64,000 nt of DNA from Verrucomicrobiota bacterium (lineage in GTDB: Bacteria > Verrucomicrobiota > Verrucomicrobiia > Palsa-1439): NCBI GenBank assembly GCA_003164675.1, contig PLTX01000095.1:1-64000 (forward strand), read 5' to 3'. The position numbers were made by a program, and so were the translations under genes. The notes beneath the pieces were generated by a model that was given only the letters and a program-made list of their open reading frames with translations, was not told the origin of the DNA and did no database searches. Shown here one piece after another: positions 1 to 64,000 of this stretch; within the stretch, counting starts at the first letter, position 1; the number at the start of each line of letters is the position of its first letter.

Positions 1-1
1 G

Positions 2-1102
2 TTTGTCAGCCTCGCATACGGGTCGAGCGTCAACTCCGTGCAAAACGATTACCATTTGCAGTCCAGCTCGACCGTGATTGGAGCGGGAGCCAACCTGAGT
101 AGTCTTAACTTGCCGGGGCTGAACGCCGACAAAGACGGCAATCCCCGTCCGTCCTTGGGTTCGTGGGACATGGGAGCTTACGAGTATAATACGAACAGCG
201 TGCCGCCGTCGCGACCCGTGGCTGCGTTCAGTGCCGCGCCGACCATCGGAACGGTGCCGCTGACGGTGACGTTCACGGACACATCGACCAGCTCGATCAC
301 GAACCGCCTGTGGCATTTCGGTGACGGGACTTGGACCAACACGTTGAGCACCACGATGGTGCACCAATACACGACCGCGGGCACCAATTCCGTGCGTTTG
401 AATGTCTATGGTCCTGGCGGGGGGAGTGTCGATCTGCAAACCAAACTGATTGTGGTCAGCGCAACCGGGGGAGACACGAATGGCGTTTCGGCGCCCGTGG
501 CCTCGTTCGGCGCGACGCCAACCAACGGAACGGCGCCGCTGACGGTGACGTTTACCGATCTATCCACCGGTACCATCACCAATCGCGTTTGGCAATTCGG
601 CGACGGTAATGTAACGAACACGACGGCGACGACCGTGATCTACCAATACACCGGAGCCGGTACGGACACGGTCCAGTTGGTCGTGAGCGGCCCGGGTGGC
701 TCGAGTACAAACGTGCAGGCCAATCTGGTTACGGTCAGTTCAACTGGTGGCGACACGAATAGCGTTCCGCCACCCGTGGCCGCGTTCAGTGCCGCGCCGA
801 CCAACGGTACGGCGCCATTGATGGTCACGTTCACGGACACATCGACCGGCTCGATCACGAACCGTCTGTGGTATTTCGGTGACGGGAGTTCAATCAACAC
901 ATCGAGCACCACGGTGGTGCACCAATACACGACAGCGGGTACCAATTCCGTGCAACTGGTTGTCAGTGGTCCTGGCGGCACGAGTGTCGACGTGCAGGGC
1001 AACCTGGTCGTTGTCAAGTCAAGTTCACAGTCGGGCGGTGGCACCAACGGTGTCGCGCAGGTAGGCGCCCATTACCACTGGCGGTTCCTGGCTGCGCATT
1101 AG
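2..1102 (+). CDS. C-terminal part of secreted protein with beta-helix-type end (GAYEY) followed by three PKD domains; 5' truncated by window edge
   Basis: Frame 2 is open to the left edge; three repeats of V.AxFxAxPTxGTxPLxVTFTDxSTxxITNRxWxFGDG typical of PKD domains. Confidence 0.8.
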   Translation, partial: FVSLAYGSSVNSVQNDYHLQSSSTVIGAGANLSSLNLPGLNADKDGNPRPSLGSWDMGAYEYNTNSVPPSRPVAAFSAAPTIGTVPLTVTFTDTSTSSITNRLWHFGDGTWTNTLSTTMVHQYTTAGTNSVRLNVYGPGGGSVDLQTKLIVVSATGGDTNGVSAPVASFGATPTNGTAPLTVTFTDLSTGTITNRVWQFGDGNVTNTTATTVIYQYTGAGTDTVQLVVSGPGGSSTNVQANLVTVSSTGGDTNSVPPPVAAFSAAPTNGTAPLMVTFTDTSTGSITNRLWYFGDGSSINTSSTTVVHQYTTAGTNSVQLVVSGPGGTSVDVQGNLVVVKSSSQSGGGTNGVAQVGAHYHWRFLAAH

Positions 1103-1375
1103 CGCCCCTGGCAGAGAACCCTGAAGTCTTGGAGGGCCTCGCTCCCTGCGTGGCCGCTAATATCCGAGGAACAGCACGGTTGCGCGGAAACGCGACCCTC
1201 CCAGCTGGGTTTTATTCGGCGCATTTAGTCTGCTCCAGAAACTGTCTCGGCACACAAGGTAATCGCATCGGGCCTACCCACGGTGTTATAGCAGCATCGT
1301 AGGGCGGTGGTGCGATGGTGATTTGGGAATTCCCATTGACAACCACGCGACGCTGGATTGGTTGGTGAGGAGGCA

Positions 1376-1981
1376 ATGAGTATCGGAACAATAGAATGGC
1401 TTGACCACGCACGGTCGAGGATCCTGGCGAGATTGTACACGCTGCTGTTGGCGAGCCAATTCAAGGAATTCGGCGCTGGGTCCAGGATCATGCCGCCGTT
1501 TCGCTATTACGGCTTGAACCAGATCAGTTTGGGGGAAAAGGTAACCATCAATCGTGACTGTTGGATCCATGTGGTGGGCGGCCGTGAGGACGATGAATCC
1601 GCGAAGATTGTCATCCAGGCGCACGCCGGGATTGGAATGGGCGCCACCATTTCCGCCGCACAACAGGTTATCATTGGCGAGTACGTCTTGTTGGCCCGCA
1701 ATGTCTACATCTCCGACCACGCCCATGCGTACGAGAACCTGGACATGCCGATCATGCATCAGGGCATTGACAGTATCGCCCCCGTCTCCATCGGCCGCAA
1801 CACATGGCTGGGGGAAAATGCCGTCGTCCTGCCCGGCGTCACCATCGGCCAGCATTGCGTCATTGGCGCCAACGCGGTGGTGAATACGTCCATCCCGGAT
1901 TTTTCCGTGGCGGTTGGCGCGCCGGCGCGCGTGGTGAGGCAGTTCAACAAGAACAGCGGGCAATGGGAACGCGTTGGTTGA
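1376..1981 (+). CDS. Left-handed beta-helix (hexapeptide) acyltransferase, WcaF/maltose acetyltransferase-like
   Basis: Hexapeptide repeat pattern and C-terminus GENAVVLPGVTIGQHCVIGANAVV..SIPDFSVAVGAPARVV; ATG preceded by gaggaggc. Confidence 0.85.
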   Translation: MSIGTIEWLDHARSRILARLYTLLLASQFKEFGAGSRIMPPFRYYGLNQISLGEKVTINRDCWIHVVGGREDDESAKIVIQAHAGIGMGATISAAQQVIIGEYVLLARNVYISDHAHAYENLDMPIMHQGIDSIAPVSIGRNTWLGENAVVLPGVTIGQHCVIGANAVVNTSIPDFSVAVGAPARVVRQFNKNSGQWERVG

Positions 1982-2054
1982 CAGTCCGGGTGCGGCCCGA
2001 AATCAACTTGACGGTCCCGCTGTCTCCTGACGAATACCACAGGGCGGAAGGCCA

Positions 2055-3503
2055 TTGAGCAGGACACTCAAATCAAAAGCGCTCGGCGCCGTGGTATGGA
2101 GCGCGGCGGAGCAGATCAGCTCACAGGGCGTGCGTTTTGTCATTGGGATCTTTTTGGCCCGGCTCCTCCTTCCGGAACAGTTTGGTTTGCTGGGAATGAT
2201 TGCCGTCTTCCTGGGAATCGCCCAGGTGTTTGCAAGTTGTGGTTTTGGGCAGGCCCTGATCCAACGGCAGGACGCCACCCATTTGGATGAAAGTTCCATC
2301 TTCTATGTGAACGTATTCTTGGGATTGGTCGCCGCACTCGGTCTGTTTCTGGCCGCGCCATGGGTCGCCGCGTTATACAGGCAACCGCCGTTGATCCCGT
2401 TGACCCGGATCATGGCGGCGGACGTCTTGATCAACGCGTTCGGGGTCGTGCAAACGGCGCTGCTCACGAAGAAAATGGACTTCAAGACCCAGCTCAAGAT
2501 CAGCATTACGGCAAACTCGATATCGGGAGTGGTGGCGGTTATCCTGGCGATGCGCGGGATGGGTGTGATGAGCCTCGCGGCGCAGATTCTGATCGCCGAC
2601 ACGTTGCGGACAGTGATGTTGTGGACGTTGCATGTCTGGCGGCCGTCGCCTGTGTTCAGCCTCGCTTCGGTTCGCCGGTTGTTTTCCTTCGGATCGCGCA
2701 TGTTCGCCTCGGGCTTGCTGTACGTTGTGTTTCAAAATCTGTATCCCTTTACGATCGGCAAGCTGTTTACTGCGGCCTCCCTCGGTTTCTACACTCGAGC
2801 CAGTTCGACGCAGGAAATGCTGTCGTCCAACCTGATCAACGTGGTGGGCCGTGTTTCGTTTCCGTTGTTTTCGGCCCTGCAACACGACGTGGCGAGCATG
2901 AAACGAGCGGTACGGAAGGCGTTGATGTCCATCGCCTTTGTCAGTTTTCCTGCCCTCATGGGCCTGGGTTGTACCGCAGTGCCGCTGGTGCGGGTTTTGA
3001 TCACCGACAAGTGGCTGCCATCGGCGGGACTGATTCCCATCTTTTGCGTGGCGGGTGCGGTGAACGTGCTGGATTCCATCCATTTGAACGCGTTGATGGC
3101 CCTGGGAAGGTCTGACCTGTTCTTCCGTTTGGAGATGATCAAGAAGTGCCTGATCATCCTGGCCATTATCACGACCTATCATTATGGGATTCTCGGGCTG
3201 GTGTGGGGGCAGGCTTGCGCCGCCGTGCTCTGCTATTTCATCAACGCCTTCTACTCGGTCCGACTGTTGTCGTACTCTTGGCGGGAACAGTTTTTTGATT
3301 TGCTTCCATACCTGGGTATCTCCGTGCTGATGGGGCTGGTCGTCATTGCGACCAACGTGCTGGGGATAAAGAGTCTCGCAGTATTGTTGTGCATACAAAT
3401 CACTCTGGGCGGCGTCGCGTACGCCGCCGGGTGTGTGTTGTTGCGCGTCTCGGCGCTTGTCGACACATGGAGGTTGATCCAGGAGCGAATGGTTCTTTCG
3501 TGA
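2055..3503 (+). CDS. Lipopolysaccharide/O-antigen flippase (Wzx/MOP superfamily)
   Basis: 482 aa polytopic membrane protein; N-term LGAVVWSAAEQISSQGVRFVIGIFLARLLLPEQFGLLGM typical of oligosaccharide flippases. Confidence 0.85.
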   Translation: MSRTLKSKALGAVVWSAAEQISSQGVRFVIGIFLARLLLPEQFGLLGMIAVFLGIAQVFASCGFGQALIQRQDATHLDESSIFYVNVFLGLVAALGLFLAAPWVAALYRQPPLIPLTRIMAADVLINAFGVVQTALLTKKMDFKTQLKISITANSISGVVAVILAMRGMGVMSLAAQILIADTLRTVMLWTLHVWRPSPVFSLASVRRLFSFGSRMFASGLLYVVFQNLYPFTIGKLFTAASLGFYTRASSTQEMLSSNLINVVGRVSFPLFSALQHDVASMKRAVRKALMSIAFVSFPALMGLGCTAVPLVRVLITDKWLPSAGLIPIFCVAGAVNVLDSIHLNALMALGRSDLFFRLEMIKKCLIILAIITTYHYGILGLVWGQACAAVLCYFINAFYSVRLLSYSWREQFFDLLPYLGISVLMGLVVIATNVLGIKSLAVLLCIQITLGGVAYAAGCVLLRVSALVDTWRLIQERMVLS

Positions 3504-3562
3504 CCCCACAGCTCGGTGGCGCGTGGAGCGATAAATCGATTTCTTTGGCAGGACAAGTCAAC

Positions 3563-4399
3563 ATGGTGGGTCGTCTGGTGAAACTTTCGGTGAGTGTCGC
3601 GATCGCGGCGGTTGACATTGTGATCAAGGGATTGCGCGTCGGCCGGGTGCCAGGATATTGCGTGGTCATTAACTATCACTCGGTTTCGGGCGGCTCGGTG
3701 CCGCTCCTGCGCAAGCAGTTGAACGTGTTGTCGCAAATGACGCGGCCCCTGCGGGCAACCGCCGCGTCGGCTTTGGAAGACGGCGCGCGCTATGTAGCGG
3801 TGACGGCAGACGATGCGTTCTGCAGTTTTACGGAAAACGGCTTGCCGGAGCTCTGTCAGCGCGGGATACCGGTGACGGTATTTGTGCCGACGGGGTATGT
3901 GGGCCGCAAGTCGGCCTGGGACGATTATGGGGGGGAGAACCGGGTGGGGGAACTGGTGGCCGCAGCAGAAGACCTCCGCCACATGGCCAAGTGGGAAACA
4001 GTGGATTTCGGCTCGCATTGCGTCTCGCACCCGGACCTGCCGCAGCTGTCGGAAGCGGAAGCTGCCCGTGAACTGCGGGAATCGAAGGCTGCGCTGGAGG
4101 CGATTGTGGGACGCAAAGTTGTTGCCTTGAGCTTCCCCTATGGAAGGTATGGCTCGCGGGAATTGAGGCTCGCGGCCGAAGCCGGCTACGAATTCTATTT
4201 TGACGCCACACCGCAGAGCGTGTCGTCGGCGATTCGGGGAGGACTCATGGGGCGGGTGTCCGTGCAGCCAACCGATTGGGACATCGAATTCCGACTGAAG
4301 TTGTTGGGCGCATATCGGTGGGTGAGATGGGGTTCGGCGGCCAAGCGGCGCGTGTTGTCGTTGCTCGGTCGGAAGCCGGTGCCGGTGGTGAGAAACTAG
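3563..4399 (+). CDS. Polysaccharide deacetylase (NodB-like); start uncertain
   Basis: VTADDAFCSF, FGSHCVSHPDL and LSFPYGRYG motifs. Confidence 0.8.
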   Translation: MVGRLVKLSVSVAIAAVDIVIKGLRVGRVPGYCVVINYHSVSGGSVPLLRKQLNVLSQMTRPLRATAASALEDGARYVAVTADDAFCSFTENGLPELCQRGIPVTVFVPTGYVGRKSAWDDYGGENRVGELVAAAEDLRHMAKWETVDFGSHCVSHPDLPQLSEAEAARELRESKAALEAIVGRKVVALSFPYGRYGSRELRLAAEAGYEFYFDATPQSVSSAIRGGLMGRVSVQPTDWDIEFRLKLLGAYRWVRWGSAAKRRVLSLLGRKPVPVVRN

Positions 4400-4405
4400 G
4401 GACCA

Positions 4406-5515
4406 ATGCGCAACCTGGTGGAAATTGATCGGGTGACATCGGCGGAATGGGCCGAGCTGTTGGAATTGTTTGTCGACGCCAATGTGTACCAGACCTGGAG
4501 TTTCGGCGCGATCCGCTGGGGTGAGGGCAATCTGAGCCATGTGGTGCTCAAGCGGGACGGCGACGTGGTCGGGATTGCGCAGGTTCGGATCGTTCGCGTG
4601 CCGGTGGTGGGGTGTGGGATCGCGTATCTGCGCTGGGGGCCGTTGTGTCACCGGCGGGGAAGGGAACTTGACTCCGAAGTCCTGCGAGACATGGCGCAGG
4701 CGCTCCAGACGGAGTACGTCGAGCGTCGGAAGCTGTTCTTGCGGGTTCTGCCAAATGCCTTCGAGGGATCGCCACGGGCCGAGCTATTCCGAACGGCGTT
4801 TTCTGGGTTCAAGACCGAGCCGGCCAACAAGGTCAACACGTATCGGACCATGGTGGTTGATCTATCGGGCACGCCCGATGAAGTGCGCAGGCGGTTTCAC
4901 CAAACATGGCGAAGCAATTTGAAGCGGGCTGAGAAAAACGGTTTGCAGATCATCGACGGCACCGGTATCGAGGAGTACCAGGTATTCGCGACGATCTACA
5001 AGGAAATGTGGGAACGCAAGCGGTTTGATACGTCGGTGGACGTGGACGAGTTTGGCCGCATTCACGCAGGACTGTCCGAAACCCAACGGATGAGGGTATT
5101 GATTTGTCGTCAGGGTGACACCCCCATCGCTGGTATTGTTTGTTCCGCCATGGGTGACACAGGAATCTATGTGCTGGGCGCGACCGGCGACGCTGGCCTC
5201 CGGGCCAGAGGCGCATACCTTCTTCACTGGGTTATGGTATGCTGGCTCAAAGAACACGGATTTCGATATTATGACCTCGCAGGAATCGATCCCGAGTTCA
5301 ATCCCGGCGGCTACCAGTTCAAAAGCGGCCTGTCGGGGAATGATGTTCGCCACATGGCCCCGTTTGCGGCGTGCAACAGCCTCTTGGGATCCGCGTTCGT
5401 GAGGACGGTCGACCTCGTACGCCTGTGGCGGCGAGGCGGTGACCGTCATCCGGCCCAAAGTCGCCCCCAACCACCGGAGTCGAAGCCGCTCCCGGGAACA
5501 GAACCAGTTTGCTAA
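4406..5515 (+). CDS. FemAB/GNAT-fold acyltransferase
   Basis: FHQTWRSNLKRAEKNGL and GAYLLHWVMVCWLKEHGFRYYDLAGID..FKSGLSG motifs of FemAB-like proteins. Confidence 0.75.
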   Translation: MRNLVEIDRVTSAEWAELLELFVDANVYQTWSFGAIRWGEGNLSHVVLKRDGDVVGIAQVRIVRVPVVGCGIAYLRWGPLCHRRGRELDSEVLRDMAQALQTEYVERRKLFLRVLPNAFEGSPRAELFRTAFSGFKTEPANKVNTYRTMVVDLSGTPDEVRRRFHQTWRSNLKRAEKNGLQIIDGTGIEEYQVFATIYKEMWERKRFDTSVDVDEFGRIHAGLSETQRMRVLICRQGDTPIAGIVCSAMGDTGIYVLGATGDAGLRARGAYLLHWVMVCWLKEHGFRYYDLAGIDPEFNPGGYQFKSGLSGNDVRHMAPFAACNSLLGSAFVRTVDLVRLWRRGGDRHPAQSRPQPPESKPLPGTEPVC

Positions 5516-5558
5516 GTCAACGAGAAGAACCGAAGCACGGAGTTTCGTCAACCCTGCC

Positions 5559-6524
5559 ATGGATGTGTCCGTCATCATTGTGAGTTGGAACGCCCGGCGT
5601 CATTTGGAGGAATGCCTGGCCAGCGTGTACGAATCGAGCGCGCCGGTGGCTCCAGAAGTGATTGTCGTGGATAACGCCTCGACAGACGGTTCGCCGGAAA
5701 TGGTGGGAAAACACTTCCCTGAGGTCCGTCTGCTCCGATGTCGCGAAAACCTCGGGTTCGCCGTGGCCAACAACATCGGGATTCGGCAAAGCCATGGGCG
5801 GTATATCGCATTGGTCAATTCGGATGTGAAAATTCTGGGACGATGCCTAGATACTCTCGTTGCCTTCATGGATCAGCATCCCAAAGTTGGACTGGTTGGT
5901 CCACGGATTCTCAACACGGACATGACCCTCCAGAGTAGTTGCCGTCGATTTCCCAACCCTTGGAACAATTTGTGTGCAGCGTCGGGTCTGGCACGCCTCT
6001 CGGGTCCCCACCCGCTGTTCAGCGGCGAGCACATGCTGTACTTTCGGCATGACGAAGTTCGGCCCGTGGACGTGCTGGTCGGGTGCTTTTGGGTCATGCG
6101 ACGCGAGGCGCTCGACAGAGTGGGACCTTTGGATGAGCGATTTTACATTTACGCCGAAGACGTGGACTGGTGCCGGCGCTGTTGGAACGCAAAGTGGGAA
6201 ATTATGTTTTGTCCTGACGCGCAGGCGATCCACCACCGCGGAGGCAGTTCGGTGAACGACCCCGTTCGGTTCGCGGTAGAACAACATCGCGCCTTGTTGC
6301 GCTACTGGCGGAAGCATCACGGGATTTTGGGCCGCCTGTACATGGTGATCCTCTTGGGTTTCGGACAGCTCCTGCGATATCTCTCGGCATTCGTCTCGAC
6401 GCTCGTGCGACGGTCGGCAGCGTCAGACAGTCGGCTTCGCATGCGCAAGGCCAGTGCGTGCTTGCGGGCTTCTTTCGGCAGGGATTGCTCCCGGCCATCG
6501 GGGAGCGTGGGAGCACCCGGGTGA
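5559..6524 (+). CDS. Glycosyltransferase family 2
   Basis: MDVSVIIVSWNARRHLEECLASV...VVDNASTDGSPEMV; LVNSDVKIL; AEDVDWCRR. Confidence 0.9.
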   Translation: MDVSVIIVSWNARRHLEECLASVYESSAPVAPEVIVVDNASTDGSPEMVGKHFPEVRLLRCRENLGFAVANNIGIRQSHGRYIALVNSDVKILGRCLDTLVAFMDQHPKVGLVGPRILNTDMTLQSSCRRFPNPWNNLCAASGLARLSGPHPLFSGEHMLYFRHDEVRPVDVLVGCFWVMRREALDRVGPLDERFYIYAEDVDWCRRCWNAKWEIMFCPDAQAIHHRGGSSVNDPVRFAVEQHRALLRYWRKHHGILGRLYMVILLGFGQLLRYLSAFVSTLVRRSAASDSRLRMRKASACLRASFGRDCSRPSGSVGAPG

Positions 6525-6535
6525 GCGTGGCCCGA

Positions 6536-7183
6536 ATGAGATTGTGGAATCCTGTGGCTCGCGCGTTTTCCTATTGGCAGCGACACGGCGTGGCAGCGAC
6601 CCTCCATCGCGCGTGGCTGGGGCTGGGCCGGGCGGTCGGGGGCAACGGGCTCGTCTTGTTCTCCTGCGATTTGGCAATGTTGCCGGCGCGGAAGAATGGC
6701 CCGACGGACGGTCTCGAATTCGAGCGGAAGACCCGGGAAGCGGAATTGAACTCGCGTGACCGGGAACAGATCGTCAATTTCTGGAACCCGGACGTCACCG
6801 GGCGACAGATCACGGAACGGTTTGGGAAGGAGGCGTCTCTTTGGCTGGCACGAGCCGATGGCCAACTGGCCGGATACGGTTGGACGCTTGTCGGAGACAC
6901 GATGGAACCTCACTACGTTTCATTGGGGCGAGAAGACGTGCATCTTTTCGATTTCCTTGTGTTCCCGGACTTCCGCAGGCGGGGAATCAACCCCACTCTT
7001 GTCATCCACATTTTGGAACAACTTGCTGGCGAGGGAAGAAAACGGGCGTTTATCGAAGCCGCCGAGTGGAACCGCGCACAATTATCATCCTTGCGCCGGA
7101 CGCCGTTTCAGAAACTCGGCTGGGCGCGCAAAGGCGGCCTGCTGGGAAGGGAACGGGTTGTGTGGGCTGGCCAGGAACTGTAG
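6536..7183 (+). CDS. GNAT-family N-acetyltransferase (start could be GTG at 6521)
   Basis: FLVFPDFRRRGINPTLVIHILEQL acetyl-CoA binding region. Confidence 0.7.
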   Translation: MRLWNPVARAFSYWQRHGVAATLHRAWLGLGRAVGGNGLVLFSCDLAMLPARKNGPTDGLEFERKTREAELNSRDREQIVNFWNPDVTGRQITERFGKEASLWLARADGQLAGYGWTLVGDTMEPHYVSLGREDVHLFDFLVFPDFRRRGINPTLVIHILEQLAGEGRKRAFIEAAEWNRAQLSSLRRTPFQKLGWARKGGLLGRERVVWAGQEL

Positions 7184-7215
7184 ATCGCGTCGACGAACGG
7201 AGAGGGGAGAAAACC

Positions 7216-7704
7216 ATGAAACCCCGATTCAGCGTGGTCGTTCCCACGTATAACCGCGAGAAGATAGTCGGCCCAACCATTGATTCCGTGTTGGCCTACC
7301 GGGTCCACGCTACGAACTCCATTCACGATGTGGAGGCCGTGATCAGTGGCATGCCCGCTCTGATTGAAGCGGAGCGGAAAGGACGGCACCTAGGTGGACG
7401 ATCCCGCCGGTTTGCGAGGTGCGCGTGCCTTGGCGGCATCGCCCAGGTATACGCCGAAATGCCAAAGACGACCGAGGCCCGCGGCATTGACGATTTCCTG
7501 ATGCGGCGCGGCTGCCGTGTGGTGACCAAGCCAGCGGCCATGTGGTTGAACCCCGCGAGCAGACTGCTCTTGCGCTGGTTCTTTTCGGGCCAATATGCGC
7601 GAATGCGCGGCGAGCCGGCGCCGGCGTCCATGGACGCTGACACAATGGAAGATTCCACCGCGAATTCGAGCGAGCGCGTAAACGGGCGGCGGACCGGGTC
7701 ATGA
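7216..7704 (+). pseudogene. Probable glycosyltransferase family 2 remnant/chimeric ORF
   Basis: N-term MKPRFSVVVPTYNREKIVGPTIDSVLAY is a canonical GT2 start, but no DxD region or acceptor domain follows; sequence changes abruptly. Confidence 0.5.
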
Positions 7705-8711
7705 TACTGCTATTAGGAGCCAGTGGTTATATTGGGCAGGCATTTGCGGCGGAATTGCGGCGGCGGCGCTATCCGTTCGTCCCGCTGACGCGGATGGCGA
7801 TCGATTACACGCAGTTCGATATCCTGTTCGATTACGTGCGCAAGATGAGGCCGAGCTTCATCATCAACGCGGCGGGATACACCGGCAAGCCGAACGTGGA
7901 TGCTTGCGAATTGGCGCGGGCGGAGACGTTGGCGGCCAACGCGCTGCTTCCCCAAACCATTGCGCGTGTCTGTCTAGTAACCAATACGCCGTGGGGGCAT
8001 GTGTCGTCGGGATCGATTTACAATGGGGCCAAGGTGCTCGACAACGGGGGCACCCGGATCGAAAACGATCTCAGCCGGGCGGAAATCCGCTGGCTCTTCG
8101 AACGGCACCCCGAGAGGTTCTCCGGCTTTACGGAGTTGGATGAACCGAACTGTTCGTTCTTGAAGCCGCCCTGCAGCTTCTACAGCGGGACCGTCGCCCT
8201 GGCGGAAGAAGCGTTGCGGACGGTGAGGGATTGTTATGTCTGGCGCTGCCGCATCCCGTTCAGCGAGGACGATCAGCCGCGGAACTTTCTGTCGAAGATC
8301 CAGTACTACCCCAAGGTCTACGACAGCGTGAACTCGCTTTCGCATCTGGACGATTTCGCGCAAACCTGTTTGAATCTCTGGGAGCGGGGAGCGCCGTTTG
8401 GTATATACAACGTGACCAACCCCGGCGCGGTCACAACGCGACAGGTAGTCGCTTTGATTGAGCGAGTTTTGAAACCCGGCCGAACGTTCGAGTTCTGGAA
8501 AGATGACGAAGAATTTTACCGCCACGGCGCCACGGCGCCTCGCTCCAATTGCATCCTGGATGTCTCGAAAGTCCAGTCCACCGGGGTGCGGATACGGTCA
8601 GTGCACGAGGCGCTGGAAGAATCGCTGCGGAGGTGGCATGTCGGCAACCCCGTGCTGTGGCCGCTCCGCCGTCCGCCGCAACCAATTCGCCATCAACATG
8701 TTGTCCGTTAA
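7701..8711 (+). CDS. NAD-dependent sugar reductase/epimerase (SDR, RmlD-like)
   Basis: MILLLGASGYIGQAFAAEL Rossmann motif; INAAGYTGKPNVDACE; SDR layout. Confidence 0.8.
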   Translation: MILLLGASGYIGQAFAAELRRRRYPFVPLTRMAIDYTQFDILFDYVRKMRPSFIINAAGYTGKPNVDACELARAETLAANALLPQTIARVCLVTNTPWGHVSSGSIYNGAKVLDNGGTRIENDLSRAEIRWLFERHPERFSGFTELDEPNCSFLKPPCSFYSGTVALAEEALRTVRDCYVWRCRIPFSEDDQPRNFLSKIQYYPKVYDSVNSLSHLDDFAQTCLNLWERGAPFGIYNVTNPGAVTTRQVVALIERVLKPGRTFEFWKDDEEFYRHGATAPRSNCILDVSKVQSTGVRIRSVHEALEESLRRWHVGNPVLWPLRRPPQPIRHQHVVR

Positions 8712-8717
8712 CATAAG

Positions 8718-10037
8718 GTGATAGAATCAATGACTGGAATACGATCAGAACGGATTACCATGGTTGGTAAAAGATGGATTATCAGAGGGTGGTTCGGAGG
8801 AGCGCTGTGTTGCCAACTGGCCCTCGTTGGTGGCACGCAAGGGCAAGAGGTGTTGGCGCCACGCCCGGTGATCTCAACGACACCGCCGGCAGTTGAGGAG
8901 GTCCAGACGAACAGCGCCGGGTTCATCGACTTCGGAAACGCGGTTCCCGGCAGCGCTCTTCAACAACAACCGTTTCAAGTAGGTCCTTTGGATCTGCACC
9001 CATATTTCTTTTACCAGTTGCTGTACGAGACGGGAATCCAATCCGCGCCTGGGTTGCCTCAAAGTGCGCTCATCCAGAATGTTTCCCCGGGATTGCTGGT
9101 GGATCTCGGAAAAAACTGGACCTTGGAGTACACGCCGACCTGGACATTCTATTCCGACACCCAGCATCATGGCACCAACGAGTTTCATAACACTCTCGAC
9201 CACTCGGCCGCATTGACCGGCGGGCTTGCGTACGGCGACTGGCTTCTCGGATTCAGCCAGACATACAATCGATCGGACACGCCCCTGATCGTGACCGGCG
9301 GACAGACCGAGCAACAGACATTTGTCACCACCTTCACGGGCTCTTATCGGTTCAACACGGTCATGTCAATGGACCTGAGCGCCAGCCAAAACCTTGCATA
9401 CTACGACAAACTGACCAACTCGCGCGAGTGGTCGACACTCGATTGGTTGAATTACCAGTTCTGGCCCCGGCTGGATGGGGGCCTTGGCGTTGGTGGCGGC
9501 TATGACAACGTAAGCGCGGGCGTTGATTCGGTCTTCGAACAATACCAGGCACGGGTGAACTGGCGGGCGACCGACGTCACCAGCTTCCAGATCCATGGCG
9601 GCTTGGAAGAACGGCAATTCCTCGATTCCACCACGGGTGATCTGGTCAGTCCAATCTTCGGTGCGGAGGTCAAATACGCGCCGTCCAAGGTTACGGCGCT
9701 CGTCTTGGATGCCGATCGCACCGTGTCCACGTCGCCGTTTGACGATCAGATCATCGAAAGCACCGACGTGACGGCGAGTCTGAGCCAGCGACTCCTGAAA
9801 AAACTCTATCTGAGCGCCGGCGGCGGGTACCATTGGGACACGTACGTGTCTACGTCAAGCACCGTGAACACGGGTCGTCGTGACCAAAATTATTCAATCA
9901 ATGCCAGTCTAACCTGCGTGATTCTCAAACACGGCACGATGGCGGCGACGTACCAGCACAGCGAGAACTCGTCGACTCAGGCCGGTTTCGGGTACAACAG
10001 CAATCAATTCGGATTTCAACTTGGATTCCAATACTAA
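8718..10037 (+). CDS. Outer-membrane beta-barrel protein of the EPS/exosortase locus
   Basis: Signal-like N-terminus, alternating amphipathic strands, ends GFGYNSNQFGFQLGFQY (C-terminal aromatic); overlaps exosortase start. Confidence 0.65.
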   Translation: MIESMTGIRSERITMVGKRWIIRGWFGGALCCQLALVGGTQGQEVLAPRPVISTTPPAVEEVQTNSAGFIDFGNAVPGSALQQQPFQVGPLDLHPYFFYQLLYETGIQSAPGLPQSALIQNVSPGLLVDLGKNWTLEYTPTWTFYSDTQHHGTNEFHNTLDHSAALTGGLAYGDWLLGFSQTYNRSDTPLIVTGGQTEQQTFVTTFTGSYRFNTVMSMDLSASQNLAYYDKLTNSREWSTLDWLNYQFWPRLDGGLGVGGGYDNVSAGVDSVFEQYQARVNWRATDVTSFQIHGGLEERQFLDSTTGDLVSPIFGAEVKYAPSKVTALVLDADRTVSTSPFDDQIIESTDVTASLSQRLLKKLYLSAGGGYHWDTYVSTSSTVNTGRRDQNYSINASLTCVILKHGTMAATYQHSENSSTQAGFGYNSNQFGFQLGFQY

Positions 10038-10980
10038 AGTGATTCCATCCATGCATGCAGCGCAGGCGGCGGGGCGAAACCCGGTGGCGGTCGACCGCCC
10101 GGGATGGCCGAAGGATTTTGTATGGGCGACGATCGTCCTCGTGGCCTGTTTCAGCGTGCCGTTGACGCGTCTGGTGTGGTTCGCGGCAACCAGCGAGTTG
10201 TATTCCTACGTCTTGTTGGTGCCGTTCGTGAGCGCGTATCTGGCTTGGTTGAACCGGCGCAATGTGCGGGGCTTTTCAGGAGCACCCCATCGATTCGCGG
10301 TATTGGCGTGGTGCGCCGGATCGATTCTGCTGGCCGGATACTGGCTGGCGGTGTGGTCCGGTCGGCCCATGGCCAATCAGGATGGTCTGGCATGGACGAC
10401 CTCCGCCTTCGTCTGCTTCTTTTTCGGTGTGTGCGGTTTGTTCGCGGGCAGAGAAGCGCTTCGAGCCATGCGGTTTCCTATGTGTTTCCTCGTGTTCATG
10501 GTACCGTTTCCGACGCTGGTACATAATTGGTTGGAAAGTTTTCTCCAGCGAGGGTCGGCGCTGACGGCCTACGGATTGTTTCAGTTGGCCGGGACGCCGG
10601 TCTTTTGCAACGACCTGAATTTTCAATTGCCAGGCTTTGCGTTGCAAGTGGCGCCAGTATGCAGTGGCATCCATTCCAGCCTGGTGCTGTTCCTGACCAG
10701 TCTGGTCGCGGGGCACCTCTTCTTGCGATCGCCGTGGAAGCGGGGAATCCTGGCGCTGGCAGTGCTTCCACTCGGGCTGTTGCGAAACGGGCTCCGTATT
10801 TTCGTGATCGGACAATTGTGCATTCATATCGGTCCCGAGATGATTCATTCCGCGATTCACCGAGACGGCGGCCCGGTCTTTTTTGCGTTGTCCATGGTGC
10901 CGTTCTTCCTGCTCTTGATTCTCCTTCGGCGGTCGGAACCAGTGCTGGCGGGACCCACGGACCAGAAACGGAGTTCTTGA
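10021..10980 (+). CDS. Exosortase
   Basis: Polytopic; APVCSGIHSSLVLF (catalytic Cys), LPLGLLRNGLRI (Arg), IHRDGGPVFF (His) motifs of exosortase/archaeosortase family. Confidence 0.92.
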   Translation: MDSNTKVIPSMHAAQAAGRNPVAVDRPGWPKDFVWATIVLVACFSVPLTRLVWFAATSELYSYVLLVPFVSAYLAWLNRRNVRGFSGAPHRFAVLAWCAGSILLAGYWLAVWSGRPMANQDGLAWTTSAFVCFFFGVCGLFAGREALRAMRFPMCFLVFMVPFPTLVHNWLESFLQRGSALTAYGLFQLAGTPVFCNDLNFQLPGFALQVAPVCSGIHSSLVLFLTSLVAGHLFLRSPWKRGILALAVLPLGLLRNGLRIFVIGQLCIHIGPEMIHSAIHRDGGPVFFALSMVPFFLLLILLRRSEPVLAGPTDQKRSS

Positions 10981-10993
10981 CCCACTACCGGCG

Positions 10994-12595
10994 ATGACCA
11001 TGACACACCCGAACTCGCTTTGTTCCGGTTTCTTGCAGTCGGTCGAGAGGTTCGCGGACCACCCGGCCCTGGAAGTTTCCGGTCAGCGCCTGACGTACGC
11101 GCAACTGTTCCAGCAAGCGGCGTCGCTGGCGGCCACGCTGTCCGCGCTCGACACCGCAAACGATCCACCACTGACCGCGGTCTTTGCGTATCGGTCGATG
11201 ACGGCATTCGCGGGTGTTTTGGGCGCGTTACTGCGGGGCCACGGATACGTACCTCTCAATCGCACATTCCCCCCGGACCGCACCCGAACGATGCTGCAAC
11301 GCTCCGGCTGCAAGGCGGTGATTGTCGATGCACAATCGGAGAACCAGTTGACCCAGGTTCTGGAGGGAATTGACCACACATTGGCCATTGTGCTGCCGGA
11401 ACGGGACGACGTACGCGCGCTGGCCTCGCGCTGGCCAAACCACCAATTCATCGGCGGCGGTCAGCTGGCGCCGAGCGATCCGTGGCGCCCGGTGGAGACG
11501 TCCCCGAATTCCATTGCGTATCTCCTGTTCACTTCGGGCAGCACGGGTGTGCCCAAAGGAGTCATGGTCGCGCACCGCAACGCGAGGAGTTATGTGGATT
11601 TCATCGCCAACCGCTTTTCGATTACGCACGAAGACCGGTTCTCGCAAACGTTCGACATGACTTTCGACCTGTCGGTGGCGGACATGTTCGTGGCATGGGA
11701 ACGGGGGGCCTGTGTGTGCTGCCCGTCGGAGAAGACGCTCATCAACCCCGGACGTTTCATCAACGACTCGCGCCTGACCATTTGGTTTTCCGTTCCTTCC
11801 ACGGCTGTGTTCATGAAACGGTTGGGGACGTTGAAACCGGGCCTGTATCCGCGGTTGCGGGCCAGCATGTTTTGCGGCGAGGCGCTCCCGGCCGAGGTGG
11901 CAAGGGCCTGGTCGGAAGCAACACCCCATTCCATTGTGGAAAACCTGTATGGCCCGACGGAACTGGCGATCGCCTGCATGTTCTATCGGTGGGATCCAGC
12001 GCGATCCGCCTCCGAGGCGGAAAACGGGATTGTGCCCATTGGCGAGCCTTTCCCCGGCATGGTCGCGCTGGTAGCCGATGAAACCTTTCGCGAAGTGGCG
12101 CCGGGCGAGGATGGCGAATTGCTCATGACGGGTCCGCAGATGTCTCTCGGGTATTGGCGCGATCCGGAAAAGACCGCGGCCAGCTTTGTCACGCCGCCGG
12201 GCAGGGGCGAGGTGTATTACCGCACGGGCGATCGCGTACGCCGTCCATTGGATGGCCAACCGATGATTTATCTGGGACGAGTGGACAACCAGATCAAGGT
12301 GTTGGGCCACCGCGTCGAGCTCGGCGAAGTGGAAGCCGCTCTTCGCGAGCTCTCGGGCATCGATGGTGTGGCGGCATTTGGATGGCCGCTGGTTGCGGGT
12401 GGGGCCAGCGGAATTGAAGCGTTTATGCAAACCGAGAGCGTGGAAGCGGAGGAACTCCTGAAGAAGGTCAGCCTGCGGCTTCCGCTGTACATGGTGCCAC
12501 GGAAGATACATTGCCTGCCGGTGTTTCCGTTGAACCCGAACGGCAAGATTGATCGCAAAGCTCTCATGAAAGTGCTGGAGACTGCAAATGACTGA
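10994..12595 (+). CDS. Amino-acid-adenylating AMP-dependent ligase (DltA/NRPS A-domain-like)
   Basis: LLFTSGSTGVPKGVMVAHRN; FDMTFDLSVADMF (A4-type Asp); YRTGDRVRR; NGKIDRKAL. Confidence 0.9.
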   Translation: MTMTHPNSLCSGFLQSVERFADHPALEVSGQRLTYAQLFQQAASLAATLSALDTANDPPLTAVFAYRSMTAFAGVLGALLRGHGYVPLNRTFPPDRTRTMLQRSGCKAVIVDAQSENQLTQVLEGIDHTLAIVLPERDDVRALASRWPNHQFIGGGQLAPSDPWRPVETSPNSIAYLLFTSGSTGVPKGVMVAHRNARSYVDFIANRFSITHEDRFSQTFDMTFDLSVADMFVAWERGACVCCPSEKTLINPGRFINDSRLTIWFSVPSTAVFMKRLGTLKPGLYPRLRASMFCGEALPAEVARAWSEATPHSIVENLYGPTELAIACMFYRWDPARSASEAENGIVPIGEPFPGMVALVADETFREVAPGEDGELLMTGPQMSLGYWRDPEKTAASFVTPPGRGEVYYRTGDRVRRPLDGQPMIYLGRVDNQIKVLGHRVELGEVEAALRELSGIDGVAAFGWPLVAGGASGIEAFMQTESVEAEELLKKVSLRLPLYMVPRKIHCLPVFPLNPNGKIDRKALMKVLETAND

Positions 12596-12905
12596 GATCA
12601 GTTCCGAAAACGTGCGCGCGTTTCTGGTCGGGCAATATGCGGACCAGATCCGTGGAAAAGGGTTTGACCCCGCCGTCCTGCCGGATGATTTCGACTTCTT
12701 GCTGAAAGGGGTCATCGATTCGTTGGGCGTACTCCAGATGGTCGGCGAATTGGAGAAGAAATTTCAAATCGAGCTGGATATGAGCAGCCTGGATCCGGAG
12801 CAATTGACCGTGCTCGGCCCGCTCAGCCAGTATGTTGCCGAAGCTGCCGGCCGAGACGGCAAGGGCGGCGCGCGCACGGGCAGTCACAACACGGGAGCAT
12901 CCTGA
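12588..12905 (+). CDS. Acyl/peptidyl carrier protein
   Basis: GVIDSLGVLQMVGELEKKFQIEL with the DSL phosphopantetheine Ser; overlaps upstream ligase. Confidence 0.85.
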   Translation: MTEISSENVRAFLVGQYADQIRGKGFDPAVLPDDFDFLLKGVIDSLGVLQMVGELEKKFQIELDMSSLDPEQLTVLGPLSQYVAEAAGRDGKGGARTGSHNTGAS

Positions 12906-12939
12906 AAGCGGCCTTCACGTCCGGCCAGGGTGTCGCGGA

Positions 12940-13902
12940 ATGATTATCAGCTATCAAACTTCCGGTGTGTTCCTCTGGGAACTGACCCACAAACTCGGGT
13001 CGGTCCGTCGGGATTTGGCCGAGTTGAAAGCGTCCGATCTGATCGGCAACCCAATTGAAGAACTGGCGAAGAACGGCTACCAATTCAACCGCGGGGCCGG
13101 GAAGACCGAGGACCTGCTCTCGCTGGCGGCGGGACCATTCGGTTCTCTACTGAAATCTTGTGCAAACCCGAGCGCGATTGTCGTTCATCACTCGTACGGG
13201 GAGAACGCGTCGCTCGGAAGAGAATCGAAAGATCAGGATTTAATGTCTCGGGCAACCTATTTTCCGGCGTTACTGCTTCGGCAATTTGATTTGGATCATG
13301 TCCCGTACTTTGGTTCGTTTGCGAGCGGCTGCACCGGCTTTTTGTCGCTGGTTGCGACGGGGGCAGGATTATTGGGATCCACCGACGCCCCGCCGGTGGT
13401 TTGTCTCACCGCCGATGTGCGGCCAGAAGGAATGTGGTTTGACGCGCGCCGGGAGAAAATCCTGACATCGGATGCGGCGTCAGGTTTCCTCATGGGCCGC
13501 GAGAAGAAAGGCTTCCAGGTTCTCGGGGTCAATTACTATTCGACGGGTCGGCGGCTGGTGCCACTGGTGGAAATCGTCAAACGTACCGTGCACATGACCC
13601 GGGAGTTGGCGGATCGCGTCGGGGCGGGCAAGCAGTTGGGCGAGGCCGTGCTTCATTACCCCAACATTTTCCCACAGGCCTGGGACATGGTAAGCGGCTA
13701 CCTCAAGGTCAGCGCCGAGCGGCATATTCTCGACCAGTTGGCCGAGCGGGCCCACTGTCTGAGCTCAGATTCGGTCATCTCGCTGGGAAAACTTCACTCC
13801 GGCAACGAGAACCGTCTCCACGTGGTGGTGAATTTCGGCAGCGGTCTGCATCTGGGAGTTTGCATTTTGAAAGAGGTCAAGGCACATGCACTCGCCAATT
13901 GA
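12940..13902 (+). CDS. 3-oxoacyl-ACP synthase III-like condensing enzyme
   Basis: SFASGCTGFLSLVATGAG (Cys), HYPN (His) and VVNFGSGLHLGVCIL (Asn), matching a divergent KAS III triad. Confidence 0.75.
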   Translation: MIISYQTSGVFLWELTHKLGSVRRDLAELKASDLIGNPIEELAKNGYQFNRGAGKTEDLLSLAAGPFGSLLKSCANPSAIVVHHSYGENASLGRESKDQDLMSRATYFPALLLRQFDLDHVPYFGSFASGCTGFLSLVATGAGLLGSTDAPPVVCLTADVRPEGMWFDARREKILTSDAASGFLMGREKKGFQVLGVNYYSTGRRLVPLVEIVKRTVHMTRELADRVGAGKQLGEAVLHYPNIFPQAWDMVSGYLKVSAERHILDQLAERAHCLSSDSVISLGKLHSGNENRLHVVVNFGSGLHLGVCILKEVKAHALAN

Positions 13903-15733
13903 TGTCACGCTCTTACGGGTGCCGGAGTCGGCCCGTCCTGCTGTGTCGGAAGCGTTGGGGGAGACGCCGACATGGGTGAAAGTGCGCCGGGCCAACGCCG
14001 CGCTGGACGGGGCCGAGGCCAGGCTTCGGGGACCCGAGGTGGCGGTCAATCTTCTGGCCAGTTTCAACTTGGAACCCATCGAACCGGCGTTGCGTTTGGG
14101 GTTGCAGTGCATTCCCTGCCGGCCGCAATTGCGGATCGCGCCCCTGAACACCATCGAACAAACCCTGCTCGACAAGGGGTCGCCTGTCTATCAAGAGAGC
14201 AGTTTGGCCACGGTGGTCCTGTGGCGGATCGAGGAATTGCTGCCAGAGGTTTTGCTTCCATTCTCGTCCGGTGGCGCCGAAGTCCTGAAGCGTCAGGTGG
14301 AACTTCTGTGGTCGAGAATTGAACGGGTGTGCCGCGCCCATCGGGAAACGGGGAAATCGCCCCTGTTTGTGTCGACGTTTCCGGTGCCTCGTGTGTTATC
14401 AGGACTGGTACTGAACTCCCAGTTGACTACGGGGCCAATGAGCGCGGTCGCGGAACTCAATCGTAGACTGTATGAGCTGGCCGCATCGGCGCCGGGGATT
14501 TACGTATTGGATCTGAACTGGTGGGCCGGACATGAAGGAGCTAGCGCCTTCGACCCGCTGATGGAGCAAATGGCCCGGCAACCACTGAGCCTGCGGGGAG
14601 CGCTATCGTTGGGATTGTTTGCGGCGCGTCATCTGAGGCCGTTGCTGGCGCCTCGACGAAAAGTGTTGGTGTTGGATCTGGACAATACCGTGTGGGGCGG
14701 GATCCTCGGCGAGGACGGCATTCACCATCTAAAGCTCGGGCACGATTTTCCCGGGAACATATTCCTGCGCATTCAACGGGAAGCCCGTGAACTCAAGAAC
14801 CAGGGTGTGCTCCTGGCGTTGCTGTCCAAGAATGATGAGGCCGAGGTGCAGCAGGCCTTCCGAGAATTGCCGGACATGGAGTTGAAGTGGGAGGACTTCG
14901 TTAGTAAACGGGTCAATTTCAACCACAAACACGAGAATCTTCTTGAGATGGCAGAGGAACTGGGGCTGGGGATCGACAGTTTCGCGGTGTTGGACGATTC
15001 CGACTACGAGCGGGAACAAATCCGAATGTTCCACCCGGAGGTGCTGGTCATCAACCAACGGGGCGACCCGCTCCATATGCTCCAGGCGCTGCAATCCACC
15101 GACGCCTTCGACGTCTACGCGGTGACCGCGGAAGATCGTGGACGACATCGTGAATATGAGTTGCGGGAAATGCGCAGCACCCAGGGATGCGAAACGAACC
15201 TGGAAGAGTTTCTCCGGTCCCTGCATCTTCAGGCGACGATTGAATCCGTCCACGAGGGGAATGTGGAGCGCGTGGTCCAGATGTTGTCGAAGACGAACCA
15301 GTTCAATTTGACGACTCGCAGACATCGACTGGAAGAGTTGAAAGCACTGGTGGCGATGCCGGGCAGCATCAACCTGGCGCTGCGGTTGTCCGACAAATTC
15401 GGAGATCAGGGGATCGTCGGCGTCTTGCTGGCGGTTCCCGCCGAGGATGGCCGGCGGCTGCGAATCGACAGCTATCTCGTCAGTTGCCGGGCATTGGGGC
15501 GCGGGGTGGAGGAGTTTCTCTGGGCCGAACTGGCGCGACAGGCGCTGGATCACGAGGTTCACGGTGTCATTGGCGAATATATTCCGACACCGAAAAATGG
15601 TCTTGCGAAGGGCTTCTATGACAAGCTGGGGTTCGCACGGGTCAAGGAAAGCGCGTCGATGACCCGGTACCTGATGGAACCGCTGAAACCGGTCGAGCCC
15701 CCGGTCTGGTTGGCAAGCAACGGAGGGCAATGA
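13886..15733 (+). CDS. FkbH-like HAD-IIIC family protein
   Basis: KVLVLDLDNTVWGGILGEDG, ALLSKNDEAEVQQAF, VLDDSDYEREQIR, characteristic of FkbH. Confidence 0.93.
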   Translation: MHSPIDVTLLRVPESARPAVSEALGETPTWVKVRRANAALDGAEARLRGPEVAVNLLASFNLEPIEPALRLGLQCIPCRPQLRIAPLNTIEQTLLDKGSPVYQESSLATVVLWRIEELLPEVLLPFSSGGAEVLKRQVELLWSRIERVCRAHRETGKSPLFVSTFPVPRVLSGLVLNSQLTTGPMSAVAELNRRLYELAASAPGIYVLDLNWWAGHEGASAFDPLMEQMARQPLSLRGALSLGLFAARHLRPLLAPRRKVLVLDLDNTVWGGILGEDGIHHLKLGHDFPGNIFLRIQREARELKNQGVLLALLSKNDEAEVQQAFRELPDMELKWEDFVSKRVNFNHKHENLLEMAEELGLGIDSFAVLDDSDYEREQIRMFHPEVLVINQRGDPLHMLQALQSTDAFDVYAVTAEDRGRHREYELREMRSTQGCETNLEEFLRSLHLQATIESVHEGNVERVVQMLSKTNQFNLTTRRHRLEELKALVAMPGSINLALRLSDKFGDQGIVGVLLAVPAEDGRRLRIDSYLVSCRALGRGVEEFLWAELARQALDHEVHGVIGEYIPTPKNGLAKGFYDKLGFARVKESASMTRYLMEPLKPVEPPVWLASNGGQ

Positions 15734-15978
15734 ACGTGGAGACGGATCGATTGCGGGACATGTTGATTGAATTTTTTGAGCTTCGCCCCGATACGACGGC
15801 GTCGGACATCGTGCAAGACCGGATCGCAAAATGGGACTCGCTGGCCATGGTACAGTTGATCGTGGAGTTACAGACGGCGTTCGGTGTGGAATTTGAAGTG
15901 GACGAAATCGACCGGCTCACGAGCTACTCGCAGATCGGTGAGGCGCTGGGCCGCAAAGGAGTGAAGATCTCACGATGA
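15730..15978 (+). CDS. Second acyl carrier protein
   Basis: RIAKWDSLAMVQLIVELQTAFGVEFEVDEI; overlaps neighbours by 4 nt. Confidence 0.85.
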   Translation: MNVETDRLRDMLIEFFELRPDTTASDIVQDRIAKWDSLAMVQLIVELQTAFGVEFEVDEIDRLTSYSQIGEALGRKGVKISR

Positions 15979-16448
15979 GAATTGTTCTCCTGTCGGGACT
16001 GAAGAATCGAATCCTGCAGATTCTCGCGAGAATATCGCCGGGGGCGACCAGTATTCGTGTCTGGCTGCATCGTTGGCGCGGCGTGAAAATGGGGAAGCGT
16101 GTGTGGATCGGATACGATGCGATCATCGAAACCGAGCATCCGTATTTGGTTGAGATCCGGGACGACGCCGTGGTGGGGATTCGCGCAACCATCATCGCCC
16201 ATTTTCGTGAATCGAAAGGAGTCATCATCGAAGAGGGCGCGGTGCTTGGCCCGGGGGTGATGGTGTTGCCGGGAGTCACCGTCGGCAAAGGCGCGGTGGT
16301 TGCGGCCGGCAGCGTGGTGACCCGGTCCGTGCCGCCGATGACGATGGTGCAGGGCAACCCCGCCAAACCCATCGCCAAAATCGGGCAGATGTTGACCCGG
16401 AGCACGACGCTCAAGGCATTTTCCACAAGTCTTCGGCCGCTGCCGTAA
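15975..16448 (+). CDS. Hexapeptide-repeat acyltransferase
   Basis: EEGAVLGPGVMVLPGVTVGKGAVVAAGSVVTRSVPPMTMVQGNPAKPI. Confidence 0.88.
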   Translation: MRIVLLSGLKNRILQILARISPGATSIRVWLHRWRGVKMGKRVWIGYDAIIETEHPYLVEIRDDAVVGIRATIIAHFRESKGVIIEEGAVLGPGVMVLPGVTVGKGAVVAAGSVVTRSVPPMTMVQGNPAKPIAKIGQMLTRSTTLKAFSTSLRPLP

Positions 16449-16453
16449 CCCGC

Positions 16454-18265
16454 TTGCGTATCCCAATGGAAGGATTTACCAAAGAGCCCCGGCTCGTTGT
16501 GCTCTCGTCCGAAGCCTCGTTGCTTTCGGACCGGGCACTGGCCAAGTTTGCCGGGTTTTTGGGCGTGACGGCGCAACTGGCGCCGGTCCACGCTGAACTT
16601 GCAGAGCCTCCGCCAGAAGTTCTGACGGTGCCCGCGTCCGAACGCTGTCTGGCGCTGAATTTGGCAACTTTCCGAATTCTCAAATCACAGACGTGGTTTC
16701 CGGAACTGTTGCATCAGGCGAAGGCCATCCTGGTCTACGGATTTGGCGTCGCGGGAGCGGAATGCGACGAATTGAAAAGTCTGACACGGGGAGCACTCGC
16801 CTCCGTGATCGCGGTCGAGGCGAAAACGGTCGTGTATCACATTCATGCGGACAAGAAACACAAGACGTTTCCGATTTCCGGCATGTCGTACACGGTTGAG
16901 TCACCTGTGGTTCCGCTGGCTTTTGGTTCGCCGTCCACTCGGAATGGCATCGACACCCGAATCTCGGTGAACGACCAACCCTGCTTTGTGTCGGTGCCGA
17001 GCGGCCAGGGCACGCTGTTTCTATTGTCCAGTCCCACGTTGGTGGACATTGACGTTCCCCTCCCTCCAAATTGCCTGCCGCGGCAGTGGTATGCCGAACT
17101 GCTGGGTTTGTCCATTTTCCTCCGCTCGGTGTTCGGCCGGTGGTGCTGGACCGCAGCAGTCCGGGCGGCGACGATCGTGATTGATGATCCCTATCTGAGA
17201 AAGCGATACGGTTTCCTTCGTTACGAACCGCTGGCCCACGAACTCCAGCAAACGGGTTGTTCCCTGACGGTGGGGTTCATCCCGTACAATTATCGGCGCA
17301 GCGACCGGCGCATTACGAATATGTTGCGCGGCCAACGTGATCGCTTTTCCATCGCTGTCCACGGTTGCGACCATACGAGTGACGAGTTCGCCAGCCAGGA
17401 TGAAATGTGGCTGAATCAGAAGGCCCGGTGGGCCTTGGAACGCATGGACATGCACACTAAACTGACCCAGATGCCTTATGACCACGTCATGGTGTTTCCG
17501 CAAGGACGATTCTCCACAAAGGCCATTCGAGCTTTAAAGGAGTGCCGGTACCTGGCGGCCGTGAACACGACTCTGTGGCCCGTGGATTCCGCGGAGAGCC
17601 CGCTGACGCTCCGGGATGTTCTGGATGTCGCAGTCACGAAGTACGACAGCTTTGCCATCTTCGGTCGGAGATATCCGGACGACGTTTTTGACTTCGCGAT
17701 TGACGCCTTTTTCCAGAAACCACTGTTGATTGGGGAACACCATGCATTTTTCAAACGCGGGTTTGAGCCGCTACGGCGGATCACGCGCGAGCTGGCGACG
17801 CTCGATAGCCCGCCCGTGTGGATGCCGCTTAATCGAACACTGACATCGACCTTTGTCGTCAAGCAGGTGGGGCCCGGCCATTATGCCGCCAGGTTCTTCA
17901 CGCCGCTGTTGAGGTTGCGGAATACCAATGATGAGCCGTGTCTCTACTCGCTGATGAAGCCCGAGGCGCCCGAACTGGTTGAAGCGGTGACGGTGGGAGG
18001 CGAGCGCGTGCCGTTTGAATGGCAGTCTGGTTTCTTGAAATGCGACGTTCGCCTTGGTCCGGGTGACGAGCGCGAAGTGAAGGTGTTGTACCGTACCGCG
18101 GAAAAGCGGATCTATCACTACCGGCCCTCCTGGAACTTTCGCTCGCGTGTCTTTGCAAGAAGGATGTTGTCCGATGTGAGGGACAATTATTTGTCGAAAA
18201 ACGACCGGCTGCTGGCTGCGGCGGAGAAGGTAAAGGATCGCTTGTTCAAAGACGGTATCGTCTAG
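16454..18265 (+). CDS. Large polysaccharide deacetylase-like (beta/alpha barrel) protein with extra N- and C-terminal domains
   Basis: TIVIDDPYLRKRYGFL, SIAVHGCDHTSDEF and FPQGRFSTKAIRAL resemble NodB-fold motifs. Confidence 0.6.
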   Translation: MRIPMEGFTKEPRLVVLSSEASLLSDRALAKFAGFLGVTAQLAPVHAELAEPPPEVLTVPASERCLALNLATFRILKSQTWFPELLHQAKAILVYGFGVAGAECDELKSLTRGALASVIAVEAKTVVYHIHADKKHKTFPISGMSYTVESPVVPLAFGSPSTRNGIDTRISVNDQPCFVSVPSGQGTLFLLSSPTLVDIDVPLPPNCLPRQWYAELLGLSIFLRSVFGRWCWTAAVRAATIVIDDPYLRKRYGFLRYEPLAHELQQTGCSLTVGFIPYNYRRSDRRITNMLRGQRDRFSIAVHGCDHTSDEFASQDEMWLNQKARWALERMDMHTKLTQMPYDHVMVFPQGRFSTKAIRALKECRYLAAVNTTLWPVDSAESPLTLRDVLDVAVTKYDSFAIFGRRYPDDVFDFAIDAFFQKPLLIGEHHAFFKRGFEPLRRITRELATLDSPPVWMPLNRTLTSTFVVKQVGPGHYAARFFTPLLRLRNTNDEPCLYSLMKPEAPELVEAVTVGGERVPFEWQSGFLKCDVRLGPGDEREVKVLYRTAEKRIYHYRPSWNFRSRVFARRMLSDVRDNYLSKNDRLLAAAEKVKDRLFKDGIV

Positions 18266-18426
18266 ATGCATCCGCGATTGCGCCGCGATCCAGATGGTCG
18301 GTGATAGTTTGACGCGTCTGACATGGCCATGGCACTATGCACGATGTGATTCCCCACTCATCGAGGACGGGCGTGCATCCAGTTGAGTCGGGAGAATCCG
18401 GTACTACGAACAGATGGAGGCACTTC

Positions 18427-21400
18427 ATGCGACAGTTTATTTTTAGGATTCTCACGCTGGCGGCACTATTTCTAACCGTCGTGGCCGGAAGCGGTTGCAC
18501 GCGGGCGGCCAGACGCGCCCGCCACCTGGCGCGTGCCAATCAGTACTTCGATTCAGGCGAGTTGGACAAGGCGGAGATCGAGTACTTGATCGTGCTCAAA
18601 ACGGATCTGACGAATCCCCAGGCCATCGGTCGACTCGGCATCATTTATTACGAACAGGGGCGATATGGGCGGGCGGTTCCGTTCCTGATCAAAGGGAAGG
18701 AACTGGCGCCGGAAGACCTGGAGCTGCGACGGAAGCTGGCCGCCATCTATTTGTCAGCGGGTAAGACAAAGGATGTAAGGGACGAGGCCGGCTTCGTTCT
18801 CGACCGAAAGCCGCAGGATGATGAGGCGCCGCTGCTATTGGCTGAGGCAGCTGTCACCACGAACGCCGCGGCCGAGGCACAGGAGAGATTGAAGGCGGTG
18901 GTGCAAAAGAGGGGTGAGACAGCGGCATTGGATGTGGGCCTGGCACATTTGGAACAGATCCGGGGAGATTTTCAGGGAGCCGCGGCCGATTTGCAACGGG
19001 CCAAAGCCCTCGACCCAAAATCGAGTTCGGTGTTTTGGGCCTACGGGAACTTGTACTTCGCGCAAAACGATCAAAAGCAGGCCGAAGAGGCGTTCAAGAT
19101 GGCGGCTGAATTATCTCCTCCTCGATCTCCGAGGCGGTTGGGATACGCCCAGTACAAAATCCGGGCAGGCGACCTGACGGCCGGCAAACAGCTCTTGCAA
19201 GAAATCACCCAGAAGACCCCGGACTATTTGCCCGCGTGGAGGTGGCTGGCGGAGATCGCCCTGGCTGAAAAGAAATACGACGAATGCGCGGATATGATCG
19301 GCAGGATGTTGGCGCGCGACTCGTTGAACTACGACGCTCTTTTGTTGAACGGCCAACTGATGCTGGCCAAGGGCGAACCGGACAAGGCGGTCGTGGAATT
19401 CAAGAAGACAGTGGCCGCGTATCCACAGGCGGCCAACGCTCATTACCAACTGGCGGTGGCCTACGCGGCCGAGAACGAGGTGGGGCAGGCGGTGATCAGC
19501 CTGAACCAGGCGTTGAGTCTGGCGCCGAACTTTGCCGAAGCCACGGTGTTATTGGCGGGAATCGAAATGAGAACCGGCGAAGTGGGTGCGGCCATCGCTT
19601 TGCTGAAGGCGCTGGTGGAAAAACAACCGCAATTTGTCCAGGCCCAGGTCTTTCTGGCCGACGGGTATCGCGCCCAGGGCGATTTCGAATCCGCGATCGG
19701 GATCTACCGCGCCCTGGAGAAGTTGGCTCCGAAGAATCCAGATGCTCCGTTCCTCATGGGGATGACGTTTCTCCAGGAGAAAAAGCGCGACGAAGCCCGC
19801 GCGGCATTCGGCAGGGCCGTGGAATTATCTCCCGATTACCTGGCCGGGGTGGAGCAGTTGGTGGACATGGATCTCACGGACAAACAGTATGAAACGGCCC
19901 TCCACCGGGTGCAGCCGCTCCTCGATCGAAACCCCAAGTCGGCGGAGGCGCGTTTGATTCAGGCCAAGGTTTTCCTGACGCAACAGGATGCGAAACGGGC
20001 GGAGGCCGCGCTGTTGAAGGCCATCGAGTTGAAGCCGGAATCTCGGACCGCCCATCTCATGCTCGCGCAGTTGTATGTCGACACCCACCAGGGACAGAAG
20101 GCATTGGACGATCTCCGCGCGTTCGTGGAGAAAAATCCAAAGGACGGCGGGGTGTGGATGTTCATCGGCATGATCCAGGAACAGCAGAAGGATTACAATG
20201 CAGTCCGCGACACCTACGAGAAACTGCTGGCAACCAATCCGCAGTACACGCCGGCAATGAACAATCTTGCGTGGTTGTATGCGGAACATTTTGGACAGAC
20301 GGACAAGGCGTACGAGATCGCCAGCAAAGCCAGGGAATTGCAGCCATACGACCCGTTTACTGCCGATACGCTGGGTTGGATCCTCTATCGGATGAAGCAG
20401 TACCCGAAGGCCTTGAGTTTGCTGTTGGAAAGCGCCGGCAAGATCGGCAAGCAGGCCGACATCCAGCTTCATTTGGGCCTGACGTATTACATGTTGGGTG
20501 AGGAAGGACCAGCTCGGGCGGCGCTGCAGCGCGCCCAGGAATTGAACAAGGATGTTACGGACCGCGAGGAAGCGGATCGATGCCTGGCAATCCTGGCCAT
20601 TGATCCCGCGTCTGCCGGACCCGAGGCGCGGGCCATGTTGGACAAGCGACTGGCGGCGACGCCGGATGACTCGGTAGCCCGAACACGGCTGGCTGCCATT
20701 GACGAGCGCGAGGGGAATTTTGATAAGGCGACAGAGGCGTATCAGTCGATTCTGACCGCCAATCCCAACCATGTCGGGGCGTTGGTCAGTCTCGCGCGAC
20801 TCTACTCGACACATTTGGGCGACGCGCACAGGGCCATCGAATTTGCCAAGAGCGCGTACAAAATCGCGCCGAACGATCCCGCCATCTCCCTGATTCTTGG
20901 TCGACTGGCGTTCCAGACGGGCGATTACAAATGGGCAGCGAGCTTGCTCCAACAAGCGTTGACCCAACAGCCCCCGAATCCCGAAGTGCTCTTTGATTTC
21001 GCGCAGGCCACCTACAGCGTTGGCCACGTGTCAGATGCCGCGTCAAATGCGAAAAGTGCCCTGCAGGCGCGGACTGGTTTCTCGCGGGCGGATGCCGCGA
21101 CACGTTTTCTCGACATGATCGCGCTGGCTGGCAACCCGGAGCAGGCAGCCGCGTCGTCATCCCGCATTCAGGACATATTGAAATCGCAGCCCGACTACGT
21201 GCCCGCGCTCATGGTGATGGGAGCGATTGAAGACCAAAAACCGGATATTCGCGCGGCGGAGCAGGTTTATGAAAAAGTGCTGTCGCTGTATCCTGACTTT
21301 GGACCGGCGAAGAGGCGGCTGGCAATTCTGTACGCGGGGGATCAACCCGTCGACAACCAGAAAGCGTTACAGCTCGCGATGCAGGCTCGAGAAGCGTTTC

Positions 21401-21657
21401 CCGACGATTCGGAGTTGGCAAAGGCGCTGGGCATCCTCGCCTATCGGCAGGGTGACTACACGAGATCGTCCAAGCTGCTGCAGGAGAGCGCCAACAAGCT
21501 GAATGGAGATGCCAAGGTGTTTTATTACCTGGGCATGGATCAATATCGACTCAAACAACGGACAGAAAGTAAACGATCGCTCCAGCGCGCTTTGGACTTG
21601 AGTTTACCCGGTGAACTCGCCAGCGAAGCGCGGCGTGTGTTGGCTGAGCTGAAGTGA
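18427..21657 (+). CDS. prsT: PEP-CTERM system TPR-repeat lipoprotein (PrsT-like)
   Basis: Lipobox-like VVAGSGCTRAAR, followed by about 1000 aa of TPR repeats; exosortase-locus context. Confidence 0.8.
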   Translation: MRQFIFRILTLAALFLTVVAGSGCTRAARRARHLARANQYFDSGELDKAEIEYLIVLKTDLTNPQAIGRLGIIYYEQGRYGRAVPFLIKGKELAPEDLELRRKLAAIYLSAGKTKDVRDEAGFVLDRKPQDDEAPLLLAEAAVTTNAAAEAQERLKAVVQKRGETAALDVGLAHLEQIRGDFQGAAADLQRAKALDPKSSSVFWAYGNLYFAQNDQKQAEEAFKMAAELSPPRSPRRLGYAQYKIRAGDLTAGKQLLQEITQKTPDYLPAWRWLAEIALAEKKYDECADMIGRMLARDSLNYDALLLNGQLMLAKGEPDKAVVEFKKTVAAYPQAANAHYQLAVAYAAENEVGQAVISLNQALSLAPNFAEATVLLAGIEMRTGEVGAAIALLKALVEKQPQFVQAQVFLADGYRAQGDFESAIGIYRALEKLAPKNPDAPFLMGMTFLQEKKRDEARAAFGRAVELSPDYLAGVEQLVDMDLTDKQYETALHRVQPLLDRNPKSAEARLIQAKVFLTQQDAKRAEAALLKAIELKPESRTAHLMLAQLYVDTHQGQKALDDLRAFVEKNPKDGGVWMFIGMIQEQQKDYNAVRDTYEKLLATNPQYTPAMNNLAWLYAEHFGQTDKAYEIASKARELQPYDPFTADTLGWILYRMKQYPKALSLLLESAGKIGKQADIQLHLGLTYYMLGEEGPARAALQRAQELNKDVTDREEADRCLAILAIDPASAGPEARAMLDKRLAATPDDSVARTRLAAIDEREGNFDKATEAYQSILTANPNHVGALVSLARLYSTHLGDAHRAIEFAKSAYKIAPNDPAISLILGRLAFQTGDYKWAASLLQQALTQQPPNPEVLFDFAQATYSVGHVSDAASNAKSALQARTGFSRADAATRFLDMIALAGNPEQAAASSSRIQDILKSQPDYVPALMVMGAIEDQKPDIRAAEQVYEKVLSLYPDFGPAKRRLAILYAGDQPVDNQKALQLAMQAREAFPDDSELAKALGILAYRQGDYTRSSKLLQESANKLNGDAKVFYYLGMDQYRLKQRTESKRSLQRALDLSLPGELASEARRVLAELK

Positions 21658-22001
21658 GTTCTCTCACCGCCCAGAATATTCAGCTTCCACCGAGAAGCGT
21701 GACGCTGGTACAGGCCGCGTGCCCTCTCGCGGTGATTTGTTCAGGCAATGCGCGCGGCCATCCTGTAGAGCATCAGTGCCGTCAGACAGGGCTTGGAATC
21801 GGAGATTGACATGGAAACAACCTTTTCGGTAGGGGTGCTGATGGACTTGGCGACGTGTAAAATATCCCTGAAGAACGTCGGATTCCTTTACGGTTTCTTC
21901 CCCCCATTCCGCGCCATTAATCGCAACAAAAAACTTTGACTGATACATACTATGTTGTGGATTAGCCACTTATGAATCAGAAAATCAAACCAGAAACCTC
22001 G

Positions 22002-22017
22002 TGGCATGTCGTCTGCT
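22002..22017 (+). promoter_or_regulatory. Sigma-54 (-24/-12) promoter-like element TGGCATGTCGTCTGCT
   Basis: GG and GC dinucleotides separated by 10 nt, close to TGGCAYG-N4-TTGCW; upstream of CTERM gene 22078. Confidence 0.6.
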
Positions 22018-22077
22018 TGATGAGCCTGTTGGATGGTTGGAGAAACAGAGTATAGGGAAAACATTAGGAGAGAAACA

Positions 22078-22653
22078 ATGAAGAGCAGACTCATTACACT
22101 TTCAATTGTAGCGGTCGTGATGGCATCGCTGAGTATGACGGCGCAAGCGATCCCGATTTCCGGGGCAATTGCTTTTAGCGGTGGTACGACACTCAATGGC
22201 TCTTTGGCTTCGGCAACGGCCTTCACGGGCTATAGTGATGTGCAGATTGCCACTGCGACTCCGCCTACGGGAACATATGCTGGTCTGCCCACCGGCGTCT
22301 CTAGCCCCTCGCCCATCACGTTTGCGGATTTCACATTCAACCCGGTGCCTGTCTCCAGCTTTGTGTTGTGGACGTTCAACTACGGGGGTTTGACCTATTC
22401 CTTCACGGCAAGTTCTGTGCTCGTTAACCTTCAAAACAGCAGCTTCCTGAATATTTCGGGCAATGGTACTGCGTCCATTACCGGGTACGACACTACGGCC
22501 GGCAGTTGGACCATCACTGTTACCGGGTCGGACACGGTGCTCGCGTTCGCGTCTTCAGCCTCGGTGAACGGCGTTCCCGATGGGGGAACAACGGTGCTTC
22601 TGCTTGGCGCGGCGCTCGCAGCACTCGGGTTGATTCAGCGACGTTTGGCGTAA
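22078..22653 (+). CDS. VPDGG-CTERM surface protein
   Basis: Signal peptide MKSRLITLSIVAVVMASLSMTAQA; C-term VPDGGTTVLLLGAALAALGLIQRRLA (motif, TM, basic tail). Confidence 0.88.
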   Translation: MKSRLITLSIVAVVMASLSMTAQAIPISGAIAFSGGTTLNGSLASATAFTGYSDVQIATATPPTGTYAGLPTGVSSPSPITFADFTFNPVPVSSFVLWTFNYGGLTYSFTASSVLVNLQNSSFLNISGNGTASITGYDTTAGSWTITVTGSDTVLAFASSASVNGVPDGGTTVLLLGAALAALGLIQRRLA

Positions 22654-22683
22654 TTCGACTGAGTTTTCTTTTCATTGTTCTAA

Positions 22684-22713
22684 GAAGGGCAGGGATGATC
22701 ATCCCTGCCCTTC
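22684..22713. terminator. Perfect 30-bp palindrome downstream of the VPDGG-CTERM gene; putative hairpin terminator
   Basis: GAAGGGCAGGGATGATCATCCCTGCCCTTC is its own reverse complement. Confidence 0.55.
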
Positions 22714-23055
22714 CGATCTTTGCAGGTCGAGATTGCATTTCCCCCCGTTTATTTGAACGGATGTTTGGCGCTCTTCGAGCTGATTTGACTGTGGATGTTG
22801 AGTATTGCAACTGGATCCTTGCCCCGGCCAACTTCATTCAGAAGATTCTGACTTTTCTTTTGTGGAATTGACGGAACCGTGGCGGGGGGGCTTCCCTCTG
22901 GGGGATGCCATCGAAGAACAATCGGCTCTCGCACAACGATGCACCAAATGCTTCCAACGCCTCCAGTAGTTTTCCTGTGATTCCTGGCGGTTTCTGGCTA
23001 TAGTAACTCGAATTGCCTGGATCAAAGCCGGTTCCCGTCTTTTGAACGAGAAGTC

Positions 23056-25170
23056 ATGAACATTACGTTTGCACTGGCAATCAGTGCTGCCATTCTCAGC
23101 GGCACCTTGGCCTTGGGCGTCGCCATTCGGGCGGAGCGTTCTATTGTCCGTTGGACCTTCGTGCTGGGAATGCTCGCCTTGTCAACGGAGAGCGTTTTCT
23201 CGGGCATGACCGTGGACGCCGTTCTGCCGGGAGAGGTCGTTCACTGGGAAATGCTGAGGATGATTGTCCTCTCCTTGCTCCCCGGAGTCTGGATCCTCTT
23301 CAGCTTGAGTTACTCGCGCGGGAATACCCGGGAATTTCTGGCTAAATGGTGGTTCATTGTGGCCGCTGCCTTCCTTCTGCCCGCGGGGCTTGCCGTGTTG
23401 TTCCGCGAAGACCTGATTGCTTCGATTGCCCCCAGCGCCATCGAGGATCACTGGATGCTTCGCTTGAGTCCGTCTGGAATCGCTTTGAACCTTCTCTTCT
23501 TGATCGCCGCGGTATTCGTACTGATGAATCTTGAGCGCACGTTTCGGGCGTCCGTCGGAACGATGCGCTGGCGAATCAAATTCATGATTCTGGGTCTGGG
23601 TGTACTATTCGCCGTCCGAGTGTACACGAGCAGCCAGGCGCTTCTGTTTTTCGGAATTGACCTGTCCCTGGAGGGCGTCAACTCGGGCGCGCTCCTCGTG
23701 GCCTGCCTGCTGATTATGCGCTCGCTGTTGCGGGCCGGACATTTCGACGTCAGCGTATATCCGTCACAGTCGGTCCTGTGCAATTCGCTGACCGTGCTGT
23801 TGGCCGGGATCTACCTGTTTGCGGTCGCGGTGTTCGCCAAAGTGGTCGCGTTCTTTGGCGGCGACGCGATGTTTGCTGTCAAGACATTCGTCATTCTGGT
23901 CGCCCTGGTATTGCTGACGGTCCTGTTGCTGTCAGAGCGGGTGCGGCTGTTGACCAGGCGCTTTGTCAGCCGTCACCTTCAACGGCCGTTGCATGACTAC
24001 CGTCTGGTCTGGCGAAAGTTCACTGAGGGTACCGCCTCCCGCGTCGACCAGACGGAACTGTGCCGTGCGACGGTCAAACTGATCGCAGAAATCCTCCAAG
24101 CGCTCTCCGTGACCATCTGGCTCGTGGATGATACAAGAGAACGCCTGACATTTGCGGCATCCACGTCGTTGTCCGATACTACGGGCGCGAATCTCAGCCC
24201 GCAGGGCGCCGAGGTGGCGGAAGTCGTTCGTGCGTTGCTCGAACAGACGGCGCCCGTGGATATCGACGCGTCGAAGGAAAGGTGGGCCGCGCTGTTGAGG
24301 CAGTGGCATCCGGATGAATTCCGCAGGGGAGGGGACCGCATTGCCGTGCCGATGATCAGTAACGGAGAGCTGCTCGGGCTGATCACGCTGGGCGATCGCG
24401 TTGGCGGGGTTGCCTTCTCGCAACAGGATTTTGATTTGCTCAAGTGCATGGGCGACCAGGCAGCCGCCAGCCTGCGCAATGTCCAGTTGTCCCAGAAACT
24501 TCTCCAGGCCAGGGAACTCGAAGCGTTTCAGACTATGTCGGTGTTTTTCATCCACGACCTGAAGAACACCGCTTCGACGCTCAACCTGATGTTGCGCAAC
24601 CTGCCCGTCCATTTTGACAAGCCCGCCTTTCGTGAGGACGCGTTGCGCGGGATTTCCAAAACCGTGGATCACATCAATCAACTGATCGAACGGTTGAGCC
24701 TGTTGCGTCACGAATTGGAAATGCAGCCGACGGAAACGGACCTGAACGAGGTGGTTTCCCAAGCCGTGACCGGTTGGGCCAAAACCGGCGAGGTTGATCT
24801 GGTACAAGACCTGCATCCATTACCAAGGTTGTATCTGGATCGGGAGCAAATACTCAAAGTGGTAACGAATTTGGTGCTCAACGCGACGCAAGCGGTTTCC
24901 GGCAAGGGCCGGGTGTGCATCGAGACGACGCACCGGAACGGCTGGGTTGTGCTCTCGGTGGCGGACAACGGCTGTGGCATGAGCGCTGAGTTTCGGAATC
25001 GATCGCTGTTTCGCCCGTTCCAAACCACCAAGAAGCAGGGGCTGGGCATCGGCGTGTTCCAGAGCAAGATGATCGCGGAGGCGCACGGGGGGAGGATCGA
25101 GGTCGAAAGTGAACTGGGCAAGGGCACAACGTTTCGCGTACTGTTGCCCGTCCAAAGGCCAGGTAAATGA
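23056..25170 (+). CDS. prsK: PEP-CTERM system sensor histidine kinase (PrsK-like)
   Basis: N-terminal multi-TM, GAF-like domain, HDLKNTASTLNLMLRN H-box, NLVLNATQAV, DNGCGM, GLGIGVFQSKMI; adjacent to PrsR. Confidence 0.85.
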   Translation: MNITFALAISAAILSGTLALGVAIRAERSIVRWTFVLGMLALSTESVFSGMTVDAVLPGEVVHWEMLRMIVLSLLPGVWILFSLSYSRGNTREFLAKWWFIVAAAFLLPAGLAVLFREDLIASIAPSAIEDHWMLRLSPSGIALNLLFLIAAVFVLMNLERTFRASVGTMRWRIKFMILGLGVLFAVRVYTSSQALLFFGIDLSLEGVNSGALLVACLLIMRSLLRAGHFDVSVYPSQSVLCNSLTVLLAGIYLFAVAVFAKVVAFFGGDAMFAVKTFVILVALVLLTVLLLSERVRLLTRRFVSRHLQRPLHDYRLVWRKFTEGTASRVDQTELCRATVKLIAEILQALSVTIWLVDDTRERLTFAASTSLSDTTGANLSPQGAEVAEVVRALLEQTAPVDIDASKERWAALLRQWHPDEFRRGGDRIAVPMISNGELLGLITLGDRVGGVAFSQQDFDLLKCMGDQAAASLRNVQLSQKLLQARELEAFQTMSVFFIHDLKNTASTLNLMLRNLPVHFDKPAFREDALRGISKTVDHINQLIERLSLLRHELEMQPTETDLNEVVSQAVTGWAKTGEVDLVQDLHPLPRLYLDREQILKVVTNLVLNATQAVSGKGRVCIETTHRNGWVVLSVADNGCGMSAEFRNRSLFRPFQTTKKQGLGIGVFQSKMIAEAHGGRIEVESELGKGTTFRVLLPVQRPGK

Positions 25171-26534
25171 ACCCGAAATTGCTGATAGTCGACGACGACG
25201 AGGAAATCCGCACCCAGATGAAGTGGGCGCTGGCGCAGGATTACGAAGTGTTGCTGGCGGAGGACCGGGCCAGCGCGGTCGAGTTTTTCAAGTTCGATCG
25301 ACCAGCGGTGGTGTTGATGGATCTGGGCCTGCCGCCTCAACCGAACAATCCCGAGGAGGGGTTGGCGGCGATGTCCGAGTTGGTCGCGCTGGATCGCTTG
25401 GTCAAGGTCGTGGTCATCACGGGGCAGGAAGAGAAGGAAGTCGCGCTGAATGCGGTGGGGGCCGGGGCCTACGATTTTCTCTGCAAGCCGGTGGACACGG
25501 AGGAACTGAAGCTTCTTCTGAAACGCTGTTTCCACGTCGCGCGGTTGGAGCGGGAGTACCGCGAGATGCAGCAACAATTCCAGGGTGATACTTTCGAGGG
25601 CATGCTGGGCACAAGTCCCTCGATGCAGACCGTGTTCGCTTCGATTCGCAAGGTGGCCGTGACGGAAGCCCCCGTCCTGATACTTGGAGAAAGTGGAACC
25701 GGAAAAGAGATGGCCGCCATGGCGATCCACCGGAGGAGCGCTCGAAAGGACGGCCCGTTCATTGCGATCAATTGCAGCGCGATCCCGGAAACACTTCTGG
25801 AGAGCGAACTGTTCGGGCATGAAAAGGGGGCGTTCACCGGCGCCCACATGCAACGGAAGGGGCGGATCGAAAGCGCCAGCGGCGGTACGCTGTTTTTGGA
25901 TGAGATTGGAGAGATCCCGTTACCGTTGCAGGTGAAACTGCTTCGATTTTTGCAGGAACAACGCATTGAACGGGTCGGCGGCCGTCAGGAGATCCAGGTG
26001 GATGCGCGCATCATTGCCGCGACCAACTCCGATCTCAAAAAGGGAATGGCCGACGGAAGGTTTCGAGAAGACCTTTACTATCGGTTGGCCGTGGTCCAGA
26101 TGACCTTGCCGCCGCTTCGTGACCGGGAAGGGGACATTCGCTTGCTCGCGCAGTCGTTCCTGCAACGATTCTCGCGGGAAATCGGAAAACAGGGCCTGGC
26201 CTTCGATCGGGAAGCGGTGTCGGCGATGCGCGGTCACGCGTGGCCGGGTAACGTGCGGGAATTGGAAAACCGAGTCAAACGGGCGGTGATTATGGCCGAG
26301 GGCAGGCGGTTGACGGTACAGGACCTCGAGTTGGCCGAATCCAAGGATTCCGCACGCGCCACCACATTGAAGGAAGCCCGGGAGAACCTGGAGCGAGAGA
26401 TGATTCTCCAAGGTTTGCGGAAACATTCCTGGAAAATCGCCGCGGCGGCGGCCGAACTCGGTGTGAGCCGCCCCACGTTGTACGAACTGATGGAAAAGCT
26501 GAATATCCAGCGGCCCGCACAAGAGCCGCAGTAA
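25167..26534 (+). CDS. prsR: PEP-CTERM-box sigma-54-dependent response regulator (PrsR-like)
   Basis: Receiver domain LLIVDDDEEIRTQMKWAL; sigma-54 AAA+ GESGTGKEM, ESELFGHEKGAFTGA; C-terminal Fis HTH. Confidence 0.9.
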   Translation: MNPKLLIVDDDEEIRTQMKWALAQDYEVLLAEDRASAVEFFKFDRPAVVLMDLGLPPQPNNPEEGLAAMSELVALDRLVKVVVITGQEEKEVALNAVGAGAYDFLCKPVDTEELKLLLKRCFHVARLEREYREMQQQFQGDTFEGMLGTSPSMQTVFASIRKVAVTEAPVLILGESGTGKEMAAMAIHRRSARKDGPFIAINCSAIPETLLESELFGHEKGAFTGAHMQRKGRIESASGGTLFLDEIGEIPLPLQVKLLRFLQEQRIERVGGRQEIQVDARIIAATNSDLKKGMADGRFREDLYYRLAVVQMTLPPLRDREGDIRLLAQSFLQRFSREIGKQGLAFDREAVSAMRGHAWPGNVRELENRVKRAVIMAEGRRLTVQDLELAESKDSARATTLKEARENLEREMILQGLRKHSWKIAAAAAELGVSRPTLYELMEKLNIQRPAQEPQ

Positions 26535-26613
26535 TACGGTCCGCAGTCCCACCCGTCATCACGGCCGGCAGCCGCCCCGTGAGACACAGGAAGTATCCCG
26601 CCTTAGCCTGCCG

Positions 26614-27288
26614 CTAGAACCAGGAGAATTTCTCCGGCACGTACACGATGTCGGAAGGCTTCAAGTAGAACGGCGTGCTCTGTTTGGCCTCCAAGGCCTG
26701 CTTCAGGTTCAGCGTGTAGTTCTTCGTACCGGCTTTCCCGTTCCGGACCACCCGGACATGACCGAGGTTGGCCTTCGTATAATCGAAACCGCCGGCTTCC
26801 ATGATGGCTTCCAGCGCGGTGATCGGGTGGTCGGACAGGATCTTGCCCGGACGGATCACAGCCCCGGTCACAAAAATGGGAAACGAGGAAGAAGTTACCG
26901 TCACCGTAACTTCCTTTGTGACCAACTGGGACGAGTACAGTTTGAGAATCTCTTTCTCCAAATCCGCCGGCGTCAGCCCGGCGGCAACGACTTCGCCGAC
27001 CATGGACAGGGCAATCTTGCCGTCTCTTCGGATCTGTTGCGAGTCATTGAGATTCGGGGCGCCGGGAAAGGTGATTTTCAGCATGTCGCCCTCTCGCAGG
27101 ATAATCGCGTTCGCTTGGTCGGCGGGTTCGACGGGAGCTTTTGACTGGCTCGTCTGACAGCCGGCCACCACGGTCAGGATTGCGGCTGCCAGGGTCGCCA
27201 GCATCGTTCGCGAACGGCCGCCAACGAATGCGCTTGTGTGGTTTGGCGAGCGGTCGAGATCGTTTGGAATCGTTGAAACGTTGGTCAT
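26614..27288 (-). CDS. Polysaccharide export protein (Wza/SLBB family)
   Basis: LREGDMLKITFPGAPNLNDSQQIRRDGKIALSMVGEVVAAGLTPADLEKEI; FVTGAVIRPGKI..ALEAIMEAGGF. Confidence 0.88.
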   Translation of the reverse strand: MTNVSTIPNDLDRSPNHTSAFVGGRSRTMLATLAAAILTVVAGCQTSQSKAPVEPADQANAIILREGDMLKITFPGAPNLNDSQQIRRDGKIALSMVGEVVAAGLTPADLEKEILKLYSSQLVTKEVTVTVTSSSFPIFVTGAVIRPGKILSDHPITALEAIMEAGGFDYTKANLGHVRVVRNGKAGTKNYTLNLKQALEAKQSTPFYLKPSDIVYVPEKFSWF

Positions 27289-27337
27289 TCGTCAGCCTCC
27301 TTCGGATGTTATACGCGGCTCGTATGGGAACGAACGG

Positions 27338-27353
27338 GGCAGTTCCCGTGCCC
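27338..27353 (-). promoter_or_regulatory. Sigma-54-like promoter for the export gene (minus strand GGGCACGGGAACTGCC)
   Basis: Minus strand GGCACG-N4-CTGC, GG-N10-GC spacing; about 50 nt upstream of ATG at 27288. Confidence 0.5.
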
Positions 27354-27614
27354 TTTTTTGCGAAGGTCATTCTATTCCTGCGCGGTCACCGCGACAACAT
27401 CAAAGCCGAGTTTCCTACTACGTATCGCGGTACGGTGGCAGGCCATTCGGTGGGGCGAACCGCGCACGATCCAACAGTCAACGTTGTGTAAATTGGCGTC
27501 GGAATATATTACACTTTTCGGCAATCTCTTGGAATCTCATGAATGAGAATAGATTTTATAATCATCTTACCACTAACCACTTAACATGGCAACCCAGCTT
27601 GGTATTTGTCGCTG

Positions 27615-27630
27615 TGGCACGCGTGGTGCT
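27615..27630 (+). promoter_or_regulatory. Sigma-54 promoter-like element TGGCACGCGTGGTGCT
   Basis: Exact TGGCACG -24 block and TGCT -12 block, GG-N10-GC; upstream of CTERM gene 27713. Confidence 0.68.
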
Positions 27631-27712
27631 AGACAATATAAATAATCAAATCTGCGTCGATGTCGTCGTATGGTTCGGCGGCATGCAGAATGGAATGGGA
27701 GAGGGTATCGGG

Positions 27713-28447
27713 ATGAAAGGAACAATGTCGTTCTCGCCTCGGGTAGGGCTGTATTTGGCAGCCATCGGGCTGGCCATTATCACCACGTCAGCCAGTGCTG
27801 TTCAATACACGTTTGAGGGCGAAACTGGTGGCGGACTGGTGATGGCGATTCAGACATCCGGCGGGAGTCAGTATGATTACGTGGGTCAAATGAACTTTGC
27901 CACTTCGACATCCGGTTGGCTAGCTACGCTGTCTACGTATTGCACCGATGTCGGCGTGTCTATTGCCTCTACATACAACTATACTCCTCTGTCATTCACT
28001 GCCGCCGCCAGCGTCGGAGGAGTGAATCCGACGTGGATTTCGGGCGGCATTCAGAACGCGGCCGCAATCTGGTACGCCAATAAAGGGTCGGCGGTAACCG
28101 TCGATCAGCAAGCGGGACTCCAACTCGCGATCTGGGAGGCGCTGTATAACAACAAGTCCACCTACACGGCTGGCAGCTTCTTCAGTTCGTCAAACGGTGG
28201 TTTTCATATCCTGTCTTCTGATGTAGGGGACATTGCGGTGGCGGCGACTGATGCCGCGGGCTACCTGAACGGCCTTAGCGGTGATCTCGCGGCACCGAGT
28301 GGCGATTGGTTGGAACCGAACAACGACTGCGGATCGCAAGGGTTGCTGTACCCGTCTCAAGTGCCGGAAGCAACGTCGACCTTGATGTTACTCGGCGCGG
28401 CTCTCACAACGCTGGGCTTTGCGAGCCGTAAGCTCCGCTCGAAGTAA
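27713..28447 (+). CDS. VPEA-type PEP-CTERM surface protein
   Basis: Signal-like N-terminus; C-term VPEATSTLMLLGAALTTLGFASRKLRSK. Confidence 0.85.
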   Translation: MKGTMSFSPRVGLYLAAIGLAIITTSASAVQYTFEGETGGGLVMAIQTSGGSQYDYVGQMNFATSTSGWLATLSTYCTDVGVSIASTYNYTPLSFTAAASVGGVNPTWISGGIQNAAAIWYANKGSAVTVDQQAGLQLAIWEALYNNKSTYTAGSFFSSSNGGFHILSSDVGDIAVAATDAAGYLNGLSGDLAAPSGDWLEPNNDCGSQGLLYPSQVPEATSTLMLLGAALTTLGFASRKLRSK

Positions 28448-28480
28448 CTGCAGATTCAGCATGGCGCTTATGCGCGCAGG

Positions 28481-28515
28481 GCGGTTCTGATTGGACATCG
28501 TTCAGTCAGAACCGC
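28481..28515 (+). terminator. Stem-loop terminator after VPEA-CTERM gene
   Basis: gcggttctga...tcagaaccgc inverted repeat followed by ttt. Confidence 0.55.
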
Positions 28516-28599
28516 TTTGACGTATAAGGGAGCGACTGCGGGTTGGTCGTGTGAGCGAGACAGCGCCCCGGAAGTTTCCCCCTCTTGTCTTGCCGAAGA

Positions 28600-29286
28600 T
28601 TAGCTGAGCTGGCCGGTAAAAGTCAGATGGCCTGTGGGAATGAGCACTGTGTTCGTTTGGCCGTTTGAAATCACGTCCAGCACGCCCATGAAGTGCACCT
28701 GTCCGGAGCGCTGGGTAATGCCTTTGTGGTTCCCGGGAGAAGCTTTCACAACGTCCTCGTCTCCCATCACCTTGTCGAGAGAATCGCGGTCCTTGGCCGT
28801 CAACACAGCCATGGCGCAGCCGTTGGTATCCAGATGCACCCGGCCGGCAACCGTCAAATAACCTCCCGCCAGGTTCCCGACAGGTTGAACATCAAAGACG
28901 GCCACAAATCGCTCCAGATTCGTAATTCCAGTCGTGAGGTTTGCGGCCTGCACTGTGTCGAAGCTGGTGGTTTGGGCGATCGTCGTGATGTTCGAGTTCG
29001 ACTTGTCATATATGATCAGGAGCGCCTGGGAGCTGTCGCAATTCATGGCAAACGCCAGAACCTGGTTGGTGGTGGGGGTTGCGCCCCCCAACGCGAGTGC
29101 GACGATGTCCGGTCCCCACCAGGACTCGTAAGAATACTGGGGAATACCACCGGCGCTTGTTTGCGAAACCGCTACCGTGTAGGCAGCCGAGCCAAACGAA
29201 AGGAAACCCGATGATCCGCCCCATACAGAGGCCGCAGCCACAATCAGGGATCCCACTCCCAGAACAATCCACTTCTTCACATTCAC
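28600..29286 (-). CDS. Hypothetical secreted protein
   Basis: Signal-like MNVKKWIVLGVGSLIVAAASVWG; no family recognised. Confidence 0.6.
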   Translation of the reverse strand: MNVKKWIVLGVGSLIVAAASVWGGSSGFLSFGSAAYTVAVSQTSAGGIPQYSYESWWGPDIVALALGGATPTTNQVLAFAMNCDSSQALLIIYDKSNSNITTIAQTTSFDTVQAANLTTGITNLERFVAVFDVQPVGNLAGGYLTVAGRVHLDTNGCAMAVLTAKDRDSLDKVMGDEDVVKASPGNHKGITQRSGQVHFMGVLDVISNGQTNTVLIPTGHLTFTGQLS

Positions 29287-29847
29287 TGCGCAACTCCTTT
29301 CACTACGCTGCTTTCGCCCGCTGAATCATCGACTGGCGAGATTCAACTACATCACGGGCGAACGTCTCGGTGCATCTGGTGCCAACCTGCTGGCATCTTC
29401 GGCTTCAGACACCACAATCGGAGTGGGTTGTGAGAGTAGTGGGACAGAGCCTTGTGAGTAACCGAGAGAACAACATGATTCAACATCGAGGATGATGTGA
29501 GCAGCTAACGTACCAGTAGCGGCCCGGCGGTCTTTCCTGCAGTCTTACACGGAAGATCTGGCCCGATGGTTCCCAAGTAGGGCAGTTTTCCGCGGGGGAG
29601 ATTCCCATTTCTCTTTACTGAGTGGCCTGATTCTCTCTGGTGCGGACGGCTCGGACGCCCCGCTGTCCCGGCGGCAATAAAACACACGTCACGAAGCGTA
29701 ATGGCACAAGTCTGGCTTTTACATGGACTGCAGCCTTCCGAGGGCTTGAGGGCAAGGTTGGCACGGCTCGGCTATGAAGGAGGATGTTGAAAAGGGATCA
29801 TCAGTTCAAGGGAACTTGGCGTCGATAAAGACGGAGCGGGAAAAATC

Positions 29848-32202
29848 ATGAAGATTCTTCGCATTCCGTTGGTCATTGTTCTGGTGGTTTTGGCTGGTCG
29901 AGGGTTCAATGCCAACGCACAGACGGAGACGAATCTTTACTCCTTTGGCAGTTCCTCCAACGATGGATCGGAACCAGAAGCCGGGCTGGTGCAGGGCAGC
30001 AACGGCAATTTCTACGGAACGACCTTGGGCGGCGGGACGTACAACAATGGCACCGTGTTTCGGATCGGTCCCGGCGGTAGCTACACGAACCTTTACTCCT
30101 TTTGGGGGTCCCCCAACGATGGAAGCGAACCACTGGCCGGGTTGGTGCAAGGCAGCGACAGCAGTTTCTACGGGACAACCATCCAAGGAGGGGCGTACGG
30201 CTACGGCACCGTGTTTCGGATCAATCCCAGCGGCAGCTATACGAATCTTTACTCCTTTGGCAACTCCCCCGATGGGGCCAATCCAGAAGCCCCCCTGGTG
30301 CAGGGCAGCGACAGCAATTTCTACGGGACAACCATCCAAGGAGGGGCGTACGGCTACGGCACCGTGTTTCGGATCAGTCCCAGCGGCAGCTACACGAACC
30401 TTTATTCCTTTGGCAACTCCCCCGATGGGGCCAAACCAGAGGCCCCTCTGGTGCAGGGCAGCGACGGCAATTTCTACGGAACGACCTATTTCGGCGGGAT
30501 GAGCACCAAGTGCAACGGCGGGTGCGGCACGGTGTTTCGGATCAGTCCCAGCGGCAGCTACACGAATCTTTACTCATTTGGCGCCGTTTCCAACGATGGG
30601 TTCTATCCACTGGCCGGGTTGGCGCAAGGCAGCGACAGCAATTTCTATGGGACGACCACCTTCGGGGGGATTAATGACAGCGGCACCGTATTCAAAGTGT
30701 TCCTCATCCCCATTCCGCAGAACACGAGCACGAACACCTGGATCAGTGCCATCGGCGGCAAGTGGGAGACGGGTACCAACTGGTCGAACGGTAGGGCGCC
30801 ATCACTTGCGGATTCGGCCGACACGATCACCAATGCCAACACCAACGCGGTGACCATCGACTCCGTCACCACCAACACTCCGGGCGTCATGACAATCAGC
30901 AACCTGGTCGTCTCGGCTCCGCCGGGCTCGACGAACACCCTGTTCCTCAGCAATGCCGGTGCCGCGACGCCGCTACAGGTCCTGAGCGGTTTGACCATCG
31001 GTAGTGGTGGTGTATTGACGGTGAGCGGGTCGAGCTTGATCGCGGGCTCGGTCAGCAATGCCGGCGTCATCCAGGCAAGTGCGGGAACGTTGGAGTTCTT
31101 CGGGCCCAACATCGGGACGAACAATACGCTGTCGGGTTCCATCGCCATCACGAACGGGGGCGCGCTATTACTGTCGGGAACGGATTCGTGGACGCTTGTC
31201 TCCGCGATCGCTTACGGCGGCGGAGCCAGCGGAGGCTCGGTCATCTCCAGCAACAGCGGGGCAATCCAGTCTGTTTTCCTGAGCAACCCGGCGTTCTGCA
31301 ACAATGCAGGCACTCTGGCAGTGGTGGGGGGCAACGTCATCAATTACGGACAGATCGGTGGCGACCTGACGAACAGCTACGTAATTACCGGTTCCGGCAG
31401 TTTGACGGGCAGCTTCGGATCGAACAACTATGCGGTCCTGAATCAGGGGACAATTGCTACGCCAAGCGGTGGCACGCTCGTGTTGGACCCACGTGACGCG
31501 TTCGACTTCGGCGGCGTCCAGAACGCGTCCGCCATTGTTGTCGCCAGTGCCAGCACGTTGTCGATTCGCCGCACCGAGAACGCGTGGGACAGCCCGGCCG
31601 CCAGTTGCCCGACCAATCTCGGCACGATCTTTATGCAAGGCGGCATCCTGCGCGCCGACGACGATACAACCACTTCAACGAATCGCATGTTTGTGAACGG
31701 CATATCGGGCGTCATCGAAGGCTGCGGTACGTTCAGCAACTGGACGACGGTGCTCAACAACGGCCTCATTCTGGCCAATTGCGGGACTACTGCGCTGACG
31801 TTCTCGGGCGTCGTCACCAACAATGGCACGATGCGGGCCGCCAACGGCAACGTGTTGGAGGCCTATGGCACGGTCGTCAACAATGGCACCATTGACATCA
31901 TCAACGGCAGCGTCACGAACTTTCACGGTGGGTTCATCAACAACGGCACGGTGCTGACCGCTGGCAGCGTGGCCATTTCGAGCATCCTCGTCACGGGCAT
32001 CGACATGGATGTGCGAATCCCCTCGGTGGTTGGTCACACCTACCAACTGCAATTCAGCAAGTCCCTCACGCCCACGAACTGGTTCACTAACGGCACAACG
32101 CCAACGCAGTCGGGTACGGGCAATACCCTCACCTTCACCGATCCTGGTGGGGCGACAAACGTCCCCGCTCGTTTCTACCGCGTACTCGTGACCGCGCCCT
32201 GA
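29848..32202 (+). CDS. Secreted protein with Gloeo_Verruco (GloVer) repeats and autotransporter-like/beta-helix C-terminal region
   Basis: About five repeats of TNLYSFG..NDG..PxAxLVQGSDxNFYGTTxxGG...GTVFRISPSGSY. Confidence 0.82.
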   Translation: MKILRIPLVIVLVVLAGRGFNANAQTETNLYSFGSSSNDGSEPEAGLVQGSNGNFYGTTLGGGTYNNGTVFRIGPGGSYTNLYSFWGSPNDGSEPLAGLVQGSDSSFYGTTIQGGAYGYGTVFRINPSGSYTNLYSFGNSPDGANPEAPLVQGSDSNFYGTTIQGGAYGYGTVFRISPSGSYTNLYSFGNSPDGAKPEAPLVQGSDGNFYGTTYFGGMSTKCNGGCGTVFRISPSGSYTNLYSFGAVSNDGFYPLAGLAQGSDSNFYGTTTFGGINDSGTVFKVFLIPIPQNTSTNTWISAIGGKWETGTNWSNGRAPSLADSADTITNANTNAVTIDSVTTNTPGVMTISNLVVSAPPGSTNTLFLSNAGAATPLQVLSGLTIGSGGVLTVSGSSLIAGSVSNAGVIQASAGTLEFFGPNIGTNNTLSGSIAITNGGALLLSGTDSWTLVSAIAYGGGASGGSVISSNSGAIQSVFLSNPAFCNNAGTLAVVGGNVINYGQIGGDLTNSYVITGSGSLTGSFGSNNYAVLNQGTIATPSGGTLVLDPRDAFDFGGVQNASAIVVASASTLSIRRTENAWDSPAASCPTNLGTIFMQGGILRADDDTTTSTNRMFVNGISGVIEGCGTFSNWTTVLNNGLILANCGTTALTFSGVVTNNGTMRAANGNVLEAYGTVVNNGTIDIINGSVTNFHGGFINNGTVLTAGSVAISSILVTGIDMDVRIPSVVGHTYQLQFSKSLTPTNWFTNGTTPTQSGTGNTLTFTDPGGATNVPARFYRVLVTAP
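30165..30376 (+). repeat. Near-identical tandem repeat units (153-bp period) within the GloVer gene
   Basis: tttctacgggacaaccatccaaggaggggcgtacggctacggcaccgtgtttcggatca occurs at 30165 and again at 30318. Confidence 0.8.
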
Positions 32203-32208
32203 GCGGGA

Positions 32209-33138
32209 CTAGACCTGCGGGAGTATCGGTCGCGCCGACGCGTTGACTGACCACGCGTCAATGGAGTTCAGTTGCCCGCAGTCGACACATCGAGTGGCAT
32301 CGAACTGTGCTCCGCATTTGGGACACGCAGCGTGCGTCACAAACGTGTCAAAGGCAGTTCCGCACTGGCTGCATTTCCATAGCGCGCCCAGTGGCGGAGC
32401 CGCCTTGCAGGATGGACAGGCGAAATCCTGGTGGCGGGGTGCTGCCGCCAGTCGGGCAAGCACGCGGGCCTGTTGCCAGCCTCGCCAGCAATTCATCAGG
32501 ATGAACGCGGCCATGATGCCGAACCAAATTGATTGGGCCCGCAACGCCAGCGCCACCAATCCCGCCACGCCGACGAAGCCGATGACGACCGCTACCATCA
32601 GGCTGCGCGCACGCCCCAATACAAACCACAGCAACGCGCGCAGAATCTGTCCGCCATCGAGCGGATATACCGGCAACACATTGAAGATCAAGAGCGCGAG
32701 ATTGATGACCCAGACGGCGTGGAGCAATCCGTACACGTCGGGCGCGGAACTCGGCCAGCCCCAGGAAATTGCCACCAAACGCCCGATTGTGAGCAACGGG
32801 AACAGCACGACGTTGACCAGCGGTCCGGCGGCGATGCTCCACAGAATGGCGCCAGGACGGGGTGGGGGATCCACATACGCCACGCCCCCGAGCGGCCACA
32901 GCACGATTTGATTGGCGCGCCCGCCGACGCTGCGGCACGCCAGCGCATGACCGAACTCATGCATGGTCACGATCACGAACAGCGTGAGATATTCCAGGCC
33001 GTTCCACAGCAGCGAGGAGTAACTTTGTCCGCGGTTGGTAATTTCGTACGCGGCGACGACGAACCACGACCAATGTAGAAACACGCTGATCCCCGCCACT
33101 TGGAAAAGGCGAATCGAGCCTTGGCGGGTCGGCATCAT
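32209..33138 (-). CDS. Site-2 protease-like M50 metalloprotease with C-terminal zinc-ribbon region
   Basis: TMHEFGHALACR (HExxH), NVLPVYPLDGGQILRALLW; C-terminal CxxC pairs. Confidence 0.88.
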   Translation of the reverse strand: MMPTRQGSIRLFQVAGISVFLHWSWFVVAAYEITNRGQSYSSLLWNGLEYLTLFVIVTMHEFGHALACRSVGGRANQIVLWPLGGVAYVDPPPRPGAILWSIAAGPLVNVVLFPLLTIGRLVAISWGWPSSAPDVYGLLHAVWVINLALLIFNVLPVYPLDGGQILRALLWFVLGRARSLMVAVVIGFVGVAGLVALALRAQSIWFGIMAAFILMNCWRGWQQARVLARLAAAPRHQDFACPSCKAAPPLGALWKCSQCGTAFDTFVTHAACPKCGAQFDATRCVDCGQLNSIDAWSVNASARPILPQV

Positions 33139-33376
33139 TGGCTCTTGTGCTCGGACAGAGGCATGTTTGTCATCGAAGCAAAATTCACGGCGCGTTTATA
33201 ACACAGTAGTGCTCCACCACAAGCGTATTGCTGTTCAGGTTGGACGGGTCGATTTGGTTTCACCAAAGAATTTGAGAGCACAGCCGTCACAATAGCCAGA
33301 ACAACCAACAACTGCCTCGTTCACGACTCAGTGAACTAAACTTGCAGATGCGCTCTTTTTTTGTCTCCCTCCCGCG

Positions 33377-33434
33377 TTGTCCCCGGACCGACCGCCATAC
33401 GGCGCTCTCGCCGTCTCCGGTCGGGGATGGACAA
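33377..33434. repeat. Long imperfect hairpin in intergenic region
   Basis: TTGTCCCCGGACCG ... CGGTCGGGGATGGACAA inverted repeat. Confidence 0.5.
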
Positions 33435-33577
33435 ACTCCCGACATTAAGGCAACATCAGGAACGCCCTTGAATTCACACACGTCATGGCTTGGGGGAATT
33501 GATGCAGTCACCGTCTGCGCGTGGCTGGGAGGCGGTGTGGCTTGGTGACTGCGTCAAAAACATCCGGAGCCGTCAGC

Positions 33578-35059
33578 ATGGTGCCGTTCCAGCCCCGGGA
33601 ACAAACGGCAAGAGGTTTGGTTTTCTCGAGCGCACATGAGGTGGCGGCGGCGATTCGTGACCGCCGTGTGTCGGCGGTCGAGGTGGTGAACGCCTATCTC
33701 GCGCGCATTGCCCGCCACAATCCGGCGCTCAACGCCATCGTCACACTCAACGAAGAGGGGGCCCTGGCCCGAGCGAGCGAAGCCGATGCCGCCCTGGCCC
33801 GCGGCGAGTTTTGGGGGCCGCTCCACGGCGTGCCCGTGACGATCAAAGACTCATTCGCCACAGCTGGATTGCGGACGACGAGCGGCTTCGCGCCACTGGC
33901 CAATTACATCCCGGCCGTCGATGCCACCGTCGTGGCGCGTCTCCGGGCGGCGGGCGCAATCGTGCTCGGAAAAACCAACCTGCCGATGCTCGTCCATGGG
34001 TTCCAGAGCGACAATGCCATCTTCGGCCGGTCGAACAACCCTTGGGATCTGGAACGAACGCCGGGCGGGTCAACCGGTGGCGGGGCCGCCGCGCTCGCGG
34101 CCGGTTTGTCGGCGCTGGAGATGGGCAGCGACTACGGCGGCTCGGTGCGCATTCCGGCGCATTACTGCGGCGTGTATTCACTCAAACCAACCGAGCTCCG
34201 CGTACCAACCGTTGGTCACATTCCAGAACTGCCCGGACGACCACGCGGTGTGCGGCACGTCGCCACTCCCGGGCCACTGGCCCGCTCCGTGCAGGATCTG
34301 GCGCTGGCACTGCAGGTGATCGCGGGTCCCGATCCTCGTCAGCCGGAGGTCCCTCCCGCGCCCCTTGTTCCAACATTGCCACAGCCCTGGGGGGCACTGC
34401 GTGTGGCTTGGGCCGATGATTTTGGCGGGTTGCCGATAACCGGCGATACGAAGACCGCATTGACGGGCCTCGTCGCCGCGTTGGAGCAGCGAGGCTGCAA
34501 GGTCGCACAGTGTCTACCGGACAATTTCGACTTTCCCGACCTCTGGGAGACATACGGCGAACTGCGCCAGTGCGAAGTCGGCGGGGCCATGTCGTCTGAA
34601 CTCGAAGAGGAGTGCGCGGCGTTCTTCGGGGTCGACGCCGCGTCGGACGACCCCGAAATGCGCGGCATGGCCCGAAGACGCAACGCCACACTGCGTCAGT
34701 ACACGGACACGTTAACCAAACGCGACGCGTACATTACCGCTGTAGAACGTTTCTTCGAAACATGGGACGCACTGTTGTGTCCCGTGACCGTGGGCCCCGC
34801 GTTCCCGCATTGCGCTCCCGGCACGCCGATAGATGTGGACGGTCAGCCCGTTCCCTATCGACTGGGCGGGACAGGCTACACCAGCCCGTTCAACTTGACC
34901 GGCCATCCCGTGGTGGTCCTGCCACTGGCTCGCTCGGCCGAAGGACTCCCGATAGGCGTGCAAGTGGTCGGCCAACGTTGGAGTGAGATGAAACTGTTGG
35001 CGATCGCCGAACAACTCACCGAATTGACCGGACCATTTCAGCGCCCGCCGGGCTACTGA
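33578..35059 (+). CDS. Amidase (amidase signature family); start could be 33545
   Basis: TIKDSFATAGLRTTSG, GSTGGGAAALAAGLSALEMGSDYGGSVRIPAHYCGVYSLKPT. Confidence 0.92.
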   Translation: MVPFQPREQTARGLVFSSAHEVAAAIRDRRVSAVEVVNAYLARIARHNPALNAIVTLNEEGALARASEADAALARGEFWGPLHGVPVTIKDSFATAGLRTTSGFAPLANYIPAVDATVVARLRAAGAIVLGKTNLPMLVHGFQSDNAIFGRSNNPWDLERTPGGSTGGGAAALAAGLSALEMGSDYGGSVRIPAHYCGVYSLKPTELRVPTVGHIPELPGRPRGVRHVATPGPLARSVQDLALALQVIAGPDPRQPEVPPAPLVPTLPQPWGALRVAWADDFGGLPITGDTKTALTGLVAALEQRGCKVAQCLPDNFDFPDLWETYGELRQCEVGGAMSSELEEECAAFFGVDAASDDPEMRGMARRRNATLRQYTDTLTKRDAYITAVERFFETWDALLCPVTVGPAFPHCAPGTPIDVDGQPVPYRLGGTGYTSPFNLTGHPVVVLPLARSAEGLPIGVQVVGQRWSEMKLLAIAEQLTELTGPFQRPPGY

Positions 35060-35136
35060 CCGACTACGGCAGTGAGTTCGCGACGGCAACCAGAGCATGG
35101 CGCTGTTGCAACATCGACAGGAACAGAAAGGGCACT

Positions 35137-35577
35137 ATGCAAACACCGTCATACGCCATCGTCGCGTTTCTCATGGGCGTAATTCTCTCCGTCTACTTGC
35201 CGATGAATAGTTCCGCTTCCCGATACCTCGGCTCGTCCATGGCGGCGTCTGCGGCGTTTTTCGTCGTGGCCACGATCACCTCCATATCGATCATGGCGTT
35301 TGGAGGCGAGTCCCATTGTCTGGCCAGGCTCAAGACCGTCCCCGTCTACCTGCACATGGCGGGCGTCATCAGCGCCTTCTTCATCGTCGGAACCACGTTT
35401 CTGATCCCGAAAGTGGGAGCGAGGCCCTTTTTCATCCTGCTGGTCTCCGGCCAGATTTTGATGGCCATGGTCGTCAGCCATTTTGGAATTTTGGAATCCC
35501 CACAGGACCCCGTCACCGTGAAGAAAATGCTGGCCGCAACCCTCGTCATCGCCGGCGCGGTTCTATCCGCAACGTAG
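35137..35577 (+). CDS. DMT-family transporter (DUF606/YdcZ-like)
   Basis: Four-TM, about 146 aa with MGVILSVYLPMNSSASRYLGS and GQILMAMVVSHFGILE. Confidence 0.75.
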   Translation: MQTPSYAIVAFLMGVILSVYLPMNSSASRYLGSSMAASAAFFVVATITSISIMAFGGESHCLARLKTVPVYLHMAGVISAFFIVGTTFLIPKVGARPFFILLVSGQILMAMVVSHFGILESPQDPVTVKKMLAATLVIAGAVLSAT

Positions 35578-35666
35578 AGCGCCTGACAGAACTGCTGGTC
35601 GGCGCAAGTCTCCCCGCGAGGGGACGTTGCACCAACAGGGCTCGCGGCTTGGCCGCGCCGTGTGAC

Positions 35667-38096
35667 TTACTTCTTCGTCGAAGCCTTTGTATGGAATTTG
35701 TAGGCGTCCGGATGCCCGGCAAAACAAAGCCCCATGTACGACCCCTTCACGTCTTCGTAGGAAATCCCCTGCAATTCCAACGCCACTTTCTCGGCCGTAA
35801 TCGGCATGATCTTCATCCTCAGACCGATGGCATCTTCGACCGCGTTGGCGACCATGGCCGCTGCGGGAATCATCGTATGTTCGCCCGTTCCGCGCGCCCC
35901 GAACGGACCATCCGGCTGCGCGACCTCCACGATGATTGGAACAATTTCGTCCGGCACATCCATTGAGGTCGGTATCTTGTAATCCGTAAAATTGGCATTC
36001 ACCAGTTTCCCCTTCAGGTCGTAGCGGATATCTTCGTACAGCACCGTTGCCAGCCCTTGAACGATCCCACCGACGATCTGGCCTTTAACAAGACCCGGAT
36101 TGATTGCCTTACCGGCGTCGACGGCCAGCGTGGCTTTCAGCACGCGCATCTTACCGGTCTTCTTGTCGATCTCGAGAGTGACAGCGGCGGCGCCCACCGT
36201 GTAGTGCACGTTCGGATGGCCACCCTGACTCGTCTCCGGGTCGCTCAACGCCGAGGTGAACTCGGGCATGAATACACCGCTCCCGAGAATCGGTCCGCCG
36301 ATGAAATTCCCATGTGACGTCTGGATGCCGTTGATGACGAAGTTTTGCAGCGGCAACTCAAAATCCGCGCGCGTCCGGCATTTGACCTTCTCATCTTCGA
36401 GGTACAGCGTGTCGCGGGCGATGCCCAGGGCCCGCTCGACGACTTCGAACATCTTTCCGCGCAATTCCAGCGCCGCGGCTTTCACGGCATTGCCGCAACC
36501 CCACGTCACGTGAGAGCCCACCGTCTGCCATTCGTACGCGTTGCGGTCCGTGTCGGGTAGCTCGACGCGGATTCTCTCCATCGGCACCGTGAGAATCTCA
36601 GCGGCGATCTGGGCCATCACGGTCAGGAACCCCTGCCCGATTTCCATGCCCGAGACGCTGATGTTCAAGCTGCCGTCCTCGTTGAACTTCATGAACGCCG
36701 CCGACGCGGCGTTGGGCGGCAGCGCCGGTGCCTTCCAGAAGCAGGCGAAGCCCTTGCCGATCACCTTGTTGGGATCCTTCGATACCTCTTTCTTCCCCCA
36801 ACCAATTTCCGCAGCCACACGGTCGATCGCCTCATGGAGACCGCTCGGATTCATCTTTGCGCCGTACGCGAGCGTGTCGCCTTCGCGGATGGCGTTCTTC
36901 CTCCGGAACTCGACGGGATCCATGCCGAGCTTGTGGGCCATTCGGTTCATGTGGGATTCCAGTCCAAAATGGAACTCGGAGTACCCAAAACCGCGATACG
37001 GGCCGCTGGGCGGTAGGTTGGTATAGACGCAGACCGAATCGATTTTCACGTTCGGTATCCGGTATGGCCCCGTGGCGGAAAGCCCGACGGCGTTCACCAC
37101 ATTTGCGCCGTATTCCACATAAGCCCCGGCGTCCCAATGCAACGTGTGCTCGATGGCCGTAATGGTACCGTCCTTCTTGGCGCCCAGCTTGATCCGCGCG
37201 ATGACGCCCTGCCGTTGGTATGTATTGTAGAATTCCTGCGCCCGCGACCAGCGGACTTTTACCGGTTGGCCCTTTACCGTAATGGCCAGCGCCGCGCCGA
37301 TAATCTCCATCGACACGCCGGCTTTGCCGCCAAAACCGCCGCCGACATACGGCGTCACGACGCGGATGTCCTTGTGGGACAACCCGAGCGGCGCCAACGC
37401 CTGCGCCAGAACGTGTCGTTGCGTGTAGGGCGACTGCGAAGCCGACCAGAGCGTCAGCCGTCCGGATAAATCGTACAAGCCGACGATCACATGAGGTTCG
37501 ATCGCGCAGTGGGAATAACGCGGGACCGTATAGATATCTTCCAGAATGACATCGGCTTCTTTGAAGCCTTTCTCGATGTCACCCTTCCTCGTTTTGCGCC
37601 AGTGGGCGATGTTCGTACCCGCCTGCGGGAAGAACCACGGGCAACGCGTGTAATTCCCCAGATCAGGGTGCACCAACACAGCATCATCCCGAAGCGCCTT
37701 CGTGAGGTCGAGGACGGGTTCGAGTTCCTCGTAAACCACCTTCACGAGCTTGGCCGCCCGTTTTGCCGTTTTCGCGTCGTGCGCGACCACGGCAGCGACC
37801 TGTTCGCCCACAAACCGGACGCGGTCGGTCGGAAAACTAAATCGGTCCTGCATGTACAATCCGAAGCGGTACGGAAAATCCTTGCCGGTGATCACGCGTA
37901 CGACACCGGGAACCTTTTCGGCGGCCGAAGTATCGATACTCTTGATCAAAGCATGTGCGTAAGGGGTTTCGACGATCTCCGCGTGAAGCAGCCTCGCGCC
38001 AAAATCGATGTCGTCCACGTAGGTGGCGGCTCCGGTGATTTTCTCCAGCCCGTCGATGCGTTCGGGCGATTCGCCAACAATCTTGAGCGAACTCAT
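35667..38096 (-). CDS. Xanthine dehydrogenase family, molybdopterin-binding subunit
   Basis: TYVDDIDFGARLLHAEIVETPYAHA; GGGFGGKAG; GPFGARGTGEHTMIPA active-site Glu region. Confidence 0.93.
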   Translation of the reverse strand: MSSLKIVGESPERIDGLEKITGAATYVDDIDFGARLLHAEIVETPYAHALIKSIDTSAAEKVPGVVRVITGKDFPYRFGLYMQDRFSFPTDRVRFVGEQVAAVVAHDAKTAKRAAKLVKVVYEELEPVLDLTKALRDDAVLVHPDLGNYTRCPWFFPQAGTNIAHWRKTRKGDIEKGFKEADVILEDIYTVPRYSHCAIEPHVIVGLYDLSGRLTLWSASQSPYTQRHVLAQALAPLGLSHKDIRVVTPYVGGGFGGKAGVSMEIIGAALAITVKGQPVKVRWSRAQEFYNTYQRQGVIARIKLGAKKDGTITAIEHTLHWDAGAYVEYGANVVNAVGLSATGPYRIPNVKIDSVCVYTNLPPSGPYRGFGYSEFHFGLESHMNRMAHKLGMDPVEFRRKNAIREGDTLAYGAKMNPSGLHEAIDRVAAEIGWGKKEVSKDPNKVIGKGFACFWKAPALPPNAASAAFMKFNEDGSLNISVSGMEIGQGFLTVMAQIAAEILTVPMERIRVELPDTDRNAYEWQTVGSHVTWGCGNAVKAAALELRGKMFEVVERALGIARDTLYLEDEKVKCRTRADFELPLQNFVINGIQTSHGNFIGGPILGSGVFMPEFTSALSDPETSQGGHPNVHYTVGAAAVTLEIDKKTGKMRVLKATLAVDAGKAINPGLVKGQIVGGIVQGLATVLYEDIRYDLKGKLVNANFTDYKIPTSMDVPDEIVPIIVEVAQPDGPFGARGTGEHTMIPAAAMVANAVEDAIGLRMKIMPITAEKVALELQGISYEDVKGSYMGLCFAGHPDAYKFHTKASTKK

Positions 38097-38566
38097 ACGC
38101 GTTTCCCCGCTTTCTTGCCGACGGCCACAATAGCGTCAATGACCGGTTCGTAACCAGTGCAACGACATAAGTTGCCGGAGATAGCCTCTTTGACTTCGTC
38201 TTGGGAAGGGCTTGGGTTCTTGCCCAGTAGTTCGGTCGCCGAGAGCACCATGCCGGGCGCGCAGAATCCACATTGGAAGGAGTTGTGTTTGAGAAGAGAT
38301 TGTTGCACGGGCGTCAGGCCAGACTGACTCAACCCTTCGAGTGTCGTGATTTCGTGACCGTCCACCTCGACGGCCAGGATCAGGCAGGTGCGCACGGTTT
38401 TGCCATCAAGCAGCACCGTGCAGGCGCCGCAGTCGCCCCGTTCGCAACCAATCTTCGGGCTCTTTACGCCCAGCGTTTCCCGCAAGACATTGAGAAGAAT
38501 GTCGTTCGGCTCGACATCAAGGCTGCGGGTCTCGTTGTTGAGTATTACGGTGATCCGTTTTGTCAT
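38093..38566 (-). CDS. (2Fe-2S)-binding subunit of xanthine dehydrogenase family
   Basis: CERGDCGACTVLLDGK; CGFCAPGMVLSATELL; GNLCRCTGYEPVIDAI. Confidence 0.95.
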   Translation of the reverse strand: MTKRITVILNNETRSLDVEPNDILLNVLRETLGVKSPKIGCERGDCGACTVLLDGKTVRTCLILAVEVDGHEITTLEGLSQSGLTPVQQSLLKHNSFQCGFCAPGMVLSATELLGKNPSPSQDEVKEAISGNLCRCTGYEPVIDAIVAVGKKAGKRV

Positions 38567-38575
38567 GGCCGCCTC

Positions 38576-39466
38576 CTATATCACGCTGGTGCCATACGCG
38601 GGACCCGAGCCCGTGATTCGCTCAACCGCGGCCCGGAGTCCTCGTTCCAGCATCACACCCACCATGTGCATCCGATACTCCTTGGTCGCACGGATGTCGG
38701 TGATGGGGGCGATTTCTTCCGGCACAAGTCGGACTGCTTCCTGAATCAAGTCATCCGACAACGCACGGCCCGCCAACAGGGCCTCAATTCTCTCTCCACG
38801 AATCGGGCGGGGCGCGACCGACCCGAAAGAGATTCGGTACGTGTTGTCGGCGTACGCGAGAACCGTCACGCTGGCTTGCGCGAGGTCTTCGCCTTCGTAC
38901 CTGCGTAGCTTGACGAAACAGGCGCCATGTTTCTTCCTGGGCAGCGCCAGCGTTACTCCGGTGGCGATCTCGCCGCGCTTCAGTACGGTCTTGCGCGGAC
39001 CGAGAAACCAGTCGCGCAGCGGCACCTTTCGCTTTCCCGACGGGCCGACCACCAGTACTGCGGCATCGTACACCAACAGAATCGGACCGCTGTCACAGCA
39101 GGGGACCGCGGAGCAGATATTACCGACCATGGTGGCACGGTTCCGGATGCCCACCGAAGCGACCCAGCCAGTCATCTGGTGAATTACAGGAAACTTCTTC
39201 GCAATGACCGGGGAATCTCGCAGGTCGCTGAATGTGACCAGCGCGCCGATCGTAAGGACGCCATTCTTGAATTCGATCTTGTCGAGACCGGCAATGCCTT
39301 TGATATCCACCACGGCGTCGGGCGTCACCATGTTTTCGGCGATCAGAGTGATCAAGTCGGTTCCGCCGGCGAGAACACGGGCGCGCGTTCCGTAGCGCGC
39401 AACCGTGTTGACTGCCTCGCGCAGTGTGCCGGGCTTCACATAGTCAAACTCGTGCGCGATAGCCAT
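38576..39466 (-). CDS. FAD-binding (CoxM/XdhB-type) subunit of xanthine dehydrogenase family
   Basis: RVLAGGTDLITLI; ASVGIRNRATMVGNICSAVPCCDSGPILLVYDA. Confidence 0.93.
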   Translation of the reverse strand: MAIAHEFDYVKPGTLREAVNTVARYGTRARVLAGGTDLITLIAENMVTPDAVVDIKGIAGLDKIEFKNGVLTIGALVTFSDLRDSPVIAKKFPVIHQMTGWVASVGIRNRATMVGNICSAVPCCDSGPILLVYDAAVLVVGPSGKRKVPLRDWFLGPRKTVLKRGEIATGVTLALPRKKHGACFVKLRRYEGEDLAQASVTVLAYADNTYRISFGSVAPRPIRGERIEALLAGRALSDDLIQEAVRLVPEEIAPITDIRATKEYRMHMVGVMLERGLRAAVERITGSGPAYGTSVI

Positions 39467-39476
39467 GATGACCTCC

Positions 39477-40295
39477 TTATTTTGGCGGCAACAAAGCCAC
39501 GATGCGGCACATGGCCGATTCCATTTCGATGCCGCGTAGCGGGAAACAGCCAATCCACACCCGCTGATTGCTGACCTTGTCGATTTCGCCGCCGAGATTC
39601 TCGGCATGCACCAGTTTCTTGGGGAACAATTTCAGGTGCATGACCTGATAGTACTCGTCGGGCGGGAACATCGCGTCCCATCCCTTGCCGTACTTGGCCT
39701 TCAATTTCTTCTCGGCTTCGGCGAACCGGGCGGGGTGCCAGTTGCGGATAATGGTGTTCATCGGATGGTCCGCGCTGCCACAATCAACGCCGATCCACTT
39801 GAGCTTCATGTCCAACGCCCATTGGTGGAAGCCGGGGCCGGGACCCGGGTGTTTCACAAAATACCGGAGTTCATCGGACTGTTTCTGGTCCCAGGCGTAG
39901 CGGTGGTAGCCGGTATTGATGATCAGGATATCGCCCTTCTTGACCTCGACGTTCTTCGTGATCGTTTCTGGAAAGTAGAGATCGTAGTCACCCACGTCCT
40001 TGGAAATGTCGGCCACGACGCCGGGGCCAATCCACTCTTCGATTGGGACATGACCAATCGACCGGCCGCTGGCGTGAAAATGAATCTCCCCGTCCATGTG
40101 CGTGCCGACGTGGTTGCTGGTTGTGATGATCTGGCCGTTGGCGCCCTGTCCCATGTGCGCGCCCGCGATGCGCTTGAAGTACTGGATGCCCAACGGCATA
40201 TAGCTCGGCCACGGAGGTGTGTGAATGCTCAACGGTTGCGTCAGATCATACACACGGACCTTGTCCATGAATTGCAGGAATTGTTTGGTATTCAT
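39477..40295 (-). CDS. Cyclase family protein (kynurenine formamidase-like)
   Basis: TSNHVGTHMDGEIHFHASG (HxGTHxDxxxH) metal motif. Confidence 0.9.
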   Translation of the reverse strand: MNTKQFLQFMDKVRVYDLTQPLSIHTPPWPSYMPLGIQYFKRIAGAHMGQGANGQIITTSNHVGTHMDGEIHFHASGRSIGHVPIEEWIGPGVVADISKDVGDYDLYFPETITKNVEVKKGDILIINTGYHRYAWDQKQSDELRYFVKHPGPGPGFHQWALDMKLKWIGVDCGSADHPMNTIIRNWHPARFAEAEKKLKAKYGKGWDAMFPPDEYYQVMHLKLFPKKLVHAENLGGEIDKVSNQRVWIGCFPLRGIEMESAMCRIVALLPPK

Positions 40296-40305
40296 CGGCT
40301 GTCTC

Positions 40306-41718
40306 TCATTTCTTGGTTAATCTTCTGGCCAATCCCGCGAACGCTTTCTGGAACGGCTCGGCGGGCGCGCTCAACACGCCGGCGCCAATCTGGCCCACGC
40401 CCGGTTCCTTGTGGGCAACGCCGGTGTCGATGAACGGCAGGATGTTCTTCTCGACGACCTTGATCGCATCGATTCCCGTCGGCGTGCCGCGAAAGTTCAG
40501 GTAGGGAATCTGGTAGATGTTGTTCTCGCCAGCGGTGATCTCGTACATCTGTTGCGTGTAACGAATCGCATCGTCGCTACTGCCGCCAACGAACTGGACG
40601 ATGGCCGGCGCCGCCGCGATGGCGAATCCACCCAATCCATTTGTCTCCGTGATTGCGCTGTCGCCGATGTCAGGATTCGCATCGGCCCGCGTGTAACCCG
40701 GGAAGAACAAGGCGTCGGGCACATCGGCCGGACCGGTGAACCATTCATCACCAGTACCCGAGAGCTGGATGCCGAAGTCGGTGCCATTGCGGGCCATGAC
40801 GACCAGAACACTGCTGTTCCTGACGCCACGCGCCGCGTCCAGCGTGACTTTGGAGGCGGGCATGGAAAGGTTCAGGAAGAAGTGGTCGTTGTGGTTGATA
40901 AATTCCAGGACTTCAGCAGCAACGGTCGGATCATCACAGGTCGTTACAATCGCCGGCGCAATCGTCCGATAGAAAATAGAAGTGGCTGCGCGGTTGCGGT
41001 TGTGGACCTCGTCTCCCATGTGGAGCGCCTGGGCGATGATGTTCTTGAGGTCGATTTTCCCGAGTTTGGCCACAGCTTTCTTCAGGACCGGATAGAGTGT
41101 GCCTTCCATCCATCGCAGCTTCTCAATCACTGTCTCACCATACGCGCCGTAACGGAGTACCTTGCCGAGCCCCTCGTTCAACGTGCAGTATGCAAAATTG
41201 CCGTGCGCCTCGTTTTTCAGCACGAACACCGGCATCGACGGCGAGATGATTCCTGCCATCGGGCCGACGGAAGCATGTTCGTGACAGGGGGAGAAGGTGA
41301 TTGCGCCGGATGCCGCGAGCCGCTCGGCTTCCTCGAAGGTTTCAGCCTTCCGCTCATACAATAATGCACCAATCATGGCGCCACGCATTGGCCCGCACAT
41401 CCGATCCCACGTAATCGGCGGTCCCGCGTGCAGGAGCATGTCCGACTTTATCCCCGGAATGACATCGATGGCGCGCTCCAAACCGATGAGGTGTGGCATG
41501 CCGCTCAGAATGATCTTCACGACCTCGGCATTGGCCTTTTCAATCGCGGGGCGGAACATTTTCACGCGGTTCGCCAATTGGGGATCGACCTCCATCGAGG
41601 GTTTCCAGTCAACCTGCACGGAGATCGCATGGGCATCATCCAGCGCCTGTTTGAAGGCTGACAAGCCGATGTTGACGACCTTCAGGTCACTGCCGAACAG
41701 TTGATTGATCGACGTCAT
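40306..41718 (-). CDS. DUF1116 protein (AllG/YlbE-like, oxamate carbamoyltransferase component)
   Basis: About 470 aa DUF1116-type sequence immediately downstream of FdrA. Confidence 0.82.
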   Translation of the reverse strand: MTSINQLFGSDLKVVNIGLSAFKQALDDAHAISVQVDWKPSMEVDPQLANRVKMFRPAIEKANAEVVKIILSGMPHLIGLERAIDVIPGIKSDMLLHAGPPITWDRMCGPMRGAMIGALLYERKAETFEEAERLAASGAITFSPCHEHASVGPMAGIISPSMPVFVLKNEAHGNFAYCTLNEGLGKVLRYGAYGETVIEKLRWMEGTLYPVLKKAVAKLGKIDLKNIIAQALHMGDEVHNRNRAATSIFYRTIAPAIVTTCDDPTVAAEVLEFINHNDHFFLNLSMPASKVTLDAARGVRNSSVLVVMARNGTDFGIQLSGTGDEWFTGPADVPDALFFPGYTRADANPDIGDSAITETNGLGGFAIAAAPAIVQFVGGSSDDAIRYTQQMYEITAGENNIYQIPYLNFRGTPTGIDAIKVVEKNILPFIDTGVAHKEPGVGQIGAGVLSAPAEPFQKAFAGLARRLTKK

Positions 41719-43247
41719 TTCCTTCCCAAGCATTGAATGATTTGCGCCGCCAATTTGCAAGCGGCGGCGTTGGATGGCATCACAATTGCCCCGGCCCTCC
41801 GCAGGGCAGCCTCAACACGGCTCCGGTTCTGCGGATCCTGATTGGTTCCGGTGATCGAACAGATAACGGAAACTTTGCGTGATGCCTGGCGAACCACACT
41901 CGAGAGTTCGGCAGCCGGATCGGGGTGGGAGCCGTACCCGAGCACGACATCCAGTAGAATCACCGCAGTCTCCGGATCGTCCGCTTCGACGAGGATGCGG
42001 CGATTCCGTAGCGAGTAATCGATCATTGGATGCGGTCGGCCGACCGTGAATTCGTCTTCGCCAAGATCGATGACCGAGTGTTTCTGGCTGACAAGAGAAT
42101 CTCGGAGCTGCTTCGTGTTGCCCACGGGAGCGTTCGAGAACACGCCCGTCAGCAGGGATTTGAAAAGGACTTGAGCCTCGGCGCAGAACGTGCCGCCACT
42201 GAACAGTCCGCGCACATATTTCTGGTTCTTCTTCCGTTTGCCGGCTTCGCGCTTCGCGATTCGTAGGATTTCTTTATCCCGCGCAACGAGTCGGGTGGAG
42301 ACTTCATCACGCGGTTGTCCTTGTGACAGGGCAACGGCAATCAGGGCCGCTTCTTCGAGAGTGGAGGGGCAATCTTCATGTGTGGACGCACCGACAAACG
42401 AGGTTACGATGGGTTTGCGGATTGTTTTCGCCAGCTTCTCGATCCGACGCAGCACGTCTTTGTGCGGCGGTTTGGAAACGAGGAGAATGACGCGTGTCGG
42501 TTCGTGCTTTGCCAGGGCTTTCAGCCCCTCCAGAAACATGATTCCGCCGACCTCTTGTTTCACATCGCGGCCACCGGTGCCGATGGCCTGCGAGATCCCC
42601 GCGCCGGCGTTGGAGATAATGCAGCTTACTTCCTGTAACCCCGTGCCTGCGGCGGCAACGATGCCGATGTTTCCCCGATTCACGACGTTTGCGAAGGCGA
42701 GGGGAACGCCGTTAATGATGGCCGTGCCACAATCCGGTCCCATGACAAGCAGCCCGCGTTTTTGGGCAAATTTCTTCAGCGCGATTTCTTTCTCCAATGA
42801 GACGTTATCCGAGAAGAGCATGACGTGCAGACCGTTCTCGAGAGCGCGCATCGCTTCATCGCCAGCGTATCGGCCGGCAATCGAAATCAGGGCGAGATTG
42901 GCGTCAGGAATTATGTTGAGCGCACCAGCCAGGCTTGTTGGACGTGATTCGCTCCCCTTAGTGGTTGTATTGACCATCTTTTTCAGGAGCCCGTCGACAG
43001 CGGCCAGGGCAGATTGCGTTGCGGTTTCAGTCTCGCCCTTTACCGCGACCAAAAGATCGGTGTCGCTTGCATTATCAAGTCTGGCGCTCAACAGGCCACT
43101 GGAATTCAGGATCGCTTTGTTGGATTTTGTCCCCATTACCACGGCGGCGTCGATCACGCCGGGCAGGGCGGTGATCTCCTTTCCCACACGCATCAACGTG
43201 ACGGAATCGAAGTAGGCGCCTTTGCGAATCTGGCCGGCAACGATCAT
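41715..43247 (-). CDS. FdrA/AllF-like acyl-CoA synthetase-fold protein
   Basis: VMGPDCGTAIINGVPLAFANVVNRGNIGIVAAAGTGLQEVSCIISNAGAGISQAIGTGGRD. Confidence 0.9.
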   Translation of the reverse strand: MIVAGQIRKGAYFDSVTLMRVGKEITALPGVIDAAVVMGTKSNKAILNSSGLLSARLDNASDTDLLVAVKGETETATQSALAAVDGLLKKMVNTTTKGSESRPTSLAGALNIIPDANLALISIAGRYAGDEAMRALENGLHVMLFSDNVSLEKEIALKKFAQKRGLLVMGPDCGTAIINGVPLAFANVVNRGNIGIVAAAGTGLQEVSCIISNAGAGISQAIGTGGRDVKQEVGGIMFLEGLKALAKHEPTRVILLVSKPPHKDVLRRIEKLAKTIRKPIVTSFVGASTHEDCPSTLEEAALIAVALSQGQPRDEVSTRLVARDKEILRIAKREAGKRKKNQKYVRGLFSGGTFCAEAQVLFKSLLTGVFSNAPVGNTKQLRDSLVSQKHSVIDLGEDEFTVGRPHPMIDYSLRNRRILVEADDPETAVILLDVVLGYGSHPDPAAELSSVVRQASRKVSVICSITGTNQDPQNRSRVEAALRRAGAIVMPSNAAACKLAAQIIQCLGRK

Positions 43248-44083
43248 GAAACCCCCATTTCGCCGCAAACCGTGAGCAAGAATCCCGTTCCCAAATCGGC
43301 GCCGGAACTTTCGCCGATGGCCATTAGTCTCGCCGCCGACTGCCTCACCATCTCCTCGCTTTCGTGCATCAGCGCGAGAACCAGATCTTTCATGCGTCCG
43401 AAAAGCAAGCCGCGGCGGGCGAGGTCCAGAAACGAATTGGAGAATATGTTGCCGGCTTTTGCCGTTCGAAACACATCATCTGCAATCTCTTGGTAATCCT
43501 GCCCTCGTAGTTGCTGCAGAAGGTTCAAACCAATGAGCAACCCGGCGATAAAGTCGTCGCCGCTCGGAGTTAGTCCGAACCCACATCCTTTCAGGCCTCG
43601 AACGCCATTTAGCAAATTGCCATTCATGATCTGGTGGACATCGCGACGGATCTGATCCACAAAGGCCCGTTCGAACCCGGATCGGAAGTTTTGGGTTCTC
43701 TTTTCGTCGAGAAGAAAGGCGAGGCTTTTTGCGGGTGACATTGTTTTGAGTTGTTCTCCAAACACCGAGAGATTGTGCCGGAAGAGCCGACGATTGCAGG
43801 AATCGAGCGCGACAGTCGAGCGGTAAGAATGGTTGTCCGTGAACTGGAACTGGCGGTTTCCAAAGACGACCACGTGCGCCCCCACTTCCAACGGCGCCAC
43901 CCTGCCGCACGCCGGCCCGGCATCGAGGTCACAAACAACAATGTTCAGGGGGCCGGGGCCGATTTCCTCGTTGACTACGGAGATAAGGAGGTCGCCATGC
44001 CGGAAATTCACAGCTCGGTGGAACCGGGAATGGAACGGGTAGGTTCCTTTCCTCACCTGATCCCCAATACTCACCACGGTCAT
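43244..44083 (-). CDS. DUF2877 protein (AllH/YlbF-like)
   Basis: GCGFGLTPSGDDFIAGLLIGL; neighbour of FdrA/DUF1116. Confidence 0.82.
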   Translation of the reverse strand: MTVVSIGDQVRKGTYPFHSRFHRAVNFRHGDLLISVVNEEIGPGPLNIVVCDLDAGPACGRVAPLEVGAHVVVFGNRQFQFTDNHSYRSTVALDSCNRRLFRHNLSVFGEQLKTMSPAKSLAFLLDEKRTQNFRSGFERAFVDQIRRDVHQIMNGNLLNGVRGLKGCGFGLTPSGDDFIAGLLIGLNLLQQLRGQDYQEIADDVFRTAKAGNIFSNSFLDLARRGLLFGRMKDLVLALMHESEEMVRQSAARLMAIGESSGADLGTGFLLTVCGEMGVS

Positions 44084-44427
44084 GCCGGGTAAAACACCAT
44101 CCCGAAATTCTTGCTGTATTCGGCCTCGCGGACGGTCTCGACCTTCCCACGGACCGCCATCCCGATCTTCGGGCTAGGAGCTTTCAGTTGCCCCGTGATC
44201 CGCATCCCGTTTTCCAGTTCAACGATTCCAAGGGTCAGCTTGGCGACGTTGAAATCGGGGGGGAGATTGTGGACGGTTGTGAACGTCAGCAGTTTGCCAT
44301 TCTTCGGAAGAGGAACCGTGTCAAACTCGAACGGTTCCTTGTTTCCGCACTTCTTGCACACCATGCGGAACGGATAATGAAGTTGCCCGCACTTTTTGCA
44401 TTGATACGCGTAAATCTCCAGGACCAT
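44080..44427 (-). CDS. Zn-ribbon OB-fold protein (DUF35)
   Basis: YQCKKCGQLHYPFRMVCKKCGNKE rubredoxin-like knuckle, then OB fold; next to thiolase. Confidence 0.9.
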   Translation of the reverse strand: MVLEIYAYQCKKCGQLHYPFRMVCKKCGNKEPFEFDTVPLPKNGKLLTFTTVHNLPPDFNVAKLTLGIVELENGMRITGQLKAPSPKIGMAVRGKVETVREAEYSKNFGMVFYPA

Positions 44428-44429
44428 GG

Positions 44430-45605
44430 TCAGTTCTCCCTCTTAAAGACGAGGCAAACAACATTGTTGCCGAAGCCGCCGAAGTTGCAGGTGAAACCGA
44501 TCCGCGCATCCTTCACCTGTCGCTTATGGGCTTCGCCGCGAAGTTGCAGCACAATTTCGTGGGCTTGCCCGACGCCGGTCGCCCCCACAGGATGTCCTTT
44601 GGCTTTCAAACCGCCCGATGTGTTGATCGGGAGCCTCCCGCCCAGACGGGTTTCACCCCGTTCGAGCGCGAGATGTCCTTCGCCTTTCTTGAAGAAACCG
44701 ACCTCCTCGCTCTCGACAATCTCCAGAATCGTGAAGGCATCGTGAAGCTCGGCAACGTTGACGTCGGCTGGACTCACGCCGGCCATGTGGAATGCCTTGG
44801 CCGCAGCGCCCCGCACGGCCAGCAGGTCCGTCGGTTCCGCGCGTTCATGGACGCAATGGGTGTCCGTCGCCTGCCCGACGCCGGCCAGCCGGATCAAGGG
44901 TTTCTTGAGTTGCTTCGCGACTTCCGCGGATGCCAGAATCACCGCCGCGCCACCGTCGGAAACCGGACAGCAATCGAAGAATCGCAACGGTTCGGCAACA
45001 TACGGATTGTTGGTCATCGCCTCGGGGGAATCGAGGATTCCTTCGATGGTGATTTTCTCATGCAAGTGCGCGAAGAAGTTCAGCAATGCGTTGTCGTGGT
45101 TCTTCACCGCCACCATGGCCAGATGCCGCTCGGTCACGCCGTATTTCTGCATGTAGAGGCGGGTGAACATCGCAGCCAGCGACGGCAGCGTCACGCCGTA
45201 GATGTACTCGGCGAGCGGGTGCGATAGTGATGCCACGATGTCCGTCGCTTCCAGATTGTTCACCTCACGCAGGCGCTCCGCGGATGTGACCAGGACGGTG
45301 TCGTGAAGTCCGGAAGCCACAGCCATAAACCCTTGCTTGATGGCGGAAGCACCGGACGCGGGGCCGTTCTCGATGACTTCGGCGCCGGCGGGGGTCAGGC
45401 TCAGGGTGTCGACGACAGCGCTGGCCAGCCCGGTCTGGTGGTTTGCCCGGGCGCTGGCCATATTGGCCACATACACGTGATCGACCTTGGAAAGACCGGC
45501 ATCCTTCAGCGCAATCATCGCGGGATACGCGGCGATTTCACTTAACGGATACTCGAGACGAGTAAAACTCGTGATCCCGATACCGACGACATAGACCTCG
45601 CGCAT
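44430..45605 (-). CDS. Thiolase-like protein (SCP2/acetyl-CoA acetyltransferase-like) lacking canonical N-terminal nucleophile Cys
   Basis: HDAFTILEI, GGLKAKGHPVGATGVGQ thiolase motifs; ENGPASGASA at the usual CASG position. Confidence 0.85.
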   Translation of the reverse strand: MREVYVVGIGITSFTRLEYPLSEIAAYPAMIALKDAGLSKVDHVYVANMASARANHQTGLASAVVDTLSLTPAGAEVIENGPASGASAIKQGFMAVASGLHDTVLVTSAERLREVNNLEATDIVASLSHPLAEYIYGVTLPSLAAMFTRLYMQKYGVTERHLAMVAVKNHDNALLNFFAHLHEKITIEGILDSPEAMTNNPYVAEPLRFFDCCPVSDGGAAVILASAEVAKQLKKPLIRLAGVGQATDTHCVHERAEPTDLLAVRGAAAKAFHMAGVSPADVNVAELHDAFTILEIVESEEVGFFKKGEGHLALERGETRLGGRLPINTSGGLKAKGHPVGATGVGQAHEIVLQLRGEAHKRQVKDARIGFTCNFGGFGNNVVCLVFKREN

Positions 45606-45607
45606 GA

Positions 45608-46357
45608 TCAAGCCTTCCCTTCCTGTTTCCAACGCTGAGACATCAGTGCCGTGCCCGTCGAATCATAGAGCGACCGCGTAGCCGCGAGAAGATCGGCGGG
45701 CGCCTTCGGCGGATCGGTCGGCGGCAGTATGGCCGCCTGGGCTTTTTTGAGGAGTTGCTGCGGCACGGGACGGCGACCGACGACAAGCGTTTCCCGGGCG
45801 CGATTGAACAGTTCCTTTGTCAGGGCCCACGAGGGAACGCCGCCGAGTTCATGCGCGATGTGGAATCGCTTCTCCAGTTCGTACTCGATCATCCACCGCC
45901 GAAAACCAATCGGCGACTCGGCCACGATCAGGACTTCTTTTTGACCGATGATATCGATGTGGTACTCCATCTTCGTGGCGAAGGCGTGCGCTCCCACGCG
46001 CAAGCCGCGCCGAAGGGCGACGGTGTGGTACGACATGCCGACGTCCTTGCTCAGCAGGCGACCGTTCACGACCGCGACGAGCTCGCCATCGATTTGCGCC
46101 ACGAGGACGTATTCGTCCTGGACGCGATAGCGATAGTAGGCCAGAAGCTCACTGTAGAGACGCGCGGCGACAACGTCGTAATAGTCACGCTCGACGTGAA
46201 TCAGGGGTTCGACATGTTGCAGGATGTCGGGGATTTCATCCCGGGCCACCTGACGAATGACCATCTCTTCCCCGCCCGCGAGCATCATATACTTCGGTGG
46301 AAACGGCGGAACGGGATTATCGACCGGACGCAGGATCTTCTCAAGGTCAACAGCCAT
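45608..46357 (-). CDS. GNAT-like protein, function unknown (start uncertain)
   Basis: QIDGELVAVVNGRLL... GNAT-like pattern; gene overlaps/abuts thiolase. Confidence 0.5.
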   Translation of the reverse strand: MAVDLEKILRPVDNPVPPFPPKYMMLAGGEEMVIRQVARDEIPDILQHVEPLIHVERDYYDVVAARLYSELLAYYRYRVQDEYVLVAQIDGELVAVVNGRLLSKDVGMSYHTVALRRGLRVGAHAFATKMEYHIDIIGQKEVLIVAESPIGFRRWMIEYELEKRFHIAHELGGVPSWALTKELFNRARETLVVGRRPVPQQLLKKAQAAILPPTDPPKAPADLLAATRSLYDSTGTALMSQRWKQEGKA

Positions 46358-47236
46358 GACACCAAACTCTCCTCTCTCTTCGGTAAAAATTTTGTCTTCT
46401 CTGGAACAGCCAGCCGTCGAGAAGCGCTCTAGCTCGACATCTTTCGGAAACCAAGTAACCTGATATCGCATCGGTTGTGCCATTCGGTCCATCGAGAGAA
46501 TTACGAGCGACATATGTGGCTGCCACACAATTGGTTGCGTAGTTACACTGGCGTCTGTAAGAGCGGTCTTCTTGCGGGCCAGTATTGCCAGAGTGTCGCA
46601 GTCTGCCTTCGGAGGCTGACATCGTGTCAGAACTCGCAGTTGGCTGTCAGGCACCGCTGCTGGCCTCGGGTTGCCCATCCATCTCCCGAACGTCTCTGGG
46701 GGGGATGACACGGGCCGGTTACGATGAGCCAGCTAACGTCCGAACTCCCCAACCGGTAACTGTTCGTTTTCGCGGGGTGGCGTTGCCCTCGCCAACAAGA
46801 TGTGTTCGCCGACGATCCGCGCCAACCAGTGACCCGCATCCGCAACTTCGTGAGCAGTTGGCGATCGCCGAAACCGGTGTGTTCCCAGCTCACTCTGGAA
46901 ATATTCTGGACAAGGGCCCGAGATTGTGAAAAAATTCACTAAGTGGTGAAGCCGTCGCCTGTCCCGTGCGGCTGCGGTCTTGGGTCGCGAGAGGGTAAGT
47001 TGACACGTGAGGTTTAAGAGAGTTTTGGGTGCATTGCGCTGCGACTGCTCGCAACGCTCGCTGTGTCCTCCGTCTCCAGGCAATTCCTTGCCCGCCGATC
47101 CTATTTTGATGCAATTGGCAGTTCGGGCGCGAGCGAGTGACTCACGGTTTGGGTCCACCGGCTGGTCTGCGCGCGATGCCCTGGCCATTCGGCCGACCAG
47201 ACATTTCATCTCTGTTCGCAAGAAGGGAGACTTTCC

Positions 47237-47629
47237 ATGAATATCGAGGAACTCCAGAAGCTCCGGGAACGGGCGCAACGGCATCTTGCGCTGCGTGGAG
47301 GGAAGAGAAAGTACCGCGTCGTGATCAGCATGGGCACCAGCGCCATCGCTGCCGGGGCGCGCGAAGTCATGACCACAGTGCTCGACGAACTCGACAAGCG
47401 CGGCATTGAAAACGTGGAGGTCGCCGTCAACGGCGGCAGCGGACTGACCGATGCCGAGCCGGTCATCTGCGTCGAGGACAAGAGCGGCGAGAAGGTCACC
47501 TACGCCAACGTCAATCCTGCCGCCGCCCGCAAGATCGTCGCCGAACACCTGGTGGGAGGCAAAATTGTGGATGGCCTCGCGGTCGGCAAGATCAAGGAAC
47601 CACCCTTAAGCGGATCACGCGCGGGGTGA
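47237..47629 (+). CDS. HndB-like thioredoxin-fold (ferredoxin-like) subunit lacking Fe-S cysteines
   Basis: VVISMGTSAIAAGAREVMTTVLDELDKRGI..VEVAVNGGSGLTDAEPVICVE..KVTYANVNPAAARKIVAEHLVGGK resembles HndB layout. Confidence 0.7.
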   Translation: MNIEELQKLRERAQRHLALRGGKRKYRVVISMGTSAIAAGAREVMTTVLDELDKRGIENVEVAVNGGSGLTDAEPVICVEDKSGEKVTYANVNPAAARKIVAEHLVGGKIVDGLAVGKIKEPPLSGSRAG

Positions 47630-47676
47630 GGTGGACACCGGGGAGGACGACAAAACCAGCGAAGCGACAGGCACGC

Positions 47677-49704
47677 ATGACTCATAGACTGACCACTTGC
47701 ACGTTCTGCGGAGTCGGTTGCGGTCTCTATCTTGAGACATCAGGCAACCGGGTGGTGGGCGCTTATCCCAGCATGTCGCACCCCACGAACCAGGGAAGAA
47801 TATGCGCGCGCGGGTGGCATGTTCACGAGGTCGCCAGTTCGCCGGACCGTTTGAAAAGCCCGTTGCTGCGAAAGAACGGCCAGCTTGAGGAGGTCACTTG
47901 GGACGAGGCTCTCGGTTTCATTGCCACACGCATGAAGGAAATCCGCGACCGACACGGTCCTGACGCACTGGCCTTTCTCAACTCCCCACGGTGCTCGAAT
48001 GAGGAGGCGTACCTGCTACAGAAGTTGGCCCGCGCCGTCATTGGCACCAACAATGTGGATCATGGCGCCGGGGTTTACTGCAACAACTCGATCAATGTCC
48101 TCCTCAACATGATTGGCGTGGCGGCCACGACCAACTCCGTGGCGGAGTTGGCCCGGAGTGAGGTCATATTTGTGGACGGAGTGGACCTGGCCTCACAATT
48201 GCCGACCATCGGCGGGGCCGTGATCCGGGCCAAGCTCAAGGGCGCAACCATTGTGGTCATCGACGCTCGCCGTCATCGTGTCGCCGAGAGCGCCAACTTC
48301 TTCCTGCAAATCAAACCGGGTACGGAAACCCTGTTTTACGGAGCGGTGGCGAAGATCATTGTGGATCGGGGTCTGATGAATCTGCCGTTCATCAAGGCGC
48401 ACTGCCGGGGCTACGAAGCGTTTCTGGCCAGTGTTCTCGACTACGACCTGTTGGCGGCTGCGGAAGGCTGCGGAGTGTCGGCGGAACTCATTGAGTCGGT
48501 CGCCCTCGCGTACGCCCGCGCCAAGTCCGCCGCGATTCTGTACTCCACCGGTATCGAGGCGCGCGATGCCGAGACGGTGGAGGCGATCGTGGACCTGGCC
48601 CTGCTCACCGGCCAAATTGGCAAGGAAGGCGCGGGTGTCTTCGCCCTGACCGAACACAACAATCTGCAAGGTGTCTGCGACATGGGAGTGTTGCCCAACC
48701 GATTACCCGGTTACCGGCCTGTGGCGAACGCCGCGGCCCGTGCGGAGGTTGAAGCACTGTGGCACACGAAGCTGCCATCTGAAGTTGGACTGGGGGCGCG
48801 GACGCTGCTCACGGATCGCAGTCGTGCCAATGTGCGGGCCGTCTGGCTCTGCCGCTACGATCCCCTCAGCACCGCTTTCGTGGGCGACGCTGCCGATATG
48901 CTGCAGCACTGTGATCTGGTCGTGGTGCAGCATTTGTTTCTGACCGAGACGGCCCGGCAGGCTCACGTCGTGCTCCCCCTGACCGCGTTTGGCGAGGAAC
49001 TCGTTACCTTCACCAACACGGAGCGCCGGATTCAGTTGGCAAGACGCGTTATCGACCCGCTCCCCGGGACCATTCCAGCCTGGCAGCAACTCACCATGCT
49101 CGCCCGGGCTTTGGGCGCGGATTGGGACTACGACTCGCCGGCGGATGTCATGGACGAGATCGCGGCCGTGGTGCCGTTTTATAGCGGCGCTGACTACGAC
49201 AATCTTGCCCGCGGTTACGGTCGGCAGTGGCCTTGCACAAAGGATCATCCACTCGGCACACCATTTCTTTTCGCGGACGGTATTCCGCAAACCGGGTTCA
49301 AGTTCGTTCCCATTACTGTGCATCCGCAATCCGTTATCGCGCGGAAGGACTATCCGCTCACGCTGGTTTTCGGCAACTCCACGTATTACTGGAACCAGAA
49401 CGTGCTGATCCAACACAGCGAGACGCTGAAGCGCGAGTATCGCATCTTGCTGCTCGATTACCCGGAAGGTTTCGTGGAAATGAACAGTGCCGACGCCAAA
49501 CAACTGGCTGTCCGCGACGGCGAGAAAATCCGATTGCGCACGGCCAGCGGTTCGGCGGTGGTGACAGCCCGCGTCACTCCCGAAATTCGGAGTGGCGCCG
49601 TATTCGTGCCATTCTTCGTCCACCAGGTGCAGGAGCAAATCCGCGGCCCCATGGACAACGGCGTCCAGTTGGTGCCGGTTCGGGTGGAAAAGGAGGCCGC
49701 TTGA
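47677..49704 (+). CDS. Formate-dehydrogenase-alpha-like molybdopterin oxidoreductase (non-canonical active site)
   Basis: CTFCGVGCGLYLE..GRICARGWHVHE [4Fe-4S]; NSPRCSNEEAYLLQKLARAVIGTNNVDHGAGVYCNN; NNLQGVCDMGVLPNRLPGY. Confidence 0.88.
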   Translation: MTHRLTTCTFCGVGCGLYLETSGNRVVGAYPSMSHPTNQGRICARGWHVHEVASSPDRLKSPLLRKNGQLEEVTWDEALGFIATRMKEIRDRHGPDALAFLNSPRCSNEEAYLLQKLARAVIGTNNVDHGAGVYCNNSINVLLNMIGVAATTNSVAELARSEVIFVDGVDLASQLPTIGGAVIRAKLKGATIVVIDARRHRVAESANFFLQIKPGTETLFYGAVAKIIVDRGLMNLPFIKAHCRGYEAFLASVLDYDLLAAAEGCGVSAELIESVALAYARAKSAAILYSTGIEARDAETVEAIVDLALLTGQIGKEGAGVFALTEHNNLQGVCDMGVLPNRLPGYRPVANAAARAEVEALWHTKLPSEVGLGARTLLTDRSRANVRAVWLCRYDPLSTAFVGDAADMLQHCDLVVVQHLFLTETARQAHVVLPLTAFGEELVTFTNTERRIQLARRVIDPLPGTIPAWQQLTMLARALGADWDYDSPADVMDEIAAVVPFYSGADYDNLARGYGRQWPCTKDHPLGTPFLFADGIPQTGFKFVPITVHPQSVIARKDYPLTLVFGNSTYYWNQNVLIQHSETLKREYRILLLDYPEGFVEMNSADAKQLAVRDGEKIRLRTASGSAVVTARVTPEIRSGAVFVPFFVHQVQEQIRGPMDNGVQLVPVRVEKEAA

Positions 49705-50789
49705 AAGCCCGCATCCTGAATCGCGCGGATGTACTCAAGATTGTGGACCAATTGCGCCAGCAGGACTACGAGGTTATTGCCCCGTTCCACGGCTGGGGAC
49801 GCGACACCTTCTTCGACACGGTAACGGATGAGAATCGTGAGCGCATTGAATTGCATCTGCCCAATCCCTACTATCCGCCAAAGCGTTTTGTCCTCCCGCA
49901 CATCGAGCGCCTGTTGAAGGTGCGGCGCGCCAACGGCGGCATCCAGATTGAGCCGACGTACGAAGAGCCCAAACGTGCCATCTTCGGGATACGCTCGTGC
50001 GATCTTGCCGGGATCTATCATCTCGATCGCTTCTACCTGGGCCGTGATTTCCGCGACATCTATTACGAGAAGCGCCGACGAAACCTGTTTCTGGTGAACC
50101 TCGTTTGCACCGACCCGGACCGCGACATCAGTGACGAGTGCTTCTGCGTGTGCGCCGATACCGGGCCGGCCGCGCGCGATCACTTCGATCTACAACTCAT
50201 GGATCTGGGCAATGAATTCATGGCGGTGGCCGGCACGCCCGCTGGCGAGGCGCTGTTCGCGAGTCCGATTTTCCGGAAAGGCGGGGTGGAACACATCCAA
50301 AAGCGCCATACGATCCTGACCGAGGTGCGCAAGCGGTTCAAAACCACCACCAGTTGGTTTGCGACAACCATTCGCTGCGTTTCCCAGGGCAGCGTCTCGG
50401 AAAGGACCTGGGAAGAGATCGGCAATCGTTGCCTCGAATGTGGTGGTTGCACCTATGTCTGTCCGGCCTGCACCTGTTTCACCGTCAGCGATCGCCCGGT
50501 GGCGGCAAACGAAATGGAGCGCGTCCGGATCTGGGATTCCTGCGCCCTCAGCGGCTTTACACGGATGGCGGGTGGTTTCAATCCGCGTCGCACTGTGCAC
50601 GACCGGCGCAACCGCCGTTTTTTCCGCAAGCTGGCGCACTATTTCATCCAACGTGAACTCTCCATGGCATGCGTCGGCTGTGGCCGCTGTGCTGACGTCT
50701 GTCATGGTGACATCGGAATGCCAAGCGTGGTCGAGATGATCCGCCGCGCCTCAACAGAGGTTGACAAGCATGAACGCGTCGGCTACTGA
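49701..50789 (+). CDS. Sulfhydrogenase-beta/AsrA-like 4Fe-4S dicluster protein (HydB-like); TTG start
   Basis: AIFGIRSCDLAGI; CLECGGCTYVCPACTCF; CVGCGRCADVCHGDIGM; aggagg just before TTG at 49701. Confidence 0.82.
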   Translation: MKARILNRADVLKIVDQLRQQDYEVIAPFHGWGRDTFFDTVTDENRERIELHLPNPYYPPKRFVLPHIERLLKVRRANGGIQIEPTYEEPKRAIFGIRSCDLAGIYHLDRFYLGRDFRDIYYEKRRRNLFLVNLVCTDPDRDISDECFCVCADTGPAARDHFDLQLMDLGNEFMAVAGTPAGEALFASPIFRKGGVEHIQKRHTILTEVRKRFKTTTSWFATTIRCVSQGSVSERTWEEIGNRCLECGGCTYVCPACTCFTVSDRPVAANEMERVRIWDSCALSGFTRMAGGFNPRRTVHDRRNRRFFRKLAHYFIQRELSMACVGCGRCADVCHGDIGMPSVVEMIRRASTEVDKHERVGY

Positions 50790-51618
50790 GAACATTTATT
50801 TGCCAAAGACCGCGGTGCTCGATCGGATCGTGACCGAGATTCCCGACGTGAAGACATTCTATTGGCGCTTTGACGATGCGGCGGAACAGCAGGCGTTCAA
50901 ACGGTTTCGTCCCGGCCAATTTGCGCAGGTATCGCTGTTTGGCGTTGGAGAATTTCCCGCGTCACTGCCGCCCAGCCCGACCGAGAAAGAGACCTTTTTC
51001 ACGATTCGTCAGGTTGGGAGTTGCACGGCCGCGCTTCACCAGCTCAAGGCCGGAGACAGATTTGCCGTGCGCGGACCGTACGGCAACGGTTTTCCCATGG
51101 AAGAATATTACGGGAAGAACCTTGTGTTCGTCGCGGGCGGCATCGGGCTGATTCCATTGCGCTCTTGCATTGTGGATGCGCTCGAGCACCGCGACAAGTA
51201 CCAGCGCATCCAGATTTTCCATGGCGCGAAGACACCCGGGGAATTGATGTACGTCTCCAAACTTCACGAATGGGAGCTGACGCCCGGGGTCGAGTGCCAT
51301 CTTACGGTAGACCGTGCCGCCGCCGGTTGGAGCGGCAACGTTGGCGTTGTCGGGAGCCTGTTTGCGAAGCCTGGCGTGCACGTGCCGGTGGAGAACACCA
51401 TTGCCTTCGTCTGCGGTCCTCCGATCATGTTCCGCTTTGTTATCAAGGACCTGCTCGCGATGGGATTCCAGCCACGGCAGATCGTTTCGACGCTGGAGCG
51501 CTACATGAAATGCGGCGTCGGGAAATGCGGCCACTGTTGTATCGGCGTGGCCTATGTCTGCGTGGATGGTCCCGTGTTTACTTACGAACAAATTGCGAAC
51601 CTCGGGGAGGACATCTGA
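50770..51618 (+). CDS. FAD/NAD(P)- and 2Fe-2S-binding sulfhydrogenase-gamma/AsrB-like subunit (HydG-like)
   Basis: RGPYGNGFPMEEYYGKNLVFVAGGIGLIPLRS; CGPPIMFRFV; MKCGVGKCGHCCIG. Confidence 0.88.
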   Translation: MNASATENIYLPKTAVLDRIVTEIPDVKTFYWRFDDAAEQQAFKRFRPGQFAQVSLFGVGEFPASLPPSPTEKETFFTIRQVGSCTAALHQLKAGDRFAVRGPYGNGFPMEEYYGKNLVFVAGGIGLIPLRSCIVDALEHRDKYQRIQIFHGAKTPGELMYVSKLHEWELTPGVECHLTVDRAAAGWSGNVGVVGSLFAKPGVHVPVENTIAFVCGPPIMFRFVIKDLLAMGFQPRQIVSTLERYMKCGVGKCGHCCIGVAYVCVDGPVFTYEQIANLGEDI

Positions 51619-52124
51619 TGCCGAACCTCCGGGAACAACTTCGATGCTGTCTCGAAGGACGTGTCTGTTTGATGGGCATTGGGAATGTGGATTATGGAGA
51701 CGATGGCTTCGGCGTGCGCCTGGCCGAGAAACTCATCGAGGCGGGAACGCCGGATGTGGTTGTCGGCGGGACTTCACCCGATCGCTGCCTGGGCCGTGTC
51801 GTGGAAGAAGGATTCAATCACCTTGTTTTTTTGGATGCGGTTGAGTGTGGCGGCACGCCGGGTTCGGTCGTCCTGTTGAACACCGAAGAAATCGTCGCGA
51901 GATTTCCACAAGTCTCCACACACAACATCTCGCTGGGTCTGCTGGCAAAATGGGTGGAAGCGAATGGGAATACGCGCGTGTGGTTGTTGGGTGTCCAACC
52001 AGAATCATTGAAGCGGGCAGGGTCGCTTACAACGAGGGTGCAGACCACGCTCGACGCTCTCGGTGAATTGCTGTGCAGCCTGGAGACCGCGGCAACGCAT
52101 TGCGCCGCAGAAACGGAATCATGA
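51618..52124 (+). CDS. Hydrogenase maturation protease (HycI/HyaD-like)
   Basis: MGIGNVDYGDDGFGVRLAEKL; LVFLDAVECGGTPGSV; STHNISLGLL. Confidence 0.88.
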   Translation: MPNLREQLRCCLEGRVCLMGIGNVDYGDDGFGVRLAEKLIEAGTPDVVVGGTSPDRCLGRVVEEGFNHLVFLDAVECGGTPGSVVLLNTEEIVARFPQVSTHNISLGLLAKWVEANGNTRVWLLGVQPESLKRAGSLTTRVQTTLDALGELLCSLETAATHCAAETES

Positions 52125-54049
52125 TCACGCCCGAACAAGCGGTACTGGCTGCGATTCTCATCTGCCTCGGTGGGGCAGTACTGGTGCTTCCCCTCTCGCG
52201 CAACAAGAACAGCGCCGGTTGGTTTGCCTTTTTCGTTACCGTGGCTTCCGCCATCCTCATTCTCCTTGCCGTCGGTGAGGTTCTGACGAGCGGGCCATCG
52301 CCGCATGCCGCTACGTTTTGGGCGATGCCGGAAATCGGCTTCGCGTTATGCATTCATGTGGATGGCCTGACATCGATGTTCCTGTTGCTGGCAGCGGTTA
52401 TTGCGGTTCCGACTTCGTTCTACTCCATCGTCTACATGCGACACTATCCGGACTACGGCGTGGCACGATACTATCCCCATTTCCTGGCGTTCCTCGCCGC
52501 GATGTACGGTTTGTTGAGCACCACGGACATGATGTGGTTCTTCTTCATTTTCTGGCAAATGATGACCCTGCCGGGCTATGCGCTCATCCGTTTTGAGAAC
52601 CGGAAACCGGAGAACATCCGGGCGGCGAATAAGTTTCTTATTATGATGCAAATCGCCTGCGCGGCCACCATGATCGGAGCGGAGTTGCTCGCCGTCACGG
52701 GGGCGGCTGCGCGCGGCGGCGCGAGCCTGAAGTACGACTTCGATACCGTCAGCGGGAACCTGCCGTTGCTGTTGGCCACCAGGCCGGGAACCACGGCGCT
52801 GGCGTTTGCCTTGTTCCTCGTGGGGTTCGGCATAAAGATGGGCATGTGGCCATTCGGCCAGTTCTGGCTGCCCGACGCGCATCCGGCCGCACCGTCGCCG
52901 GTAAGCGCGATGTTATCCGGCGTGATGATCAAGACCGGGGTCTACGGTCTGATGCGTTATTTCCTCTGGCTGGTTCCGGTGGAAGCGCAATCCGATTATC
53001 CGATGGCACGGTGGGGCTTGATTGTCGCGGTGCTCGGGACGGTCACGCTGTTCACCGGCACGATGCAGGCGCTCAAACAGGAACAGACCAAGCGCCTGCT
53101 TGCGTTCCACAGCATCGGGCAAATTGGATACATCCTGCTGGGAACGGGTGCGTGCATGGTCTTGTTGTCCTCGACCCGTCCGGATGCCGCGGCATTGGCC
53201 ACGATTGCTTTCTTCGGCGCGCTCTTTCACGTTCTCAATCACGGTTTGTTCAAAGGACTGTTGTTCTTGAATGCCGGATCGCTGCTCCATGCCACGGGCA
53301 CGCAAGACCTGAACAAAATGGGCGGGCTGATGAAGTTCATGCCGCTGACCGCGATCACGGCACTGATCGCCTCGTTCTCGATTTCCGGTGTGCCATTATT
53401 CAACGGCTATGTCAGCAAGTGGAGCATTTGCGTGGCGGCACTTTTGGGGAGCGGGTCGGCCCGGTACCTGGCTGTATGCGCCGTCATCGCCATCCTGACC
53501 AGCGCGCTTACACTGGCCTCGTTTATCAAGTTTTTCGGCACAAGCTTCCTCTCGCGCACGAGCGCCCTCGTGACCGAACGGGCGGCCCGGAACGGACGGC
53601 TTGAGGTCGGCTGGATCATGCAGATCCCGCAGGTGTTCCTGGCGTCGCTGTGTGTGTTATTGGGACTGGTGCCGGCGATTGCGTTCCGCCTGATGCAACA
53701 CGCATTGGACGCCAGCCGACAAGGCTTTGGCGCCGCGCTTTCCAAGAGCGCTCCGATGGTGAGCGGGCCTCTGACCGGTCTGGAGGGATTTGATGCTGCG
53801 GCGCGGTTTGCGCCACTTGCGCTTGCGGCCTTGTTGGGGCTGCTGTTCCTTGTCGCCTACGGCATTTCTCGAATCGGTGGCGCCCCGCGCCGCGCCGCCG
53901 TTCCGTGGCTCTGTGGTTACGTGCCCGAGCAGGATTGTCACCGCTACGTCGCCCACAATTTCTACGGCGAAATCAAACGCTACTTCCGGTGGTTGGGAGG
54001 AATGCCGCACCCGCAGCCGGGCAAACAGAAGGTGTTGAAGGGAAACTGA
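52121..54049 (+). CDS. Proton-conducting antiporter-like subunit (NuoL/HyfB-like)
   Basis: Polytopic; GIKMGMWPFGQFWLPDAHPAAPSPVSAMLSGVMIKTGVYGLMR; LLAFHSIGQIGYILLG; HVLNHGLFKGLLFLNAGSL. Confidence 0.93.
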   Translation: MITPEQAVLAAILICLGGAVLVLPLSRNKNSAGWFAFFVTVASAILILLAVGEVLTSGPSPHAATFWAMPEIGFALCIHVDGLTSMFLLLAAVIAVPTSFYSIVYMRHYPDYGVARYYPHFLAFLAAMYGLLSTTDMMWFFFIFWQMMTLPGYALIRFENRKPENIRAANKFLIMMQIACAATMIGAELLAVTGAAARGGASLKYDFDTVSGNLPLLLATRPGTTALAFALFLVGFGIKMGMWPFGQFWLPDAHPAAPSPVSAMLSGVMIKTGVYGLMRYFLWLVPVEAQSDYPMARWGLIVAVLGTVTLFTGTMQALKQEQTKRLLAFHSIGQIGYILLGTGACMVLLSSTRPDAAALATIAFFGALFHVLNHGLFKGLLFLNAGSLLHATGTQDLNKMGGLMKFMPLTAITALIASFSISGVPLFNGYVSKWSICVAALLGSGSARYLAVCAVIAILTSALTLASFIKFFGTSFLSRTSALVTERAARNGRLEVGWIMQIPQVFLASLCVLLGLVPAIAFRLMQHALDASRQGFGAALSKSAPMVSGPLTGLEGFDAAARFAPLALAALLGLLFLVAYGISRIGGAPRRAAVPWLCGYVPEQDCHRYVAHNFYGEIKRYFRWLGGMPHPQPGKQKVLKGN

Positions 54050-54050
54050 C

Positions 54051-55733
54051 ATGGTCGCCCGCGACAGGCTCGAACAATTGAGAGGGAAGTTTGGATCCGC
54101 CATCCAGCGCGTGGATTTGCCGGGCGACAGCCGATTGTTTGTATTCGTCGAGCCGTCGGTGGTGAAAAACATCTGCCAGTATATTTTCCGCGATCTCGAC
54201 GCCCGCTACGTGATCAGCATTGGCATCGACGACCGTCCGTTTTCCGGCAATTTCATGGTGGCGCACAATTTCGCATTCGACGAGGACCACCTGTTGTGCA
54301 GCGTGCTCACCTATCTGCCTTCGAACAATCCGAAGATTGACAGCATCTCGGATGTGGTGCCAGCCGCAAACTGGGCGGAACGTGAGATGCGGGATTTGGT
54401 CGGGATCGAACCGGTGGGACACCGCTACCTGAAGCGACTTGTACTGCCCGATGGCTGGCCGGAGGGCGAGCATCCGCTCCGCAAGGATTTCTCCTGGGAT
54501 CACGTTCCCAAGGAATTCAATGACGAACGGGAATTCACATTTGACGAACCGCCGGAAGGCTGCACGGTTGTCCCGTTTGGCCCGTTCCATCCGACGCTGG
54601 ATGAGCCAGCGCATTTTCGCCTGTATGTCGAGGGCGAGATGGTGCGCGGGTGCGAGTACCGCGGGTTCATGGCGCATCGCGGGATTGAGAAGATGGCCGA
54701 GTCCGTGCTTGGCTACAACGACATTCCGATGTTGGCGGAGCGGATCTGCGGCATTTGCGGGTGCGTGCACAGCGTGGCGTACGTGCAAGCCGTTGAGTCC
54801 GCGGTCGCTCTCAAGCCTCCGCCACGTGCCGAATACATCCGCACCATCATGTTGGAGATCGAGCGTTTGCACAGCCATCTGCTGTGGGTCGGGTTGGCCT
54901 GTCACATTGTCGGTTTCGACACGTTGTTCATGCAAAGTTTCCGGATTCGCGAGCCCATCATGTGGATCGCCGAGAAGATCAGCGGCAACCGCAAGACGTA
55001 TGCGCTGTGCGTTATCGGCGGTGTGCGTTGGGACATTACGCCCGTGTTGAAGAGCGAACTGCGCCAGGTGCTCGACAAACTCGAGGCCGAGTGGCGCGAG
55101 GTCGTGGCCGCTGTCAGCAAGGACAAGAACATCCAGAAGCGAACGGTTGGCGTGGGCCTGACCAACAGGGATCTCGTGAAGAACGCAGGGCTCGTCGGTC
55201 CTGTGGCGCGGGCGGCGGGAGTGGACATCGACTGTCGCCGTGATCACCCGTATGCGGCGTATGATCGTGTGGAGTTTGACGTGATTACCGCTGGCGGCGG
55301 CGATGTCTGGTCGCGGTTGCTGGTGCGGATGTCGGAGGTGTTCGAATCGATCCGCATCATCCGCCAGTGCCTGGAGAGAATGGACGACGGGCCGCTGCAG
55401 TCGCCGGTTGATGGCGAACTCCCCGTCGGACGAATGGGGTTGTCATCGGTGGAAGCGCCGCGCGGCGAGAGTCATCACTTCGTCATCACCGGTGAGAACA
55501 ACCGTCCACGCCGATGGCGAGTTCGGGCGCCCACTTATCAAAATCTGCAGGCGGTGCCAATGATGATCAAAGACCAGCAGATCGCCGACATGACCATTTC
55601 GCTGGGCAGTATCGACCCCTGTTTCTCGTGCACGGACCGGTTGGAGACAATCGACCTGCGTTCTGGCGCAACTCGAGTCTGGTCGCAACGAGAGTTGTTG
55701 GAGCTGGCACGGGCGAAGGAGGTAAGGCGATGA
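54051..55733 (+). CDS. [NiFe]-hydrogenase group 4-like large subunit fused to NuoC-like domain (HycE/HyfG-like)
   Basis: L1 ERICGICGCVHS and L2 DPCFSCTDR CxxC motifs intact; N-term NuoC-like region. Confidence 0.95.
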   Translation: MVARDRLEQLRGKFGSAIQRVDLPGDSRLFVFVEPSVVKNICQYIFRDLDARYVISIGIDDRPFSGNFMVAHNFAFDEDHLLCSVLTYLPSNNPKIDSISDVVPAANWAEREMRDLVGIEPVGHRYLKRLVLPDGWPEGEHPLRKDFSWDHVPKEFNDEREFTFDEPPEGCTVVPFGPFHPTLDEPAHFRLYVEGEMVRGCEYRGFMAHRGIEKMAESVLGYNDIPMLAERICGICGCVHSVAYVQAVESAVALKPPPRAEYIRTIMLEIERLHSHLLWVGLACHIVGFDTLFMQSFRIREPIMWIAEKISGNRKTYALCVIGGVRWDITPVLKSELRQVLDKLEAEWREVVAAVSKDKNIQKRTVGVGLTNRDLVKNAGLVGPVARAAGVDIDCRRDHPYAAYDRVEFDVITAGGGDVWSRLLVRMSEVFESIRIIRQCLERMDDGPLQSPVDGELPVGRMGLSSVEAPRGESHHFVITGENNRPRRWRVRAPTYQNLQAVPMMIKDQQIADMTISLGSIDPCFSCTDRLETIDLRSGATRVWSQRELLELARAKEVRR

Positions 55734-56656
55734 GCCACGGGGTGATTTCCGCGCTTCTGGGTGGAGTGCTCAACGTGGGCCTCGTCCTATTGCTGGCTCC
55801 GCTCTGCCAGGGGGTGCTGCGCAAGGTCACGGCGCGTGTCCAGTCGCGGCAGGGCCCGCCGATTTGGCAGCCGTACTTTGACCTGCTGAAGCTACTGGGC
55901 AAAGAAGACATCGAATCCGGGGAATCGCCGGGGATGCAGCGGTTCGCCGCCTGTCTCTCGCTGGCTACTGTGTTGAGCATACCGTGCCTCGTGCCGATGG
56001 GGTTCGCGGCGCCGATGAACGACGTTGCGGACGTGTACCTGCTCATTTATCTGCTGGCGCTGTGCGGCGTGTGCACGTTGCTCGCGGGTTTGGCGGCGGG
56101 ATCCACCTATTCGCTCGTGGGCATCAGCCGCGAAATGATGAGCATCATCGTGTTGGAGCCGTTGTTTGCCATCGCTCTCCTGGTGGGCGCGCTCCACACA
56201 CGGTCATTCCGTTTGGACACGGTATTGAACGGCTCGGTTTACGCGACCGATGGCTTCCCGTGGTCGGGACTCATCATGCTGGGCGTGATCCTGCTGTCAT
56301 TCCAAGCGTTCGTGCAGCGCGTTCCGTTCGACATTTCCGAAGCGGAAACGGAACTCATGGAAGGCCCTCTCATGGAATACTCGGGCCCCAAGCTCGCGCT
56401 GTTGAAGTATGCGCAGATGGCAAAACTTGTCATCTACAGTGCGCTGTTCGTTGGGCTGTTTGTGCCGTGGGGTTCGGGGGAACCGTTCCCGTGGAACTGT
56501 TTGGTGTTTGCGATGAAGGTATTCGCCCTGGTGCTGCTGGTGACGCTGGTCGCGGCAACGCACGCGCGCTACCGAATTGATCAGGCCATCCGCTATTTCG
56601 CGTTCCTGCTGTCGATCGCGTTCGTGGCGCTGGTCCTGGCGAGCTATGGCCATTGA
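55730..56656 (+). CDS. NuoH/HyfC-like membrane subunit
   Basis: ARVQSRQGPPIWQPYFDLLKLLGKEDI; RVPFDISEAETELMEGPLMEYSGPKLALLKYAQ. Confidence 0.93.
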   Translation: MSHGVISALLGGVLNVGLVLLLAPLCQGVLRKVTARVQSRQGPPIWQPYFDLLKLLGKEDIESGESPGMQRFAACLSLATVLSIPCLVPMGFAAPMNDVADVYLLIYLLALCGVCTLLAGLAAGSTYSLVGISREMMSIIVLEPLFAIALLVGALHTRSFRLDTVLNGSVYATDGFPWSGLIMLGVILLSFQAFVQRVPFDISEAETELMEGPLMEYSGPKLALLKYAQMAKLVIYSALFVGLFVPWGSGEPFPWNCLVFAMKVFALVLLVTLVAATHARYRIDQAIRYFAFLLSIAFVALVLASYGH

Positions 56657-56669
56657 CTGAGGTGAACAA

Positions 56670-57194
56670 ATGTCGGTCTCGAGCAAACTGAAAGAAACGC
56701 TGGTCTGCCTCAAGGCGGGACGCGTCACGCTCCCGTATCCTGCGCAGGCCCGGCCGGTACCCGAGAAGTTCCGCGGTCGGCCCATCTTCGACGTAACAAA
56801 GTGCACCGGTTGCGCGGGGTGTGCGAATAATTGTCCGGCCCGCGAAATCCTCGTGTTCGATATCTGCCAGGAGATCCGGGTTCTGGAATACTCGGGCCTC
56901 CGCTGCACGTATTGCGGACGATGCGCCGATCTCTGCCCCGAGAAGGCCATCACCCTGAGTCATGATTTCGAGACCGGCACGGACAGCATCCACGACAACC
57001 AGCAGCGATTGGAGATCTTCATGAGCACCTGCCAGCGATGCGGTCGCTGCTTCGAAGAACCGTCAGCGTTGGAAGAGTTGAAAATGAAGGGCTACCGCCT
57101 GGACGATTTGGCGAACGACCGGTGGGTTTTCCGTTCGCGGTCCTATTTGGAAGGCGAGCCGGCAGTCGAGGACATCCCGATCGAAATGGATTGA
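56670..57194 (+). CDS. 4Fe-4S ferredoxin-type subunit (NuoI/HyfH-like)
   Basis: CTGCAGCANNCPA; CTYCGRCADLCPEKAI. Confidence 0.92.
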   Translation: MSVSSKLKETLVCLKAGRVTLPYPAQARPVPEKFRGRPIFDVTKCTGCAGCANNCPAREILVFDICQEIRVLEYSGLRCTYCGRCADLCPEKAITLSHDFETGTDSIHDNQQRLEIFMSTCQRCGRCFEEPSALEELKMKGYRLDDLANDRWVFRSRSYLEGEPAVEDIPIEMD

Positions 57195-57200
57195 GCTGCC

Positions 57201-57737
57201 ATGTTGAAGAACCTTTGCCAGAAAATGTTTGGCCGATCGTTGTGGGTGTATCATGCCAACAGCGGCGGCTGCAACGGATGCGACATCGAAGTGCTCAATG
57301 TCCTCACGCCCTACTACGACGTGGAGCGGTTCGGCATCAAACTGGTTGGCTCGCCGCGTCACGCGGACGTGATGCTCTGCCAGGGCCCCGCGATGCATTC
57401 CACGGCCCGAGCGCTCAAGCGCGCCTACGATGCGATGCCCGCGCCCAAGCTCGTCTTCGCCATCGGCTCGTGCGCCTGCGGGGGTGGCATTTGGTTCGAC
57501 AGTTATCCCGTCCTCGGACCGGTGGAGAGAGTCGTGCCCGTGAACTACTACATCCCGGGTTGTCCGCCCCGACCGGAGGCGATCATTTACGGCGTCGCGG
57601 TCGCTGTCGGGCTCGTGGACAAAAAGACCGCGCCCATTCAGCTCAAGCAGCTGGTGCTTCCGATTCCTCGTTACCATCCGAACGAGCTTTGTGGATCGGG
57701 CGAAATGGTGGTTTATGAGAGAGCCGAGAAGGTGTGA
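57201..57737 (+). CDS. [NiFe]-hydrogenase small subunit (NuoB/HyfI-like)
   Basis: NSGGCNGCDIEVLNVLTPYYDVERFGI; GSCACGGGIW; YIPGCPPRPEAI. Confidence 0.95.
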   Translation: MLKNLCQKMFGRSLWVYHANSGGCNGCDIEVLNVLTPYYDVERFGIKLVGSPRHADVMLCQGPAMHSTARALKRAYDAMPAPKLVFAIGSCACGGGIWFDSYPVLGPVERVVPVNYYIPGCPPRPEAIIYGVAVAVGLVDKKTAPIQLKQLVLPIPRYHPNELCGSGEMVVYERAEKV

Positions 57738-57840
57738 CACCGTCCGGCCCAAGGTGCCAATCGTCGTATAAATGTGGATGGCGCTATAGGGTTGTGCTCA
57801 CCGCCTGAAGCGATCGATTCGCCACCCATCGACCCGTGTG

Positions 57841-57896
57841 TCGATGACCCAAACGGGTTGACCGCTGGGCCGCTTTCGGGTGTGAATGCGCGGCCA
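57841..57896 (+). repeat. Copy 1 of a 56-bp direct repeat
   Basis: tcgatgacccaaacgggttgaccgctgggccgctttcgggtgtgaatgcgcggcca; one mismatch to 60556..60611. Confidence 0.9.
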
Positions 57897-57912
57897 AGCG
57901 CGGGGACATTAA

Positions 57913-58296
57913 TTAGTAAACCCCCCAATCAATCCCCACGCCCGTCAAGGCGGACTTGGTGCTCGTCGCTATGGTGATCTGGCCCGTTCCAACAGTGTTG
58001 ACTCCGTAGGTGTGGCCAAGCAGGTCGTTCGACTTCCATGCCGTTTTCAAGTAGGTCGCAGCACCCACTGTGTCGATGGTAGAACCATCGGTCTTGTAAA
58101 ACTCTATCGCCCACTGGTCAACTGCTGAATCCATCTGCCGGGCATCATTCATGATGCGTCGCCCTTGCGATTGTTTGCGGGCCTTCACGAAGCCGGGAAC
58201 TGCCAGAGCCGCCAGCAACCCGATGATGGCGACTACAATCATTATTTCAACCAGGGTAAAACCCTGGCTATCCCGTTTGACGGCATGGCAATTCAT
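57913..58296 (-). CDS. Type IV pilin/type II secretion pseudopilin-like protein
   Basis: GFTLVEIMIVVAIIGLLAALAVPGFVKARKQSQ prepilin N-terminus. Confidence 0.9.
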   Translation of the reverse strand: MNCHAVKRDSQGFTLVEIMIVVAIIGLLAALAVPGFVKARKQSQGRRIMNDARQMDSAVDQWAIEFYKTDGSTIDTVGAATYLKTAWKSNDLLGHTYGVNTVGTGQITIATSTKSALTGVGIDWGVY

Positions 58297-58325
58297 ATGG
58301 GGCATAATTATGCCGTTCCTCCACC

Positions 58326-58514
58326 TCACGGCAGGTTCGCGTTGATCGACGACAACGTGTTGTTTACGTGCTTGCCGAGGCCCCTTAAAACCGTGATCGC
58401 CACGATGGCAATAAGAGCCAGAATCAGCGAGTATTCGACCAGACTTTGGCCTTTTCGTGATCGGAGTGCTCGGTAAACTTTCTGAATTGTTCTCTTCAGA
58501 CCCCGCTTAGCCAT
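58326..58514 (-). CDS. Flp/Fap-type pilin (start 58514 or 58520)
   Basis: RKGQSLVEYSLILALIAIVAITVLRGLGKHVNNTLSSINANL. Confidence 0.85.
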   Translation of the reverse strand: MAKRGLKRTIQKVYRALRSRKGQSLVEYSLILALIAIVAITVLRGLGKHVNNTLSSINANLP

Positions 58515-58568
58515 TAGCATTTTCCTTGTGTACGAGTTCTGGATGCGTAGCTCGTGCTCCCCAAAACA

Positions 58569-58584
58569 AGCATGTGGCTTGCCA
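58569..58584 (-). promoter_or_regulatory. Sigma-54 promoter-like element for Flp pilin (minus strand TGGCAAGCCACATGCT)
   Basis: GG-N10-GC spacing; 55-70 nt upstream of ATG. Confidence 0.55.
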
Positions 58585-58948
58585 ACATTGCCTGCCGAAG
58601 TCTCGTATGCCAAATGGTTTCCGTAGGTAGGTGTTTGGATAACGGAAGGATTTTAGTGGGCAAAGACTGCTGGAGAGCGATCAAGACGGATCGGTCCTCT
58701 CGAAGATATCCCCTTGACCCCACCACTACGCCCGCCGCATTTCGCCCATGACGAGCGACTGCGCTATACGCTCCCACGAGCCATCTATCCTACGGCAACT
58801 ACTCATCCCCCAAATGATCTCGGTCCCACATCAAAGCCCGTCGCCTCGACGCGTGCATCTTGCAAACGCAATCGTAAAACACTACTCTTGCATGCGAATT
58901 GTGCGAATGAATAGCCCGCGATGATCGCGGGACGTAACTCATGGGGAA

Positions 58949-60313
58949 ATGTCGGTGAAAAAGAAAATCGTTTATATCCTGTCGACGGGCCATGCGGGTT
59001 CGCATTATCTCTCGTTGATGCTCGGCAGCAACTCAAAGGCAGTTCACGCTGGTGAATTGTTTCAACTGGGCAGACCGCCGCAGAGGCGCAAGTTAGACGA
59101 AGTCTTTTTGAAACAGAATCGAGTGTTGGAGGGGATCGGCCCCGACAACATCGAGCAAGTCTATGACATTATCTTCTCGCGAACCGATCCGAAGACGGAA
59201 GTGCTGGTGGACAACTCCAAGATCGTGCGCGGGTGGGCGGAGCGCTTTGTCGACAACGACCAGTATGACCGTCTTTACATTCACCTGATTCGAGATCCGC
59301 GGGCGCTGGTGCGCCGCTTCCTCATGTACCGGGGCCTCAAAAATCAGCTACACCACCGCTGGAAGTTGATGCGCAACTGGCGGCGCCTCCGGCCCTTTGC
59401 GGAATGGTGCTCGACGCCCACGCTCTGGCTGTACCGATGGCTGCTGGAGAACCGCCGTATCACGGAGTTCATTGATAGTCATCGACTGAACGCGACCCTG
59501 GTGACGTATCGCGATCTCGCCAAAGACAGCGGGGCCGAGGTTCGTCGGCTGACGGAATGGATGGGGCTGACGTACGAACCGGGCCAGTTGGACTACTGGA
59601 ATTTCCAGCACATCGGAACGGAGAAACGGGGCTACGAATGGGTCAAAGAACAAAAAGTGCGTTACTTCGATTTGCGATGGAAAACCGACCTGCCGCTCGA
59701 ACTGCAAAAACAGATTTCCCACGATCGCCTGGTCAACCAGTATCTGCGGCAGCTCGGGTTGGCCTTTACCGATGAGGGGGCAACTCGGTTGCGTGACCCC
59801 TACTCTGACCGTTGGCCCCATGCCGAACAACTACGCCCAATACATCCGAAACTCCAACACCAGCGTGCGCCCTTCGAGTTTCTGCCCTTGCCTTGGCTGC
59901 GGACCTATCGTGAATTGAGAGATTGGTTTCTCGCCGGGCAGGCGGCGGTCCCGTCAACTCGGCTTCCCCTCTGGCGACAATTCTCCGAGAACTGGGTTAC
60001 GGTGCTGGTGAGTTGCGGCATTATGGCAACCGTGGCGGTCTTGGACTATCTCACCGGTCCTCATGTCTCCGTCGCACCGTTTTATTTGATTCCTTGTGCC
60101 GTCCTCGCTTCGGTGATTAACCGCCAATGGGGAACTTGTGCAGCGCTCATCACTGCGCTGACCTGGTCTTTGGTCCACAGCCTGGAGCATAACCGCACAC
60201 CGGATGGCGTGGCGCTGTGGAATTGCCTGATGCACTTTATTCTTCTCCAAATAGTGGTGCTGCTGCTGAGCCGTATTCGGATCGAAACAGTTTCGACGAC
60301 CAGTAGTGCCTAG
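58949..60313 (+). CDS. Sulfotransferase-family protein fused to C-terminal multi-TM sensor-like domain
   Basis: YILSTGHAGSHYLSLMLGSNS (PAPS-loop-like), IHLIRDPRALVRRFL (3'-P motif); C-term VAVLDYLTGPHVSVAPFYLIPCAVLASV TM segment. Confidence 0.75.
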   Translation: MSVKKKIVYILSTGHAGSHYLSLMLGSNSKAVHAGELFQLGRPPQRRKLDEVFLKQNRVLEGIGPDNIEQVYDIIFSRTDPKTEVLVDNSKIVRGWAERFVDNDQYDRLYIHLIRDPRALVRRFLMYRGLKNQLHHRWKLMRNWRRLRPFAEWCSTPTLWLYRWLLENRRITEFIDSHRLNATLVTYRDLAKDSGAEVRRLTEWMGLTYEPGQLDYWNFQHIGTEKRGYEWVKEQKVRYFDLRWKTDLPLELQKQISHDRLVNQYLRQLGLAFTDEGATRLRDPYSDRWPHAEQLRPIHPKLQHQRAPFEFLPLPWLRTYRELRDWFLAGQAAVPSTRLPLWRQFSENWVTVLVSCGIMATVAVLDYLTGPHVSVAPFYLIPCAVLASVINRQWGTCAALITALTWSLVHSLEHNRTPDGVALWNCLMHFILLQIVVLLLSRIRIETVSTTSSA

Positions 60314-60555
60314 AAACCTTGACGGGGTTCGCGTCCAGACTTCAGGTCAGACTGTCCACCACTATGTCCTCAGTTGCATAGTGACAGCGTTCACATCTCT
60401 GCGTAGGACGTTTCAGTGTTAAGCGTTGAGGCCTCGTCCGCGGGAAATGGGCTAACTCTGGCACCGTTATGCCCCCACTGCGCAGTGGGCCTCGACGGCC
60501 CCACACCCTCAGTAGAGGTTCCCCCAAATTGCTTCCGTCTGGACACGCTGACTCT

Positions 60556-60611
60556 TCGATGACCCAAACGGGTTGACCGCTGGGCCGCTTTCGGGTATGA
60601 ATGCGCGGCCA
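60556..60611 (+). repeat. Copy 2 of the 56-bp direct repeat
   Basis: tcgatgacccaaacgggttgaccgctgggccgctttcgggtatgaatgcgcggcca. Confidence 0.9.
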
Positions 60612-60738
60612 TGATGACCGCTTGCGCTTGTTCGTGCGTGACTTCATTTACGCCGCCTTGTTTTCCTGGCGAAAAAGGTTACGCAGACGTACGCACGAAA
60701 TCAGGGCTGTTCCCGTAAGTCGTTTCTGGTGAGCTTGT

Positions 60739-60814
60739 GAGCCGGTAGCTCAGTTGGTAGAGCAACGGCCTTTTAAGCCGTGGGTCCTGGGTTCAAGTCC
60801 CAGCCGGCTCACCA
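60739..60814 (+). tRNA. tRNA-Lys (anticodon TTT), CCA encoded
   Basis: GAGCCGG/CCGGCTC acceptor stem; AC stem ACGGC-CTTTTAA-GCCGT; GGTTCAAGTCC T-loop; ACCA end. Confidence 0.97.
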
Positions 60815-60886
60815 AAACCATCCACACTCCAACCAGCCTGTCGCTTCCGGCCGCGGTTTTGCTTTCAATTTGCGGGGGTCGGATAA

Positions 60887-61786
60887 ATGCACTATTCTCG
60901 CCCTGATATGTTGGACTCATGGGAACAACCGAAGGTGGGTCGGCCGTTTCAGCGGTTCTCGGAACCGTTTCGCGATTTGGTAGCGCGTTTCGGCTCCGTC
61001 ACACAGTTGATCATCGCGATTACTGTAGTTGTCTTTTTTGTCCAGCTCATCTGTGGCGCGGCTCATTTCCCCTATTTCGACGAGTATCTGGCCCTGAGCG
61101 CCGACGGCTTGCGGCGCGGTTTCCTCTGGCAGGCGATTACGTACATGTTTCTCCATGCCGGGATCTGGCATATCCTGATCAACCTCTTCATCCTTTGGTT
61201 CTTCGGGCGCGAAGTGGAGTACTTCATTGGCCCGAAACACTTCACGCGGCTTTACTTCATGGCGGGAATCTTCGGCGCGGCGCTGTGGTTCGCTTTCAAT
61301 TTCCACTCCTACGTTCCCGTGGTCGGCGCATCCGCGGCGGTGCTCGGTTGCGTGATTGCCTTCGCCACGTTGTTCCCGGACCGCGAGGTGACGTTGCTGG
61401 TGTTCTTCGTCCTTCCCGTCAGCCTGAAGGCCAGGTACCTGGCGCTTGTCGCCATCGCGTTCGATGTTGTCCCGTTGCTTCAGGGGACGGATGGCGGAGT
61501 CGCGCACCTCGCGCATCTCGGCGGCGCGGCTTTCGGCTACCTGTACATCAAGCATCTCGGGTATGGCACGACGCCGCGGTGGTTGTTGTGGATCCAGAAC
61601 GTGACCGCGCGGCTCAAACCCCGCGCGCGTCCCAGCCCACGAAACATGTCGTCCGAAGAATTCGTGCGCGCGGAGATCGACCCGATTCTGGACAAGATCG
61701 CCCGTGAAGGGATGCAGAGCCTGACGCGCCGCGAGCGGAAGATTCTTGAATCCGCGAGAGAATTGATGCAGAAGCGACAGCAGTGA
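60887..61786 (+). CDS. Rhomboid-family intramembrane serine protease
   Basis: FLHAGIWHILINLFILWFFG; VVGASAAVLG; VAHLAHLGGAAFGYLY. Confidence 0.92.
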   Translation: MHYSRPDMLDSWEQPKVGRPFQRFSEPFRDLVARFGSVTQLIIAITVVVFFVQLICGAAHFPYFDEYLALSADGLRRGFLWQAITYMFLHAGIWHILINLFILWFFGREVEYFIGPKHFTRLYFMAGIFGAALWFAFNFHSYVPVVGASAAVLGCVIAFATLFPDREVTLLVFFVLPVSLKARYLALVAIAFDVVPLLQGTDGGVAHLAHLGGAAFGYLYIKHLGYGTTPRWLLWIQNVTARLKPRARPSPRNMSSEEFVRAEIDPILDKIAREGMQSLTRRERKILESARELMQKRQQ

Positions 61787-61792
61787 ACCCGC

Positions 61793-64000
61793 ATGTCGCG
61801 CGCGCGCCAGAAACAAGCCCGTTCCAAGGCCACCTCCCGGCGGCGATCTTCCGCCGCGAAGCCCGATCTTTTTCCCAAGCTTATCGGCAAGTGTTTGTCA
61901 TCGAAACAGGCCGCGCAGAAGCTCATGCGCGACCGGGGATTTCGAGACGTCGGGCGGGTGCTGGCAGCCATCAGAAGGCTGCAGGCGGACGCGTTGGAAC
62001 GTCGCAACCTCCGGAAGATTTTCAGTCATTTGGTCCGCGCCTGCGAGAAGTCGGCTGATCCGGATCGGGCGCTGGTCAGTTTCGAGCGGCTGGTGGCCGC
62101 ATTGCCCAGCCCGAACATCTTCTATCATTACCTCCACGAGTCCCCCGGACAACTCGACCTGCTCATCACCGTCTTCGCCCATTCCGAGGCGCTGGCCCAG
62201 ACGTTGACCCGGAACGCCGAGCATTTCCACTTTTTCCTGGCTCCCCAGGTGTTGGAGAAACCGCGCGGGAAGGCATGGCTGGCGGCGGAACTGACGCGGT
62301 TGCTGTTGCCGATCCGTCAACCGGCGCAAAAATACGACGCCATTCGCCGCTTTCGCCGTCGCGAAACTCTCCGCATCGGGGCACGCGACCTCATGGGGCG
62401 CGCGACGGTCGAGGAAACGACCCTGGAGTTGTCCAATCTGGCGGATGTCTGTCTGCAGGCGGTGTTCGAGATCGCGCTGGGGTCGCTGCGCGCAACGTAC
62501 AAACTGAAGGGAGAGGCGGCGGTCGCTTCCGGTCGCTTCTCGGTTATCGGCATGGGAAAACTCGGCGGCCAGGAACTGAATTACTCCAGCGACGTGGATG
62601 TGATCTTTGTGTATGGCGAGGAGGGGAATCTCACGCCGACGCTGACGAACCATCAGTTTTTCACGAAACTCGCGGAGGAAATCATCGGCACGGTCGGCGG
62701 ATCAAGCGCGGAAGGGAACATCTTCCGAATTGATCTGCGGCTGCGGCCCGAAGGCAAGTCCGGCCCGCTGGTTCGTTCGCTCGATAGTTGCGAGAATTAC
62801 TACGCCGAGTTTGGCGAAACGTGGGAACGGATGGCGCTGATCAAGGCGCGGCCCGTCGCGGGCGATGCCGCCGTTGGGGCCGCGTTCACCGGGATGGTTC
62901 AGCACTTTGCCTACACGCGCCACGCCGGCGGCAACGTCATTCAGCAAATAGGCGTCTTGAAGAAACGCATTGAGCAGGAAGTGGTGCGCGAAGGACAGCT
63001 CACGCGCCATGTGAAACTCGGCATCGGCGGCATCCGCGAAATTGAATTCATTGTGCAGTCCTTCCAGGTGTTGCGGGGAGCGCGATTGGCGCAGTTGCGC
63101 GACCGTGGCACCCTGCGGACGCTGGCGGCCCTGGTCAGGACGAAAACGCTCGCGGCGGAGGACGCCGCGACGCTGGCCAATGCCTATCGATTCCTGCGCA
63201 AGGTCGAGCACCGTCTCCAGATGGAGATGGAATTGCAGACCCACACGATTCCCGATGAAGAACGCGCGCTGTATCGGCTGGCGCGAAGCCTTGGCTTCGA
63301 CTCGGTGACGAAGTTCCTCGCGGTCCACGAGGCGCACACGTCGGCGGTGCGCAAGATTTACGAGTCGGTGCTGGCAAGCGCCGGCGGCAGTGTGACAAGG
63401 GCGACGGAGATGCTGCTGGCCGCCGACGAACTGCCGAAGGCGTTGGCGAGCGCGGGCTTCACGGATGTGCCGGCCGCCGTGAAGGTGGTCGAGAATCTCT
63501 GGCACGGGCCGGGGTTCGGACATGTCTCGCAGCGGACGAAGGAATTGTTCGTGCAGGTGTTTGCGACGCTTCTGGGCCTGGCGTCGCAAGTGGCGGACCC
63601 CGACGCGGCGCTGGCGCGGTTCGACAAGTTCGTGAACGCGTATGGATCGCGCGGGCTGTTGTACGAGATTTTCGCCGGCAACCCGAAATTGGTCGAGATG
63701 CTCATGCGCCTGGGAGACGCGAGCCGGTATCTGAGCGACGCGTTGGCGCGCCAGCCCGAATTGTTCGACGGGATCGTCGGCGGGGCGGTATTGAGCGACC
63801 CGAAGAGCTTGCAGCGAATGTATGAGGAGCTGTGCGCCGCGGGGCATGAGGGCGCCGACCCGATGGAAACGGCGCGTCAATGGAAGCGGTCGGAGATGGT
63901 GCGGCTTGGAATCGAGGATGTGATGGAGCTGGCGGACATCGAGCAGACCCATGCGGAGATGACGTCACTGGCGGAGACCTGCCTGCGGTTCGCATTCGAG
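61793..64000 (+). CDS. glnE: Glutamine synthetase adenylyltransferase (3' truncated by window end)
   Basis: VIGMGKLGGQELNYSSDVDVIFVY; FRIDLRLRPEGKSGPLVRS; WERMALIKARPVAGD; frame open to the right edge. Confidence 0.9.
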   Translation, partial: MSRARQKQARSKATSRRRSSAAKPDLFPKLIGKCLSSKQAAQKLMRDRGFRDVGRVLAAIRRLQADALERRNLRKIFSHLVRACEKSADPDRALVSFERLVAALPSPNIFYHYLHESPGQLDLLITVFAHSEALAQTLTRNAEHFHFFLAPQVLEKPRGKAWLAAELTRLLLPIRQPAQKYDAIRRFRRRETLRIGARDLMGRATVEETTLELSNLADVCLQAVFEIALGSLRATYKLKGEAAVASGRFSVIGMGKLGGQELNYSSDVDVIFVYGEEGNLTPTLTNHQFFTKLAEEIIGTVGGSSAEGNIFRIDLRLRPEGKSGPLVRSLDSCENYYAEFGETWERMALIKARPVAGDAAVGAAFTGMVQHFAYTRHAGGNVIQQIGVLKKRIEQEVVREGQLTRHVKLGIGGIREIEFIVQSFQVLRGARLAQLRDRGTLRTLAALVRTKTLAAEDAATLANAYRFLRKVEHRLQMEMELQTHTIPDEERALYRLARSLGFDSVTKFLAVHEAHTSAVRKIYESVLASAGGSVTRATEMLLAADELPKALASAGFTDVPAAVKVVENLWHGPGFGHVSQRTKELFVQVFATLLGLASQVADPDAALARFDKFVNAYGSRGLLYEIFAGNPKLVEMLMRLGDASRYLSDALARQPELFDGIVGGAVLSDPKSLQRMYEELCAAGHEGADPMETARQWKRSEMVRLGIEDVMELADIEQTHAEMTSLAETCLRFAFE

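Follow-up and report, generated by a model that had tools for sequence, protein, structure and literature searches.

The formate dehydrogenase (FDH)-like protein FdhL, encoded in a 64,000-nucleotide stretch of Verrucomicrobiota DNA (the window), is probably a cofactor-free, NuoG-like scaffold or relay subunit that does not oxidise formate and that belongs to an NAD(P)H-linked membrane hydrogenase complex. The active site has been lost, yet the gene opens the same operon in dozens of bacteria of several phyla, which argues that the protein is probably a scaffold or an electron-relay part. A first-pass annotation had read the gene as an FDH-like subunit with an altered active site, and had called for an AlphaFold model, a survey of homologues and a phylogeny against FDHs and NuoG.

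The FdhL fold and its former active site

The open reading frame lies exactly where the first-pass annotation had placed it, and presents the following features.

47677..49704, plus strand: FdhL, FDH-like subunit of 675 amino acids, with the [4Fe-4S] motif present and the catalytic triad and bis-MGD contacts gone (Pfam, NCBIfam, alignments, AlphaFold2, Foldseek)
47698..47721, plus strand: [4Fe-4S] ligands C8, C11 and C15, by alignment; the fourth ligand, C43, is at 47803-47805
48058..48081, plus strand: DHGAGVYC, once the Sec/Cys-His ligand loop; single occurrence in the window
48649..48663, plus strand: TEHNN (T325-N329), once the Arg333 loop, by alignment

FdhL matches Pfam families PF04879, PF00384 and PF01568, the Fe4S4, molybdopterin and dinucleotide-binding domains of FDH. 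Its score on the NCBIfam FDH alpha model (TIGR01591) is 571.2 bits, under the cut-off of 666.25, and that on the NuoG model (TIGR01973) is 130 bits, under the cut-off of 470. The N-terminus is the MopB Fe4S4 motif, and the N-terminal [2Fe-2S] domain of NuoG is absent. The closest solved structures are HDCR FdhF and F420-linked FDHs, with FdhH lower in the list. The AlphaFold2 model from a 61-sequence alignment (pLDDT 90.6, pTM 0.92), used in place of a discarded model from 12 close sequences (pLDDT 49), is a complete FDH fold that matches E. coli FdhH (PDB code 1aa6) with a Foldseek TM of 0.89. The fold is thus whole, as had been claimed from the sequence.

Profile and pairwise alignments place Tyr134 of FdhL at Sec140 of E. 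coli FdhF, Cys135 at His141 and Thr325 at Arg333. As the alignments to FdhF-type enzymes run without a gap through the motif (DHGAGVYC is found once in the window, with a chance expectation of 0.00), this assignment, already made in the first pass, stands. So does the preserved 4Fe-4S motif: C8, C11, C15 and C43 are all present. A further change in the catalytic site, beyond those listed in the first pass, replaces Lys44 by Arg45 and is seen in 47/47 homologues.

In the 47 aligned homologues the ligand position is occupied by Tyr (43), His (2) or Phe (2), and Cys/Sec occurs in 0/47. The next residue is Cys in 25, Ser in 11, Arg in 6 and Gly in 2, the remainder being Thr, Val or Ala; since Cys135 varies in this manner, it is unlikely to serve as a functional substitute ligand. 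The Arg333-equivalent position holds Thr, Ala, Ser, Met or Cys. The cluster cysteines are retained in 47, 47, 47 and 46 of the 47 proteins, the sole exception being a Verrucomicrobiia MAG (L062) in which the fourth is Ser (GRLSVRG). Judged from these alignments, loss of the triad is a family trait and not a local accident. Altered active sites were also noted in FDH-like proteins of two Chloroflexi MAGs, with Asp at the Cys/Sec position (L107) and Val at the Arg333 position (L089). In a Nitrospirae MAG (L103), an FDH-like gene adjoining hydrogenase genes encodes Gly at the Cys/Sec position and Ala at that of Arg333; it falls outside the operon clade, and its active-site change is possibly a separate loss.

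The bis-MGD pocket and cofactor supply

Arsenite oxidase holds Mo without a protein ligand (PMC10100899), so loss of the Cys alone proves nothing. The bis-MGD contact positions are those of the UniProt/HAMAP NapA record; E. coli NapA carries the expected letters at these positions, and the corresponding columns are better conserved in canonical FDHs (0.70 vs 0.58, P 0.0006). Seven diagnostic contacts (FdhF numbering: N176, M297, Q301, D429, D478, R581 and H585) give a score of 7/7 in FdhF, NapA and FdnG and of 6-7/7 in canonical FDHs. The score is 1 in E. coli NuoG, 0/7 in FdhL of the window and 0-1 in the window clade and its sister clade; N176, Q301, D429, D478, R581 and H585 are replaced in the window clade. 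A low score is by itself no proof of cofactor absence, as distant MGD enzymes that do function score low too (DmsA 2/7, NarG 4/7). The MGD columns conserved in canonical enzymes are preferentially altered in the clade, where 9/22 are kept compared with 114/156 elsewhere (Fisher P 0.005). Within the clade, the former MGD columns are conserved above average (0.84 vs 0.74, P 0.002), a sign that the pocket is under constraint and might have something bound in it. The vacated pocket appears to have been rebuilt, not left drifting, and contains the near-invariant new polar residues D170, H419, E441 and N137. On this residue pattern, FdhL has very probably lost its molybdenum (bis-MGD) cofactor.

The genes for cofactor supply were searched in the carrier genomes. 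In E. coli, active FDH depends critically on the FDH sulfurtransferase FdhD; the review reporting this also notes exceptions (PMC10609526). FdhD is absent from 19/20 carrier genomes tested (the window genome, G000, and 18/19 others) and from 11/11 sister-operon genomes; it was found in 8/8 genomes selected for their canonical FDHs. The incompleteness of MAGs (G000 is 90% complete) limits any single absence, and the overall pattern is stronger than one genome. MobA is mixed among carriers. It is clear in some, such as G028 (MobB-MobA), G044, G437 and G438; matches to the MobA search in G013, G021 and G034 resemble IspD by inspection, and in the window genome no clear MobA was found, as the only MobA-like match of note scores as MocA (168 vs 55 bits). 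Since MobA is present in several carriers, no general argument is built on its absence. The remaining MopB proteins found in the window genome resemble NuoG.

Three proteins from related operons, TL213, TL218 and TL220 (loci L213, L218 and L220 of genomes G1150, G1182 and G1081), carry Tyr in place of the Cys/Sec and Asp in place of the His, and keep 7/7 MGD contacts and Arg333. FdhD is absent from all three genomes, and a clear MobA was likewise not found there. These copies lend weight to a different reading, in which a Mo/W pterin remains bound to FdhL, possibly through the Tyr or without any ligand from the protein, and a substrate other than formate is oxidised or reduced there to feed the hydrogenase. 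The conserved pocket of the window clade with its four new residues and the MobA of some carriers point the same way. This reading has to accommodate the replacement of six contacts in the window clade, the exchange of the ligand-site Tyr for Phe in two members and for His in two, and a window genome with neither a clear MobA nor FdhD; we consider it rather unlikely, and prefer an FdhL devoid of the cofactor.

The operon and its lineage

FdhL is the first gene of a conserved nine-gene operon that joins a sulfhydrogenase-type NAD(P)H module to a group 4 membrane [NiFe]-hydrogenase. The eight genes that follow it are:

49701..50789, plus strand: AsrA/ShyB/SHI-beta-like subunit with two [4Fe-4S]; best solved relative P. 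furiosus sulfhydrogenase 1 beta (9nez_B, E 5e-34)
50761..51618, plus strand: AsrB/ShyC/SHI-gamma-like subunit with FAD, NAD(P) and [2Fe-2S]; best solved relative sulfhydrogenase 1 gamma (9nez_C, E 1e-55)
51618..52124, plus strand: HycI-like [NiFe]-hydrogenase maturation protease (Pfam/NCBIfam profiles)
52121..54049, plus strand: HyfB/HycC-like antiporter-type membrane subunit (Pfam/NCBIfam profiles)
54051..55733, plus strand: HycE-like group 4 [NiFe] large subunit, with RICGICGCVH and DPCFSCTDR intact (motifs; best solved relative E. coli HycE, 7z0s_E)
55730..56656, plus strand: HycD/NuoH-like membrane subunit (Pfam/NCBIfam profiles)
56670..57194, plus strand: HycF/NuoI-like subunit with 2x[4Fe-4S] (profiles, motifs)
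57201..57737, plus strand: HycG/NuoB-like small subunit with the proximal [4Fe-4S] (profiles, motifs)

A HycB homologue was not seen among the operon genes. The claim that the gene sits in an intact operon extends to nine genes, with the cofactor motifs of the redox partners intact. In the operons of the clade, the two [NiFe] Cys motifs of HycE (L1 and L2) are present in 40/40 and 39/40, the [4Fe-4S] motif of AsrA in 40/43 and the [2Fe-2S] motif of AsrB in 40/41; among the redox subunits, active-site loss is confined to the FDH-like one.

Relatives of FdhL at about 56-80% identity occur across MAGs titled Verrucomicrobia, Acidobacteria/Terriglobia, Methylomirabilota, Omnitrophota, Phycisphaeraceae, Lentisphaerae, Chthonomonadales and Anaeromyxobacter, these names being MAG titles, which can be wrong. 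The order FdhL, AsrA-, AsrB-, HycI-, HyfB-, HycE-, HycD-, HycF- and HycG-like is generally common to MAGs titled as several phyla, with exceptions, where the contig reaches far enough for the order to be judged. A HyfB match is absent at two loci (L065 and L066). In Anaeromyxobacter sp. RBG_16_69_14 (L079), an FdhL fragment (residues 1-282) is followed directly by HycF and HycG, with the middle of the operon missing, and a close HycE was not found in that genome. This fragment, together with the related locus L084, which is broken in the translation used, might suggest that FdhL is decaying as a pseudogene or is an artefact of assembly. Intact frames of ~640-690 aa at 57-80% identity in independent MAGs, invariant residues and a fixed gene order contradict a sequence error or pseudogene, and make this explanation exceedingly improbable.

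Samples of two other phyla, searched with HycE, revealed further operons, with HycE at ~50% identity. Wherever the FDH-like gene of these distant operons is readable it adjoins AsrA/AsrB, and in none is the ligand site occupied by Cys/Sec; the residues there include Gly, Asp, Gln, His and Tyr. In a tree of 64 proteins, 42/42 operon-linked copies form one clade (support 100/98), which leaves out the canonical FDHs sampled. In a second tree, which includes three NuoG-type proteins, 19/19 operon-linked copies again group together (100/99), with NuoG outside. The operon-linked copies share one origin. A clade joining NuoG and the MGD-poor copies, and with it a shared descent of FdhL with NuoG, is rejected (p-AU 0.0098). 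The trees contain long branches, and the basal place of TL213, TL218 and TL220 has moderate support (87/78).

The operon lineage may, tentatively, be read as a record of how an FDH turned, step by step and independently of complex I, into a part resembling NuoG. The Cys/Sec would have been replaced first, with the bis-MGD contacts kept (as in TL213, TL218 and TL220); the cofactor contacts would have been lost next, and the pocket rebuilt under constraint. In the boldest form of this proposal, the Tyr would be the ligand of a Mo/W still present in the basal copies, or some different ligand would occupy the rebuilt pocket of the window clade.

The known formate hydrogenlyases pair a group 4 hydrogenase with an FDH. 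On that precedent, and with FdhF-type FDHs as its nearest families and structures, FdhL might be a formate dehydrogenase still, other residues performing the catalysis in a variant of formate hydrogenlyase. We judge this very unlikely, given the sub-threshold score on TIGR01591 (571 vs 666 bits), the combined absence of triad, MGD contacts and FdhD, and a lineage in which Cys/Sec at the ligand site is nowhere seen. The first-pass verdict that the protein is not a formate dehydrogenase is supported by the loss of triad and MGD contacts and by the near absence of FdhD from the carriers.

Proposed role and relation to known systems

The first pass had left two options, a different substrate or a structural or electron-relay role of the NuoG type. 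The evidence favours the second, as the MGD contacts are lost with the triad, FdhD is nearly absent, several carriers are without a clear MobA and the other redox subunits are intact; the likeness to NuoG is one of analogy, not of descent. FDH-derived FdhL would neither oxidise formate nor carry Mo/W bis-MGD, and would most likely bridge or support the AsrA/AsrB and hydrogenase parts of a physical complex. This predicted complex would exchange electrons between NAD(P)H and H+/H2 via the sulfhydrogenase-type module, the use of NAD(P)H being inferred from the homology of AsrA/AsrB. Electrons would pass from NAD(P)H to FAD and [2Fe-2S] (AsrB), to [4Fe-4S] (AsrA), possibly to the [4Fe-4S] of FdhL, and on to HycF, HycG and the [NiFe] site (HycE). 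The redox reaction would be coupled to ion movement through HyfB/HycD: ions would be pumped when NAD(P)+ oxidises H2, and would have to flow in for NAD(P)H to drive H2 release.

The conserved cluster of FdhL suggests a relay, but it could also be a dead end or a docking site for ferredoxin. Ferredoxin is a frequent partner of group 4 hydrogenases, the operon shows no HycB homologue and the FdhL cluster is retained though the Mo site is gone, all of which would suit a cluster that is a ferredoxin docking and entry site in place of an AsrA-HycF relay. The NAD(P)H module accompanies FdhL wherever the contig reaches, so that we hold such a site to be improbable and retain the scaffold or relay role.

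FdhL can be compared with several known systems. The FdhF-type cytoplasmic FDHs (FdhH, HDCR FdhF; TIGR01591) share its four-domain fold, the [4Fe-4S] and ~30-36% full-length identity, but FdhL is without the active-site Cys/Sec, His and Arg, has 0-1 of the 7 MGD contacts, and FdhD is missing from nearly all carriers. E. coli formate hydrogenlyase (Hyc/Hyf with FdhF) has homologues of its HycE, HycD, HycF, HycG and HyfB/HycC in the FdhL operon, which differs in a predicted-inactive FDH subunit, in the added AsrA/AsrB, in a HycB not seen and in having fdhL inside the operon. The beta and gamma subunits of sulfhydrogenase I (group 3b, P. furiosus) match the AsrA/AsrB homologues, but the module is joined here to a membrane group 4 hydrogenase and not to the soluble group 3b alpha/delta. 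As in complex I, an FDH-related protein accompanies NuoB/D/H/I-type subunits and an NADH module, in a complex that is predicted here; NuoG/Nqo3 differs in its separate clade and in its N-terminal [2Fe-2S]/[4Fe-4S] domain, absent from FdhL, and the NADH module is NuoEF in complex I and sulfhydrogenase-type here.

QrcB is a MopB protein without the Mo/W cofactor. ActB, FhcB and the FDH-related NuoG/Nqo3 are MopB lineages that likewise lack Mo/W-bisPGD, and a substantial fraction of "cytoplasmic FDH" matches is without the Cys and groups with Nqo3 (Wells et al. 2023, PMC10100899). ActB, QrcB and FhcB belong to different complexes and branches, and FdhL would be a further cofactor loss. The kind of operon has been seen already: Matheus Carnevali et al. 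(2019) described in Saganbacteria RX5A an "enigmatic" group 4 hydrogenase operon of like composition with an unclassifiable molybdopterin oxidoreductase (PMC6349859), matched here by its description. Those parts of that paper that treat the operon leave its electron donor and role open and do not mention that an active site or a cofactor was lost. In a search of the openly accessible literature, we did not find the active-site and cofactor loss of FdhL, its extent or the FDH-to-scaffold series. What is new is therefore the explanation (active-site and cofactor loss, scaffold or relay), not the operon type, and it offers for the operon called "enigmatic" a concrete hypothesis, that of a membrane-bound NAD(P)H:H+ oxidoreductase.

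How complex I acquired NuoG, an FDH fold without molybdenum, has long been asked, and comparisons are few. The FdhL operon family seems to provide a second such case, of independent origin, one in which a gutted FDH was joined to an NAD(P)H module and a group 4 hydrogenase; some of its copies look like intermediates. The family also calls for caution in MAG annotation, where such genes can be misread as formate dehydrogenase or, through AsrA/AsrB, as dissimilatory sulfite reductase. A survey of Armatimonadota inferred sulfite reduction from Asr genes (PMC10290634); some of these may belong to an FdhL-type hydrogenase.

Just upstream of FdhL (47237-47629, plus strand) lies a gene for a 130-aa relative of thioredoxin-like [2Fe-2S] ferredoxins in which the expected cluster Cys are missing (GTSAIAAGA, NGGSGLTDAEP). 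It was dropped as a candidate tenth subunit, as it is not beside FdhL in other genomes. A divergent cluster further upstream (35667-46711, minus strand) had no linked homologues in the flanks of the clade, save weak hydroxylase matches at two loci, and no functional link to the FdhL operon is therefore claimed. This cluster encodes a three-subunit molybdenum hydroxylase of the CO-dehydrogenase/xanthine-dehydrogenase type, a cyclase, an oxamate carbamoyltransferase (AllG/FdrA/AllH), a ChsH2-like OB-fold protein and a thiolase; the oxamate carbamoyltransferase alongside the thiolase/OB-fold pair is an unusual pairing.
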